From positions 23,861,955-23,925,954 of the forward strand of contig NC_019866.2 in assembly GCF_002234675.1 (NCBI RefSeq): a stretch of 64,000 nt of DNA, written 5' to 3'. The notes beneath the pieces were generated by a model that saw nothing but the letters and a program-made list of their open reading frames with translations, ran no database searches and was not told where the DNA came from. Source of the DNA: Oryzias latipes. Taxonomy: Eukaryota > Chordata > Actinopteri > Beloniformes > Adrianichthyidae. Below, piece by piece: positions 1 to 64,000 of this stretch. The stretch's first letter is position 1; the number at the start of each line of letters is the position of its first letter. The position numbers and the translations under genes are program-made.

Positions 1-1290
1 AAGTCATTATTTTTTGGGAGTGGTTTTACTTTTGGATTTATTTTTTAACTTCGAGATGTTTCATTTTGTTTATACCAAATACTAATTTTAATCTATTCCA
101 TGTTTTTATTTCATTAAATTAACATTTCTTTTTTTTTTTTTTACCTTAGTCTCTTTTCTGATATACATACCTCTTTTATACATTTTATCTCCACTGTTTC
201 CCAGCTTGTTTGTGATTCTAATTTCTTTACATTCATTTTTTTCATTGTTTTTCTTTTAATGCTTTTATTTTATATTTTGTTTTGTGTGTTTGAATGGTGT
301 TGTACCTGAAACACTTTGTGTTCATATGAAAAGTGCTGCAAAAGTCCAACAGTGCATCAGCTTCAACGTTAACTCTCCTGCACTTCCTCTGTTGTCCTCC
401 TGAGGGCGCTGCTGTCCAACCAAAGTCCTTTCTAGTGAGCAAGGACAGCAGAGAAGCTGTTCCCTCCGCTGTGATGGTGTCACGCGCACTGGGGACGGGA
501 TGAGCCCACAGAGAGGGTTATGGATCCAGAGGTGGGAGGTCTGATGGAGAATTTGAGTTTCACCAAATCTTTCTTTGCTTCAAAGCAAAGGAGACCAGTC
601 AGTGTGTTTGATTTAATCTAAAAGGCCAGACAAACTGTGAGATGACTCACAGGTGGATGACTCACCCCCGCTGCTGTGTGTGCGTGATGTTTCTCCTAAC
701 CCTTTCGCTCTTTACCACATTATCTCTGTCCTACGACTGCCCGGCGGCCTCCACCTCTGCAGCCTTTTTATTGGGTTCTTCTCTTCAGAACAAAAGCCTT
801 TTTCTGCGTTTTCCAGCAGCCCAGGATGTGAAGGCTGCCTCCTGAAACGTATGCAGTGAAACACCTGTGTGTAAAATGTCTGTTTGGAAACGTGTGCACC
901 TAAAGCGTCTGCTGTCGTGTTGGAACTGAGGCAGAACCAGTTTGTTTAGGGGATAACCGTGTGCTGGTCAGAAGACCGGAGGTGCAGGAAGAGACCAGAC
1001 CTCCTGTTCTGTTGATACTCCAAACACACACCACTCACAATAAGTTACTATGAAAAACGCTGTGGACGTGGTAAACACAGTTTCTGTTCAACTTCACAGA
1101 TGTTCAGGATATTGTGACAGACACACCTCATTGTGTGTTTTCCACATAATGGTCTCACTGGGTTCAGTATTTTGCCAAAACCAAAGAATTCTTAATAAAA
1201 AACCTTTTGAATGTCACAACCCTGTCAACATTGAACCAGGTTCATCATTCAAACAGCCTTGAACACACAACGCCGCTGAACAGCACCACC
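1..1290. other. AT-rich stretch with no recognisable gene
   Basis: I see no exon-like segment with conserved protein content. The first 350 bases are strongly AT-rich with T-runs, and the rest is ordinary non-coding sequence. Short open frames here have no recognisable domains. Confidence 0.5.
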
Positions 1291-1294
1291 CGAC

Positions 1295-2175
1295 CACCGC
1301 GCCAGCAGGTTGACAGACAGTCAGGTGTTGCAGGTGAACTTATCTCAAAGTGTCATCAGCAGACTTGCATCAAGACTCTGAACTACAGAGTTTTTGACCG
1401 ACCTAGGAGAGGAGCCCCGCCCCCCAGTGACAGACCACAACCAGAACCAGAACCTAAGGAGCTATGACCTCAGACTTGGTCTAGCAAACGCCACACAGCT
1501 GCAGGCCCGACGAACCATTCAGAACCGACTCCACCACTTTGAATGGCATGACAGATGATGCTGCAGGTGACTCCACCCACACCAAGACACTGTTTGTAGT
1601 ACAGACCATGTGACCTTTGCACCAATGGTCTACGGTCCTGTTCACTGATGCACAAATGATGGTCGTCAGCGTTTCAGGAGAAGCGAGCAATACGCAGAGG
1701 TCAACATGATCTCCAGGGTTCAAATTGGTGGAGAAGGAGCAACAGTCTGGGCAGGCATTACCAGTCAGAGATAAATCATTTGGGTTACTGTAGATGGTCC
1801 AGTCACTGCAGGTTCTGACCTCAGAGACATCATAGAATCATCCGCATCCCTGAAATCCATCAGAACACCCCCCAACTTTCTGTTCATGAATGATAATGCT
1901 CCACCATATTGTCGCAGCTGGACTTCAGGAAGTGGGAGTGGCCTCATATGGTTTGGCCAGCAATGACCTCTGACCTGATCCAGTCTGGGTTCAGGTCTGG
2001 GAGCAGCTGAAGCAGAGACTGGATGATCGGACCCCCGAGTGACCTGGCAGAACTGCATGTAGAACTTGTGGAAGAGTGGACCGCCTCAGAACGACATCAT
2101 GAGGTTATTGAGGAGCAGGAACCATCGCTGTCATCGCAACAAATAGTGGGAAAACCCGCCACTGACATGGTCAAT
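1295..2175 (+). pseudogene. Tc1-like transposase relic
   Basis: Conceptual translation in shifting frames gives a recognisable Tc1/mariner-type transposase. Around 1,330-1,380 there is a helix-turn-helix-like piece (LSQSVISRL). At 1,390-1,530 follows a block containing DRPRRGAPP and then ANATQLQAR. At 1,720-1,760 there is a [11 protein letters not shown] block. At 1,885-1,915 there is NDNAPPYC, the family's second catalytic Asp region. At 2,020-2,105 there is a C-terminal block with PPSDLAELHVELVEEW. Several stops and frameshifts separate the blocks, so this is a dead copy. I did not find convincing terminal inverted repeats. Tc1 elements are abundant in teleosts, which fits the host assignment. 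Confidence 0.8.
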
Positions 2176-2389
2176 TTTTGTTTTTTTATGGCAATCTATA
2201 TTACTGTTGTAATTTTTGGGGTAGTAAATATCAAACTAATGATAAAAGTGTTTCTTTTCAAAAGGAATTTAGACATATTTGATTAAAATTTTGACCAAAT
2301 TGGAAAAGAACTCATGTAAATAACAATGTCCCTTAAGCTATTGTGAGGAGCATACTTGACAGCTGATCCTCAGCATCCCTGTCATTCTG

Positions 2390-2891
2390 TTAAAGTCCCA
2401 CTCCAATCATCTTCTGATCTATTTTCAAAGCGTTCCCTGAGATCTTTTAGTATGATGACGTCATTTTTCAGCCAAAATTAAAAAAAACTGTGTCGTTTTC
2501 TGGGACATAGAGTCTGCAGAGCGACAGGAGTTCATTAGAACTTCACCTCTGAGCTGGGGACCATTGGTGCGGAGAAAGCGTGCCTGACTGTAAATCATCT
2601 CATTGTTTACACTCTCTCCCACTAGCTTACAGCTCTTGTCTGTTGGTGGATGTACTGGAATGGGGCGGAGCCGGAAGCTTGTGACCTACTGATTGTAGCA
2701 CTTATGTCACAGCTACAAGCTTTGACCTTTCTTTAATCTGCTCCTAATTTGTAATGATTTGAATGAGGAAATACTCAGAGGTGTAATTTTAAGCTTGATT
2801 TTTTAAAATATCATGTCCTCCATCATTGGAAAATGACACAAGAACAGGTTAAAACACCAAAAACATGATTCTTATTGGAGTGGATCTTTAA
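2390..2891 (+). mobile_element. TTAA-flanked ~500-bp MITE, full-length copy
   Basis: The segment starts TTAA-AGTCCCACTCCAAT and ends ATTGGAGTGGATCT-TTAA, so it has inverted termini flanked by the tetranucleotide TTAA on both sides. It contains no coding capacity. TTAA duplication is the signature of piggyBac-type transposition; assignment to that superfamily is an inference. Related copies lie near 6.1, 20.0, 23.7, 43.5, 51.0 and 59.2 kb. Confidence 0.75.
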
Positions 2892-3628
2892 CACAATTTT
2901 TCTTGAATGTCGCAACTGTGATGTGGTTGTCTGTAACATAGAAACCAGCTCATAAAAAAAACAGCAACAAGACGGTGAATGTATAACTGAAAACACGAAG
3001 ACCTATAGATCATATGAGCAATCACATAATTCTCCCCTGAGAAGAAGAACACACCAACAACAATAAAAAATTTAAATGGACAGACAGGAAATAACTGTGA
3101 CATTACAGGGACTTTATCACACAAACACACCATACCGTTAATGTTATCTCCCAGAAACAGCAAAAGTACAACAAAAAGACAGCTAGCTGATCAGACTAAC
3201 TATTATTGGACTGAAAGGACACTAGTAATAATTGAGTGAAAGAACAAACAAGAACTTCCAGTTTTCAGTAACCTGTACTCAAGTGGATGAGGGATCCGTA
3301 GTTGGCAACCGGGTTCTCTGACACCCAGACGCCTCTGAAACAGACTCACTTCAGCAGGAGAAAAATGTGGACCGATGAACGTCTGCTCTTCAAAAGACGT
3401 GATTCTCCCTTTTGAAAGCTGAGCCTTTGGTACCAACACCTGCTGAAACAGCTGCTGCTCTAAAACATCTGCATCAAAAACATTTACATGTGAAGCATTC
3501 ACACCTGCGGTGTCTGCGTCTGAAGCCTTTGTTCTGAAACAGCTGAATCTAAAATCTGCACATCTGCATTGTGTGCATCTGTTTTGAAACACCTCCTCAA
3601 CTCTACCGCATTAGAAGACTCTACCTAA

Positions 3629-4273
3629 AGGCCCGTACACACCGGGACGAATATTCGCCAGCGTTTTTCGCCACGTTTTTTGTGTTCACACCCAGGCGAT
3701 TTTCGCTGACGATGAGCCGAGCGAACATGCAATTTCATTCCCTGACATTAGATGGCGCTTAATGTAAACAGAAATACTCCTGTACACAAGGTGGCGCTGC
3801 GCAACTTTAGGCTTCTTAAAGTCGCTTTTCACTCAGAAGAAGAGAGCAAGTATTTACGCGCTTGTCAGAATCATACAAAGAAAACATGAATATTTCAAGC
3901 ATCGAGGATATTTTAGAATGTCCGTCATTATTTCTTCGCGGCAGTGTAGACGCTACTTGACGTCTATCTTCTTCGCTGGTATGTGTGCTCAGCAAGGCAG
4001 TTTTGTGTTTGAGCGCCCCCAAGTTGTGTTTTACTGTAACTTCAGAAGCTCCAGACACGTGTGCAAAAGCGCCATTCTCATTGGTCGAATAGATTTCGAC
4101 GCGACGCGTCGGAAAGAAAAACGAACCCGAGGCGTTTTTTTTTTTTGACGCTTTGACGCGTGGCGTTTTTTCGCGTCGGTGTGCACACTCACATTGGTGC
4201 CCTTTGTTTAGCCACGAGGCGATAAACGTCAGCGAAAATCGCCGGCGAAATTCGTCCCGGTGTGAACGGGCCT
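3629..4273. mobile_element. Harbinger-like MITE with TAA target duplication
   Basis: The ends are inverted: the left end reads AGGCCCGTACACACCGGGAC and the right end is the complement of AGGCCCGTTCACACCGGGAC. A TAA trinucleotide flanks each side (3,626-3,628 and 4,274-4,276), which fits the 3-bp TWA duplications of PIF/Harbinger elements. The interior is rich in CGCC/GGCG motifs that form further imperfect palindromes. It has no transposase. Confidence 0.75.
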
Positions 4274-4276
4274 TAA

Positions 4277-6077
4277 GGAATGTCACAAAAGCTGAATTGG
4301 TCTTTTTTTTAACCTGTTCATTTATCTAGGATTTGTAATTTACTTTTTTTGAAACATCTTTATGTTGTAAAACATAAGAAGTGAAGGACTGAGAACGAAG
4401 CGAAATGACAATATAGATGACCTCTGACCGTCCACTCTGTCAGCCAATCGGCAGCTCTTTGCTTTAAAGATCTGCACCAATCTGTGGAGCCCAGGAGGCA
4501 CCTGAGGATGAGAGGCCTGACTTGGGCCGGTCTCCATGGTAACAGCATCCTTGCCAGAGGAGCTCTTTCCTTCGTTTTCACGTCCCTCCCGTCCACTCGA
4601 GCCTCCTGCGCTGTTTTTCTTCTCGCTGTCTCTCGCCAGCCTTCACATTGTCACTCTCCTCTTTTCCTGCCGTCCTCCTCCTCCTGCTCCTCCTTCTCCA
4701 CACAGATCTGTATTTCAGTCATTCTGTGTGAAGAGGAAAGATATTTATATCCTCAGCCTCGACTGCTTAGGCCTCTTCCAGAAAGGTGTTAAAACTGTCT
4801 GTAAGCCGTGTGCCAGTATACTCTAATACTATCGTCTTTGTCCCTTTTCCCCAGAAAGACAAAAGTCAAAGGACCAAATCATATTGGGCTAATTTGCAGG
4901 GTATCTATGGTGATAAAGTCTTTTGAACACTTTGTCTTGTCTCACCTTAAAGCAATTATTCTGGATGTAGTGCAGTTTGATAAAAAAAGAAGCCAACAGA
5001 TCTATTGATTATGCTGTTGACCTGAACTGTCATTTCATCCTCCCTCATCCTGTCCCACACAGAGACTGTCTAACACCATAATTCCAGCCCTGCTCCCAGA
5101 AAAAGGCCTCCATGCTTTATGTGCCTGAGTCGCATACAGGTGGATCCCATACGTCCTGACAGTTGTTCATGAAGCTGTGGAAACATGTCTGTGACCCCTG
5201 GACGATCAGGAATCTCCACCAGGCTTCATCCTCTCACCGCTGCAATCCTCTCCGTTCACCAACAGCTGCACGTCTGGACAGCTGACTGTCAAACACCTGA
5301 TGAAAGCATCCTCATCATCTGCATCTTGGATGGACAGAAGCCAGCCTATACAAAAAAGAGATAGACCATCTGAATTCAGGGTGCAGTTTAAGCAGCATGG
5401 AGCTCAGTTATTTTTAGAACGTTGTTGGGTATTATGTATTTTGACAGTTTGTTCAAATACAAAAGCAAAATATCTTTAAACGGCCTTTTCTTATTGTGCT
5501 CCAATGAAAACCATCCAATTTTATCCAATCCTGAGAACAATTAAAATGTGATTTCATCCCTACAGGAATTACTCAACAGCTGAAGGATGGATCAGCCGTT
5601 TGCCCCACTGACCAGTTAAATGTTTGATAATTTCATGGACTGGTCTGTATCAGGCTGAAGTTGGAGCCACAGTTTATTAGCTTTCACTTTGACAATTAAG
5701 AGAAAAGTTAAAGCCAAATCTATTAATCCCTTCAAAATTGGTCCTACAGAAGATGAAGATGCAGCAAAACAAAGTTGCCTGTTTGTGAAATGTGTTTTTT
5801 GATTTGAGAGAACCCATTCAAGGCAATATTAAAGGGTTGGGTTTTTTTTTCCTAAGAAAAACGAAAACACCAAGAAACTAAAACACTAAAACACCCAGTT
5901 AAATATAAAAACATAATTGGGTAAAGATTGAATTAAAATGATCAACACGTAAAACCTTAAATTTCTTTTTCCAACTAAAACAAATGTGTAAACCTGTCTG
6001 AATTGGTCATTAAATTGTTTTTTGACCACAACTTAAACTTCAAATCAATCACTGCAGCTTTTCTGTATTTGAATCTC
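4277..6077. other. Intergenic sequence, nothing recognised
   Basis: I see no conserved coding segment, RNA gene or clear repeat boundary here. The sequence has a pyrimidine-rich patch near 4,560-4,720 and is otherwise AT-rich. Confidence 0.4.
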
Positions 6078-6260
6078 TTAAAGACCCTCTCCAGTGAAAA
6101 CCGTGGTGTTTTAACAAGTTCTTGCAGCATTTTGCTCATTATGGAGAACAAATATATATATATATATTGACTTATTTATAATAAAGATTAAAACAACATT
6201 TCTGAGTATTTCTTTATTTAAATCATAGCGAATCAGGAGCAGATGAAAAATAAGAAAAAC
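6078..6260 (-). mobile_element. Truncated copy of the TTAA-flanked MITE
   Basis: The + strand begins TTAAAGACCCTCTCC and continues with the GTGTTTTAAC and TTTCTGAGTATTTCTTTA segments seen, reverse-complemented, at the right end of the full copy at 2,390-2,891. The other end is missing. Confidence 0.6.
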
Positions 6261-7327
6261 TTCCATCAATGCAACATTTAGAATTTGGCTCACTATAGTC
6301 TGAGTCTTCAAAGCCTTTAAATCCTTGAGACATGCTGGAAGTTTTGTGAACTGGGAGACTTCTCTTGGTTTAATAGACAAATATAGCCAGCATCATCATG
6401 TAACAACTGAAAGGAATTGTTATTGCTTTAAAGGACAATTGACTTTCACGTGTCCTTTAATGAGGAGGTCATCGGATTGTCCCTCTCAACTAAAGCACGC
6501 CCTCACAGTTGATGAATTACACTTAAGTCATTTCAGAAGTTTTTGTTTTTTAAGGACAGCAACCATTCAACCACCTTTTGAAAGGTTTTAGCACTCTGCT
6601 TTAAAATAATAACACTGTTTTAGCCACAAAGAGTGCATTCATGTTTTTTTTATTTTCTGCCACCTAAACTGCCTTTCGAATGTTTCCTGTACTTTTTAAA
6701 TCAAAATTTCCCTTTTAAAATATATGTCTGACATAAAATTGTATCATTATCTATCTGCTGAGCTCCCATCACTTTATTACACAACCCGTAAAGGTTACAA
6801 TTTTCACTTTATCCAATGAAAACATGCTTGGAACTGGACTGGGCCCAACACAGATTTGTTTTAACTGTTTGCATGTAAGAGAAATTGGAGATTTGCAGTA
6901 TGATATTACGAGTTCTTGACTTAGCTGACTCGGCTGCAGTTTTTGGAATGTTTGACTGGATTTCTTTTTCTTATGGAGCTTTTTTGTTTGTGAGGAAACT
7001 CGTGCGGTCTTCATTTCTTAGATCTGAGGAAATACATTGATCAACAGACTCGTGACTTCAGTCAGTCTGGCTGGAATAAACCTTTTTTTTGTCTGATTCA
7101 ACTTGCGATGAATAGTCAGGAGAACTAAACTTAGAAGCCAATCTGTTCTTTCTTATGATATTTTTCTTAAGAGGGACAACAATATGTTAAACGTTTTGAT
7201 GTTGGACAACCATAAATAATGCAATATACTTTTGCAGGAGTAAAAGCCAATATGTTTTTGTTTTTATATCATGCAGGAGGTTGGAAACAAGGCATTCCTA
7301 CAAAGGAACATTAAAAGATGATAAAAT

Positions 7328-7590
7328 AGTAGGGCTGCACTGTGGCGCCTCCCAGTGAGAAGGTGCTGGTTGGAATCCCAGCTGTGCGGAGTGTGCATGT
7401 TCTCCTCCTCCAAAAACATGCTTCATAGGTTAGTTGGTGATTCTAATTTGTCCCTAGATGGGAATGTGAGCCTGTGTAGTTGGCACTGCGACACACTGGC
7501 AACCCATCCACTGTGTGTCCTGCATTCACTCCAGCAACGTTGTGACCCCAAAAGGGCTGAAGTGGGTTTAGAGAATGGATGGACCAGAAA
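7328..7590 (+). repeat. SINE-like repeat, degraded
   Basis: The sequence begins GGGCTGCACTGTGGCG and contains GGAGTGTGCATGTTCTCC, and it ends with GGGTTTAGAGAATGGATGGA. These are hallmarks of the common tRNA-derived SINE group of fish genomes. An internal promoter remnant (GGTTGGAATCCCA) is at about 7,368-7,381. It is truncated and diverged. Confidence 0.7.
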
Positions 7591-7798
7591 AGACAGCGCT
7601 TTAAGGAATGAATAATAACTGTTCAACTGTATGTCACAAATTACAACTCAAGAATATCTGAATTAGGATAAAGTGGAGGACTAAAATGTATTGTTTGGGC
7701 TGTCATATTCAACATCTACATGATTATTAAAGCAAAGTGCTGCAACTGTTTTATCTGAATTCAACACTTAAGCAGATTTAAATAATCCGAAATTGCCC

Positions 7799-7910
7799 GG
7801 TTAGTGAAGGTTGCGTCAGGAAGGGCATCCGGCGTAAAACATTGCCAAATTTATCATGCGACTTGTTTGCTGTGGCGACCCCTGATGGGAGAAGCCGAAA
7901 GTGGAAGGAA
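7799..7910 (+). repeat. LINE/SINE 3' tail fragment
   Basis: Contains AAGGGCATCCGGCGTAAAAC followed by GCTGTGGCGACCCCTGATGG and GAAGCCGAAAG. This is the 3' tail shared by several fish LINEs and the SINEs they mobilise. A shorter piece of the same tail is at about 18,665-18,705. Confidence 0.65.
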
Positions 7911-8029
7911 GGAAATACAGAATTTAGACACGGGTTGAAATTAGTATAAGATTATTGATAAATGATTATTACATTATACGATGCCATATAATATTAGACA
8001 ATGACTGCAGCAAAAACTTTCTAGGAGTT

Positions 8030-8604
8030 TGAGTGGCTCTACAAGAAATCCCGCATTCGGCGCGGTCCTTAAACGCAACACAGAGAGGAAGAAAGGCGCG
8101 TCTGTCTCCCTGACTTTCTCTCTCTCAGTTTTCGTCGAATCTATTTTTAGCTCAGCAGACTGGTCACGTGGCAGGATGACGTCGGTAATGTTGTTGTCGG
8201 TAGAGTGCGCGAGCGCGGAGGAGGGGCAGAGACTGTCAACATGGAGGTGTTGAAGCTCCCGCCTTTCAGCTGCAGCTTCTCCTGAAGCCCGGAGGCCGTC
8301 TGCGGGGGCCGTCAGCGGGCCTTGGGAGGGGGGACACGCCGACCCCTGGGTGGACAGCGAGCCCCGGCCGCTCTCAGGGGCCGACGGGAGTTCACCTCAA
8401 CCTCGCCGACATCCACGCCACAGAAAGCACCGTGACGCAGAGAGGAGCGCGCGCGGGTGTGCGCGCGCGCAGGACTACTGCGAATGCGTGCGTGTCGCCT
8501 GTGTTCCTACAGAGTGGCGTTTGTGCCGTCGAGCCGCTGACGTCATCTCTACGACCCGCGTCCTCTCCCGGAACGTTGGAGTGTCCTCGTGGCCGGACCG
8601 ACAG
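8030..8604 (+). promoter_or_regulatory. hdac5: CpG-rich distal promoter and 5' leader, probably of hdac5
   Basis: The sequence changes abruptly from AT-rich to GC- and CpG-rich and holds a cluster of promoter elements. These are a perfect MEF2 consensus CTATTTTTAG at 8,141-8,150, an E-box CACGTG at 8,165-8,170, and a CRE-like TGACGTCG at 8,177-8,184. The start site is probably shortly after these. A 14-codon upstream reading frame (ATG 8,241, stop ending 8,285) lies in the putative leader. Assignment to hdac5 rests on the exon at 8,605-8,632 having the correct phase for the 21,747 acceptor. An unseen divergent gene to the left cannot be excluded. Confidence 0.65.
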
Positions 8605-8632
8605 ATGCTGACAGCTGACCACCTGGAGACGG
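8605..8632 (+). CDS. hdac5: Candidate distal first coding exon of hdac5
   Basis: The first ATG in this frame opens a 9-codon segment, MLTADHLET, plus one base before a GT donor (CGG|GTAACT at 8,633). The one leftover base is exactly what the acceptor at 21,741-21,746 needs. Joining gives ...[14 protein letters not shown]..., which has the same shape as the start of other class IIa deacetylases, where a short variable peptide precedes a DG motif and a (Q/S)-L-(E/Q)-L-L motif. The resulting protein would be 1111 residues. The ATG context is weak (C at -3). This exon is inferred, not proven, and could instead be an untranslated exon. Confidence 0.5.
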
Positions 8633-10096
8633 GTAACTAACGCCGTTTGACCGGGACTTCACCGGCTTTAGTCTGCGGCCGGTTAGTGGGACTGGAACCG
8701 GTCCAGGCTGCATCTGTTCCAGGGGCGCTACAGCAGAGCGGGCACGGAGGGGCCCCCAAGTAAAGTGGTCTCTCCGGCTTGAGGTCCCCTTCACCTGTCC
8801 TGGGTGCTAATTAGTGGATTTGAATGAGCGATCCTCTAAAAACCTTCAGATTCATAAAAATGTCTTTTGCATCTTTATAAATAGCAAGCTGCTTTGCGTA
8901 AATGCACGTGTGTTCTCTGCCTCCTTTGATCCTTCAAAGGGCCATGGCAATGAGAGATGGACCTTTGTACTCACGTTACCGTGTCTTCATGCTTTACCGA
9001 GGGGATGCTGACAGAGGAGAAACATCAGCTCAGACAGGACAATTAACTTAGGAAATCTTTACTATTGTGAGTTCTGGGTGTTTCGTAGCGTCCAAATTCT
9101 CTGGAATTGCTCCAGAAACCAGCTAGTATTATTTAGTATTATTTCACAGAGAAATACATTGCTGTGTTTCGTATTGTAGACTTATCTTTACTGCGTGTCA
9201 CAGACCATCACTCCTTCGGTTCTGGCTCTGATGCTGCATTCACCCCAAGCATGTCATGCGGAAATTCTGGAATGCGGGTATAGTCCATAGTGTTCACACT
9301 GGACAAGCAAGAAGGGGATTCTTGTTCTTCTTCTACTGTTTACTAGCGCATGTCCGCCACCTACAGTTAAGATGCTTTGTGTGAAACGTTAAAGCAGAGC
9401 AAAGCTCACAAATCTGCCTCCAGGCTTTTTCTTTTCCAGATCTATTCTGATATATATCGGTGTCATAGAATTCCGGCTGGACACAAATCGCAATGATGAA
9501 TTTCTCCTCCATGATCAACTTTTAAGTGGTTGGCACGTCTGTGAAACCGTCCCAACGTCATCACCAGATCCGAGTCCCTGATTGGTTCGACCTGGTTTAG
9601 CTTGTAATGCACGTGGGGCCCGGAAACTGACTCTTCATTGGAAGTGTCTACTTGAACGTGCGTTTCCGAGGGTGGTGTGAGCGTAGCTTTAGCCTCATAG
9701 GATTGCAGTATAATAATTATAGTATATTTACCAAATCTCTGTAGTTACTCAAAGTTCTATCTTAATAACGCAACTTGCTGAAGGTAAAACCAAACACAAT
9801 GATGCTCAACTGTATGTTCACATCAGCTTCTATGAGTTTTTATTTTTTGCCACCGAACGACACTTTTTGTTGTGTAAATCGTTGAGTTGTCTCACGCTCA
9901 GTTCTCAGTTCATATGAGCGCCAACACAAAAGTGGTTCGGCACCAGATCTCACATCAGCACCTCATGTTGCAGCTGGAGGTTCGGGCGGCTGAAGGGTGG
10001 TCGGTTCTGTCACTGCAGACAGATTTTCCTCTCTTTTTTTCAGCTTGTTTCATTCTTACCTGTCTTCATTTCACTGCACAAAACCTGACGTGGCCG

Positions 10097-10610
10097 TAGT
10101 CACAGCTGCCCTTACGAGTGGATATGTGGCGTTTGCGGTGGCCCGCCTGAAATATCCAGGGTTGTAGAGCGCTCTGGGAGCCCATTGAGAAAAAAATATT
10201 TCTGCACATTTTTTCCTGTGGACATGTTGCGAGTGACAGGTCGTAGTGAACACCGATACAACATTTGAGAGGAAGTAGGGGGAAATAGGTAAAACACAGG
10301 TATGTTCTGTTGGTGTCCTATGAATGTCTGATAAGAACTGTAGTACGGTGGAGGGACACCTAACCACAGCATCACCGTACGTCACAAGTGTGTGCAACTT
10401 TTATCATCCTTAACGTCTTGATACATTTACAACATGCACAGCAATGGTATGTTTCATTTTCAATACATCCCTGGAGGTGGTCGCACGAGCCTCAAAAGAA
10501 CTGCAAGACACCCGTGATCCTTTTAGGACCCTCTACGGTCCTGGAAAACCGAAACCCCACAGCCCTCGTACAGGTCAACCCTCCGTATGGGTGCGTGTGA
10601 CCGAGGTTTA
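10097..10610 (+). repeat. Unclassified dispersed repeat, copy 1
   Basis: It shares several blocks with 31,307-31,995. Examples are the opening TAGTCACAGCTGCCCTTACG, the GGACATGTTGCGAGTGACAG block, and the closing region from TTCATTTTCAATACATCCCT to CGTATGGGTGCG. I do not recognise the family and see no coding capacity. Confidence 0.55.
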
Positions 10611-10940
10611 AACTAGATTTGTCAGGTACGTCTAAGTTTGAATCAAACAAGCTGTTTAAAAACAGCCCTTTAATGTCTAAGGGATGTTGATTGAAGTGAA
10701 GTTGCGTCTAAACGGCTTATTGAAACTAATCAGCTCACGTGAGATAAAGAGAAACCAGAGCCGTCTGCTCTGCGTCTTCTGATCTGGGGCAGAAGGTTGG
10801 TGGTGAAAAGTGGACACTTCACCGTTATCTCAGCTTTGAAGCTCACCACAGAGAAAACAAAACCAAGACAAGAAGTGGATTGTTTCACGGATTAGTGAAA
10901 AAGAAAAGGTCTTGAAGATGTGAGACAGACTCTGACAACT

Positions 10941-11236
10941 GTGGGGTTGCACAAAGGTGTAGTGCTTACCCCACGGTGAGAAGACCCTGGTTCGAATCCT
11001 GGATGGATCTTTCTGTGGGTTTGGTTTGTTCCAGAGCACTCCCGCTTCCACAGTCCTGAAGTAGGATTCAAAGGTTGATTTGTGACTAAATAGTTTCTTA
11101 AGTGTGTCTGTGTGTGGCGATGGATTGTCCACTTGCTAAGGATGTGCCTTACCTTCGCCCTACGGTAGCTGGGATGGACGTCAGTAACCCCTGTGACTCT
11201 GCACAGGACAAAGTGGGTTTAGAAGCTGGATGGACA
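10941..11236 (+). repeat. tRNA-derived SINE, degraded
   Basis: A clear RNA polymerase III B box, GGTTCGAATCC, lies at 10,989-10,999. The 3' part reads GTAGCTGGGATGGA and then CCCTGTGACTCTGCACAGGA, ending in GGGTTTAGAAGCTGGATGGA, which is a typical fish SINE/LINE tail. It does not fold as an intact tRNA. Confidence 0.7.
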
Positions 11237-11757
11237 AACTGCTGTGAAATCACAGATCTGCTATCAACACATGAACACTCCTCACACAACAAAGTGAGTA
11301 GTTCTAAATGGGTTCTACTTATTTGTCCATTGAGTTGACCAGAACTTTAAATGGGTACTGTGAGAGCTGAAGAGCAGAAACTTGACACATGCTAAGTAGG
11401 CCTGGGCGAAAAATCGATTGAATGAATTAATTCGAATTTTTTATTCCGGGTGATTTCAAAAATAACTAAGTCAAGTTTTTATGTGGCGGGTTTTTGGCTC
11501 CCCAGAGCTTCCGTAGCGCTAGTTTTACACGGCAGTATGGCACGCGACAAACAACAACCTTTCCTAAGAAAGGAATAAAATCATCTGTTGTTTGGACCTG
11601 GTACGGGTTTACTGCCACAGACGTGGAGGAAGAGACCCCCCCCCCCCCCCCACGCTGCAACATTTGCCTAAAGCCCATCGCAGTCAAAGGCAGCAGCACC
11701 ACAAACCTATTCCAACACCTGGGGGAAACCTGTTATACTGTTCTCCTTCCCTCCGTA

Positions 11758-12121
11758 ACACCACTCACTCACTCACTCACTCACTCACTCACTCACTCAC
11801 TCACTCACTCACTCACTCACTCACTCACTCACTCACTCACTCACTCACTCACTCACTCACTCACTCACTCACTCACTCACTCACTCACTCACTCACTCAC
11901 TCACTCACTCACTCACTCACTCACTCACTTAATCACTCACTCACTCACTCACTTAATCACTCACTCACTCACTCACTCACTCACTCACTCACTCACTCAC
12001 TCACTCACTCACTCACTCACTCACTCACTCACTCACTCACTCACTCACTCACTCACTTAATCACTCACTCACTCACTCACTTAATCACTCACTCACTCAC
12101 TCACTCACTCACTCACTCACT
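11758..12121 (+). repeat. (ACTC)n microsatellite, about 360 bp
   Basis: Tetranucleotide ACTC/TCAC repeats extend for about 360 bases, interrupted by TTAATCACTCAC variants at about 11,929, 11,952, 12,057 and 12,080. The interruptions recur in the same spacing, which suggests duplication of a longer block inside the array. Both forward frames read Ser-Leu-Thr-His repeats, which is an effect of the repeat and not a protein. Confidence 0.95.
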
Positions 12122-12165
12122 CTTGCGCGGCACGCGCTCATTCCTCTTTCACACGCTGCGTGCTG

Positions 12166-12196
<31 letters not shown>

Positions 12197-12743
12197 ACAA
12201 CACCTATATAGTTAGTTCATTAGTTAGTTAGTAGTTATTTGTTACTGTTATTTGTTAATAAAGAATACTGGGATGTAATTATGAATTGTATTTATTTGCC
12301 GCTGGGGGATTTTGTGTTCGGCGGGGAGGGCGGGGGGGTATGACCACGACTCCTGCTGCGTCATCACCGCGGTCAAAAATCCCACACCGTCACAGCTCTG
12401 GTTTATATCTTGTCGGACAAAAAAAAAAGCGACTTCTCCGGTACCGATAGCAGAACCGTTGAGGTCAGATCTTAACAACACTGCGGTCTTGAAGAATGTT
12501 GCCCCGGGGCTCGTTCAATACCGGGGCTCAGTACTCATCCTTAGGAAAGGGGCACGGTGGAGAACAATCACCGAAGCGGTCGCTTTGCATATAGCCAAAG
12601 ACATGGTACCCTTATATACCGTGGAGAAGACGGGGTTTATAAATTTATTTAAAACCTTAGACCCCAGATATGAGCTGTATTGTTAATCCTTTAGAAAATG
12701 GTGTTATTCTCAAGGTGAATGTTTGTCTCCTTTTAGTCTAGAA

Positions 12744-13126
12744 CAGTGTTTTTCAACCTTTTTGGAGCCACGGCACACTTTAACCTTGACAAAAGTCCCG
12801 CGGCACACCAGCATCCAAAGAAAAAAAAAAAGAAACTCATAGTCTGTATTGATGTACAGCCCCTTCGCAATCTCACTTGCATTTTTGTGATAATTGTGGC
12901 AGAAAAAGCTGGAAGTTGCAGCTGTTTTTTTTTCTAAAAGATGTGATAAAAATTAAGTTTTAAAAACTGTTTGATGTGTGTTCGTTGTGATTTCAAGACA
13001 TTTAACATCGAAGACTCATTGTGCGCTGAGACACTGTCACTTTTAACCCAATGCATCATGGGTTAAAAGCCTGACCATCTCCCATGGCACACTAGTGTGC
13101 CGCGGCACACTGGTTGAAAAACACTG
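12744..13126. mobile_element. hAT MITE nested in the hAT relic
   Basis: The ends are CAGTGTTTTTCAACC and GGTTGAAAAACACTG, a perfect inverted pair typical of hAT/Charlie-like MITEs. The flanking 8-mers GTCTAGAA and GTCTAGAC agree at 7 of 8 positions. The sub-terminal parts repeat CGGCACAC-type motifs. It has no coding capacity. Its position inside the larger relic makes it the younger insertion. Confidence 0.9.
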
Positions 13127-13969
13127 GTCTAGACTACAAAGTGTGACATAAAACACAGCTGGGACTTTGATTCCAAGAGTGTGTTCATTTATATATTATT
13201 CATCCCAGAAATGGGGGTTACATTTGTCTTGCGTTTGATTAAATAAAAGCAAAATCTGCTTTAAGTTGTCTGCCGTTTCTACTTATTGCTTTCCTTAAGT
13301 GGGGGTGGTGGCGGTGGGGTGGTGGCGGTGGGGTGGGGGATTGGGTAAAAATCAGAAATCGAATAAGAAAAATAAAATCTGAGATTTTATTTATTTCAAC
13401 GATTGTGTCCAAATGTTTACATGCACAACTAAAAGAAAATAAAATCAGGAATTTTTATTTTTAGGTCATGTCGCCCAGCCCTAATGCTAAACTAAATGTT
13501 ACTACCGTAATAGTTGTCTTGAGCAGCCGACACTCGTGCCATTTTTTCTGTGCAAATAAATGTCGTTTGTTCCTAAAATCCTGTTCATTTGGTTGATGTC
13601 CTTGGCCTGCTTGTGGAGGTGTGCCAGGGTGAGTGCTAAACTTGATAGAGGACGTTCGGATGTAGCTTACATAACACCCTGTGTCATGTTTCAATACCTC
13701 CAAATGGCTCGGCTAAGAATCATAACATAAACAAGGCAGACCATAGTGGAAAATAGTAGTTTCAGTTCTGAAAACCTCCTTTTTTTTCCAGCTCCTTCAT
13801 TTCATGTTGGGCAGTGAACCAATAAAACAGAGAGCATACTGCCACCTGATGTATGGGGAGTAACCATTTGCGTTTAGGACCAGGATCTTTGCAGTCTATG
13901 TAAGCCCCAGACAGAAAAAGGTTGGGCTTGGGGAACAACCATGATCAACATTGATTGATTGGTATTGGT

Positions 13970-14466
13970 GGACCATTGACTGTATATGAGAACTGGACTG
14001 AGTGAGTGTGACGTCACGCATAGAAAAGGACTATTCGCAATGTTGGTACCAGAAATTGTCAATACGCAGTGATCGGTCTTAGTCAAGATTTCTATGGCAA
14101 CCTCTCTCACCAATTAGGTGGGAACCTGTTGAAAGGTCACACCCCTACCATTTGAAAGCGATGTACATGAAATCTGACAATCAAATCCTTTGAATGAGGC
14201 CACATACACATTGGAGGCATCTGATTGGTCAGGATTCGAAGGAATGACTTACACTACAGAAAAATAAAAAGAGGACTTTCAAGAAGATGTTTAAAAGTAT
14301 CAGATCCAGAAGGGTTCTTCTGACCAATAGAATGAGTAACAGCTGTTTATTTCTCTATAGAATTCTGTGGGATTTTGGCTTCTTGGAGCCACTGGCTACT
14401 TCCTGTTTGGAATGCGAGGGGCGGAGGGGTCACTCAATCCAGTTCTTATATACGATCAATGAGGTA
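13970..14466. mobile_element. MITE with ~32-bp imperfect inverted ends
   Basis: The left end reads CATTGACTGTATATGAGAAC and continues TGGACTGAGTGA; the right end, reverse-complemented, reads CATTGATCGTATATAAGAAC and continues similarly. The right-hand 190 bp recurs at about 49,230-49,425 with high similarity, including TTCTTCTGACCAATAGAATG. It has no coding capacity. Confidence 0.7.
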
Positions 14467-16061
14467 GACCCTAAGCTTCTCTGAGACAGCCTGTCATCTA
14501 AGCTTATGTAAACGGTAACGGCGGGGCGACATCTTTAGGGAGGTTTTGGTCCCCAGTCTCTTCGGCTGTGTTTTCTGTCACACGGATGCTCCACGGAGTC
14601 CCCAGCATGTTCCATGTGTCGTGTGAGGTGCCCTGTGTTCCTCACAGCGTCCCAGGGAGTTGTGCTGTAGGAGGTGTCGGTCCCGTGGATCCTGCAGCGC
14701 TGATGCAGTCTGTTCCCCGTCTTTGTTATTTCCGTCACATCAGGCGGCTGGCACGGGCGTGCCAGCGTGGCAGCCCAGACCATCAACGGTCCAAACGGTT
14801 GTGGATCAGGTTTTTTTTTGTTTTCTTCTACAGATCCAGATGATTAAAGTAAAGCCACCAGAAAGAAGTCATGTTGAAAGTTTGCGGGCTGAACAGACAG
14901 ACCGTGTCTGCGACCAAAAGGTGCAGCAGGAACGGCTGAATGCGGCTTTTGTGAAAAAAGCTGCATGTGATGGAGAAATGCAGCGGACACCATCCGTTAT
15001 GTAAGGACAGCTGTGTGTGTGTGTTTGTGTACATGTGTGTACATGAGAGCGCGCCTGTCAACTGTTTATGTGTGCACGCGTGTGGCGTTTTTGTAGCCGT
15101 GCGTGCACCTGTGCAGCTGGGCTCTCCATCTTCTCTCGCGCTGTTTGCTTTTTGGAGGAGGCGTCCAGGTGAATGGTTACCACGGCAGCCAGACCACCAG
15201 TTGCTAGGCAGCACTTCCTGCTCCTTTTTCACAGAGGGAGGGGGCAGGTATTTTGGGAAACACTGGAGTGAAGAGGAGGTGGCAGAGAGGTAGAAACCCA
15301 TGAAGTGAGAGGAAAGAGGCCGATTTGGATTTTGTCAGCGCGTGATACGGCTTGGTTCTGTGCTATTTTCAAAAAAGCCCTCTGCCCCCCCCCCCCCCCA
15401 TAAGCCGCGTTAGTGTCCATGCCATTAGGCTAATGGATCAGCTGGCTGGCAGGTTAGTGTCTCAAAGCTAGTTAGCCTCTTAATCTCAGAGCATACATAC
15501 ACACACAAACACACACACAGCAATTTGTTCCAGGTTTAAGATTAAGGGGTCATATTTTTCAGTCAAAGTTGCTGTGAAATGTTTTTGCATGCTAATCTAA
15601 CCAAAACTGAGCTTTGGGGTCATGTGACACTGTGGCCTCATTAACGTTAATGGTGATGTCCCAAAAGTCACAGCTGTACTTGTCTGTTTTCTCTACGAAG
15701 ATGCACTTTTCCAGTCCGTTCAGCTTAAAATAGATGCATCGTCAGCGTTTTTTCCTTTCAGTTTGTTTCTCAGCAACTTTTAATGGCAGATGTGAGGTCG
15801 ATGCATCATACACAGACCGCTCCGTCAGTTATGTACCATCATGTCCTGTTTAATATTTGTGCTGTCGTACCATTAATTTTGTGTGTGATTAATTCATTAT
15901 AAATTGGAATTAATTTATTTTCAATCTCACGTAATAGTTGCTGTGAAAAGCCTCATTTTGAGGTATTTTCATCTAGATTTGTATGTATGTTGATCAGTAA
16001 AGGTCAACATACAATTTAAAAAGTGACTTAGTGAAGATTTCATTATTGACATTTGAGAATA

Positions 16062-17100
16062 AAACGACTGGGCACATTTGGTTTGTTTAAAGGGAACCAT
16101 AGCTTGTTTCCCCCCAATATTCTGAAACAAATATTCAGTCTGAATAGACCAAAGCGGACCCTGGTCCGGGACCAGGACCCATCGTCTCAGGTGGTCTCAG
16201 TTTCGTTTCAAATTGGACTGCGCTTCGGTTTGCTCCCTCAGTCTGAAAAGGCACCATGCTTGGAGCATAACAACAACAAAACGGCCAACGTAGAGTTGCT
16301 TTGCCCTGCCCTCATAATTCCTGGCCAATGACTAAAGAGATCTTTAGTCAGGTGGTCAGGATAGTCCGCCGGACGGCAGACTGAATACAGACCAAACACA
16401 AGGTTCAAGACTCGGTCCGGATCAAATGATTTTGTTGGACTGAAAGAATCGTATAGTCTGAATACTGGAAATACATATTTTTATGTACAGACAATAAAAA
16501 ATTATAATTCTAAATGTCTTTACCAAGATCAGGTACAACACTTTTTACTTAAGTAAGGCGGAGGCGTGCTGCAAGGCCGTTCCTGAGGAGGCGACAGCTA
16601 AGAAGGTACACTAATAAGTGTTAATGACCTGTAGACTGTCAGAAAAAACGATGTTAGAAGGAATATGTATCACATTAAGAGTTGTTTTATTGAGCCTGCA
16701 TTCAACAGACCAGATTTCAATGAGTTGCTGTGTCTCATCGTTGCTCCACTACTTTTTCACATCACATGACGACTGGCTACGGTGGTGAAATTTAGGTTGT
16801 GTTCAGACGGGACACATTTGGTCCGCATAAAGTGAACCAGAGTTTGTTTCCCCTAATAATCCAGAACAAATTTCCAGCCTGAATGAACCCTAGGGTTCGG
16901 GACCTGGACCTGCTCTCTGACCCATCTTTTAAGGTGATCTCTGTTCGTTTCCAAGCTTCGGTTCGCTCTGAGATCCCTCAGTCTGAATACAATCCGTCCT
17001 CAGAGCAGAGCAACTGAACCAAAACGGCCACCGTAGCCGACGTAAACAGAGTAGGAATGTAGCAACAAATGGACAGAAAAAAGCGTCTGACTGTTTATTT
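16062..17100. repeat. Two ~280-bp related copies in direct orientation
   Basis: 16,062-16,350 and 16,800-17,100 share a series of blocks: GGGCACATTTGGT/GGGACACATTTGGT, CTTGTTTCCCC/GTTTGTTTCCCC, CAGTCTGAATAGACC/CAGCCTGAATGAACC, and TCGGTTTGCTCCCTCAGTCTGAA/TCGGTTCGCTCTGAG...CTCAGTCTGAA. They look like two fragments of one dispersed element inserted in the hdac5 first intron. The intervening 450 bp shows no gene. Confidence 0.6.
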
Positions 17101-17344
17101 ATCAGAGCTGAAAACGCTTTGTACATGCTTTCTTATCTTGAGGAACAATTGACTGATCCACTGACTGATCAGTAGGTAGAGGCTGGTCCCCATGTTATCC
17201 TACCTTTCAATGTAACTATTGTCAGGCCCTGTTATTCTGTTACAATACAGCTATGTCACCATACTGTTTGTTTCTCTGATGTGCCAACATCATCTTATTA
17301 TACCCACTCACATGCTCGCCTTCCAAGGTTAACCCAAGGCTAGC

Positions 17345-17560
17345 CTTAGCGAATCACCTGCCTCCACCTGTGCCTCTCCTCCTCACTCACTCTAACCGCC
17401 CTCATGTCCTCCATCACTATACCCGTGAACCTCCTCTTTGGTCTTTTTTTTAGGCCTCTATCCTGGTAGCTCCGACCTCAGCATCCTTTTACCGACATCA
17501 TCACTGTTCCTCCTGTCAACGTGTCCAAACCGTCTCCATCTGCTTCCCTGCATTTATGTC
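17345..17560 (-). pseudogene. LINE 3'-end fragment
   Basis: The minus strand translates to pieces such as RRFGHVDRRN and RPKRRFTGIVMEDM, separated by a stop. This resembles the C-terminal end of the reverse transcriptase ORF of RTE/jockey-type LINEs (FGHV...GRPK.RF..V..ED). It is a short, dead 5'-truncated copy. Confidence 0.6.
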
Positions 17561-17999
17561 CCGACCATCTACCGTTCGTCTGATGGATTCGTTCCTAAAC
17601 CTGTCCATCCTGGTCTCTCTGCTCCGTCTGCGTGTTTAGCAGGTTCGGTGTCAGCAAGCTTCAGGCAGTCCGTTTCGTCTCTAAGCATTCACTTTTATCA
17701 TGACAAAAGGAGGCTCTGGCCACGCCTCATTTGACAGCAGCATGCAGGAATAGATTAGGAGGAAACTGAACAGCATCGGGCCCCTGAGGTGCTCCAGAGG
17801 TACTGACCATGTCCTCAGGCACAATTCTTCAGCCTAACCAAGTGTTTCCTGTTGTCAAGGAGTCGTATCTAATATGTTCTGGGGACTCTGTATGGAAAGG
17901 TTTTGTTTGAACACTTGTATTTGGGGATGATGATGGATCTTTTTGAAAAACCTTTGAGTGAGAAAGATGATGATGTTGAGGCTGAAGAAGATGGTGGTT

Positions 18000-18150
18000 C
18001 TGATTGAACATCTGTAACTGATGGAGCTGAACATCTGTAAGTATCAACGATGATGCAGTGGAACATCTGTAACTATGGATGATGACGAAGGAGGTTGAAC
18101 ACCTGTAACTGAAGATGATGATGATGATGATGAAGAAGATGAGCATCTTT
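18000..18150 (+). repeat. Degenerate GAACATCTGTAACTG/GAT repeats
   Basis: Four spaced copies of GAACATCTGTAA or a close variant lie at about 18,005-18,112, interleaved with GATGATGA tracts, ending in a pure (GAT)n run. It is tandem, non-coding sequence in the first hdac5 intron. Confidence 0.7.
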
Positions 18151-19721
18151 TATTTCCTCTACTTTGAAAATTTAATCTATTTTATGGACATCCTGGTCAT
18201 CACAATCACCACAGAAACAGCAGATGTTTCTTAAAAAACTGCTTACAAGGTCAGCACTAAAAATAAATAAATGCCCAAAGACAACATGGGGGGGGGGGGG
18301 GGTCAGCAGGTCAGGGGGGTCTGATGATGAGCTGATAGGATAACAGGCCAACAGCTCTGAAGTTGAACTTCCATCCGTGGATTACTAGGGCTTGGTGTCA
18401 AAATTGGATGATATCCTTTTTGTTATTCTTTACTCTCTGTTACATTACATTATAATGGAGGAGCTTAACAGTAGCCTTATATTCTTTTTTGTAAATAATT
18501 AACATTATAATCCACTTAGAAGCTCAAAACATTGATGTGGCATGATATAGGCCCTTTAACACTTTTTCCATGTGACATTGATGGTCAAAAGAACTGCAGA
18601 TATGAAGAATTGTTCACCTTTTTTTTTTAACGCCCCTGTTGTCATTACAAGTGACCCCTGTGCCGTTGCTGTGGTGACCCCTGATGGGACATGCCGAAAG
18701 GTGAACAACATATTAAACTCTGATGTCTCCTGACCAGCCAAAACAAAGCTCCAAGCACGTTTGGCATTTTGACTGGAGTCTATTCTGTCAACTTCAGCGC
18801 CCTAAAAAATTGGCAGTTGGGTGAGGCAAAGTAAAGTGAGTTTAGTTGAGTTAATAAAAGCAAAATAGAACAAAAAAAGACTGCATAGATGTTTATTTTA
18901 TGGTGTAAAGTTGGTCCTTTTAACATGGGAGTCACTAAGTGCTTCCTTTTGAAACCAGCCTCCGGTGGTCATTTGCGGAGCTGCAGCCTTTGCCACTTCC
19001 TGGTTGGCTTTATATTTAAGAATGAAAGTTGTGGATCCGTATTTCTCTTCTGTTTGGGTTGGATCAGTGGACCCAATGCACAAAGCACGTGACTGCAGGT
19101 AAATGTCTGTAGCGTGCACGCTCATGGTAAATCTATGCTCAAAGAACACCTGCAAACGTGAGTTATTTTTGAATCAAACTTTATCAGATCTGGTACACAA
19201 AGAACCGCGACAAAACATTCCCTCAACCACAAAGTGACGCATCTGCAGGATCTGCCTGGAGCTCCTGTTTGCAGCTGTGAGCAGTCAGACGGCTTTTTTA
19301 GATTCTGTGCCGCCTCCTCTCCTTTGACCGGGACGTTTTCCAGAGAGAGGAAGAGGAGGTCAGAGGAAGAGGAGGTGTGTGGATTTTTACTGCATTCAGA
19401 CGTAGCAGCAGTTTTAAGAGTGGAGTAGGATGATGCTTGTGACACCTGCTGGTGTCCTGGAAAGTAAGGAATCTGAAAATCTGCAGGAAAATGACTGGAA
19501 GGGTAATTCTAGCCAAGTAAAATCAGTTTTTAATGAAATGGAGAATTAGAAGGTCTCTCAAAGCTTCATGCAGCTGGAGGTCCTTCAGATCTTCGTCCCA
19601 CTGACTAGCTGACAGTCTATAATGCGGTTGTCATGGTTACAGTTATAGTACACAAACGCAGCAGTGTAACTCCAGGGGTGGATGCGTCTGGAATAGAAAT
19701 GCAGAGATGAGTCATCCGCTG

Positions 19722-19722
19722 C

Positions 19723-19766
<44 letters not shown>

Positions 19767-19788
19767 TGCATGCATGCATGCATGCCTA
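19722..19788 (+). repeat. (CA)n followed by (GCAT)n microsatellite
   Basis: An uninterrupted CA run passes directly into ACGCATGCATGCATGCATGC. Both parts are alternating purine-pyrimidine and could adopt Z-DNA. Confidence 0.9.
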
Positions 19789-19811
19789 CACAAAAACACA
19801 CACATATACAT

Positions 19812-19885
19812 CAGAGCGGTTGCTTTGTGTCTCCACCTTCAGACTGGGAGGTTGTAGGTTCAAATCCTTGGTTAGATTATTAAAA
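19812..19885 (+). repeat. tRNA-derived SINE head
   Basis: Contains a B-box-like GGTTCAAATCC at 19,857-19,867 preceded by GCGGTTGC...CCACCTTCAGACTGGGAGGTTGTA. It is too diverged and lacks the acceptor-stem pairing of a functional tRNA gene. Confidence 0.5.
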
Positions 19886-20016
19886 ATCTGGTTTTCGTTT
19901 TCGGCCGTGACTGCAGCTCAATGCTTCCCCCCAAGACACACCCGGGTCTGTGACAACTCGACCCGAACGCACACAAATGCATGCATGCACACCTGTTTGA
20001 CGTGTGGGACACTGTT

Positions 20017-20428
20017 TTAAAGTCTCACTCTGATCAGCTTTTGATCTGTTTTTCAAAGTGTTTGTTTTTTTTAAATTATGATGATGATGTATTTAGCCAA
20101 AATAAAAAAAAAAAAAACAGTTTTTGTTTTGGGTTTTTAGGACATAGTTTGTGCAGAGCCGCAGGAGTTTAACAGAAATTCACCTCTGAGTCGTGGAGCG
20201 TCCAGTTCTGATCCAGATTCCAGCTCAGACGAGGAAAAACAAACACGTTCATGGATCTGTTTGTCTGCAGGCGGATGCATCAGAATGGAGCGGAGCAGGG
20301 AGCTTATGGTTTCCAACAGCCTTTTCTTATTCTGCTCACAATGATTTGAATAAAGAAAAACTCGAAACCAGAATGTTTCTACATCATCAGGAAAATGCCA
20401 CAAGAAGACGTTAAAAACATGGGCTTAA
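20017..20428 (+). mobile_element. TTAA-flanked MITE copy, 3'-shortened
   Basis: Begins TTAAAGTCTCACTCTGATC, includes the GGACATAGTTTGTGCAGAGC and ACGTTCATGGATCTGTTTGT blocks of the family, and ends near a TTAA at 20,425-20,428. The terminal inverted repeat on the right is lost. Confidence 0.65.
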
Positions 20429-20839
20429 TGCTGTGTGTGTTTGAGACGATGACATGTTTGACCATCAGGTAAACTGAATTCTGGATGTGGTTCTGACAGT
20501 CTGGACTTGAAGTTGTTGGATGTTTGACGGTCGTCTTCTCAGGGAGGTTCAGAAGTGTCGGTTCTCCTTGGTTCTGCGTCAAACCCTCCCCGTGGAACAT
20601 CTGTCAGCCCTGCTCCTCCAGACCCTGTCTTCCGGGTTTTGATTGGACCAGGTGTGTATGTTAGTGTTTGTTCTGGTGAGTCTCGGCAGACCCATGGCAT
20701 TCGTGGAGCCCCGCCCACTCCGCTTGGATTGGTAGAGGATCTTGTAGAGATGCGGGGCAGAAAACCCTCCGCCCCCACGTCTCAGTCACACCCCAGCGCT
20801 GCAGGGTTTTTGTGTGCTCGCTGTGTCTCTCTCTCTCTC

Positions 20840-21700
20840 TCTTCCCTGGTCTATTTTTGTCTTTGGCTCCTCCCCCTCACTAACGAGCTATTTTAAAATT
20901 CAACCCCCGCATCCCCACAATGCCACAGCAGCCAAGAAGTAAAAGAGTACGTCTTCTGACACTCTGAAATCAGAAGGTTTGTTGTCGGCGTCCCTCCTCC
21001 CTCCCTCCCTGTGCTTCATTCAGCTCCCCCCCCCCGTCAGTGAGGGTGGTGCTGAACCGCCCGCAGCTCCTGGTTGCAGTCGGAGCTTCTCTGTCGGAGC
21101 GGCGGCTGGAGGATGGAGGGCTGTTGCTGAAGTCCCACTCGTCTCCCTCTCCTGTCATTCTCCCAGCTCTTTGTTCTAATTTTGGAAACATGGAACCTCG
21201 GAGAGCGCTCTCCCAAAGCTATTTTCGTCCTTGCTCCTCCTCCTCCTCTCCCCCTTCTCCTCCTCTCCCCCTTGTTTTTCGGGAGAACAGGACTCTCTAG
21301 CTCCGTTTCTTGGTCGCGCGGCAGAGAGTCCGTCTTTGCTGCTGCCGGTTGGGAATTTTTTTTGCTTGTTTGTGGAACTGCAACTTTCCTCCTGCGGCTG
21401 AAGCGGCTTCCTGAACGCACCGCTGCAGGTCCGCCTCTCAGGAGCCAGATTTGTGCCAGGATCAGGGTGATCCATGCTCTTACCTCAGAGAGGACTTCCT
21501 GGAAGCGCGGGATAGGAGGATTTGTCTCAGGTGATGGTGACCGGCGCCAGAGCCTGCGGCTTGGGAGCTGTCACAGCGTTGCAGGCTGCTCAGTCCCAAG
21601 TCGGCGTGATGGGGTCTCTGTGAAGGGGTGCTTCCTGAACTGTAGCAGCGGCTCTTGTCCTGGCACGCGGCTGCAGCCGCCCGTGTCAGGACTGTGCGCC
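20840..21700 (+). promoter_or_regulatory. hdac5: Proximal GC-rich promoter/leader of hdac5
   Basis: This is a CpG-rich, pyrimidine-rich stretch directly upstream of the MLQTIYE start codon. It is preceded by two MEF2-like A/T motifs that deviate from consensus (CTATTTTTGT near 20,849 and CTATTTTAAA near 20,888). The frame of the hdac5 start codon is open upstream to about 21,182 but contains no ATG before 21,701. An independent promoter here would explain the proximal first exon. This is an inference from composition and from the conserved start peptide. Confidence 0.5.
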
Positions 21701-21815
21701 ATGTTGCAGACCATCTATGAGACGGATTCTTGCTTTTCCTCTGCAGACGGCCGCCAGCAGCCTCTGCAGCTCCTGAGTGGCAAACAGGGCTCCAGCGCAG
21801 CCATGCCCATCGCTG
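21701..21815 (+). CDS. hdac5: hdac5 proximal first coding exon (MLQTIYE form)
   Basis: Encodes 38 residues plus one base and ends at CGCTG|GTGAGT. The first seven residues, MLQTIYE, are the same as in the HDAC9 first exon, so this is an old class IIa alternative start. The stretch encoding CFSSA (21,729-21,746) doubles as a strong polypyrimidine tract plus acceptor, TGCTTTTCCTCTGCAG. Transcripts arriving from the distal promoter could enter at 21,747. The ATG has a purine at -3 (GCCATG). Confidence 0.85.
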
Positions 21816-24800
21816 GTGAGTCATCTGTGGGGAAGCGAGGAGGGGAGGGGGTGTTAATAAATAATTTAGGCTGTCTGTAAGAGAAGAAACCCTTTTTCTT
21901 TGTGTCCATGGAGGACGGGCTGGCGCTGGAGTGCAGGGAAAGTTTCTGGTTGAAGTGAGCGGGACTCATGAGGGAGGCTGCAGCTGCAGATGGAGGTCAG
22001 GGCTGCTGGTCGGTGGGGCGGAGAACCAGCTTCAGGTGGTGGAGTCTGCAGGAATGCAGCATGTTTTTGGATGCACCAGCATGTCAGTGTGGGGAGGAGT
22101 TTGAAATCAGACAACAGACCGACCGGCTGTTTGTTTGTAAACAACAGTGGGGGGAGGCGGGGTTCGATCTGGATCTGTTTGATCTTCTGGAAAGGAAAGG
22201 GAAAGTATGAAATCAGGAAGGGAGGAAGGTCAGATTCAGTCTGATGCTCCATGCCAGGAGTCACCGACCCTCTTCCTCGTCGGCCACCGCCACGTTTGTT
22301 TTGCATCTTCAGGCTCACCTGATCAGGTGAGCCTGAAGATGCAAAACAAACGTGGCGGCTGACAGGGCTGGTAAACCCTGATCCACGCCAAAGCTTGGTG
22401 CTTCCTCCGCTGTGTTGATGAGGACAGGGTCTTCTTCACTTCACTAGTTTTCTTTTGTGCAGTAGCGTTTGGCGTCACGGTCTCTGTGTGTGTCTTGGGT
22501 CTGGAAAGGGACCGGGTTGTTATTCCTTTGTGTTTGGATCTCTGATTGGTTCCTAGAAAACTCAAATGGTGGTTTGCATGTTGGGAACCGCCTGTTGGTA
22601 TCAACTGGTGGTCTGTGGCTCCTCCCACTGCACCATCAGCACCTCTGCAGGTTTTTTTTATCCTCAACGAGATGAGTTGACATCCTTTCTTTGTGCGTTT
22701 TTCCCCCCTTTTGTGCAAATGTTACATTAGATATACCCAGTGAGCCGAATCAGGTTGGAACATTTGCAGTGCATCTCACTGGGTTTCCGTGTTTCTGCTG
22801 GTTGTGTGGCTCCTTGAAACATCCATGCTTGTTAACTGGTGGTTTGTCAGTAAAATACATTGGATTAAAGGTTCAAAGTTGTTGTGAAAAACTGGAGCTT
22901 TAAAGGGTACAAACAACAGGAAGCATTTAGAGATGCAGGATATTCTGACGAAGACAGCGGGGGTCTCTGGAGCGTCGAAGGCCCCTCAGACTTCTTCTAC
23001 GGTCACAATCAGTCCAGCGGGGGTCACAAAGGTCGAGTCACAGTTCCGTGACTCGTCTCTGAACTTGTGCAATGACAGAAGAGGTTCATCTTTGTCATTA
23101 GCAGTTGTGGATGATCTGGATGAAGTTCCTGCAGAGGCCAACAGGATTCTCAGCTGTGGAAAGTCTCTTCTTCAGGGTGAAGTGCAGCTGCATCAAACGT
23201 CCTTCGTGGTGAATCCTGCTCTCATGCCTCTTATGCCTTATTGTTGAGGGTCTTACAGGTGGGGCGGGACTGCTGCTCTGTCAGAGGAGCTGCTGCTCGG
23301 AGGGGTCTGGTCGGCACATACATTATTGGTCCATCAGACACTTGATGAAGACTTTAATTCTGAAAAATGAAATAGAAAAATCAAAAGCTGCATTACAGAT
23401 TCCATTCTTTTGTTAAATTTGATATTTATTTCTTATTAGTTCTTTAAATCCATAGTTAGTTTGGGTAGAAAACAATTTGATCAGATAAAGTAAATCCTTA
23501 ATTTGCTTTACATCACTAGTTATGAGAAACCTCTTTTTGATTTCTCTACAAAAATGGTTTTAGATGGAAAAATGAAGAAAGGAAATTAATTTTAATAGAA
23601 TCGGAAGATGAGCTTTTTAAGACCAAACCTAACGAATTTATAATTAACTTTAAAGTCTCTCTCCGCTCATCTTTTCCGTCCCCAGTGGTCTTTTAATTGG
23701 GATGATCCTGTTTTTAGGCAAAAGCCAAAAACCCGTGTTGTTTTCTAGGACGTAGTTTCTGCAGAGCGGCAGGCGCTCATTAGAAATTCACCTCTGACCT
23801 GTGGGCGGGACCATTTGCAGGGGCGGAGCAGTGGACTTGTGGCCTGTTAGCGTAGTTTCTATGTTCCACATACGGGCCTTTTATTTTGGTCTTTGGGTCA
23901 TTTTGGGGTCTTTAACGGAAAGGCTCTGTGAAAACAGTCATCCTGTCCCTGTTGGGGTCACGGGGCTGCTGGAGCCTATCCTGGCCACGTGCGGGTGAAG
24001 GCAGGGGACGTCCTGGACAGGTCGCCAGTCTGTCGCAGGGCCCTGTGAAAACAAATGTTTACATGTCAACCAACACATGCTTGGAAACGTTCTCATGTGG
24101 AATCTCCATAGAATTCCAATATTGGACCTCCGTGTATTTTACCCGCTGATGATGATAAAGCTCTTCATAAATCTGTGAGTGTAGACGATAATGTCCTCGT
24201 TGGAGGTAACAATCAAAAAAAGTGACGTTTCTGCAGGGAGTCAGTAGATCGATGGGACAGCAGCTGGAGCCGGCCCTCAGTAGCTGAACGCAGCTGCGTG
24301 CCAGCACCCTTCTCTTCACGTTTAATCCTGACTGAAGAGTCCGCACAGGCGTGAAGGTTGGTTCTGTGCAGCGCCGTCACCAAGCAGCGAGCGCCTGGCT
24401 CGGCCGCCTCTCTGAGCATGTGTTTACCGGGCTATAAATGTCCCCGTTTGACGTCAGACGCTGGCTGCCGAGGAATGCTGCCCGCTCTCCAAACACACTC
24501 CTGTGCACACGCTCGCACCGCAGACGCACACACACTCCGTAGGTGTGTGAGTGGGAGCGGGGGGGGCATGTGCGTCACTGAGAAACGCCGCAATGTTTGC
24601 TCAGGTAATTCAAATGTGAGTAGCTGCACACTGGAAGAAACACACATGTGTTTGTGCGCTGATGGGGGGCCCAGAAGCAGCTGTGCTCGGCGCGGCCCCC
24701 TCAGAGAGGCTCTGTCCGAGCAGCTCGCAGAGGTCGGGGGTCAGCCTTTTCTCTTAGTCACTCCTAATTGACTTTGTAAGAAAACGAGATCCTTCCCTCT

Positions 24801-27800
24801 AAGCACGCTGCAGAGCCGAGCTGTTTCCAGGAAGTAGACTAATCCCATCACCTGATTCCAAGGAGGTGTTTCAGCTCCACTGCAGGCTTGGACCACCCCC
24901 CATCCATCATCCTGACCTGGTGACCTCTGGGTGCCATCCGCTGTCTAACCCACAGAGGTTTGTGAAGCAGCTGATGGGAACCATCCAATCACAGCGAGGG
25001 GTTTATTGGCTGTCAGAGAAGTGCTGCTGTTGCACTGATACTTCCACCCAAATGAAGCCCATGCCGTCGTCGATGATGGTTGCTGTCAGTGAGTCATATT
25101 CCACTGCTTGTGTTTTCCGGTGGATGACAACAATGTACCGACTCATAACAAGTCTGGAAGTGGGCGCCGCGTCACGGCCGAGGACCAGAAATGCGGTATA
25201 ACTGCAAGAGCTCCAAATAAAACTTTTGCCTGGTTTGGCAACGTTGGTGCTTGGACCCATGTCAATCCACCACTTGGGACATTGCTTTAGAAACCTTAGT
25301 GGTCAACTGACCAAAACTTTTCTTTAGTATAAAAAATGTTGGCTTTTATTTTTACTTAAAAAATTACATTTAAGATCAGATGGAGCGTAAAACTTAAATT
25401 AAAAGGTTGTAAATGAACCATGAGGCCTGGATAGGTATAGCAACTAACAACTGCCGTGTCTTTTTGGGTCACGTCATGTGATGCCATAGCAGGTGTGTGG
25501 AAGAGGGTAAAACTCTGTGGTTACCAAAAGGACTGTTTACATCGGGCTGATTTGAAGCTGGTTTCTTAGCTACGCCATCATTTAAGCTGAATTTGAAGTA
25601 ATCACCCTCTAACGCTTCTTGCTGCTGGTTATTCGGTTCACGAGGAGAAAGCCGAGTCAGCAAATCAGCAGAAAGCACTCCAGGTAGAACTGGGAAATGA
25701 TAGCGGCGTAACCATTCATTTTTACGACAGCTTGATTCATATCATAATTTGTGGTTAAAGATACGATTTACTGTGAATTTAGGTTCGTTTTAAATGATCC
25801 GATTCTCGGACCTAAAGTGGATCCAGATCATCTTGATCCCAAACTTCCAGCAGTGAGAACAGTCCACTACTGAACAGTTATCCAGATTCTTGGATTTCTT
25901 CCAGATCATCAAGTTAAATGAAATCTGTGTCCAAACCAACAAGTAAACTAGAATGAATGTCAAATCCATTCACATGTTAGTTTCCTAAAGTTCACCACTG
26001 TTGTTTTTCCTCATCCAAAGAATCCAAAGGGAACATTCTTAGAACATTCTAGACACTGGATGGTCACATGACTTTAGTCAAAGTCTGTCCACACATTGGA
26101 CTGTAATGATGGATGATCCGTGTTCATTATGTCATCACGTGTTTGTTGTCCGCGGCGATGCACTTATAGTATGATAAACCTGCCGTGTCTCAATCCAAAT
26201 GGTATTTTCCAGAAAAGATTATCGATTTATTTATCTTGGAAGGGTTTTTTAAGGGTATTAGGTCGGTTTGATTTGATTAACAAGTTGCCTCAAACAGATC
26301 AATCTGGTTGGTTGGATCGTAGGAATAGAAATCGATTCATTGATTAATTGTTGGAACCCCAGCGGACACACAAACACACAGAGTTCTTACAGATTCTTAG
26401 GGGTTTGGACTTCCAACAAGCTCCCTCTTGATTGGCTAACGTTGTTATAGAGCTATAAACTCAGGACCAATCACTGTTTACTGACGTTGTCTGTGTCCAA
26501 CATGGTGGCGTCCATATTGTGAAAATATGTCCACAGAATTGCAGTGGAACTGGAAGGACGCCATTTTCTGCGGGTGACATCACACTGGCTCGGTCCACTT
26601 TTCATATACAGCCCATGCTCTGAATGCATCCAGAGTCCGTGTAGGGGTCCAATTAGGCCAGAGTCTGGTCGTATTGAGAAGCGCACACTATATGACATTG
26701 AAATAATTGTGTCTCTGCTATGAGGAACAAATTCAGGAAGAAGTTTTTTTTTTCCTGCAGTGGCAGAGGTGAAGAGTGGCCTCCAGTCAGGCATGCAAAG
26801 CCCAGCAGCAGCAAGCAGTGAGCAGAGAGGAGGAGCTACAGAAGGAGGTGAGCAGCTTGACTCCGCCCTCCCAACTCAACATGTGCAGTTTATCGTTTGT
26901 GTTTGGAAACCGTGGTTGGAGGTCCCGGAGGTGGAAGCTGATGCAAAGTTCCCACAGCGGTTCTGCGTCGGACCCGAAAACGCACGACTCTGACAAATTT
27001 AAGCAGAATTATGAAGCAATGTCCCTGCGTCCCTTAAGTTTATAAGGCAGATTTAGATGCGGCAGTTTCAGACCAGAAAAGGCAAAAACAAAAAAAAGGT
27101 TATGTTGAATGAAGGAGCAAAACAAAACTTCAAATGCAATCCAATGCAAAAAAAAACTTTCATTATATGGAAAAGCTCCTGAGTTAAAAAGAGAAAGCTA
27201 ACTTAGCTAAATTAGTACTGAATATGTTGGGAAATAAACCATCCAACCACTTTCAAAACCTGTATAATCCCTTTTGGGGTCACGGGGGGGCTGGATTCTA
27301 GCCCAGCTTGGTTAAAGTGGGGTTACCCCCTGGATGGTACGCCATTCTGTCACAGGGTCATGCGAAAAAAAGAGCTACAATAACAGCTGAAAACCTTTGA
27401 GAAAACTTTAAACAATAAATGTCAATAGTTTAAAAAGTAAATAAGTAGAGAAAAGGGGTCTTTGGTTAGTTTATTACCTAAACTGTACGTGCTCTCTTCT
27501 AACTCCAGCCTCCAGTGGTGATTTGAGGAACTGCAACATTTGGGACTTCTTGATTGGCTTCAGATTGGGGAACAAGGTGCTAGCTTGGTTAAAATCCTGT
27601 GAAATAGTTCATTTGAGAAGAAAAAACTAGACACATATTTTAAGATCTTTGCTGTTGTCTGATGGTCCAGCGATCGACAGCCCAGAGCTGTGGAGATGAC
27701 CCCGCCAACGGCTTTGTTTTTTGTTTTTTTTCAGGAGGCGGGCTTGCAGAAAGCTCTGGAACAGAAGGAGGCCCAGTAGACCTAAGGAACGAGCCTAGGG

Positions 27801-30800
27801 TGGGGTCTCTGTCTGGGGGAGTGGCAGTGGACACAACCCTACGAGAGCAGCAGCTTCAGCAGGAGCTGGTGCTCCTCAAACAGCAGCAGGAGCTGCAGAA
27901 ACAGTTGCTGTTCGCTGAGTTTCAGAAGAAGCACGAGGTTCTGACGCGGCAGCACGAGGTCCAGCTGCAGGAGCACCTGAAGGTGAGCTGACGGGGCGGG
28001 AACAACGCCCCCCCCTCCATGGGCCGCCCTCCTCGAGCACGACTGTGATTCTGTGTCCGTGTCAGCAACAACAGGAGCTGCTGGCGGCCAAGCGCCAACA
28101 GGAGCTGGAGCAGAAACGGAAGCTGGAGCAGCAGAGGCATGAGGAGCAGGAGAAGCAGAGGCTGGAGCAGCAGCTGCTGCTGCTCAGGAACAAGGAGAAA
28201 GGCAGAGAGAGTAGGCTGTGCTGCTGCTGCTGCTGCTGCCGCCGGCTGGGCTGCTTGCTCTGTCTTTTCTGACTGCCGTCTGTCTGCAGGTGCCATCGCC
28301 AGCACGGAGGTGAAGCTGAAGCTGCAGGAGTTCCTACTCAGTAAGAAGGAGCCTGGACCCAGCGGACTGAACCATTCCTTCTCCCCAAAGTGCTGGTAAG
28401 GGTCCCACAGACACTGCTCCGTGTGTGTGTGTGTGTGTGTGTGTGTAGGTGTCTGTTGGCTTTGAATCAAGTATTCAGATGTAGATCTAAACATGAAGAA
28501 AAAACTGGGGGAGGAGCCTCGTGACGCATTTTGGCACTTGAAAAGCAAACAGATTTGATTCGGTTTAGATCATTTTAGCCATAAAATTAGAACATTTTGG
28601 TTGCAAGTAATGCTTATATAACGCCAGTCACTTCACTGCAAAAACAGGCCCCTTAGGAACAAGTCAAATTCATATTCCATTGGTAGGGACCACATCCACC
28701 ATTCTCTATGGTCCAGAGACAAACGTGGATAGAGGTTCCAATGCTGTAGACAGAGATAAATAAAATAGCCTAATAGGCCTAAAATGAGGCTAGTTATTAA
28801 TATTTTACGTCTTTGTTTTGCGGATAGAAAACAATGGGAAAACGTGGTAATCACAGGTAGATACATCAAGGTTTTTTTTGTCTTTTTAGATACCACATCT
28901 TCCCTATCTGTGCTCTAAACGCCATCCATTTGTCACAGGACATTCCTAAGTGATTCTGCAATTTTTGTACTTTTTAGAAGATTATTCAATCGATGTTATT
29001 CCATGCTTTACATCTGCTAAGTGCAGTTTATTATTCTGTATTAAGGGCTTGAACCTGTGACCGCTCCTCACCGCGCTCATTGACATTCGGATTCGGGATT
29101 CGGGTCTGCAACGACGAATGTTTCCTTAGTATTTAGGGGGGTCGGTTTTGGGGACCTAACTTAGCTGTGACATCGATCCAAAGTCATGAGGAGGCTGCCC
29201 GTCGGGTCACAAATGTCCACTTGGTCCACTGTACCTTGTTCTGAATCGAAATCAAAGTACAAGCTTTCCCAGGAAGGACAGTGATGCATATTTTAACACA
29301 ATTCCTAATGCAGAAACCAAGTTCTTCAATGGCGAAGTGAGCATGTGCAAAGGCATGCGCAGTGACACCCTTCGCGGTTTCTTACCAAGAATCCTGATTT
29401 TAAAAAAAAATTAAAGAAATCTAGTCGCTAAGAAATGTTTTCTTAAATGGTTTTGGTTTTGAAAATCTCTTTCTTGATAAGATTATTTCTCTTGCAAGAC
29501 AGAAAATCTTTTTTTAAAATTACGTTTTTGTGTTGTGAGACACGGTGACGACTACTAGGGTCGGCTATCACTGCCAAAAAAAATGAATCTATTTTAGTTG
29601 TCATTCAGTTTGATATTATTCAACTTTCAAAATCTGATCTGTCAACAAAAACTACAGCAGATCCTGTTGGAAAAAGGCGGAATTACGTTTGTTAATCCTC
29701 ATATTAAAGACTAAACTAACATAGTTTTTCATTTAAAAAATGATAGAATTTACTTTAATGAAAAATCGATTGATGATTTTTTAATCCATGTGGGCTTTCT
29801 ATGTAATTTTTTTATTTCAAAAAAACAAATTAATATTGGTTTACATTTTTCACAGACTGATTTCAGAAGATTTTTGTCACTTTTGGTCGTTGACTTCCCC
29901 CGTCTTACTAAAATAGGGATGATAAAAGATACTGGTGGTCGAAATGAAGTTGGTTTCAAAAACTGCATTCAGGCTAACAGTGTTATCTGTCCAATGATTT
30001 CTCCATGATCACAGAGCTGAAGTCTGTTTAAAATGATGTGTTTAGGGCCACAGCGTTAAACACTGGTTCACACAACATGTTCATGGTTTATATGATACAC
30101 TGGGCTTCAAATGATGTGTTCAGGGTCACCGCGTTAAAGTTGTTTTCTGACGATGCCTTAATGATCACAGCCTATTGGCTTGTTTTCTGATCAGGTGTTT
30201 AGAGTTATTTGGTTAAATTGTGTCAAATGAAACGTTCAGGTTCACAGTGTTAAACTCTATTTCAGAGGATGTGTTCAGGTTTAAAGTCAGTCAGATGAGA
30301 CATAGAGTCACAGGGATTTACTGTAACCTGTTTCAGGTGATGCATTCATGGTCCCTGTACTGAGGTCTTGTTTTAGATGATGTGTTCAAGATCACAGTGT
30401 ATAACTGTTTCAAATGACACGTTCAGGGTCTAAGTCTTGAAATCTTGTTTTAGAAGCTGTGTTGAAAGGTTAGCTTTGCATGTATCAAATGATGCATTCA
30501 GGGTCACAGAGTTGAAGTCAGCTTTAGGTGATGCTGTCGGGATGACAGTATTAAACTGTCTAATGCTGTTGACATAGTCACAGTCTTGTTTCAGATGATG
30601 CATTCAGGGTCATAGTGTTAATCTGTGTAAAATGATTTGTTCACAGTCACAGTGTGGAACTGTGTTTCATGTGATGCGTTCAGGTGAACGTGACACACTC
30701 GCCTTCAAATGATGTGTTTAGAGCACAGTGTTAAATGATGCGTTCAGGGTCACAGTGTTGAACTGGGTCAAATGGTACATTCAAGGTCACGGGAGTTATT

Positions 30801-33800
30801 TTTAGATGATCCAGTCCAGGTCACAGTGTTGAATGACATGTTCCTCTCTGTGTTCATGTTTGTATCAAAGGATGCGTTTAATGGCACTATGTGGAATTCA
30901 TTTGTGTGAAGCACATCCTCATTTATTGATATGGATTCAGGATGTGTGAATTCCCCCCCCCCCCCCCCCGCCCCTGAGGGTGAGGTGGGTTAGTATGTGT
31001 GCCCATATTTGCCCTGAAGTCAGTGTGATGACAGTGTCCACATTTCCCAGTGACCCCGAACATTCCGAGTACTGAAGATGAATTCATGGAAGGGATTTTT
31101 GGTCTTTGACAGACAGAAAACAGAACTTTTTCAGTCCTTCCATAGTGGCTGTAATGATGGAAAAGAATCAATAGAAATGGTTTAGAAATACAAAACAGCT
31201 GTAGTTGATCAGTTTTTGGGGTATCCTTAGACTTCTGAGGCTCCGGGATATTTGCTAATCAGATGGTATTACTTTAAATAAAAGATGGGCGGTGTGGATA
31301 GATATTGTAGCCGTAGTGACAACTGCCCTCACGGGTGGATGCGGGGGTGAAAAATAAGAAAACCTGTGGTGTACACAGGCATATCAAGGTCGTAGACTGC
31401 TCAGTGAACCCGTAGAGTAAAAATGCTCCTGCACATGTTTTCTTCTACGGGCATGCTGCGAGCGACAGGGGGACACCTGAGGCAGCACGCAGGGTGAAGT
31501 ATGTGATTTTTCAATCCCCTCAAATCCTGCGTACTCTGGAAGGAACGCGTTAGAGCTGTTCACGGGGTGAGTGACTCCTTTTGTACAGCCTGACTGTTAG
31601 AAAGGAGCAAACTAGACGAATAGAGTGTAGTTTGTGTGGGCGTCCTATGGGCCCCTGTGTATCACGTGCACAGCCCGTGCGTACAGCATTTGGGCGCCGC
31701 CACCTTACTAACGACTAGAGCGCGGCGTAAGGACACCACGGGGAAGCATCACCTGTACGTCATCAGTGCGTTTAACTGACACGGTCCTTACAAATACTTG
31801 ACGGTCGCACATGAGACAGTGGTACGTTCCATTTTCATGCCGTCTCTTGAGGTGGTACGAGCCTCAAAAACACCTGCGCTCCCCTTCAGATAAAGCCGCT
31901 TTGCTCCAGGACCCTCCACGGACAACCCAAAAACCCACGCCGCCTGTATTGGCCAATTCCTCCTCCCCCCGTACAGGTGCAATGCGACTAAGACTTTTAA
32001 TAAGAAAACTGTCTGTGTTTGCGGTTGCAGGGCTGCTCAGCACCCCTCCCTGGACCAGGGCTCTCCTCCTCAGGGTAGCACTCCTGGCACTCCCCCCTCC
32101 TACAAACTACCCTCGCTGTTGGGAAGCTACGAAGGCAAAGATGACTTCCCTCTACGCAAGACAGGTCAGACACTCCCAATCACAAAAAAAAAGCCCAAAA
32201 TGTGCAAAGTTTGATCTCTAATGAAATCAAAACAGCTGAATTATGAGATCATTTCCTGCTCCACTTCTGACTGACGGTAGCCATTGCGACGGACAGCTGA
32301 ACTTGTCCTCTTCTGACCCGTCCAGTCTCAGAACCCAACCTGAAGGTGCGGTCCCGACTGAAGCAGAAGGTGGCTGAGAGGCGCAGCTCCCCCCTTCTGC
32401 GTAGAAAGGACGGCACTGTCATCAGCACCTTCAAGAAAAGGGCCATCGAGATTTCAGGTGAGGCCACGAGCATAGATGCGCTGTGACCTGAACAGCACCG
32501 AGGCTCATTTCCTGTGTCTGTGTGGTCCAGTCTCCTCCATGTGCAGCAGCGCTCCGGGTTCAGGTCCCAGCAGTCCCAACAGCTCCAACACGGCCATATC
32601 AAACGGCAGCACGGGGTCGGTCCCCAACATCCAGACTGAGGTATCGTCAACATGAATGTGGTCCGGGTCGTACTGACCTGGGAGGTAAAGGTTAAGGGTG
32701 TGGGTCCTGCAGGATCTGTTCTTACTGCAAGGACAGGTTCTGTAGAAGTAAGTCAAAAATTCTTAAAATGTTCTTTAAATTAAGCAAAAAGAAAAAAAAA
32801 AAAAATCACCCAAGGGGGTAAGAAAAATGATCGTACAGAGAACTCAAATGTTAAGAAAAACAAATTCTCGTCCCTTAGACTTGTTTTTGTCAAACTTTCC
32901 TAAAACAAGGCTCTTTTTGCTTTCTTAAGATTCAGTTTTTGCAGTGTGGATCCAGTTCTGACGTGTTATCCGTGTGTGTCTGCAGCTCCGGTCGCTTCAT
33001 CAGATGCTGGGTGCCGACGGGACGCTGAGCCTGTACACGTCTCCCTCTCTGCCCAACATCTCCCTGGGTCTGCCCGCCAACACGCACATCCCGGTGGGTG
33101 AACACAGCCCGCGCCGTTTCCTGCATGCGGCGGGACGACTATGTCATCCTTACTTACTGACAACGGTTAAACAAACGTCCATCCACTCATTTCTCCTGAA
33201 TTCACAACCTGAACTTCACATTTCCTTTCTTCTTCGGGAGTTACGGACTTCAAAAATAAAAGCAGGAATCGTTCTTAAGTTTGAATCATAACATTGCTGG
33301 AAATAAACCACAAACATGTCACCTAAATGGTGCTTACAATGACGAACGGCAAACTCTGTGACCTGAAACCACTTTTTGAAGGTCTCCCATCTTTATGAAA
33401 CTTCAGAACACACTGCTAAATGAGTGGAGCGAGGTGCAGGAAGAATCACATTTACATCAACTGACTCCGGTTAATGTGGCAACACGAGGCTGGTGGAAGA
33501 TCTGCGATGGTTCCTCCTGAGAAACCTGGGGTCCATCTCTGAAGATTTGGTCAGGGCTTGTCTGTCAAACTCCTGAATCCATTTGATTTTGATCCACAAG
33601 TTTATTTGATATGCATAACAATTATGTGTTCGGTTTTTGGTTGATTTTCTATAAGGATTCTTAAACTGTGCAAAGATGAGACTTTTATGCTTGAGATTAG
33701 ATTCTTAGAAAGGCTTATAAATATCCCAGACCTTCGATGGGGGTTGTGGCTCCTGGTGAGCTTCGGCATGACAAATAACTGTGTTACTCTGCTGTCCTCC

Positions 33801-36800
33801 AGCCTACACAGAAGCTGTCTGCCCAGCAGGAGGCCGAGCGCCAAGCCATCCAATCTCTGCGAGGGGGCGGAGCTTTGACAGGGAAGTTTCTGTCGACGTC
33901 CTCCCTGCCTGCAGGTGAGCTGTACTCTGCTTAAGGAGCAGCCTGCCTTCCTGAAATAGAGACGCTCATTCAACTTCCTTTTTCAGGCGGTGGCCATGAG
34001 GTTGAGGCTCCTCCTCCCACCTCTCACTCCACCCACTCTTCGCTTCTGCAACACGTGTTGCTGTTGGAGCAGGCCAGACAACAAAGCGCAATGCTCGGTA
34101 GGACTCACACGCACAATCGCACACAAAATTTCATAGATGGTGCAAAAACACACAGTCATCTGCACGAACATTTACATGCAAAAAAACACAAAGCATGTCG
34201 GCAAACATGCACATGCAAGAAGATGGACAAAGACGCACACATCCATTTGCCATCTCACAAACATACAAGTGTGCATGCAATCTTACACGAGCAAGAAAGT
34301 GCAAAAAAACCTGCAAAAACACACGTGTACAAATGCAACGTGAGAATAAAAGTTCACTGGCACAAACATGTACACATATGCATGCCACAAATGCACACTA
34401 CACAACTCCCACATGTTATAAAACATACAACTATGATGATGCACAATCATATGTTGAAAGAGAGAGAACATGCTAGTAGACGCAACAACACAACCAGAAT
34501 ATTTCTTGAAAATTTCTTTAAAAATTTAGGAATTGCAGTCATATAAAACCATGAAACAAACACACACAACACAACACACAAAACAACACAAAACGGAACT
34601 GAAAGAGCAGAGAGATTCACCATGAACGGCAGAAAAACGGTTCGGAACTGCATTAATAGCATGCCTTGATTGAAGAGAATGCAGACATATGAAAGGTAAA
34701 CGCACATTAACACACAGAAAAAAGCGTTTTTAAATGTAGACCAGTGGTCCCTAACCCCAGGGCCGCATACTGGTACCGTTCTGCGGGAGAGTTGGAAGCA
34801 GGCCGCAGAGAAAAAAATAATGCAACCTATATATATACTATATATATTTTTTTTGCCACATTCTTTTTTATTAAATTTTCAATGTAAGAAAAAAAAAACA
34901 GATTTTAATTCCACTCGATTCAGGCTTTACAAAAATGGCAACTTTTATCAACGGTATTTAGGTAATGTTTTCTCTTCTTAAAAGTCTTATTTTAACCCCC
35001 CACCCCAAGAACAAGAGTGCCTCTCCTTAGACAAATCGATGAATATAAACTTATATACCATCCTTATTTCTAACCTAATTCTGAAGGAAGTTTTATTTTG
35101 AAAATCGAGGGAATCTTCTCCACCACACCCGCTTCATTGGTAAGGTAGAGGGCTGGCAAGCAGGAATCCAGGGTTTGATTGCTGGAAGGTGAATAAACAA
35201 CAGTCTTGGGGGCAATTACCAAATCAATGGCGAGCAATTAACATCACCCAGTGGGGGTGATGACCCTCAATGCTACTGCCTCCAGAGCGCCATCAGCTGC
35301 AGCTCACCGCTCCCCCAGGGGATGGGTCAAATGCGGAGAAGGATTTCCCATTGTGGGATAAATAAAGTATCAATTATTATTATTATTATTATTTTCCAGT
35401 TGTCAGTGTTTACAGGCAAGGGTCAGCAACTACAACAAATAAGAAAAACAAACACAATTATTGGGATGTTTTCTTTTTTTTCCAAAATCCAAAATGTCTT
35501 GACACGTCAAGTCGCTCGTGTTGAAACTCCATCCGCTTCCTTCTCAAAACATTCAAGCCAGCAAAGTTAACAAAATACAAACACTTTTGGAAAGTTTCTT
35601 TCCTCTGAGGAAACAGAAGAAGAGCCTTTGACGTAAAAAGAAAGATGCGTTTAACTGCCAAAAATCAGGGGTCTTTACTTCAAATATGGATTCATTGCAG
35701 GGGTGGGCAAACTACGACCCGGGGGCCACATGTTACCCGCTAAACATTTTGATCCGGCCCTGCCAGACTAGAATAAATTGTAATTGTTGTCTGATATTCT
35801 GCGTATTTCAGGGAGTAGTGCACCCCATAGATGGTGCTCTACAGAAACACCATACTAATTTTAGGTGCAGAAAAGGATTTTGCATTTTCGCGATCATTCC
35901 AACTGCGCTTGAACGCAGCATTTCTTTGAATTTTCCCTGGTTTTGAAACCGACACTTCAAAAGGTTTTGCTTTAGTATGTTTCCTCCAAATTCCATGTTA
36001 TTTCTTCCTCATAAACTGGATTCCCAAATCCCTCCATGCTCCTGGTCCAGCCCATTCTGTCAAATTTTAGAACCTTTTGTGACCGACAAGTCAAGAAGTT
36101 AGCTCTGATTTCCTGACAGTTCTTCTGACCATAATGTTAACCGGCTGCCTAATTTTACAAGGATGCTGCATAAAGTTTATCAAAAGGTGGATTCCCGTTT
36201 ATGATAGTATTTAGAAAATACCAGTTTTAGTGAGTGTTTTCTGTTGAACCCTTATAGTCACATGAAGATGAAGTTGGCGTCCCTTTTTTTTTTTTTTGTA
36301 GCTTCCACTTTGACAGTTATGGGTTAAGGGGAAAATCTGAATCACATTTTAATTGTTGCTAAATGAAATCCAGTCCACCGATAAAGTTTAAAGCAGCTGC
36401 AGAGTATGAAGATAAACTTTACCCTGAAAAAATGAAGGGAAACTGAACTGGACGCTAAAAAAAAAAAGCCTCAGACAGGCCGGTTTGTGAAAACATTGCC
36501 TGACGTTAAAGCGGTGTGTGGCCTGAAAAAAGGTTGAAGACCACCTTTAAAGCAGCTTAAATGTTTCTTTTGTGTGGATCAGAGTCCCAGAGTTCGGAAG
36601 AGTTCACGAAAAAACGCCATCTTTTCAAATGCGCACGCCTCACTGGAAGTCTGCTGTGACCCTCCTTTCATTCAGTGCCCGTGTACAATCAATCGCCGCT
36701 GGTCACTGCTGAGAGGGGCGTGGCCTCTGGTCTCCGTTCCGTCAATAAGCTGCCTCGCCACCGGCCGCTGGCTCGCACACAGAGTGCTCCTTTGCCCCAA

Positions 36801-39800
36801 TCCCCCCAGGCCCTGCAGCAGCTGGTGGTCCAGCAGCAGCACCAGCACTTCCTGGAGAAACATTACAAGGTACGCACACAGACACACACAGTCAAAGTAC
36901 ACACAGATGGACTTGTGCACGCACACATAAGAGCACACAGACACATGAGCTTAACATGACTGCGGCTTTCTTCAGATGCTGTCAAAAGGGGCAGACCTCC
37001 CCCGGCCCCCGCCCACTCACCCAGAGGAGACGGAGGAGGAGCTGACAGAGAGCAGTGACATGCAGGAGGACGAAGGGGAGGCGAGCGTGAGCAGGTGAGG
37101 CGGTCCTCCGCGCCCTTAGCCCCTCCTGCTGGAGCTCCCCTCACAAATCTGTGCTCGGGTTTCTGTTCAGCCTCCAGAGGGAGGGGTCCCATGACCGCAA
37201 ACACGCCTCCGAACAGCTCTTTGTGCACGTGAAGGGGGAGGAGGAGCACTCAAGTGGCCAGGTCAGAGATGAGAGCACAGAGAGTGAGCTGGAAGAAGAG
37301 GAGGAGGACGATGAGGTCGTCCCGCTGAGAGAAGGCGAGGATGAGGAGAGAGGGAGCTTCATCCAGGTTTGTGCCAACGTCATGTTCACAGAGCGCCTTC
37401 AACGTTTGTTTGCCGAACTTTAAACCGGAGCTCCTGCAGAGGAGTCATGGTGGTTAGGCATGGGTAACATCCACAGTATAGGTCAGGGGGCTGTGGAGTG
37501 ACAAGTCAGATGCTGCAGTGAACCCCGGCAGCACAGAGGATGAAGGTCTGAACCCCCAGCACAGCAGATTCGGTGCCATAAAACCTAATCCCGGCCCGTC
37601 ATCACTTCAGTTTTCTCTGGCGGTCGACCCATGATCATAAGATTGCAGGTTCGAATTCCGCCTTGCACGCCCATGTGTCGAAGGGTCCTTGGGCAAGACA
37701 CTGAACCCCACCTTGCCTCTGGTGGGAGGTTGGCGCCAGTGTTCGGCAGCGGAGCCGCCGCCAGTGTGTGAATGTGTGTGTGAATGTGTGTGTGCATGGG
37801 TGAATGGGACTGTGACTGTAAAGCGCTTTGGGCCTTTGTAAGAAGGTAGAAAGCGCTATATAAGTATACGCCATTTACCATATCGTGCAGCCCTAATACA
37901 TAAATAATTATAACTTTGTTTTTATCCTTTAAACATTTGTATCTGGAGGTCATTTAGAAAAAGGCTAAAAGGCTATGATTGATTAAACCTTTAACCTAAA
38001 GGGTAAAAGCAACAAAAAACGAGGACTTTTGATTATTTTAGTAAGAGGTGGAGGTTTGCCAGTCACTTTCATTGTGCATGAAGGAGCTCCATATTCTATG
38101 GAAAAGAAAACAATCAAAGTGACCAAAAGAAGGGCCTGAAATTTCCTGAGGGGGCTGAACAATAGAGCGGTTGAAAGGCTCACACACACGCAAACGTAGT
38201 GCTGACGCCACAGTGACATCACCGGCTGATGACTCAGCCGCTGGACTCCGGTCTGCGTGTCGGAGCTTTCGAGTGTGCACCCACACACGGTGAGTCAGCC
38301 GGCGCACAGCAGGAGCACAGCAACACTCTATTAATAGCACCTTCACAGAGTGTGTGTGTGTCTTTGTGCAAATCCAGCGCGCACACACACACACACACAC
38401 CCCCACACACAAACACTCAAGGCTGGTAATGATGTGATCATTTTTTATCATTAAGATGCAATGTCCCAAAAGCCGAAAAGTCACACAGTGCATGTGAGAG
38501 TGTCAATGTGTGTGCTTGTTTGTGTGCCTGCGTGTGTCAGTTAGCTGAAAGGTCACAGAATGCATGTGCGCTCACATTTGTAAGACCGTGCGTCTGGCCC
38601 GGATGGTTCTGGTGCTGATGCGGGTCCGTCTGTTTCTGTCTCTGGCAGCCCCTGCAGCCGCTGGGCGTCTTCCAGTCCTCGTTGGCCCACAAATATCTGG
38701 GACGGTCCAAGTCGTCTCCCACAGCGTCCATCAATCCTGTCAAGCACCTCTTCACAACTGGTCAGTTCAGCGCGTGATGGCTGCCGTGCTCGTTACCTAG
38801 CAACAGATCCTCTAGGACCCTCCTCCTTTTACGCTCCCTTCGCACATCCACGTTTAAGTTGATAAAAGCCTCGCGCTGAACCAGTGCTGCACATCGGTGA
38901 CGGGTGGAGGTGTAGCTTTTTATGCTGCGTTCACAACAGACACGATTCGCGCACCAAATCCACATCTGCTGTCTCTCTGTCGACACGCGTGTCCAAAAAT
39001 GTTTTGATGTTCCTGGTGTGTGGGAGGAGCTACAGGAGCTAGCAGTTTTCATTGCTGCATAGAAGCATTGTCTGTATAGCTCATACAGACGATTCATGGA
39101 AGACTCTGATGATGTTGAGAGATCAGGTTGGTGGATTTTGAAAAGCTCTACGAAAGCATCGGTAGTCCCGTCTCCATGTTCGGGTTCATGACATCATTGA
39201 GAGACTCTCCCGGTACGGCGAGCTTCACCATCTCCCCCATGTTGGTTTTGGACTCCCGCTGCTGATCGCATCGTTAAACGTCGCGTCACAGACTAAAGCC
39301 GCCTTCCTGTGTGGTTGATGGGACGTAAACGCAGCCATCCCAAACCCCGGAAACGTCACGACGGCCAAAACGCGCTGCAGCCACACCGCTGCGCCTGACG
39401 CTCGAAACGTACCGCAGGACCTCTGATCGCGCCTGTGCGTTGACTTAACCTTGAAACTGGCGAATGGCGTTCAGTGGGAATGCAGCATTACTCTGTCGTC
39501 CTGAGGTTGTTAGTGTGGGGGCCTCACTCCCAGCCAAAGATAAAGGTGTACCCCGCAAACGCTCAAAAACAGTTTTAAACTATTTTTCTGGTCTAAGGTT
39601 GAATACAAAAGGAAAAGTATACGGAGACAGGATGATGGAGAACTTGAGTAGAACAATACATCTGATAGCTATATACGATGCAGATCAGGAGATGCTCCGC
39701 CCCTGGAATTTTTCCTCTATAGACAGCTGCATGTTAGGGGGCGTGGCCAGAGACTGCAGCACTCCGTCTGTTGGAGGGAACCTGACTTCCTGCCTCTTCC

Positions 39801-42800
39801 CTCCCCAGGTCTGGTCTACGACAGTCTGATGTTGAAGCACCAGTGTGTGTGTGGAAATGCCCACATCCATCCGGAGCATGCAGGCCGGGTCCAGAGCATC
39901 TGGTCCAGACTGCAGGAGACGGGCCTACTGGGCCGCTGTGAGGTAGATACACACACACACACACACACACACAGATGTACACTGTTGGAAAAACCTCCTA
40001 CACATCCTCCCCGTGTGTCTGTGAGCAGAGGATACGTGGACGGAAGGCATCTCTGGATGAGATCCAGTCTGTTCATTCGGAGTTTCACACGCTGCTGTAC
40101 GGAACCAGCCCACTCAATCGGCACAAACTGGACCACAAGAAGCTTCTGGGTGAGTCTGTGTGTGACGGCGCCGCAGAGCCGTGGTCAAACAGTGACCACA
40201 CTTGGCCCAGGAGTGACCCCTGAGGGGCTTGGAGCACGATCACCCGAAAACAATCAATCCACCCACAGAGCCACTTCCACTTTTACCTTTTCAAAATAAA
40301 ATGCATATCTACAGCATACACATTTCAGTTCCACAAAGCCTGTTTAGACTAGCAAGACTCTTTAAGAGGTCCTTTTTTTTTTTTTTTTTACGGGATGTTT
40401 AGAATATTATAAAGCTCTAGTTTATGCATTTGTAGGTGCAGGCTTTGGCAGGTGAGCCTCAAACTTTACGTTGTCCTGCTCAATGCTGTTGATTAGAATG
40501 TAGTAAACGATGACGATGTGCTCCTTTATGCTTAGACTTTGCTTTGTCGTACCACGGGGAAAGTCAGAGATTCTTCGGGGTCTTTTGTCCAATCTTTGAC
40601 TGTTTGAGCAACTTTGACTCCTATTCCAGAGCAATTTGAGTCTCTAAGAGCTGCATTTCTGGTTTGCTACAATAACAAGAAGAATTTGCAAGCATCTTAT
40701 CAACTTAACTAAGATCTGTTTTACAGTTTTTTGAGCCAGTGATACTGACTTTTTATATTTTCAACTATTAATTCATATTTTGTTTTGTTTTTAAATCCAA
40801 AGTTTGCATCTTTTCTTACATGTCTACTTATATCCTTCAAGTCACCTTAATTGTTCTTTTTTTGTTTAATTTTTTTTAATTAAAAATTGGCAAGTGTTAC
40901 ATAATTTGGATAACTAGGGATTGAAACTGAATAAAAGTCTAATTGTTGTCTTAAAAAGACAATTAATACCAATTCAAAAACCAATTGAAATTAGTCATCC
41001 GTGTGGATCTTAATCTGAAACTGTGGATCAGCGGTTCTTCTGTCCCAGCAGGACTCTGGCAGGTCCTCTGTGACCTTCGGTTCTGTGAACGTGACCCTGA
41101 AACCCGCCTCTGCTTTGTCCTCAGGTCCCATCAGTCAGAAGATGTACGCCGTCCTTCCCTGTGGAGGCATCGGGGTGAGGCTGCTGGTCGGTCTGACGTC
41201 TTCGCGTTTTTAAAACCTCATCTTAACTGCCCCCCCCCCCTCCCCCCCTGAATCCAGGTGGACAGTGACACCGTGTGGAATGAGATGCACTCCTCAGCAG
41301 CGGTCCGCATGGCTGTGGGCTCCGTCATCGAGCTTGCCTTCAAAGTGGCAGCAGGAGAGCTGAAGGTAAGCCCCCCCCCCCCCCCCCCCCCCCCCCCGAC
41401 TATGCACCTGCCCCCCCTCCCCCAGTGGAGCTAGGCCTCACTCTCCCTCTCTGTTTTTGCTCAGAATGGTTTTGCAGTTGTACGTCCGCCGGGCCACCAC
41501 GCTGAGGAGTCCACAGCCATGTCCGTCCCTTTTTGGTTTGAGCAGAGCAACGTTGTGGGCCTTTGGTTCTGTCCCGGGTCTGATTCTGTCCCGCATGCTT
41601 TCGTCTGACAGGGGGTTCTGCTTCTTCAACTCCGTGGCCATTGCTGCTAAACTGCTGCAGCAGAAGCTGGGCGTGGGGAAGATCCTGATCGTGGACTGGG
41701 TGAGCAGCTGTGAAACATTTCTTCTCTCAGATGGTGTGACCCAAGGAAGCTCCAGCTGTGCCCCCTTAAAGTTCTGGTACCGGATCTTTGTTCCTGATTC
41801 TGCTGACATTACCCAATCATTTCCTGTCTTCCAAAGGATTTTGACCTGGAGACGTTCAAATCCAGAGACAATGAAGCCCCACCTTCAGTGTTTTCTGATT
41901 GAAGAGTTATGGCAGCGGAAAGAATGTCAGCACTGTAGCTAAGGCTTTGGTGTTAAAGGGTTAGGGAATATAGAAAGCTAAAGGCCTTAGTTCTAAGGGA
42001 ATCTTGCAATATTTTCAAAATAAAAGGCCACATTCAGGCCTCACAACTGGCTCCTTTTATTCTGACACAACCCTAAACACTCAGGTCACCCTGCCTGGTC
42101 TGAGCTTCCACTGAGTGAGTGGAGCCACACAAGCCCCGCCTCTCCTTTACACTCTGACTGATCGTGTGACCCGTAGGACATTCACCATGGAAACGGCACC
42201 CAGCAGGCCTTTTACACGGATCCCAGCGTGCTCTACATCTCGCTGCATCGCTATGACGATGGAAACTTCTTCCCCGGCAGCGGAGCCCCTGAGGAGGTGC
42301 GCACGCTACGGACACAACAGATGACAGATACACAACACAAGGACGACACACAATCCAGACTGACTGCAGACTAAATGCTGAAATTAGAAAGGAAATGAAA
42401 CAAGCACACAACAGAGCTAATAAACCAATTCTAATGAATGATTCATCACTTAGCCAAAGTGAAGTCGTTTGTTTTTGTCCTTTCCTATTACACAAGTGAA
42501 CAGAATCATTATTTTAAACATGTACTGCAGTTTCACCTGCTAATTCAATATTTTTATTTTCATTTCTTTCATTCCTTTATGAGTCACCATCCCAACTTTT
42601 CCTGTCAGGGAATTTTTTCCAGGAGCATCCCTGTGGCTCATTGTTTCCTCTCTGCAGGTGGGGTCCGGAGCAGGTGTGGGCTTTAACGTGAACATAGCGT
42701 GGACCGGAGGCGTGGAGCCCCCCATGGGGGATGTGGAGTACCTCGTTGCTTTCAGGTAAACCGCATCAGCTCCTGCCCATTGATAGAAGTGGATGGATCA

Positions 42801-45296
42801 GAATGAGGAAGACGAATGCCTCCGGCGAGCTGTTGTCAGACTGTTTGCTAGAGCTGATGTTCACACAAACAGTAACATGCTACATGTGCAAACAAAATAC
42901 GTCTATAAATATGCATTTATAGATGTATTTTGTGCTTTTGCTATTAGTTAAAAAAGATTTCTAGCTCTTAAAAGATGTCTTCTGTCTTCAGAAACACTGT
43001 GGTTCACACCCAGACCTTCAAACCTCCTGAACTCTTGATGCTGATTTGGCATCTTAACCAATCAGCTCCTTTCTCAGTTCTAGCCAATCAGATTGCAGTT
43101 ATTGCTTGGGCCTTCCTTTTTTTTAAATCAATTTTAGTCATTGCCTGTACCTTTTAGTCTGTCACTCAAACATGCTAAATATTTAAATGCCCACATTTCA
43201 TAATGAATCCTTCCCGACTAACATGAAGTCATGTGAAACGTTTTGTACTTTCATGCTCACCATCAGACCAACTATGCCTGCAGAGATATTCAACAAGGTT
43301 TGCAGAGCACTTTTGAAAATCAGGCCAAATCAGCTGAATCCACTCAGCTTCGTCTGTTTCTTCTGAAGGTCTGCCTTTATTCACACTAAAAGGATAAAAA
43401 GTAGAAACTCTGTTTTACCCAAAGGTAAAAAAAAAAATGATTTGAGGTAAAGCTTAGGTTATAGGGGTCCCTTTAACAGGTTCTGCTGTTTAACAACCCG
43501 GTTAAAAGCCAACTTTGAATAAAAAAAATGCGTTTTTGGTGTTTTAAATATGAAGGAGGACAGTTATAAGGTATATTAGGCTGATAATTGCGTAAATTAG
43601 TATTTCTTTATTCAAGTGTTGGAGCAGACACAAAAATGCAGTTTGACAAAGCTTGTATTTATGTAGAAGCTACAATCAGTAAGTCACGGTCTCCCTGCTC
43701 CGCTCCATTCGGATCTTTCACCTGCAGACTTATAGATCCACGTACGTCTTTGTTTTCCTGGTCTGAGCTGGAATCTGGATCCAAACTGAATGACTGGAGA
43801 GCTTTTTGTGGCAGCAGTAATGTTACGTTGGAGTTGTGAGGGTCTGTAAGCTAGCAAAAGAGCATGATGGATGATGGGAAGGGGGGTGGGCTTACTCCGC
43901 ATCAAAGGCCCCTCCCACAACTCCGGTGAGTTCATAATGAACTCCTGCCGCTCTGCTGAAACCAAAAAACAGCATAATTATAATGAAAACACTTTGTAAA
44001 TCGATCAAAAGGTGATCAGAGTGGGGCATTAAAGCTAAAGGTGGGCTGGGTGGGGGCGGGGGGTGTTGTCTTGTGATATCACTGATTCTGGAACCAGCTG
44101 CCTGCTATATTTGACTGGTCTTGGTTGCAGTTTTTGAGTCTGTCTCATTCTGGCTCTGCAGGAGTGTGGTGATGCCCATCGCTCAGCGGTTCAGTCCTGA
44201 TGTGGTTCTGGTGTCTGCGGGCTTTGATGCAGTGGAGGGCCATCAGTCTCCTCTGGGGGGCTACAACGTCTCTGCCAAATGTGAGTGTGGAGCCTCTGCG
44301 GCGCCTCGGCGTCCGCTTTGGAGCGTCTTCCTGACTTTGTCCGGTGGTCACAGGTTTCGGACAGCTCACCCAGCTGCTGATGGGTCTGGCGGGTGGGCGG
44401 GTGGTCATGGCTCTGGAGGGGGGCCACGACCTGACTGCCATCTGTGACGCGTCGGAGGCCTGCGTGTCTGCACTGCTGGGAGACCTGGTAAGAACTCCTG
44501 CAGCGTGCAGGTCTCCTTTAACCGTCAGTCCGTCTCTGATCATCAGGGACAAAAGATGAAACCATGACACGCTCTTCCTGTCTGTTCCAGTGTGACTCCA
44601 CCTTTCAGTGGCCGCTGGACAATCCCTGTCCTAAAGCTTGTGCCTCCTTGGAGCGGGTCATCGAGATCCAGAGTAAATGGCATGCACTAACATTCCTGAT
44701 ACTTGTTGTGGTGCTGCCCTCTGGCTCACCGTCCTCCTGTCTCTCTGTCTGTCAGGTAAACACTGGTCCTGTCTTCAGCCTTTGTCCCAGACCAGCGGGC
44801 GCTCGCAGCCTGACGGAGGTCAGGGGACGCAGTCGGAGAAGGACGAGGCGGAAACGGTCAGTGCCATGGCGTCGCTGAGCGTGGACGTGGAGCAGCCTGT
44901 TTCTGTTCCTGAGAGCACGGACAGCAGCAGGTGAGCACAGGCCAATGCTAGTGCTGGAACTATCCGTCCCACCTTGTGAGATTTTCCTACCTGTTGAGCA
45001 AAATGATGGCTAACTAAATGTCCTGCCTTCAGTATATGAACATTTTGATGTTGGGTAGGAAAGATTCACCATGGGAGTAAGACAGATTCACTTCATGCAT
45101 AAGAAGCGGAGTAAACTAGTAAAGTAAAACTCTTTTAGTGGCAGAATGTAGAACAGTACCCTACAAATGCATACTGTTTATCCCTGTTTTCACAAGCCAT
45201 AAAGCGGGATAAAGGTCCTGGAAAAACTCAAAACAAGTGTGTGTGTGTGTGCACAGGTCCACAGAGGAGCCCATGGAGGAGGAGCCTATCTTGTAG
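21701..45296 (+). CDS. hdac5: hdac5, class IIa histone deacetylase, 28 coding exons
   Basis: Nuclear-cytoplasmic corepressor that binds MEF2 and recruits repressive complexes. Exons: 21701-21815, 26761-26847, 27735-27982, 28066-28210, 28290-28395, 32031-32164, 32326-32457, 32531-32640, 32986-33093, 33803-33914, 33987-34097, 36676-36869, 36976-37094, 37171-37366, 38649-38760, 39809-39942, 40029-40149, 41125-41174, 41258-41365, 41465-41520, 41612-41699, 42177-42296, 42658-42755, 44162-44280, 44354-44487, 44591-44672, 44756-44930, 45257-45296. All junctions are GT-AG and phase-consistent; the sum is 3354 nt, 1117 residues, close to human HDAC5. HDAC5 rather than HDAC4/7/9 is supported by [23 protein letters not shown] and the acidic C-terminus ending [10 protein letters not shown]. 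The start is the first in-frame ATG, with MLQTIYE matching the HDAC9-type first exon. No stop, frameshift or missing catalytic residue is seen. Confidence 0.95.
22255..22380. mobile_element. Foldback hAT-like MITE with perfect 72-bp core palindrome
   Basis: The outer ends CAGGAGTCACCGACCCT and the complement of CAGGGTTTACCAGCCCT resemble hAT termini, and the flanking 8-mers CTCCATGC/ATCCACGC agree at 6 of 8 positions. Within it, 22,287-22,322 and 22,323-22,358 are exact reverse complements with no spacer, centred on TGATCA. It lies in the hdac5 intron about 470 bp after the proximal first coding exon. Confidence 0.85.
23650..23850 (+). mobile_element. Truncated TTAA MITE copy
   Basis: Starts TTTAAAGTCTCTCTCCGCTCATC and includes TTTTCTAGGACGTAGTTTCT and GCTCATTAGAAATTCACCTC, as in the family. 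The right half is missing. Confidence 0.65.
23938..24045 (+). repeat. Fish SINE/LINE-tail fragment
   Basis: Contains GGGGTCACGGGGCTGCTGGA followed by CCTGGACAGGTCGCCAGTCT and GTCGCAGGG. The same family occurs at 27,240-27,365 and 52,268-52,480. Confidence 0.7.
26761..28395 (+). CDS. hdac5: hdac5 exons 2-5: Gln-rich coiled coil and MEF2-binding region
   Basis: Exon 26761-26847 is small (87 nt, phase 1-1). It is recognised because joining gives [11 protein letters not shown], the counterpart of PVTVEVKPVL in human HDAC5. Exon 27735-27982 carries GPVDLR and starts the glutamine-rich helix ([11 protein letters not shown]...QEHLK). Exon 28066-28210 continues it to residue about 198. Exon 28290-28395 carries [14 protein letters not shown] (residues about 203-216), the MEF2-interaction motif of class IIa HDACs. 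In the family the helix drives oligomerisation and MEF2 repression. The introns inside this block are 83 and 79 nt. Confidence 0.92.
27240..27365 (+). repeat. Fish SINE/LINE-tail fragment
   Basis: Contains CCTTTTGGGGTCACGGGGGG, then CCTGGATGGTACGCCATTCT and GTCACAGGGTCA. It is a diverged copy of the 23,938 and 52,268 repeats, located between hdac5 coding exons 2 and 3. Confidence 0.6.
30045..30890 (+). repeat. Degenerate tandem array, ~45-65-bp unit
   Basis: Variants of a phrase like TGATG(C/T)(G/A)TTCAGGGTCACAGTGTTAA(A/C) recur about fifteen times with irregular spacing, for example near 30,115, 30,340, 30,485, 30,598, 30,675 and 30,735. It is an old, diverged minisatellite in the intron 28,396-32,030. 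Confidence 0.7.
31307..31995 (+). repeat. Unclassified dispersed repeat, copy 2
   Basis: Homologous to 10,097-10,610, starting TAGCCGTAGTGACAACTGCC and ending near CCGTACAGGTGCAATG. It ends about 35 bp before the acceptor of the hdac5 exon at 32,031, so it may contribute the branch-point region of that intron. Confidence 0.55.
32031..37366 (+). CDS. hdac5: hdac5 exons 6-14: NLS and 14-3-3 phosphorylation switch
   Basis: Exons 32031-32164 and 32326-32457 encode [15 protein letters not shown]. Ser280 of the model corresponds to the first 14-3-3 site of HDAC5, and it is followed by the basic nuclear localisation stretch [20 protein letters not shown]. Exons 32531-32640, 32986-33093, 33803-33914 and 33987-34097 carry the linker with [16 protein letters not shown] and [14 protein letters not shown]. 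Exon 36676-36869 carries [15 protein letters not shown]; Ser506 is the second CaMK/PKD 14-3-3 site. Exons 36976-37094 and 37171-37366 encode an acidic segment ([10 protein letters not shown], then a long Glu/Asp run). Phosphorylation of the two serines drives nuclear export in the family; conservation of both implies the same control here. Confidence 0.92.
34098..34720. repeat. Degenerate CA-rich tract in an hdac5 intron
   Basis: It consists of ACAC/ACACA words with interspersed CATGCA motifs over about 450-600 bp. There is no coding constraint; several frames are open only because of the composition. Confidence 0.6.
34742..34830 (+). repeat. hAT MITE-like end fragment
   Basis: Begins CAGTGGTCCCTAACCCCAGG-GCCGC, the typical terminal sequence of a widespread vertebrate hAT MITE family, and includes CTGGTACCGTTCTGCGG. 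A similar hAT-like start, CAGGGGTGGGCAAACTACGA, lies at 35,698. The matching ends were not found. Confidence 0.55.
35120..35396 (+). repeat. SINE ending in (ATT)n
   Basis: Contains GGTAGAGGGCTGGCAAGC...GGTTTGATTGCTGG (degraded pol III head). It then has AAATGCGGAGAAGGATTTCC, CATTGTGGGATAAATAAAGT and an (ATT)n tail. This is a well-spread fish SINE type. Confidence 0.7.
37615..37882 (+). repeat. tRNA-derived SINE
   Basis: A B box GGTTCGAATTCC is at 37,648-37,659. It continues with CTTGGGCAAGACACTGAACC and GTAAAGCGCTTTGGG, and ends with AAAGCGCTATATAAGTATAC and CCATTTACCA. It lies in the intron before the VKHLFTTG exon of hdac5. Confidence 0.8.
38649..44672 (+). CDS. hdac5: hdac5 exons 15-26: deacetylase domain
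   Basis: The catalytic domain covers residues about 677-1020. Visible elements are the structural-zinc loop [17 protein letters not shown], the second Cys in LPCGGIG, and the charge-relay pair His825-His826 in PPGHHAEES. The zinc ligands are Asp863 and His865 (IVDWDIHHGNG) and Asp957 (SAGFDAVEG). His999 in LEGGHDL replaces the catalytic Tyr of class I enzymes, so intrinsic lysine deacetylase activity should be very weak, as in other class IIa members. The PPGHHAEE exon (41465-41520) is only 56 nt and sits between introns of 99 and 91 nt. Exon 38649-38760 supplies the third Ser-rich site (GRSKSSPTA) and the VKHLFTTG lead-in. Confidence 0.95.
38921..39492. mobile_element. MITE-like element in an hdac5 intron
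   Basis: Left end TATGCTGCGTTCACAACAGA and right end, reverse-complemented, ATGCTGCATTCCCACTGAAC are similar for the first 11-12 bases. The interior is CpG-richer than the surrounding intron. The family is not identified. Confidence 0.5.
41371..41397 (+). repeat. C27 homopolymer six bases into a 99-nt hdac5 intron
   Basis: An unbroken run of 27 C follows the donor GTAAG directly, inside the 99-nt intron (41,366-41,464) that precedes the PPGHHAEE exon. The preceding 83-nt intron also has C-rich runs. The G-rich complement could form a quadruplex. Confidence 0.95.
43502..44032 (-). mobile_element. TTAA MITE copy, minus orientation
   Basis: TTAA is found at 43,502-43,505 and 44,029-44,032. The right end, read on the minus strand, is TTAATGCCCCACTCTGATCA. 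The interior contains the family's ATCTGGATCCAAACTG and TTCATAATGAACTCCTGCCG segments, and the left part matches the GTTTTTGGTGTTTTAA end. It lies between hdac5 exons 23 and 24. Confidence 0.7.
44756..45296 (+). CDS. hdac5: hdac5 exons 27-28: C-terminal nuclear export segment
   Basis: Exon 44756-44930 begins KHWSCLQ and carries [17 protein letters not shown] (residues about 1078-1092), the class IIa nuclear export sequence. The last coding exon, 45257-45296, is 40 nt and ends [10 protein letters not shown] with TAG at 45,294-45,296. The C-terminal acidic motif is shared by HDAC4 and HDAC5. Confidence 0.92.
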
Positions 45297-48200
45297 GAGG
45301 AGACTGACATTTAGGGAGGAGCCTGCCTTGCAGAAGGAGCTCCAACCAGAAGAACATCAGTCGTCTTTTCCTCCTTGGAGCAACTCTATCCACTCTTGTT
45401 CCTCTTCCTCCACCTCACGTGCGTGCACGTGCACACACAGTGGAGTTGTTGTTGTTGTGGGGGACTCTGATTGGCTGAGGCTAAGTTGGGTTCTGAGAGG
45501 AGTTTGGACTTGTTCCGCTTTGACTCCTCCTCCCAGTAAAGTGCAGACGACTTGCTAGCATCTCCATGGAAACGGAGGGGTGCCCCCATGGTACTCATGT
45601 TTGCTTCACCACCAGATGCTCATTTGCTCCCTCCAACCGTTCCTATTCCATTTCAGCCCACTGAGGGGGGACGCGTGAGCTCTGAACGTCCAGCAGGAGG
45701 CTGACGCCTGGTCGCCTTGAGTCTGGCAGAAGCTGCGGTAGGAGGTCATGTGGGGGAGCAGGTGCCTTTCTTCTGTCCAATAGGAAGCCACAAAAGGCAG
45801 TAGGATATGTGGAGACACCGCTGCAGCCGGACAGATGGATTCTGACTGAACTTTTCTGCCAACCCCCCACCTCCACCCCCTCCCTGCCTCAGGGTTGGGT
45901 CAGGCTGATTTGGGCCGCCACCCGCACCTTTCTTCTGGCTGACAGCGGCAGAACTTTTTATCTCGTGACGTGTTTGTTATCTCACAAGCATCATCAATTT
46001 TCTACACCTGTACATACGTGAGTGCACTCGTACTGGAACTTTTGAACAGATTCGGCGAGGCCGGCCTGCGTCCGTTGGCAGGTTCCTCTGGCGTGACGGG
46101 AACCACGCTGCCCCCATCAGGCAGAGAGCGGCAGCTGCAGCTCAGTACCTGTGGACCGGGAATGCTGACCTGCAGACGTTGGCTTTGTTTTTGCTTAAAA
46201 AAAAAAGCATCAATGTGCCAAATCATGATACTCCCTCCGTTTTGCTCGAATGGTGCACAGGAAGTGTTTTAGCCATCTTGGCCTCTACTTCAAGCCCACA
46301 AACTCTGGCTTTCGCCCTGTATTGTTCTTCAACACTGATTGTTTTGGCGAGGGCTGAGACCCCCGCAACCACAGAGAAACATTTACTTCAGTTTACTTAA
46401 GAGAACGGAAAATCCTTTAAAAAAGATCAAACTTAAGGTCAGATTATTAAGTGATGCTACTTTACATAAACTGAAATATTTTGGGTTTTTTTTGGCGGGG
46501 GCTTATTGCTCCAGTGCCTTCTACAGTCATCCCATGTATGAAGTTCCTTAAGGAGAGCCGTGGACCACGCCTCCCCCCACGCCACAGTTCTGCCGTTACA
46601 CCACTGAGCCGATCCGGTTGCTCCATGGGACGCCCACAGAACTGAATCACACAGTCCCAGACCGTCAGTCACAAACACTACAGCACCATGACAAGCTGCC
46701 TCTGGTCGGCACCCCCACCCACCTCCATCAACATTGCTGACGTCATGCATTTACGCTAGTCCACCTTTAGCAGAACCGGGTTAGGGTTAGGGTTCTTATC
46801 ATTCCAAACTCAAACCAAGTTTTGTTTTGTTATTGCTAGGAGGCCTGGAAACCTTTAGGTTGTGGTATAGGCAGCCTATAGCTCCATCTGGTGGCCACTA
46901 CAGACAGCTGCGCTTTGAAAAATAATTGAGGGACAAGTTGTAATACATAAATTAAAAAAAGACGTACACTTTTTTTCATTAAAATACATAAAAAATGAGG
47001 AAAAAAGAAGAAAAAAGCATTTTGGTGTTGAAATACAAAACCTGTAAAGGCTAAAAAAGAATTAATGTGAAGAAAACAAATCTATTTATTAACCTTTTAG
47101 TTTTAAAATGTGTATGTCTTTTAATTTATGGCTTTGTTAAGTTTCTCTACGTACTTGTTACTGTGTGTTTCTGGCCGTTGTGGTCATGAGACATCCCAGC
47201 GTGCTTCTGTATGAGTTGATTTTTCAGTACCTGAAAATTCAGCCTCAAAGGGGGGGAGCTTGTCGCAGGAAGGTGGTCCAAAGCGCTGCACATGTCATTC
47301 TGTGGGCGCCATCGCCATCTCGTTTCATCACGACGATGGAGAAAAGGCTGGGTTTGGTTTCTGTTTGGAAGGGAAAACTCTCAGATAACAGATGCGTTTA
47401 TGGTGTTTCTCTGCAGCCAATCTGTGGCCTGGAGTCTACCAATGCTGATAAAAAAAAAACCAAGCACACACATGTAAATGCCATAGATCAGCAGGCCAGC
47501 GAGGCTCATGGGAAACCAAAGAGCGATGGTTGACGGGGAAGCAGCAGCTGTGGTTTGGTGCCTTTAGTTTTACCAATCCCATGAAACCTGAAAGATTTGA
47601 AGAGCTGGTGCTGTCAGCAAAAACTCTGCTGTGGGGGAGCGCAGTAAGCAGGGGGGTGTTGTCCAGAGGCCGCAGAACTAGGCACACTGAGACGCACATC
47701 GTTCTGCTACATTTGGGCTTTTCATGTGATGTCTGGGGGAGGGGGGGGGGCTTTGTTTGGACTTTTTTATTTGCTTTCCTTAAAGGAGGGGGTCTCTGTT
47801 ACTGTTGTTTAACTCTTGACTAAAGTTTCTGTTTGTGTTGAAATGATCACATTCCACCCCCCCCCCCCCCCCCTCAGTGTTTGTTGCCACTATGGTCTCA
47901 CTCAGTCACACGTAAAAAATATTACCATTCACGTGTGTGTGTACACGCTCGATGACGCAATCTTTGTTGGGGGGGGGGGGTACCATTGCCGCTGGTTGTC
48001 GTGTCGTTCCTGCTGACGGAGATGAAAAGGGATCGTCCCCCCTCCCCTCCCCTCCCGCCGTGGACATTTTCTCTAAGCCTCTTTTTATTACTCTCACTGT
48101 AATGTTGTGATGTTGGTTCTGATTCTCCGTTTCCTTTATTTTATTTTTTTTAGTGGGCTTCTTGTTACCTTCGTCAATAAAGCAGTTCCCACAGTGTTTG
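45297..48200 (+). other. hdac5: hdac5 3' UTR
   Basis: This is open non-coding sequence after the hdac5 stop, with homopolymer C and G runs. A canonical AATAAA at 48,176-48,181 (GTCAATAAAGCAG) is the most likely end; another lies near 48,710. The length, about 2.9 kb, is an inference. A short TTAGGG-like stretch (GGGTTAGGGTTAGGGTT) lies at about 46,779. Confidence 0.6.
48176..48181 (+). terminator. hdac5: Candidate hdac5 polyadenylation signal
   Basis: AATAAA lies 2.9 kb after the stop codon, followed by TG-rich sequence (CAGTGTTTGCAGTGCTGCAG). Use of this site is inferred. Confidence 0.5.
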
Positions 48201-48714
48201 CAGTGCTGCAGTGTTCTGACCCACACGCTGCACGGTCCAGGGTCCACTCACACCAGGGACATGCACTTTCTGCCTCAAAGTCCGGGTGTTCACTAATAAT
48301 TACCCCTGTCAACAAACACCTTTGTACGGTGGCCCTGAAGGGCAAATGACACCAACTGTCACTCCATGCAATTTTGTCCAACCGGCGATGTCTCACAGTA
48401 CCTCCCCTTTTCTTTATGGTTTCATTTTTTAACGTTTCATTATGATTTCTGGAAATCAGAAACGTTTTTTGGGCGGAATTTTGTTTGCATTTCCAAAACG
48501 ATTTTGTTCATTAATTTCCTTTTTTCATTGTCATGATCTTTATTGTTTTATGTTGAGTGATTTGCACTTTAGGGCCACCGTACCTTTTCCCCCCCCAAAT
48601 ATTTTATTTCAAACAAAGAACCCCCTGTCCATTTCCCAGTATTGTAATGTCACAATAGCATTTCTGTTCATTGTTTTTTTTATTCTGTTGTGATCTTTCA
48701 TATACTTTTCAATA

Positions 48715-48850
48715 AAAAAAGAGCAAATCCATCCATTTTCTTGCACAGGGAGAACATGCAACCCCCACCCAGAAAGGTCCCGCCTGGGATTTGAACCAGA
48801 GCCTTCTTTTCTGGGGGCAAACATGCAAACCACTGTCACCATGCAGCCCC
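48715..48850 (-). repeat. SINE, minus orientation, internally shortened
   Basis: The minus strand starts GGGGCTGCATGGTGACAGTG and has a B-box-like GGTTCAAATCC (48,797-48,787) and TTGCATGTTCTCCCTGTGCA. It ends in AAAATGGATGGA. It lies between the hdac5 and pex12 3' ends. Confidence 0.75.
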
Positions 48851-49089
48851 AAAACAAATGTCTAGAAAAAAAAGTGATTCAGAAAAAAGAGACAAAATAA
48901 AAGGGAAACATTTCGAAAAACAAAGTAATTTCCAGAAATCAGAATGAAACACTAAAAAATGAGGCAGAAGAAGAAAGTGGGAGGTACTACTGTGTGGGAC
49001 GGCACTGATGTTTGTTCCCCTTTTCACCCGATAGTCATTTGGCACGAGGTGCCCTAAATCAAAAACATGGAAGTTACTCGTCAGGAGCG

Positions 49090-49425
49090 GAGAGAGCTTG
49101 TTGGAAGTCCACACCCCTTTGAAAGCGAGCTACAAGAACACAGTCGATCAAGCATTTCGAACCACTTACTTTTAATAAGGCATCTGATTGGACGGTTTGT
49201 AACTTGAAGAAACAAAAAAATGAGGACAATCAGGTTTATGTTGGAAAAAGATATCAGATCCAGAACGGTTCTTCTGACCAATAGAATGAGTAACAGCTGT
49301 TTATTTCTCTATAGAAGGAATTTTGGCTTCTTGGACCAGCAGGTACTTCCTGTTTGAAACGCCAAAGGGGAGGAGTCACTCAGTCCTGTTCTCATTTGCA
49401 GTCAATGGTTCTACAACAGAGATCA
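49090..49425 (+). mobile_element. Partial copy of the 13,970 MITE
   Basis: 49,245-49,415 is nearly collinear with 14,287-14,455 (TATCAGATCCAGAA, TTCTTCTGACCAATAGAATG, CTGTTTATTTCTCTATAGAA, TTTTGGCTTCTTGGA). Its left end is missing. It lies in the pex12-hdac5 intergenic gap. Confidence 0.65.
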
Positions 49426-49648
49426 TAGCAGAAAACACTTTGATCTTATTCAGAACTTCTTTATTGCCTCATCAAAAGCATTTCTTCCTTCATTTGTTGG
49501 TGAAATAGATCAAATGGACTCTGAGCGCCGGACAGGGAGGAGCCAAAACTGATTGAGCTCAGTTCAATAAAGATTGACGCTTGGGGCGGGACTTTCATTT
49601 CAGACGGTGGCGTTCAGGGCCAGTTCGAAAAGCCTACGGCTTGGTGAT

Positions 49649-49654
49649 TTTATT
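49649..49654 (-). terminator. pex12: Candidate pex12 polyadenylation signal
   Basis: TTTATT on the + strand gives AATAAA on the minus strand, about 45 nt downstream of the pex12 stop. This would give a very short 3' UTR. Confidence 0.5.
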
Positions 49655-49697
49655 TCTCAGCAGCGGACGCGTGAGTCCAGCGGGAGGCGCCGTCGCT

Positions 49698-50865
49698 CTA
49701 ACCCTCAGGCGCGTAGATCTTAATGAGGTGTTGAGGTGCGCTGGGGAAGCCTGTGACGGGGCAGCAGCGGTGCTCCTTCACGTGCGCGTAGATGCACGGG
49801 TAGCAGAAGACGAAGCTGGAGGTGGACAGCGCCGTGGCATTGGCGCACAACTTGTGGCAGAGCGGGCAGCTCCGGCTGTTCGAGTCCTGCTGCAGGTGGA
49901 GGGGGGGCGGGGGTGCAGGCAGGGACGTGAGACCCCTCACGGTGCTCTGGTTGTCTGGCGAGTACCACCACTCCAGGAACTGCAAGAAGAAGACGCCCAT
50001 GGACAGGAAGGTGGACAGAGAGGTGGCCACGCCCCTCGCCGCCTGTGACATCATCCAACCGACCCTGCAGCCAAACAGAAACATGGTTAAGAACATTTTT
50101 TTTCTGCCACTTTGGACCTAAACCTCTAAAACCAGGACAGAACTGGGTCTACCTGCTGTGAGCGGGGTCGTCAGACCCCTCGATGTTTCGGAAATCTGCA
50201 GCAGTCAGTCGGGTCAGTCGGACCCTGGCCAGCCAGAGCAGCGGGCTGTGGGTTCTGGAGGATCCAAAGACGAAGAGCAGCTGCTGGCAGAAGACCCAGA
50301 CGCGCCACGCCGAGCTGATGTACGGGAACGCCGCCACCGCCGCGCTGTACAGCCTCCGTGTCCTCGACCGTGCCAACTGGATGGAGAAGTCCTCCTCATC
50401 CCTCTGCCGGACCAGCCGGGCCTCCAGTTTGGCCCGCAGGTACGGAACCAGGCACAGCAAAAGAAGAGAGCGCCAGTGGGCGGGACGGCGCAGCCCCTTG
50501 TGCACAGGACGTTCCCGCCCTTCTGACACTCTCTTTAAGCCGTAAAAGTTCTCAGAAAAGGAGGCGCTGTAGCGGGACAAGAAGTGGTTCTGGAGCAGCA
50601 GGTCCAGAAGCAAGTAGAGCTCATCAAAAGTCCTCCACAGACAGCCAAAGCGGGCCGGGCTGGACTCCGCCAGAACCTGAAGCGGTCAGAGAGTCAGAGC
50701 TGGCGTTCTTCTAGTGAGGAGCCAGAACTATTGGAGCCTCACCTTGACGGCGTGCTGCACCGCCGGACGGACGGCCTCCAGCAGCGACTCCTGGGCCAGA
50801 ACCTCAAAGATGGACGGCTGCTCACCGATGGAGGTGGAGGTGAGATGGGCCCCCGCCTCGGCCAT
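49698..50865 (-). CDS. pex12: pex12, peroxisomal RING-type ubiquitin ligase subunit, 3 coding exons
   Basis: Pex12, with Pex2 and Pex10, forms the peroxisomal membrane ligase that ubiquitinates the import receptor Pex5 for recycling. Exons (transcript order): 50865-50743, 50676-50153, 50064-49698. Phases match and the total is 1014 nt, 337 residues, against 359 in human. Visible are the N-terminus [20 protein letters not shown], then [12 protein letters not shown], the membrane segments around residues 130-245 ([13 protein letters not shown]), PPPPLHL, and the C-terminal RING-like domain. The latter has Cys282-x2-Cys285 (CPLC), Cys303-x2-Cys306 (CYPC) and PVTGFP, ending [10 protein letters not shown]. 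This variant RING lacks the full ligand set, as known for the family. The shorter length comes from the loop after residue 210 and from the linker before the RING. An AG after pyrimidines just upstream of the ATG (CCCTCAG) suggests an additional 5' UTR exon. The gene is convergent with hdac5. Confidence 0.95.
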
Positions 50866-50958
50866 GGCTGCCGGCCTGAGGGACCAAACCACTGGATGTT
50901 AGAGGAACGGTGCAGGTGGGTCCAGAACCAGAACAGACTGGGTCCAATTTTTACCAAA

Positions 50959-51235
50959 CTGTACAGCTAGATGGCTCTGATGTTGCTCGCCATTTTCTGC
51001 TAGTGTTAGGTTGGGGGTGTGAGGGACAGAGTGTTGACAAAAAGGTCTATGTTATATGTGATGGAAACGGGGGGCGGGGTTGCTGTGCACCACAGTTCAG
51101 AGGGGAATTTCTAATGAACTCCTGCCACTCTGCAGGAACTATGTCCTAGAAAACGACAGATTTTTTAAAAATTTTAGTCAAAAACAACATAATGGTGAAT
51201 AGATCAAAAAATGATCGGAGCGGGAAAACTAAGAA
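50959..51235 (-). mobile_element. TTAA-family MITE fragment beside the pex12 5' end
   Basis: Contains the family blocks, reverse-complemented on the + strand: TTTCTAATGAACTCCTGCCA, CTCTGCAGGAACTATGTCCT, AGAAAACGACAG, and AATGATCGGAGCGGG. It starts less than 100 bp upstream of the pex12 start codon, so promoter or 5' leader sequence of pex12 may be MITE-derived. Confidence 0.65.
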
Positions 51236-51320
51236 CTGTTCTAAGAGGTTTTTTATAAGATGGACCAGGTTCCCATTAGAAATCTCTGCATGAACTTTAT
51301 TAAGGTCACTTTGTTACCGT

Positions 51321-51972
51321 TTCCTGTGAGTCCACAGGCCCACTTGAGAGTCTGCAGGCCCACCTCTGAATCCACAGGCCCACCTGAGAGTCTGCAGGCC
51401 CACCTGTGAATCCACAGGCCTACCTGTGAATCCACAGGCCCACCTGAGAGTCTGCAGGCCCACCTGTGAATCCACAGGCCTACCTGTGAATCCACAGGCC
51501 CACCTCTGAATCCATAGGCCCACCTGTGAATCCACAGGCCCACCTGTGAATCCACAGGCCCACCTGAGAGTCCACAGGCCCACCTGAGAGTCTGCAGGCC
51601 CACCTGTGAATCCACAGGCCCACCTCTGAATCCATAGGCCCACCTGTGAATCCACAGGCCCACCTGTGAATCCACAGGCCCACCTGAGAGTCCACAGGCC
51701 CACCTGAGAGTCTGCAGGCCCACCTGAGAGTCTGCAGGCCCACCTGTGAATCCACAGGCCTACCTGTGAATCCACAGGCCCACCTGAGAGTCTGCAGGCC
51801 CACCTGTGAATCCACAGGCCCACCTGAGAGTCTGCAGGCCCACCTGTGAATCCACAGGCCCACCTCTGAATCCATAGGCCCACCTGTGAATCCACAGGCC
51901 AACCTGTGAATCCACAGGCCCACCTGAGAGTCTGCAGGCCCACCTGTGAATCCACAGGCCCACCTGTGTGAC
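51321..51972. repeat. 20-bp minisatellite, ~32 copies, with higher-order repeats
   Basis: The unit CACCTGTGAATCCACAGGCC (type B) alternates with CACCTGAGAGTCTGCAGGCC (type A), CACCTCTGAATCCATAGGCC and a hybrid form. The order B, B-variant, B, B, hybrid, A forms a 120-bp block that occurs twice in succession (51,481-51,600 and 51,601-51,720). All three minus-strand frames are open because neither the unit nor its tripled 60-bp form contains a stop; this is not a protein. Confidence 0.97.
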
Positions 51973-54435
51973 CACGTACAACATGTTTTTTTCTGTTTCT
52001 TCTGCTGTCTTCTGTTAGAAAAACTTTGTCCCTGACTTGAAAAAATGTTTGGACAGTGCCTCAGAAATGATTCATTGAGAATCAATGAATTCCTACATAG
52101 AATCTACTCCACTAATCAGTTCATGTAAAGATTTAAAACATGTCAATACAACTGTACACTCTGTAAAACAAACCCAGAAACAATTAGTGACTTATTTAGA
52201 GAGTGAGATATTACCTAAAAAAAAAAAGAATGTATGAAAACAACACAAAATTGAACATAAAAATTGCAATTGACATCCATTCATTCATCTTCTTAACCGT
52301 TTTATTCCCTTTCGGGGTCACGGGGTTGCCGGAGCCTATCCCAGCCACTTTGGCGTGGGCAAGGGATGCCCTGGACTGGCGACCAGTCTGTCGCAGGGTA
52401 GAATATCCTCAATCAGACATCCATTCACTCTCACACTCACACCTATGGACAATTTAGAGTTGCCAATCAACCTATGCAATTGACATCCAGTACAGACCAA
52501 AGGTTTGGACACACCTTCCCATTCATTTAAATGAGGTCTGTACTGTATAGATTCTATTTTTTTCAGTCTCATCTACACAAAGCTACATTCTCTTCATCCC
52601 AACTTTTTTCCCTGTAAGAATTCAAGCAATAGAATCTCACCATTTCCCATAGTGTTAAACAAAATAATCATAAATACATATTGTCTGCCTATGAACAGTT
52701 TTAATTTATTATGATGCATGTTTTGTATTCATATGCCATCTCCTAGCATTTTAATAGTTCCATTTGTTCTGTATGTTTGCTGTAGTTTGCACATTTTAAC
52801 AACAACAACAATCTACCGTGCCAAACACGTTCTCTTTTTAAGGCACATGGATGTCTGGACATGCGCAGTCGCGATCAGAACTTTTTGCGATTCTTTCACT
52901 TCAACTGAACTCAGATCCGAACAGAACCGGCTCAAAAGCCACGTTACAGCTGTGTGAGTGACTTATGGTATGCCTGATCAGTACCAACCCGGTCCGGTTC
53001 GAGGCGGGAACACTAAGATAAAAAGAAAAAAACAAACAAACCGGGCCGGGTTCACGCCCTCAGCATCAGAACTGGACTGTTGGTATCGATCCCAACCACG
53101 GCGTTGGAGGCTCCTTGCAGAGATTCGGATCGGTTCTGGTGATTTGGTTTTGTTTCTTCCGCCTTCTCTTCTTCTCTGAACTGTCAGCTTTCATCAGCGT
53201 TGCTGCCACCTGCTGGACAGAGGCGGAAGCGCAGGGCGGGACGTCTGCAGTTCATTTCAACCAGACGTTCCAACAGAAACTTCCCGAGTTTTTCAGCTTT
53301 TGTCTGCAAGCACATCGTCTAATAATTCCTTTTCTATCCTTATTGCTTTGCTAAAAAAGAAAAAAAAAGGTAAATGTGCTTTAAGAAGACTTGCATTGTT
53401 ATTTTAAAGATAGAATCATGCGTAGATAAAGTGAAACACTTTTTTTTATCCATCCTTCAATCTTTTTTTGTTTTCATCAACTATGGAAAACCTGATCTAC
53501 TATTATCCATAATTAATAATGTTATGCTTAGATCTGCTTGTTAGTATAAATTATTTATGTGTATTTATTCATAAACCAAAACATTTTCACAACAAAAAAA
53601 CAGTCACTTTGCATCAGACTGTTGCGGTGCTCTATTTTTTTTTCTTTTTATAATTTTCCGCCAGGTTCTTTCCTCCTCATTTGGTCAAAATCCAAACAGG
53701 CCAAGAATAATTTATATTTTACTGTTATAATTTAACTGTTTATGCTTTTTATTGCTTTTTTGACGTTGTCATGTCCTGTGCCATGGAGTGTGGTCATGTT
53801 TAGGCTCAATACGATTTTTAGCAAAGCAACCCCTTAACCACCCCAAATATATAACAGCGTAAATGTAATGCTTTATTTTAAAATAAACTTTAATTGTACA
53901 AAATGTTGTTGCATGTCATCCCTTCCCATTTAACATTTAATGTGTTTCATGTATGTCTCGTTTGTGTTAAAAATGTGACACAAAACCGCACTGAAAAGAT
54001 AAGTCGTTGAGGTACGCAGTAGCACCGTCTCAACAGAGAGGGCGCTGGTGAACTCGTTTGTTCCACATTTGTTACTAATAAAGTTTATTCAATGAGAGCC
54101 AGTATTTTGTGGCTGTGTCTGAATTCCTACCCTACTCCTTAACTACTAAAAAACTACACAGTACAGCACTATGTAGTGCTCTGGATTTTAAAAGTAATTT
54201 GGACACCATGCTCACTACTTTTTTTTTTAACGGCAAATATGTCGTCATCAATTTCAAGAATTCGAAATCTAATTGATATGAGAGTTTTGTAACGATTATT
54301 CACGAGTCCAATGTCTTCTGCAGAGAAAAACTTTCACATTTTTCCTCTCTCTTCTCCCTCTGTAAGAAAAGAGAAAGAAAATATATATTAAAATATAATT
54401 TGTAATAAATAAATAAATAAAATAAAAAAAGGGGC
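51973..54435. other. Intergenic, no gene seen
   Basis: AT-rich sequence with a SINE/LINE-tail fragment at 52,268-52,480. I find no exon-like conserved segment. Short open frames have no domain content. Confidence 0.5.
52268..52480. repeat. Fish SINE/LINE-tail fragment
   Basis: CATCCATTCATTCATCTTCT, TTTCGGGGTCACGGGGTTGC, GGCGACCAGTCTGTCGCAGG and CACACCTATGGACAATTTAG in order. It is a well-preserved copy of a repeat common in teleosts. Confidence 0.8.
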
Positions 54436-54447
54436 TTATCCAAATAT

Positions 54448-54600
54448 ATTCAATTCAATTCAATTCAATTTTATTTGTATAGCCCAAAATCACAACAACA
54501 GTCGTCTCGATGGGCTATACACCCTTATCCGAAGATACATACATAACCCCCTTATTGTAGTAAAACCTGTCCAAAGGAAATGGCCGCCAGCTCTCATCTG
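54448..54600. repeat. Dispersed TTCAATTCAATTCAA repeat fragment
   Basis: TTCAATTCAATTCAATTTTA passes into TTTGTATAGCCCAAAATCAC and AACAACAGTCG, a motif series seen in many fish genomes. A similar AATTCAAATTAATTTTATTC/ATATAGCACC segment is at 61,437-61,500. Confidence 0.6.
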
Positions 54601-56072
54601 TTTGCTCAGTTGTTGGAAAGAACAAGTTAAAAGAAAAAGAAAAAAGATTCAAAGGTGGACTTTGATTTATAACATTAAGTAATAATTAATGGATGGCCGA
54701 CGCTGAGCACACATCTTTATTGAGACTTCTGTAACGGAAAGAAGATAAGAAGGGTTTTTTACGTTAAAGTCACAGAGATTTTTGTCCAGAAGGAGACACG
54801 AATGGACTTCATTTACAAGTAAAGGTTTGACCAGTGTGTGTGTGTGTGTGTGTGTGTGTACTGTTGCTTACTTTGCCTTTTCTGACTTTTAGTCAAAGTT
54901 CCTTGAGTTTTTGTAATTTCATGTGGTGAATCAGGGTCTATGTTTACGGGGACAAAAAGAATAAAGTATCCACGTTTTATGATCTTTTCTGAAGTATTTT
55001 GGTGGATCTACAGCTCCTGTCTTACTTCCCATTACTTTTAGTATAGTTCATGTGGATCTAAAAAGGAACCATAGGCACAATTTACATAATTTACACAAAC
55101 TTCTTTCCATTCTGGCTTTAGTAGGTGACTTCTAAACAGACATGACAACACGGTTTATGCATTTTGCACAGATGCTTTTAATACAAATTAAATATGGGGC
55201 TTTCTGGTAGGACTTACAAAAAACTGGGAGCAGTGATACAAATCAAATCAATTTTGAACATGCAATATAATTTGCCAAGATGATGCTTCGCTGCAGGCAG
55301 TGTTGTGCATTTTTGTCTTGCATACCTGGAAGATGGGAATTCACTGGTGCAACTTTAACACAAATCCAAAAGAAGATAAAAACATCACAAAAACTGGTAG
55401 AAAGTGTTTGTATTTTCTGTTTTAGTAAATATGTTTACATTAGACAGAAAGAATTAGGAATTGCAATTGTTGAGCTTGATATGGAACCAGTCATGGTAAC
55501 AAAAGCTGACACAGTTGTGTTTTTCTTTTTTTGCTGCAGGGAAAAAGGGGAAATAGTGCGCTGCAGTGGTCTGAGTGCTCCACTCCTGTGTTCAAATGAC
55601 AGAAATCAACCGTAACTTGTGATAACTGGAAATCAGACCATTTCAGGGGCTGGAGTCTGTTTGTTTGTTCCAGCAGCCTTTGCGCTTATTCCACAATCTC
55701 CTTTGCACCAATTTGACGTGCACGATCCTTAGCTTGTGGTTCCCCATTGCTGCTGTTTGAGCAGTCATTCCTAAATGGACGGCATTTTATCGGAGCTTCT
55801 TCATCTCTTCTATTTTTTAGTATTGAAGGCATCAAACATGCAGATATCTATTGGACAATCATGAATTCATCACTGAGTAATGCAAGGTCAGACTTCAGGA
55901 GGCAAGTTTTCAGATCTTATTGCATGAGGTGTGGGACACGTTTTCCTCGAGAGATTCAGGAGGCAGTTTTATAGTAAAATGAGATTGTTTTGTTAATAAT
56001 TAATGATGTCGCTAATTAAATAAAAAATACATCTGGAAACGAAATGTTGCCCAATTTCAAAAGACTAAAAGC
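54601..56072. other. Intergenic, no gene seen
   Basis: It contains a (GT)n run at about 54,836-54,860 and otherwise AT-rich sequence. The 111-codon open frame at 55,280-55,615 has no recognised domain and atypical composition. Confidence 0.45.
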
Positions 56073-56078
56073 TTTATT
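56073..56078 (-). terminator. Candidate polyadenylation signal of the LRR gene
   Basis: TTTATT on + (AATAAA on -) lies about 240 nt beyond the stop codon at 56,320-56,322. Confidence 0.45.
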
Positions 56079-56319
56079 AGGGTTTAAACAACGTCTGGGA
56101 CCATAACTTCTAAGCTTTTACATCTTTGACTTCTTCCAACTCCAAAAGATATTTACTCAACGAAGCGATAAATCTTCAGATCTCTGACGTTAAAAGGAAA
56201 GACAACTGTCATGAAACACAGCAGCAACTGTCATAAATTCTGGATTCACAATAAAAATCCTTATGATGATCATCAGAAAGGTTGGAGCCCCAGTCATCAT
56301 GATCATCGGGCTTTGCTAA

Positions 56320-59300
56320 TCAAGACGGAGGACTCTGGGACTCTGTGTCCCAGTTCTTCCGGCGGTTCCGCTTCCTGTTCCTCTCCGCCATCACCACGGC
56401 GGCCACCACAGTGACCAGCACGGTGACGGTGATGACGAGCACCGTGGCGGTCTCTGCGATGCACAGCTGGCTGTCGACCCAGGCCAGAGACGCCCCCGTC
56501 AGCTGCGGGGGCTCCTGACATGTCACGTTTTGGTAGTCGTCGATGTGGAGGTGACGAACGTGCAGGATCTTGCTGAAGACTCGGTGCAGCTCGCAGTCAC
56601 AGCTCCACGGGTTCCCTGCAGACAAACGTGATCTGACAGGCTGCAATGCAAACTTAGAAACTATTCGTCTTTACTGTTTGCTAACCCCTGAGCTATCTTG
56701 TGGGGTCCAGATGACCCCACTCAGTGCGCTGAACCTTTTTTCTTCAATGATTTGTGATCTTCACTGGTGTCCATGGATTACATGAAATCCTCTTCACATT
56801 TATCCACCTTTGTCATGGTGGGGAGAACACATCAATGTAAGGGTGGGGTCATCTAAGATAGCACAAGGGTTACACAAAATGTTTGTTTCACACCAGATAA
56901 GTGCTGATCACAGGTAGATTCACTGTGACACACAGAGTTCTAGTTGGATCTGTAGCATAGCTTGTTTCCTCTGATAATCCTCCTAAAATCATGAATCATG
57001 ACTGATGAAGACTGATGAAGGTACTTGGAGAGGCGATGAATGTTCAGGAGGAGAAGCCAAAAAGTCCAGATGCCACGATTCAACTTCAAGACAACGTCAG
57101 CTGGAGAATCGTCAACGACATTCAGGAATCATGAAAACCAGGTAAATGTGGTGTAGGAAGAAGATAACGGGTGCTGATAGTCAAAGGACTGTTCACCCTT
57201 CTTCTTCCTGCTCTCTTCTTGGTCAGAGCTCGCGTTGAACAAGAATGTCTCAGAAGGAGAAACTTTTGGAGCTGACCAAAGGCCTGGAGTTTTCCCGGCC
57301 TTTGGTCAGCTTTGGTTGTCGGTTTTTCATGTGATGCTAGGTTCACACTGCACAGGTAATCGTGTTCAATAACAAGCCTATCATGCATTCCTGAAATTAA
57401 TTTGAACGAGTGCAAAGACAAAATGATCGACTGTATTCAGGAACTGAGTGAGTGTACACCTCTGACGGCGTGCTCCTTTGCGAGCAGTGTTCATGGGTGT
57501 GTAGGCTTTCTGTATTCTGAGTTGCGTAGTGGCTGGGTCTCGGGCTAACTAAAGTGTAGTATATTTACATTTAACTCTTGTGCTAACCTAAGCACTTTAA
57601 CATTGGGAGTTGGGTCATCTAGACCCACTAGACAGAGCTCTGAACCTTTTTTCTTCAATGATTTGTAATCTTCACTGGTGTCCATGGATTACATGAAAAC
57701 TTTCCACCATTTCCTCATTGATCAATTCTCAAGCGGTCGGCACTTCCAGGAGTTAAAAGCGATGCCAACCGTGTGTCACTACCAAATCCGACGCCTCGAC
57801 TGGTTAGAGTCAGAGCAGGTTTAACGTTCGATGGCTGTGTGTTTTGTCTGTAGAATTTGAATACGATAGTAGAAACTTGCATGGCTATGCGTGACTGTGA
57901 GTTTGGAGCCCAGCAGCCCAAAACGCACATTTTTGTGGATTCAGATAGACTTTCCTTTGGAAGTGGTTGCTTGAACATGCATTGCTGTAAGTTGCTGTAA
58001 GTTAAGTTTACCTACAGGCGTAACTAACCCCGCCAGCGTTGGCTGAGAACCCCACCAGCAGTTTCTGTGTTAACAAGAGAAACACTGGTGAACAATCCCA
58101 CCAGTCCACTTATTGAGACTGACCATCATTACTATGGAGAGAAAAGGTACTGAAACAACTGAATGACGCTTTACACTCAAACTGTATCTTTGCTGTCCTC
58201 TTGGTTTTACACATATTCAGCTCTGGATTGCCTGTTTGCCTCACATCTGAATTATTTTCAGTTTAAAATTTGATCTGCAAGAGGAACAAGTGTTTCAGTA
58301 AAGGCAACTCGCTGCTTGCATGCTACAGATTTGACTTCACCTGAAAAATACAGGTGAAAGCATGTGCTTTGATTTACCTGACAGCTGGATGTGTGTAGCT
58401 GTGGTGTGAAGGCTGATGAAGGTCTTAAACTTCAGGTGATGAAGGCTGTTTCCCTCCAAACTGAGATCAGCCAGACTGTAGAGAGGAGCCAGCGCGTCGC
58501 TGTCGATGTGGGAGATGTTATTGCTGCTCAGCTGCAGCACCTCCAGGTAGACAGACAGACAAACAGTCTTCATGAAGCTCTCTGAACCTAAAATAAAAGC
58601 ATCCTCGATCAAGGAAAAACCTGAAATCATCCGTCACGCACCTCCAGCCCCGGCAGCATGTCCAGGCTTCCCTGCTGCACTGCCGTCAGTCTGTTGTTGT
58701 TCAGATACAGCTGTCTGAGTCTGGAGAGGCCCCTGAACACACCGGGGCCCATGGACACCAGGCGGTTATGACTGAGGTCCAGCTTCTCCATGTTATCCAA
58801 GAACTCCAAACTCAGAGAAGCAAAAGAAAACGTTGATGATGAGATGCAGAGATCACAGACCTTTCAGCTGAACCTAGTCGTGTCCACGAGGACGGACATT
58901 TGGAGCAGTTCCTGACAGACGTCTGCGGGATTCTGTAGGTCAGCAGATACACGCTTTACCTGTAACCAGATATGTAGCGGAGGTCGTTGTGCTCGAGGCG
59001 CAGCTCCTTGAGAGCCGACAGACTGGCTGAGAAGTCCACGGGAAGAGTGGCGAGCTGGTTCCAGCTGAGATCCAGCTTCTCCAGGAAGGACAGAGAAAAG
59101 AACGCCTGAGAGCAGAAGAACCTGGTCATTCTTCAAAGAGAAAGGTTTAAGGTCATCTTTTAATCTATTGTTCAAGTGTTCCCTGTGGTCTTTTAATTAT
59201 GATGAACGCCGTTTTAAGGCAAAATCAAAGAACCTGTGTCGTTTCAGGACATTATTTCTGCAGAGCAGCAGGAGGTAGTACTTGCCTCTAAGTTAAGGGT

Positions 59301-60494
59301 GGGAACACTGGCATGGAGCAACCCCGCCCTCCCTTCCCGTCACCCATGACGCACACTCTCCCGCTAGCTAACAGCCCCTTACACCTAACACTAGTGATGC
59401 AACCAAAACTGTGAGAAATACCGTAGCTATCCAGCCGTACAGTTTAGATCCAGATTTCAGCTCGGACCAGGAAAACAAAGACGTTCATGGATCCATTTGT
59501 CTGACAGTGGATGCATCAGAATGGAGCAGAGCTCGTGGCCCATCATTGTGGTTTCGGCAAGATTTTCAAACTGCATTTTTTTTCTGCTCCTGATTCACGA
59601 TTTTAATCAAGAAATACTCAGAAATACCACAAGAACATTCTAAAAACACCGTTTTCATTGGAGTGAGTCTTTAAGCTTTTCTTTTCTTCCATGTCAGTAT
59701 TTCATCTGCATTTGTCTAAATTCACAGTGAAATTCACAACAAACTATTCTTGTTTTTTATTCAAATATTGCAAGATGCGACTTAACACAGATAATTGTTA
59801 CAGAGAAAAAAGAGGTGATAAAACTGACGCCAGTATCTGAAGAGGGTGAACATGTTTGAAAATGAATGGCAACTTAAAACCTACAGTAAAAATGTTCTTT
59901 TGATTCTTTTTAAAAGCCTCTCATGTGTTTGCAGTGATCACAGAGTCTCACCCAGGAGGGATAAAAAGACAACATCAGTCTCCGCACAGGAACATTCCAG
60001 CTATTTTCTCTTCAAGTGTGCATAAGCCGCTTTTTATGTTTTTCATTTAAGTTGGTAAAAAACAAACCGTTTGGATTAAAAGTCTCCATCTGTCAGTTTA
60101 ATCCCTTCCATTCTCCTCTAATGCATTCTAATGGAGCTCTTCAAGGTTCAGATTACGACATGCCAGCGGAGAAACACTGTGTTGTCACCTGTGGTTGGAT
60201 GTCCCGGATGTTGCTGTTGGTCAGCACCAGGACGCGCAGGGACCAGAGTCCGGCAAAGGCGCGGCTGCTGATCACGCTTAGGTTGTTCCCCCCCAGCTCC
60301 AGGAGCCATGTCCCATGCGGGATGCCTCTGGGGACGTGGGCAAAGCCTTGGTCGCGACAGTCCACCAGGTCAGCGGGGTCATAGCAAGTGCAGTGCAGTG
60401 GACACACCTTCTCTGCCCCCACACAGGACAGTGGGAGCCCGTGAAGATGAATAGTGGACATCAGAAAAAGGAGGGAGGGGGGGCAGAAGTTCAT
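56320..60494 (-). CDS. LRR single-pass type I membrane protein, 5 coding exons
   Basis: Exons (transcript order): 60494-60189, 59105-58960, 58810-58642, 58540-58378, 56615-56320. Phases match and the total is 1080 nt, 359 residues. Order: signal peptide (about 1-25), LRRNT cap CPLHCTC..DLVDC (31-47), eight 24-residue leucine-rich repeats, LRRCT cap NPWSCDC with Cys267, 269, 294 and 313, a transmembrane segment (about 316-337, TATVLVITVTVLVTVVAAVV), a basic stop-transfer RNRKRNRRK, and a short tail. The 24-residue period continues across every splice junction, which supports the assembly. The size and plan resemble the LRTM/LRRC surface proteins; orthology is not resolved. Two successive acceptors end in GAG (before 58,810 and 58,540). 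A CTCTCCTCAG acceptor upstream (exon edge 60,568) implies a separate 5' UTR exon. The ligand is unknown. Confidence 0.88.
56681..56873 (+). mobile_element. CCCTTGTGCTATC MITE, copy 1
   Basis: Starts CTAACCCCTGAGCTATCTTG and ends AAGATAGCACAAGGGTTAC, with AACCTTTTTTCTTCAATGAT and TGGTGTCCATGGATTACATG inside. It is in the last intron of the LRR gene. Both TTAA flanks have one mismatch. Confidence 0.75.
57571..57720 (+). mobile_element. CCCTTGTGCTATC MITE, copy 2, truncated
   Basis: Starts TTAACTCTTGTGCTAACC, shares TTGGGAGTTGGGTCATCTAG and the CTTCAATGATTTG core, and ends before the right terminus. It interrupts another repeat (57,340-58,000) related to 9,230-9,690. Confidence 0.7.
59147..59674 (+). 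mobile_element. TTAA-flanked ~500-bp MITE, near full-length
   Basis: TTAA at 59,147-59,150 and 59,671-59,674. The right end CATTGGAGTGAGTCT-TTAA matches the 2,390-2,891 copy. The interior includes ATCCAGATTTCAGCTCGGAC and AAGACGTTCATGGATCCATT. It is in the first coding intron of the LRR gene. Confidence 0.75.
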
Positions 60495-60648
60495 TTTGAG
60501 GGATGAATGAGGGGAAACAGGCTAATTTATCCTTTTTTCTTCATGAAGCTCAGTCCTCGTTGGTGGAGCTGAGGAGAGAGGAAGAAGATAATCACTTTTT
60601 CCCCCCAAAGATTCATGTAGAGAAATCATAAAAGGATGAAGAACATTT

Positions 60649-60854
60649 TTAACCCTTGTACTATCCTACGCACTTTAACATTGGGAGTTGGGTCATCTAG
60701 ACCCACTAGACAGAGCTCTGAACCTTTTTTCTTCAATGATTTGTGATCTTCACTGGTGTCCATGGATTACATGATATCTTTCCACCTTTGTCATGGTAGG
60801 GAGAACACGTCAATGTAAGGGGGGGGGGGTCATCTAAGATAGCACAAGGGCTAA
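60649..60854 (+). mobile_element. CCCTTGTGCTATC MITE, copy 3
   Basis: Begins TTAACCCTTGTACTATCC and ends GATAGCACAAGGGCTAA. It is about 206 bp, has the GGGTCATCTAGACCCACTAG core, and lies just upstream of the LRR gene. Confidence 0.85.
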
Positions 60855-60948
60855 GGCGTAATCCTCCTCTTCGTTTAGTCTCGCAAATGCTGGGATGCTC
60901 AAACAGAGTCATTCTCATGAGCACCAGAGTCCCACATAATTACAGTAT

Positions 60949-61158
60949 TTAACCCTTGTGCTATCTTAGATGACCCCCCCCCCCCCCCTTACATTGACGT
61001 GTTCTCCCTACCATGACAAAGGTGGAAAGATATCATGTAATCCATGGACAACAGTGAAGATCACAAATCATTGAAGAAAAAAGGTTCAGAGCACTGTCTA
61101 GTGGGTCTAGATGACCCAACTCCCAATGTTAACGTGCCTAGGATAGCACAAGGGTTAA
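60949..61158 (-). mobile_element. CCCTTGTGCTATC MITE, copy 4, inverted to copy 3
   Basis: Begins TTAACCCTTGTGCTATCTTA and ends GATAGCACAAGGGTTAA with intact TTAA at both edges (60,949-60,952 and 61,155-61,158). The internal core is inverted relative to copy 3, so the two form a 206/210-bp inverted pair separated by 94 bp. Confidence 0.88.
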
Positions 61159-62027
61159 GAATGCACATTTGTGATTTTTGCATGTCTGTAAATATCATGA
61201 AAAAAGGTGACGACTGACGTCACTAACTGGATTCTGGACACCAGAAGTCTGAAAGTCATGTCACACAGCCACTGCATACATTCTGCGCATATTGCATGCA
61301 TGAAAATATACATGAAAAAAGTGAGCAAAGTTTTGGTTTTTACCAGACATTTTCACATGTATGAACCACGTTAAAACCCAGAAGAAGTACAAATAAAACA
61401 CGCAAAGAACACGTAAATCATTGTAGATCATTAATTTCAAATTCAAATTAATTTTATTCATATAGCACCTTTCATATAAAAAACAGCTCAAGGTGCTGTA
61501 CATAAAAACAAACAGGAATACAGAAAACACCAATCCATATTCATGCAATAAAATAATTAAATGAGCCCCTCACAATAGAATACATGAAAACAAACACAAG
61601 TAAAAGAGAACACAGAACCCAGTGGGTTATTATAGCGCTCTTTATATGCGATTCATTAGCGATTCGTTCGTCAATTACGTATTTATAGTAGTAGTAGTAG
61701 TAGTAGTAGTCTTTTTTATTTTGGACTAGTGAAACAAATGTAAAATAACAGAATAAGACAAGAACGAGACAAAACTTACAAAAACAAGAAAAAGACAAGT
61801 AAATTATACAAAACAAAACAAAACAAAATGATATAAACACCAGTCCAAAAGGGAGTGAGAAGAAGAAAAATCTTATAAACTCTCACCCCCCTTTACCCTA
61901 AGCCCTTACTTTCCCACCATCAGAGTCCAGTGCCCTACCCAAGTGTATATGTACATATATACATGTAATTTTCATTTCCAAACAACATACAAATGAATAA
62001 CAAAACGTATTGTCAAAGTATGCAGAT

Positions 62028-63185
62028 TTATAAATGCTGACATTCTGTATTTTTTTGTATTTGCACATATTTATCCATGATCATCTTCCTGTATCTATTT
62101 TTAAATTCTTTTATGTTTGGACATTGTTTCAAGCATTTACTGGTTCTGTTCCACAACTTCACTCCACAAATTGAAACACAGAATCTCTTTTTATTTGTAC
62201 GTGCTTTATGTATGACAAATGTATCTTTTTCCCTAAAATTGTATTTTTCCTCTTTTGTAATAAATAACCTTTGGATATTTGTGGGTAATAAGTTGTTTTT
62301 GGCCTTGAATATTATTTGAGCGGTACAATACTCTACTAGATCGTAAAATTTGAGTAATTTTGATTCTATGAATAATTTATTTGTGTGCTCAAGGTAACTG
62401 ACTTTGTGTATGATTCGTATTGCTCTCTTCTGAAGTATTGAAAGTGAATGTAACGTTGTTTTATAGTTGTTCCCCCAAACCTCTACACTATAAGAAAAAT
62501 ATGGTAAAACTAATGTACAGTATAACATGTGGAGTGATTTGTGGTCCAGAACCAGTTTAGCTTTATTTAAGACAGAAATACTTCTGGATAGTTTAGCTTG
62601 TATGTAGCTAATATGTGCTTTCCAGGTAAGTTTGTCATCAATTATGACCCCAAGAAATTTATTTTCATAAATTCTTTCAAGTTTCACCCCATTTATGTGC
62701 ATGTCAATGTCAATATTTTTACCCTTATGGTGACCAAATAACATCATTTTTGTTTTACTTAAATTTAGTGAAAGCTTATTTACATCAAACCACAGCTTCA
62801 GTTTTTCCATCTCCTTCTTAACAATTTCAATGAGTTGCTGCAAATCATCCCCATCACAAAACACATTAGTATCATCAGCAAATAGAACTAGCCGTAATTT
62901 GTTAGAAACCTGAAATAAATCATTTATATATAAAATAAACAATATTGGTCCCAGAACCGACCCCTGAGGGACACCACAAACAATGTCCAAACATTGGGAA
63001 CAAGCACCATCAACCTTTACAAACTGCTTTCTGTTGCTCAAATAGCTTCTGATCCAGTCTAGCACTAACCCCCTAATGCCATACCGATCCAATTTATGAA
63101 TTAATATACAGTGGTTAATTGTGTCGAAAGCTTTTTTTAAGTCAATAAATACCCCGATTACATGTTTTTTTATTATCAATAGCAT
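62028..63185 (-). pseudogene. LINE reverse transcriptase, C-terminal part
   Basis: An open frame contains the polymerase motifs in order: FIDLKKAFDTINH (motif A), GVPQGSVLGPILFILYINDL (motif B) and LFADDTNVF (motif C, the catalytic Asp pair). The thumb and C-terminal parts include ILQKRAIRIIH. It continues the frame at 63,142-64,000 but is displaced by one base at a T7 run (A7 on the coding strand, 63,165-63,171). The frameshift makes this copy defective unless it is a sequencing error. Confidence 0.88.
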
Positions 63186-63999
63186 TTGTTATATTTTCTA
63201 TTACATTCATCAGGGCCAGTGATGTTGATCGATTTGACCTGAACCCATACTGTCCTTCGTCCAGTATCTTGTGCTTTTCGATGAAAGAGTTTAATCGGGT
63301 TATGAACATTTTTTCCAAAATCTTTGATAACTGCGGTAACATAGAAACTGGCCTATAGTTTGTGAAGTGATGCTTGTTCCCGGTTTTGTACAATGGTATA
63401 ACTTTTGCAATTTTCATTTGATTAGGAAATGAACCTGTTTGGAATGATAAATTGAAGATATATTCTAACGGTTTCAGAATTCCACTGATTACTGTTTTCA
63501 CCAAGGCCATATCAATGCCATTAACATCAGTAGAGAGTTTACCCTTCATTCCTCTCACGGTCTTTAATATTTCATTTTCAGTTACTGGGTTAAGAAACAT
63601 GCTACTGGGATTTCTGTCAATTAACATTTGCACATCCTTTCTAAATGTTCCTGGATCCGGGATTTGCTTTTCTAACTCAGGTCCCACGTTTACAAAGAAA
63701 TCATTAAATCTTTTAGCAATCTCTTCCCTTTGATCTATTTCTTCACTCTTACTAATAAAATACTTTGGATAGGAGTCTTCCTTGTTACCCTTTCTTAGAA
63801 TAGTATTAAGTATGCCCCATGTTTTCTTGATATTACTTTTGTTTTCCTCTAAAAGTTTTCCATAATATTCCTTCTTGCATGTTCTTATGATCTGCGTTAG
63901 CTTATTTTTGTATTTTTTATATTTAATTTCGGCCTCTTTTGTTCTCTTTTTTAAGTAGTTTTTATAAAGAGTATTCTTTTTCTTACATGCATTCTGTAG
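63142..63999 (-). pseudogene. LINE reverse transcriptase, N-terminal part, partial
   Basis: The frame is open from the window edge to 63,142. It holds the linker upstream of the fingers (KNKLTQIIRTCKKEYYGKLL, TWGILN), then PLYKTGNKHHFTNYRPVSML, LEKMFITRLNSFI and DEGQYGFRSNRST, the fingers region of non-LTR RTs. It ends in a stop shortly after the T7 run, where the next frame takes over. Confidence 0.85.
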
Positions 64000-64000
64000 T

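Follow-up and report, generated by a model that had tools for sequence, protein, structure and literature searches.

The hdac5 locus of medaka

The window, that is, the whole stretch of 64,000 nucleotides of Oryzias latipes DNA analysed here, carries an intact hdac5 gene on the + strand, with 28 coding exons between 21701 and 45293 and a TAG stop codon directly after 45293. The gene model was obtained by spliced alignment, at first with a human HDAC5 sequence as guide and afterwards with P0001, an Oryzias latipes protein named as a histone deacetylase. It is identical to P0001 at 1112 of the 1117 aligned positions; of the five mismatches, three are substitutions, and at the other two P0001 lacks the residue. 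This full-length coding match to annotated fish proteins places the gene in hdac5, a class IIa histone deacetylase, and most of the proteins P0002 to P0120 bear the name histone deacetylase 5 and have PF12203 and PF00850 among their listed domains. The identity of the gene, its + orientation and its MLQTIYE exon, as given in a preliminary description of this DNA, are thus borne out by the alignment to P0001, whose N-terminus is the same as that of the proximal exon product. The features considered below are the following:

8101 to 8700, + strand, distal promoter at a CpG island, with the presumed first exon (GC 0.63, CpG o/e 1.03)
8605 to 8632, + strand, MLTADHLET plus one base, a candidate coding start of the distal exon, of doubtful coding status
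8633 to 8638, + strand, candidate distal donor GTAACT (2.2 bits)
20900 to 21700, + strand, presumed proximal promoter and 5' leader (GC-rich; CpG o/e 0.58 at 21001-21815)
21701 to 21815, + strand, proximal first coding exon, MLQTIYE... plus G, from the spliced model and the O. latipes P0001 N-terminus
21731 to 21746, + strand, TGCTTTTCCTCTGCAG, which codes for CFSSA and at the same time provides a polypyrimidine tract and an AG (7.8 bits)
21747 to 21815, + strand, candidate 69-nt phase 1-1 cassette from the frame check, which splicing at the hidden acceptor would make an internal exon (donor 6.5 bits)
26761 to 26847, + strand, next coding exon (acceptor 9.4 bits), whose counterpart in other fish follows an MNSSH-type start directly
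27735 to 45293, + strand, remaining 26 hdac5 coding exons, from spliced alignment to P0001

Elsewhere in the window, an ORF on the minus strand (50149-50685) matches the Pex2/Pex12 amino-terminal region (E 1.9e-33) and presumably represents a neighbouring peroxin gene, and a 386-codon ORF for a reverse transcriptase (RVT_1, E 1.6e-25) lies at 62028-63188, also on the minus strand.

A strong candidate acceptor within the first coding exon

The proximal exon begins with an ATG at 21701 and ends at a donor (CTG/GTGAGT, cut after 21815) of 6.5 bits. Its MLQTIYE frame is open for 190 codons upstream of the ATG without any Met (window 21131-21814), and where most of the listed fish proteins have start residues upstream of MLQTIYE the window has RLQPPVSGLCA. 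A proximal promoter is presumed from the annotated starts. Just 3' of the exon, a perfect 36-nt inverted repeat without spacer occupies 22287-22358; it may be either a genuine palindrome or a foldback created in the assembly.

Inside this exon, the string at 21731-21746 that codes for CFSSA ends with an AG at 21745-21746, so that an exon spliced at this point would start at 21747. The acceptor string reported earlier at the CFSSA codons is indeed present in frame, but its length is 16 bases, not 18. When splice sites were scored with a simple vertebrate matrix, the acceptor at 21747 (7.8 bits) ranked 13th among the 4094 AGs of the + strand and first among the 280 AGs lying at least 17 nt inside coding exons, the second-best of which reaches 4.3 bits. 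It scores above 23 of the 27 modelled hdac5 acceptors and is the strongest candidate between 20901 and 21829, where the next one has 4.6 bits. The CFSS residues are inherently pyrimidine-rich, so the protein may force part of the tract. In synonymous recodings of the first 20 codons, which kept the amino acids and used the codon usage of the gene's draft model, an AG appeared at the 21747 site in 26% of the cases and the score was matched in 3.0%. The strength of the acceptor at 21747 thus exceeds chance, and the earlier claim of a strong acceptor within coding sequence holds by score, rank and synonymous recoding. No yUnAy branch-point match occurs in the 60 bases upstream of this acceptor.

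The cassette that this acceptor would delimit (21747-21815) is symmetric, and the frame is kept whether it is included or skipped. Joining 8605-8632, 21747-21815 and 26761 gives a continuous reading frame, which agrees with the proposal that the nine codons plus one base of the distal frame fit the phase of the hidden acceptor; such phase agreement is by itself expected in 1 case in 3.

The distal CpG island and its short frame

The five most CpG-dense 500-base stretches of the window start at 8001-8401. The CpG island is clear at 8.1-8.7 kb (CpG o/e 1.03), confirming the CpG-rich region described 13 kb upstream of the MLQTIYE exon, whereas the proximal region is not an island (o/e 0.58). A distal promoter at 8.1-8.7 kb is supported by this island. 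A different composition was observed at 3701-4500, with a CpG o/e of 1.3 to 1.6 at a GC of about 0.45, unlike an ordinary CpG island. At the distal island, positions 8141-8150 carry CTATTTTTAG, a MEF2-type site. The window has 18 copies of the pattern YTAWWWWTAR, where shuffles lead one to expect 3.1. According to a passage of an HDAC9 review, MEF2D raises HDAC9 expression via the HDAC9 promoter (PMC7912504).

The short frame in the island has the reported structure: an ATG at 8605, nine codons (MLTADHLET) and a G ending at 8632, followed by GT. The donor at 8633 (2.2 bits) ranks 146th of 3933 and is equalled or exceeded by 20 of the 27 modelled hdac5 donors. A rival donor, GTTAGT, starts at 8682 and belongs to the same score class (2.4 bits versus 2.2); if the donor after 8681 were used, the distal exon would extend beyond the stop of the 8605 frame. 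In 26.6 kb of the + strand there are 19 frames that run open from an ATG as far as a phase-1 donor scoring at least 2 bits, or about 0.4 per 600 bases, and the one at 8605 is the sole such frame at 7.9-8.8 kb. The 8605 frame does not go beyond chance.

N-termini of fish HDAC5 proteins

A protein search with residues 1-140 of a draft hdac5 model gave 968 matches, of which the best 120 were compared; with this draft query the identities to the query are slightly low and the kinds of match are unaffected. The distal N-terminus was also used as a query, either with window sequence only, which returned 1 match (P0001, over 80% of the 45-residue region), or joined to the body of P0022, which returned 69 matches from 116 candidates. 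In all, 136 distinct proteins were compared among the matches listed. Because its query contained MLQTIYE, the ranking of the first list favours the MLQTIYE form; neither search with the distal N-terminus has this bias. Isoforms may sit folded in the clusters of the database, which are drawn at 90% identity (that of P0001 holds 20 sequences and that of P0022 holds 127), so that absence from the list is no proof.

MLQTIYE lies within the first 80 residues of 121 of the 136 listed proteins, most of which have an upstream start before it (e.g. MLLHPTVSGLCA or MLLRPTVPGLCA). Predictions from Scomber and turbot (P0026, P0031, P0042 and P0006) carry extra residues upstream of MLQTIYE, in the form of an MNSSHSS or MSSSHSS stretch. 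The 15 listed proteins without MLQTIYE comprise 13 with an MNSSH-type or MSSLHTS start and two that begin at a Met of the cassette. The former (P0123-P0129 and P0131-P0136) represent the commonest alternative N-terminus among the 136 listed proteins; they start with MNSSHTS, MNSSHPS, MNSSHAS, MNSSHTA or, in P0135, MSSLHTS, joined directly to the VEVK exon, the cassette being skipped. The latter are predicted isoforms from Halichoeres (P0122, MPTAVVEVK) and Anabas (P0130, MATAVVEVK), for which same-species isoforms (P0024, P0038) have MLQTIYE in frame upstream. They are compatible with transcripts carrying the cassette tail without the MLQ codon, via splicing or a start inside the exon, and do not prove them.

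The peptide MLTADHLET was found in no protein, either in the database searches with the distal N-terminus or among the 136 listed proteins, and the suggestion that the distal exon is an alternative first coding exon with this peptide finds no support outside the window. MLQTIYE precedes the cassette tail in all 120 listed proteins in which this tail was recognised. None of the 136 joins another N-terminus to the cassette start, although such a form may be hidden by the clustering at 90% or by the cut-offs of the lists. As regards the acceptor expected of a hybrid first and internal exon, there is a strong motif at 21747 and the corresponding junction in 0 of 136 listed proteins. Between CFS and a LELL-like anchor, S, P, T or A precedes D or E in 118 of 121 proteins and in 38 of 40 distinct linkers, despite length changes; this conservation would allow a CAG acceptor at that place and, read at the protein level and without a tree, weakly supports one.

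In the fish MNSSH-type isoforms the alternative N-terminus is distal, and the matching downstream exon in the window starts in phase 1. No MNSSH-type distal exon with a phase-1 donor was found in the window, nor does ATG AAY Ser Ser CAY occur in its first 30 kb. MLTADHLET itself was considered as a counterpart and discarded: its degenerate-codon alignment to the MNSSH-type exon scores 9, a value that 12 of the 53 ATG-donor pairs of the window with an open phase-1 frame attain, itself included, and a second profile alignment for MNSSH likeness gave nothing special near 8605. The best look-alike between the distal and proximal exons, MNTPHTT at 11271-11293, resembles MNSSHTS and has a donor (AAA/GTGAGT), but in phase 2, out of frame with 26761. 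Its score was equalled in 6 of 60 mononucleotide shuffles of 8001-26700 (0 of 60 with a nearby donor), and it is probably due to chance. The turbot P0006 leader, used as a probe for the distal exon, had its top + strand match at 24560, downstream of the proximal exon, with a score of 27.0 versus 24.8 for the best match on the - strand, and this match carries no meaning.

Discussion

Based on these observations, we lean towards the view that 21701-21815 is a hybrid first and internal exon of hdac5, whose use in medaka is predicted from sequence. Transcripts from the proximal promoter would read the whole exon as coding from its own ATG, while those from the promoter at the CpG island, 13 kb upstream, would splice into 21747 and include the cassette only, or alternatively skip it and continue at 26761. 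Such distal transcripts might begin their coding sequence with MLTADHLET at 8605, with the Met of the cassette or elsewhere. Human HDAC5 starts with MNSPNESDGMSGREPSLEILP (MNSPNESDG), HDAC4 with MSSQSHPDGLSGRDQ (MSSQSHPDG) and HDAC9 with MLQTIYESESCFSSDGVAGREQ, the last having an MLQTIYE...CFSSDG start. Human HDAC5 and HDAC4 diverge from the MLQTIYE...CFSSDG of HDAC9 at the D codon matching 21747, and their sequence from D on corresponds to the cassette; the human stretch between D and VEVK is about as long as the medaka cassette (23 codons). These human N-termini would fit inclusion because the divergence lies at the very D codon split by the acceptor. The fish predictions of MNSSH type would fit cassette skipping, and P0122 and P0130 would fit either inclusion behind a leader that lacks a usable start or transcription starting within the exon. 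A PDB search with the human HDAC5 N-terminus returned matches only beyond the cassette region.

Speaking against a hybrid exon, the acceptor at 26761 (9.4 bits) is stronger than that at 21747 (7.8 bits), none of the 136 listed proteins joins another N-terminus to the cassette start, and the 60 bases upstream of 21747 lack a yUnAy match. Distal transcripts might instead skip the exon, with the exon at the CpG island, or an additional 5' exon, joined directly to 26761 and the acceptor-like string being an unused by-product of coding CFSS; the 13 fish proteins that read an MNSSH-type or MSSLHTS start into the VEVK exon are in keeping with this, as are the score of 26761 and the fact that 8632 and 26761 join in frame. 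We nevertheless hold direct joining to be rather unlikely, given that so strong an acceptor is rare among synonymous recodings, that P0122 and P0130 start within the cassette and that human HDAC5 includes the cassette. The distal exon might also be a leader joined to an acceptor upstream of MLQTIYE (e.g. 21167, 4.6 bits), in which case both promoters would lead to the MLQTIYE protein. Acceptor-like sites do exist at 21024, 21041, 21167 and 21489, and the MNSSHSS or MSSSHSS stretch upstream of MLQTIYE in the Scomber and turbot predictions is in keeping with such a leader; these sites are, however, at least 3 bits weaker than 21747, which makes this arrangement improbable.

Beyond medaka, we tentatively consider, as possible rather than probable, that the CFSS(D) acceptor is an ancestral feature of class IIa HDACs that predates the HDAC5/HDAC9 split, one stretch being coding sequence for one promoter and splice site for another, and that lineages differ in inclusion versus skipping of the symmetric cassette. 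The acceptor is perhaps old, judging from the mammalian sequences and the weak protein-level trend (118 of 121 proteins). If the hybrid exon is used, promoter choice in hdac5 would set the N-terminus of a MEF2 co-repressor via a single dual-use stretch, on which selection for the protein and selection for splicing would act together. This would be a compact, testable case of a start and an internal exon sharing letters across paralogues. If it is unused, hdac5 would be a gene with ordinary alternative first exons and a cryptic site that looks strong.

Comparison with known systems

Among the paralogues, HDAC9 shares the MLQTIYE...CFSSDG start of the proximal hdac5 exon. The distal peptides of human HDAC5 and HDAC4 differ from MLTADHLET, and the medaka junction is a candidate only. 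The fish MNSSH-type isoforms resemble the proposed arrangement in having an alternative distal N-terminus, but skip the cassette.

No description of this hdac5 arrangement was found among the open-licence papers searched, and six class IIa N-terminal peptide strings gave no match there as text. The pertinent passages on zebrafish hdac4 (PMC3426487) and in the HDAC9 review (PMC7912504) give no N-terminal exon detail of use. The intragenic Hdac5 starts in mouse leukaemia, which are reported to truncate the protein (PMC9359700), are a different matter. Hybrid internal-terminal exons, which are first exons in some transcripts and internal in others, are described in passages of two papers that both cite Fiszbein and colleagues 2022 (PMC10256964, PMC10980011), with about 100,000 inter-tissue and 20,000 intra-tissue cases in human (PMC10256964). 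The likeness to the hdac5 exon lies in one exon serving as first or internal depending on the transcript. Unlike the hybrid exons described in those passages, the hdac5 case is predicted, and its acceptor lies within codons that are translated by the first-exon form. The hdac5 exon, if used, would thus be one more hybrid exon, with the added point of an acceptor inside translated codons.
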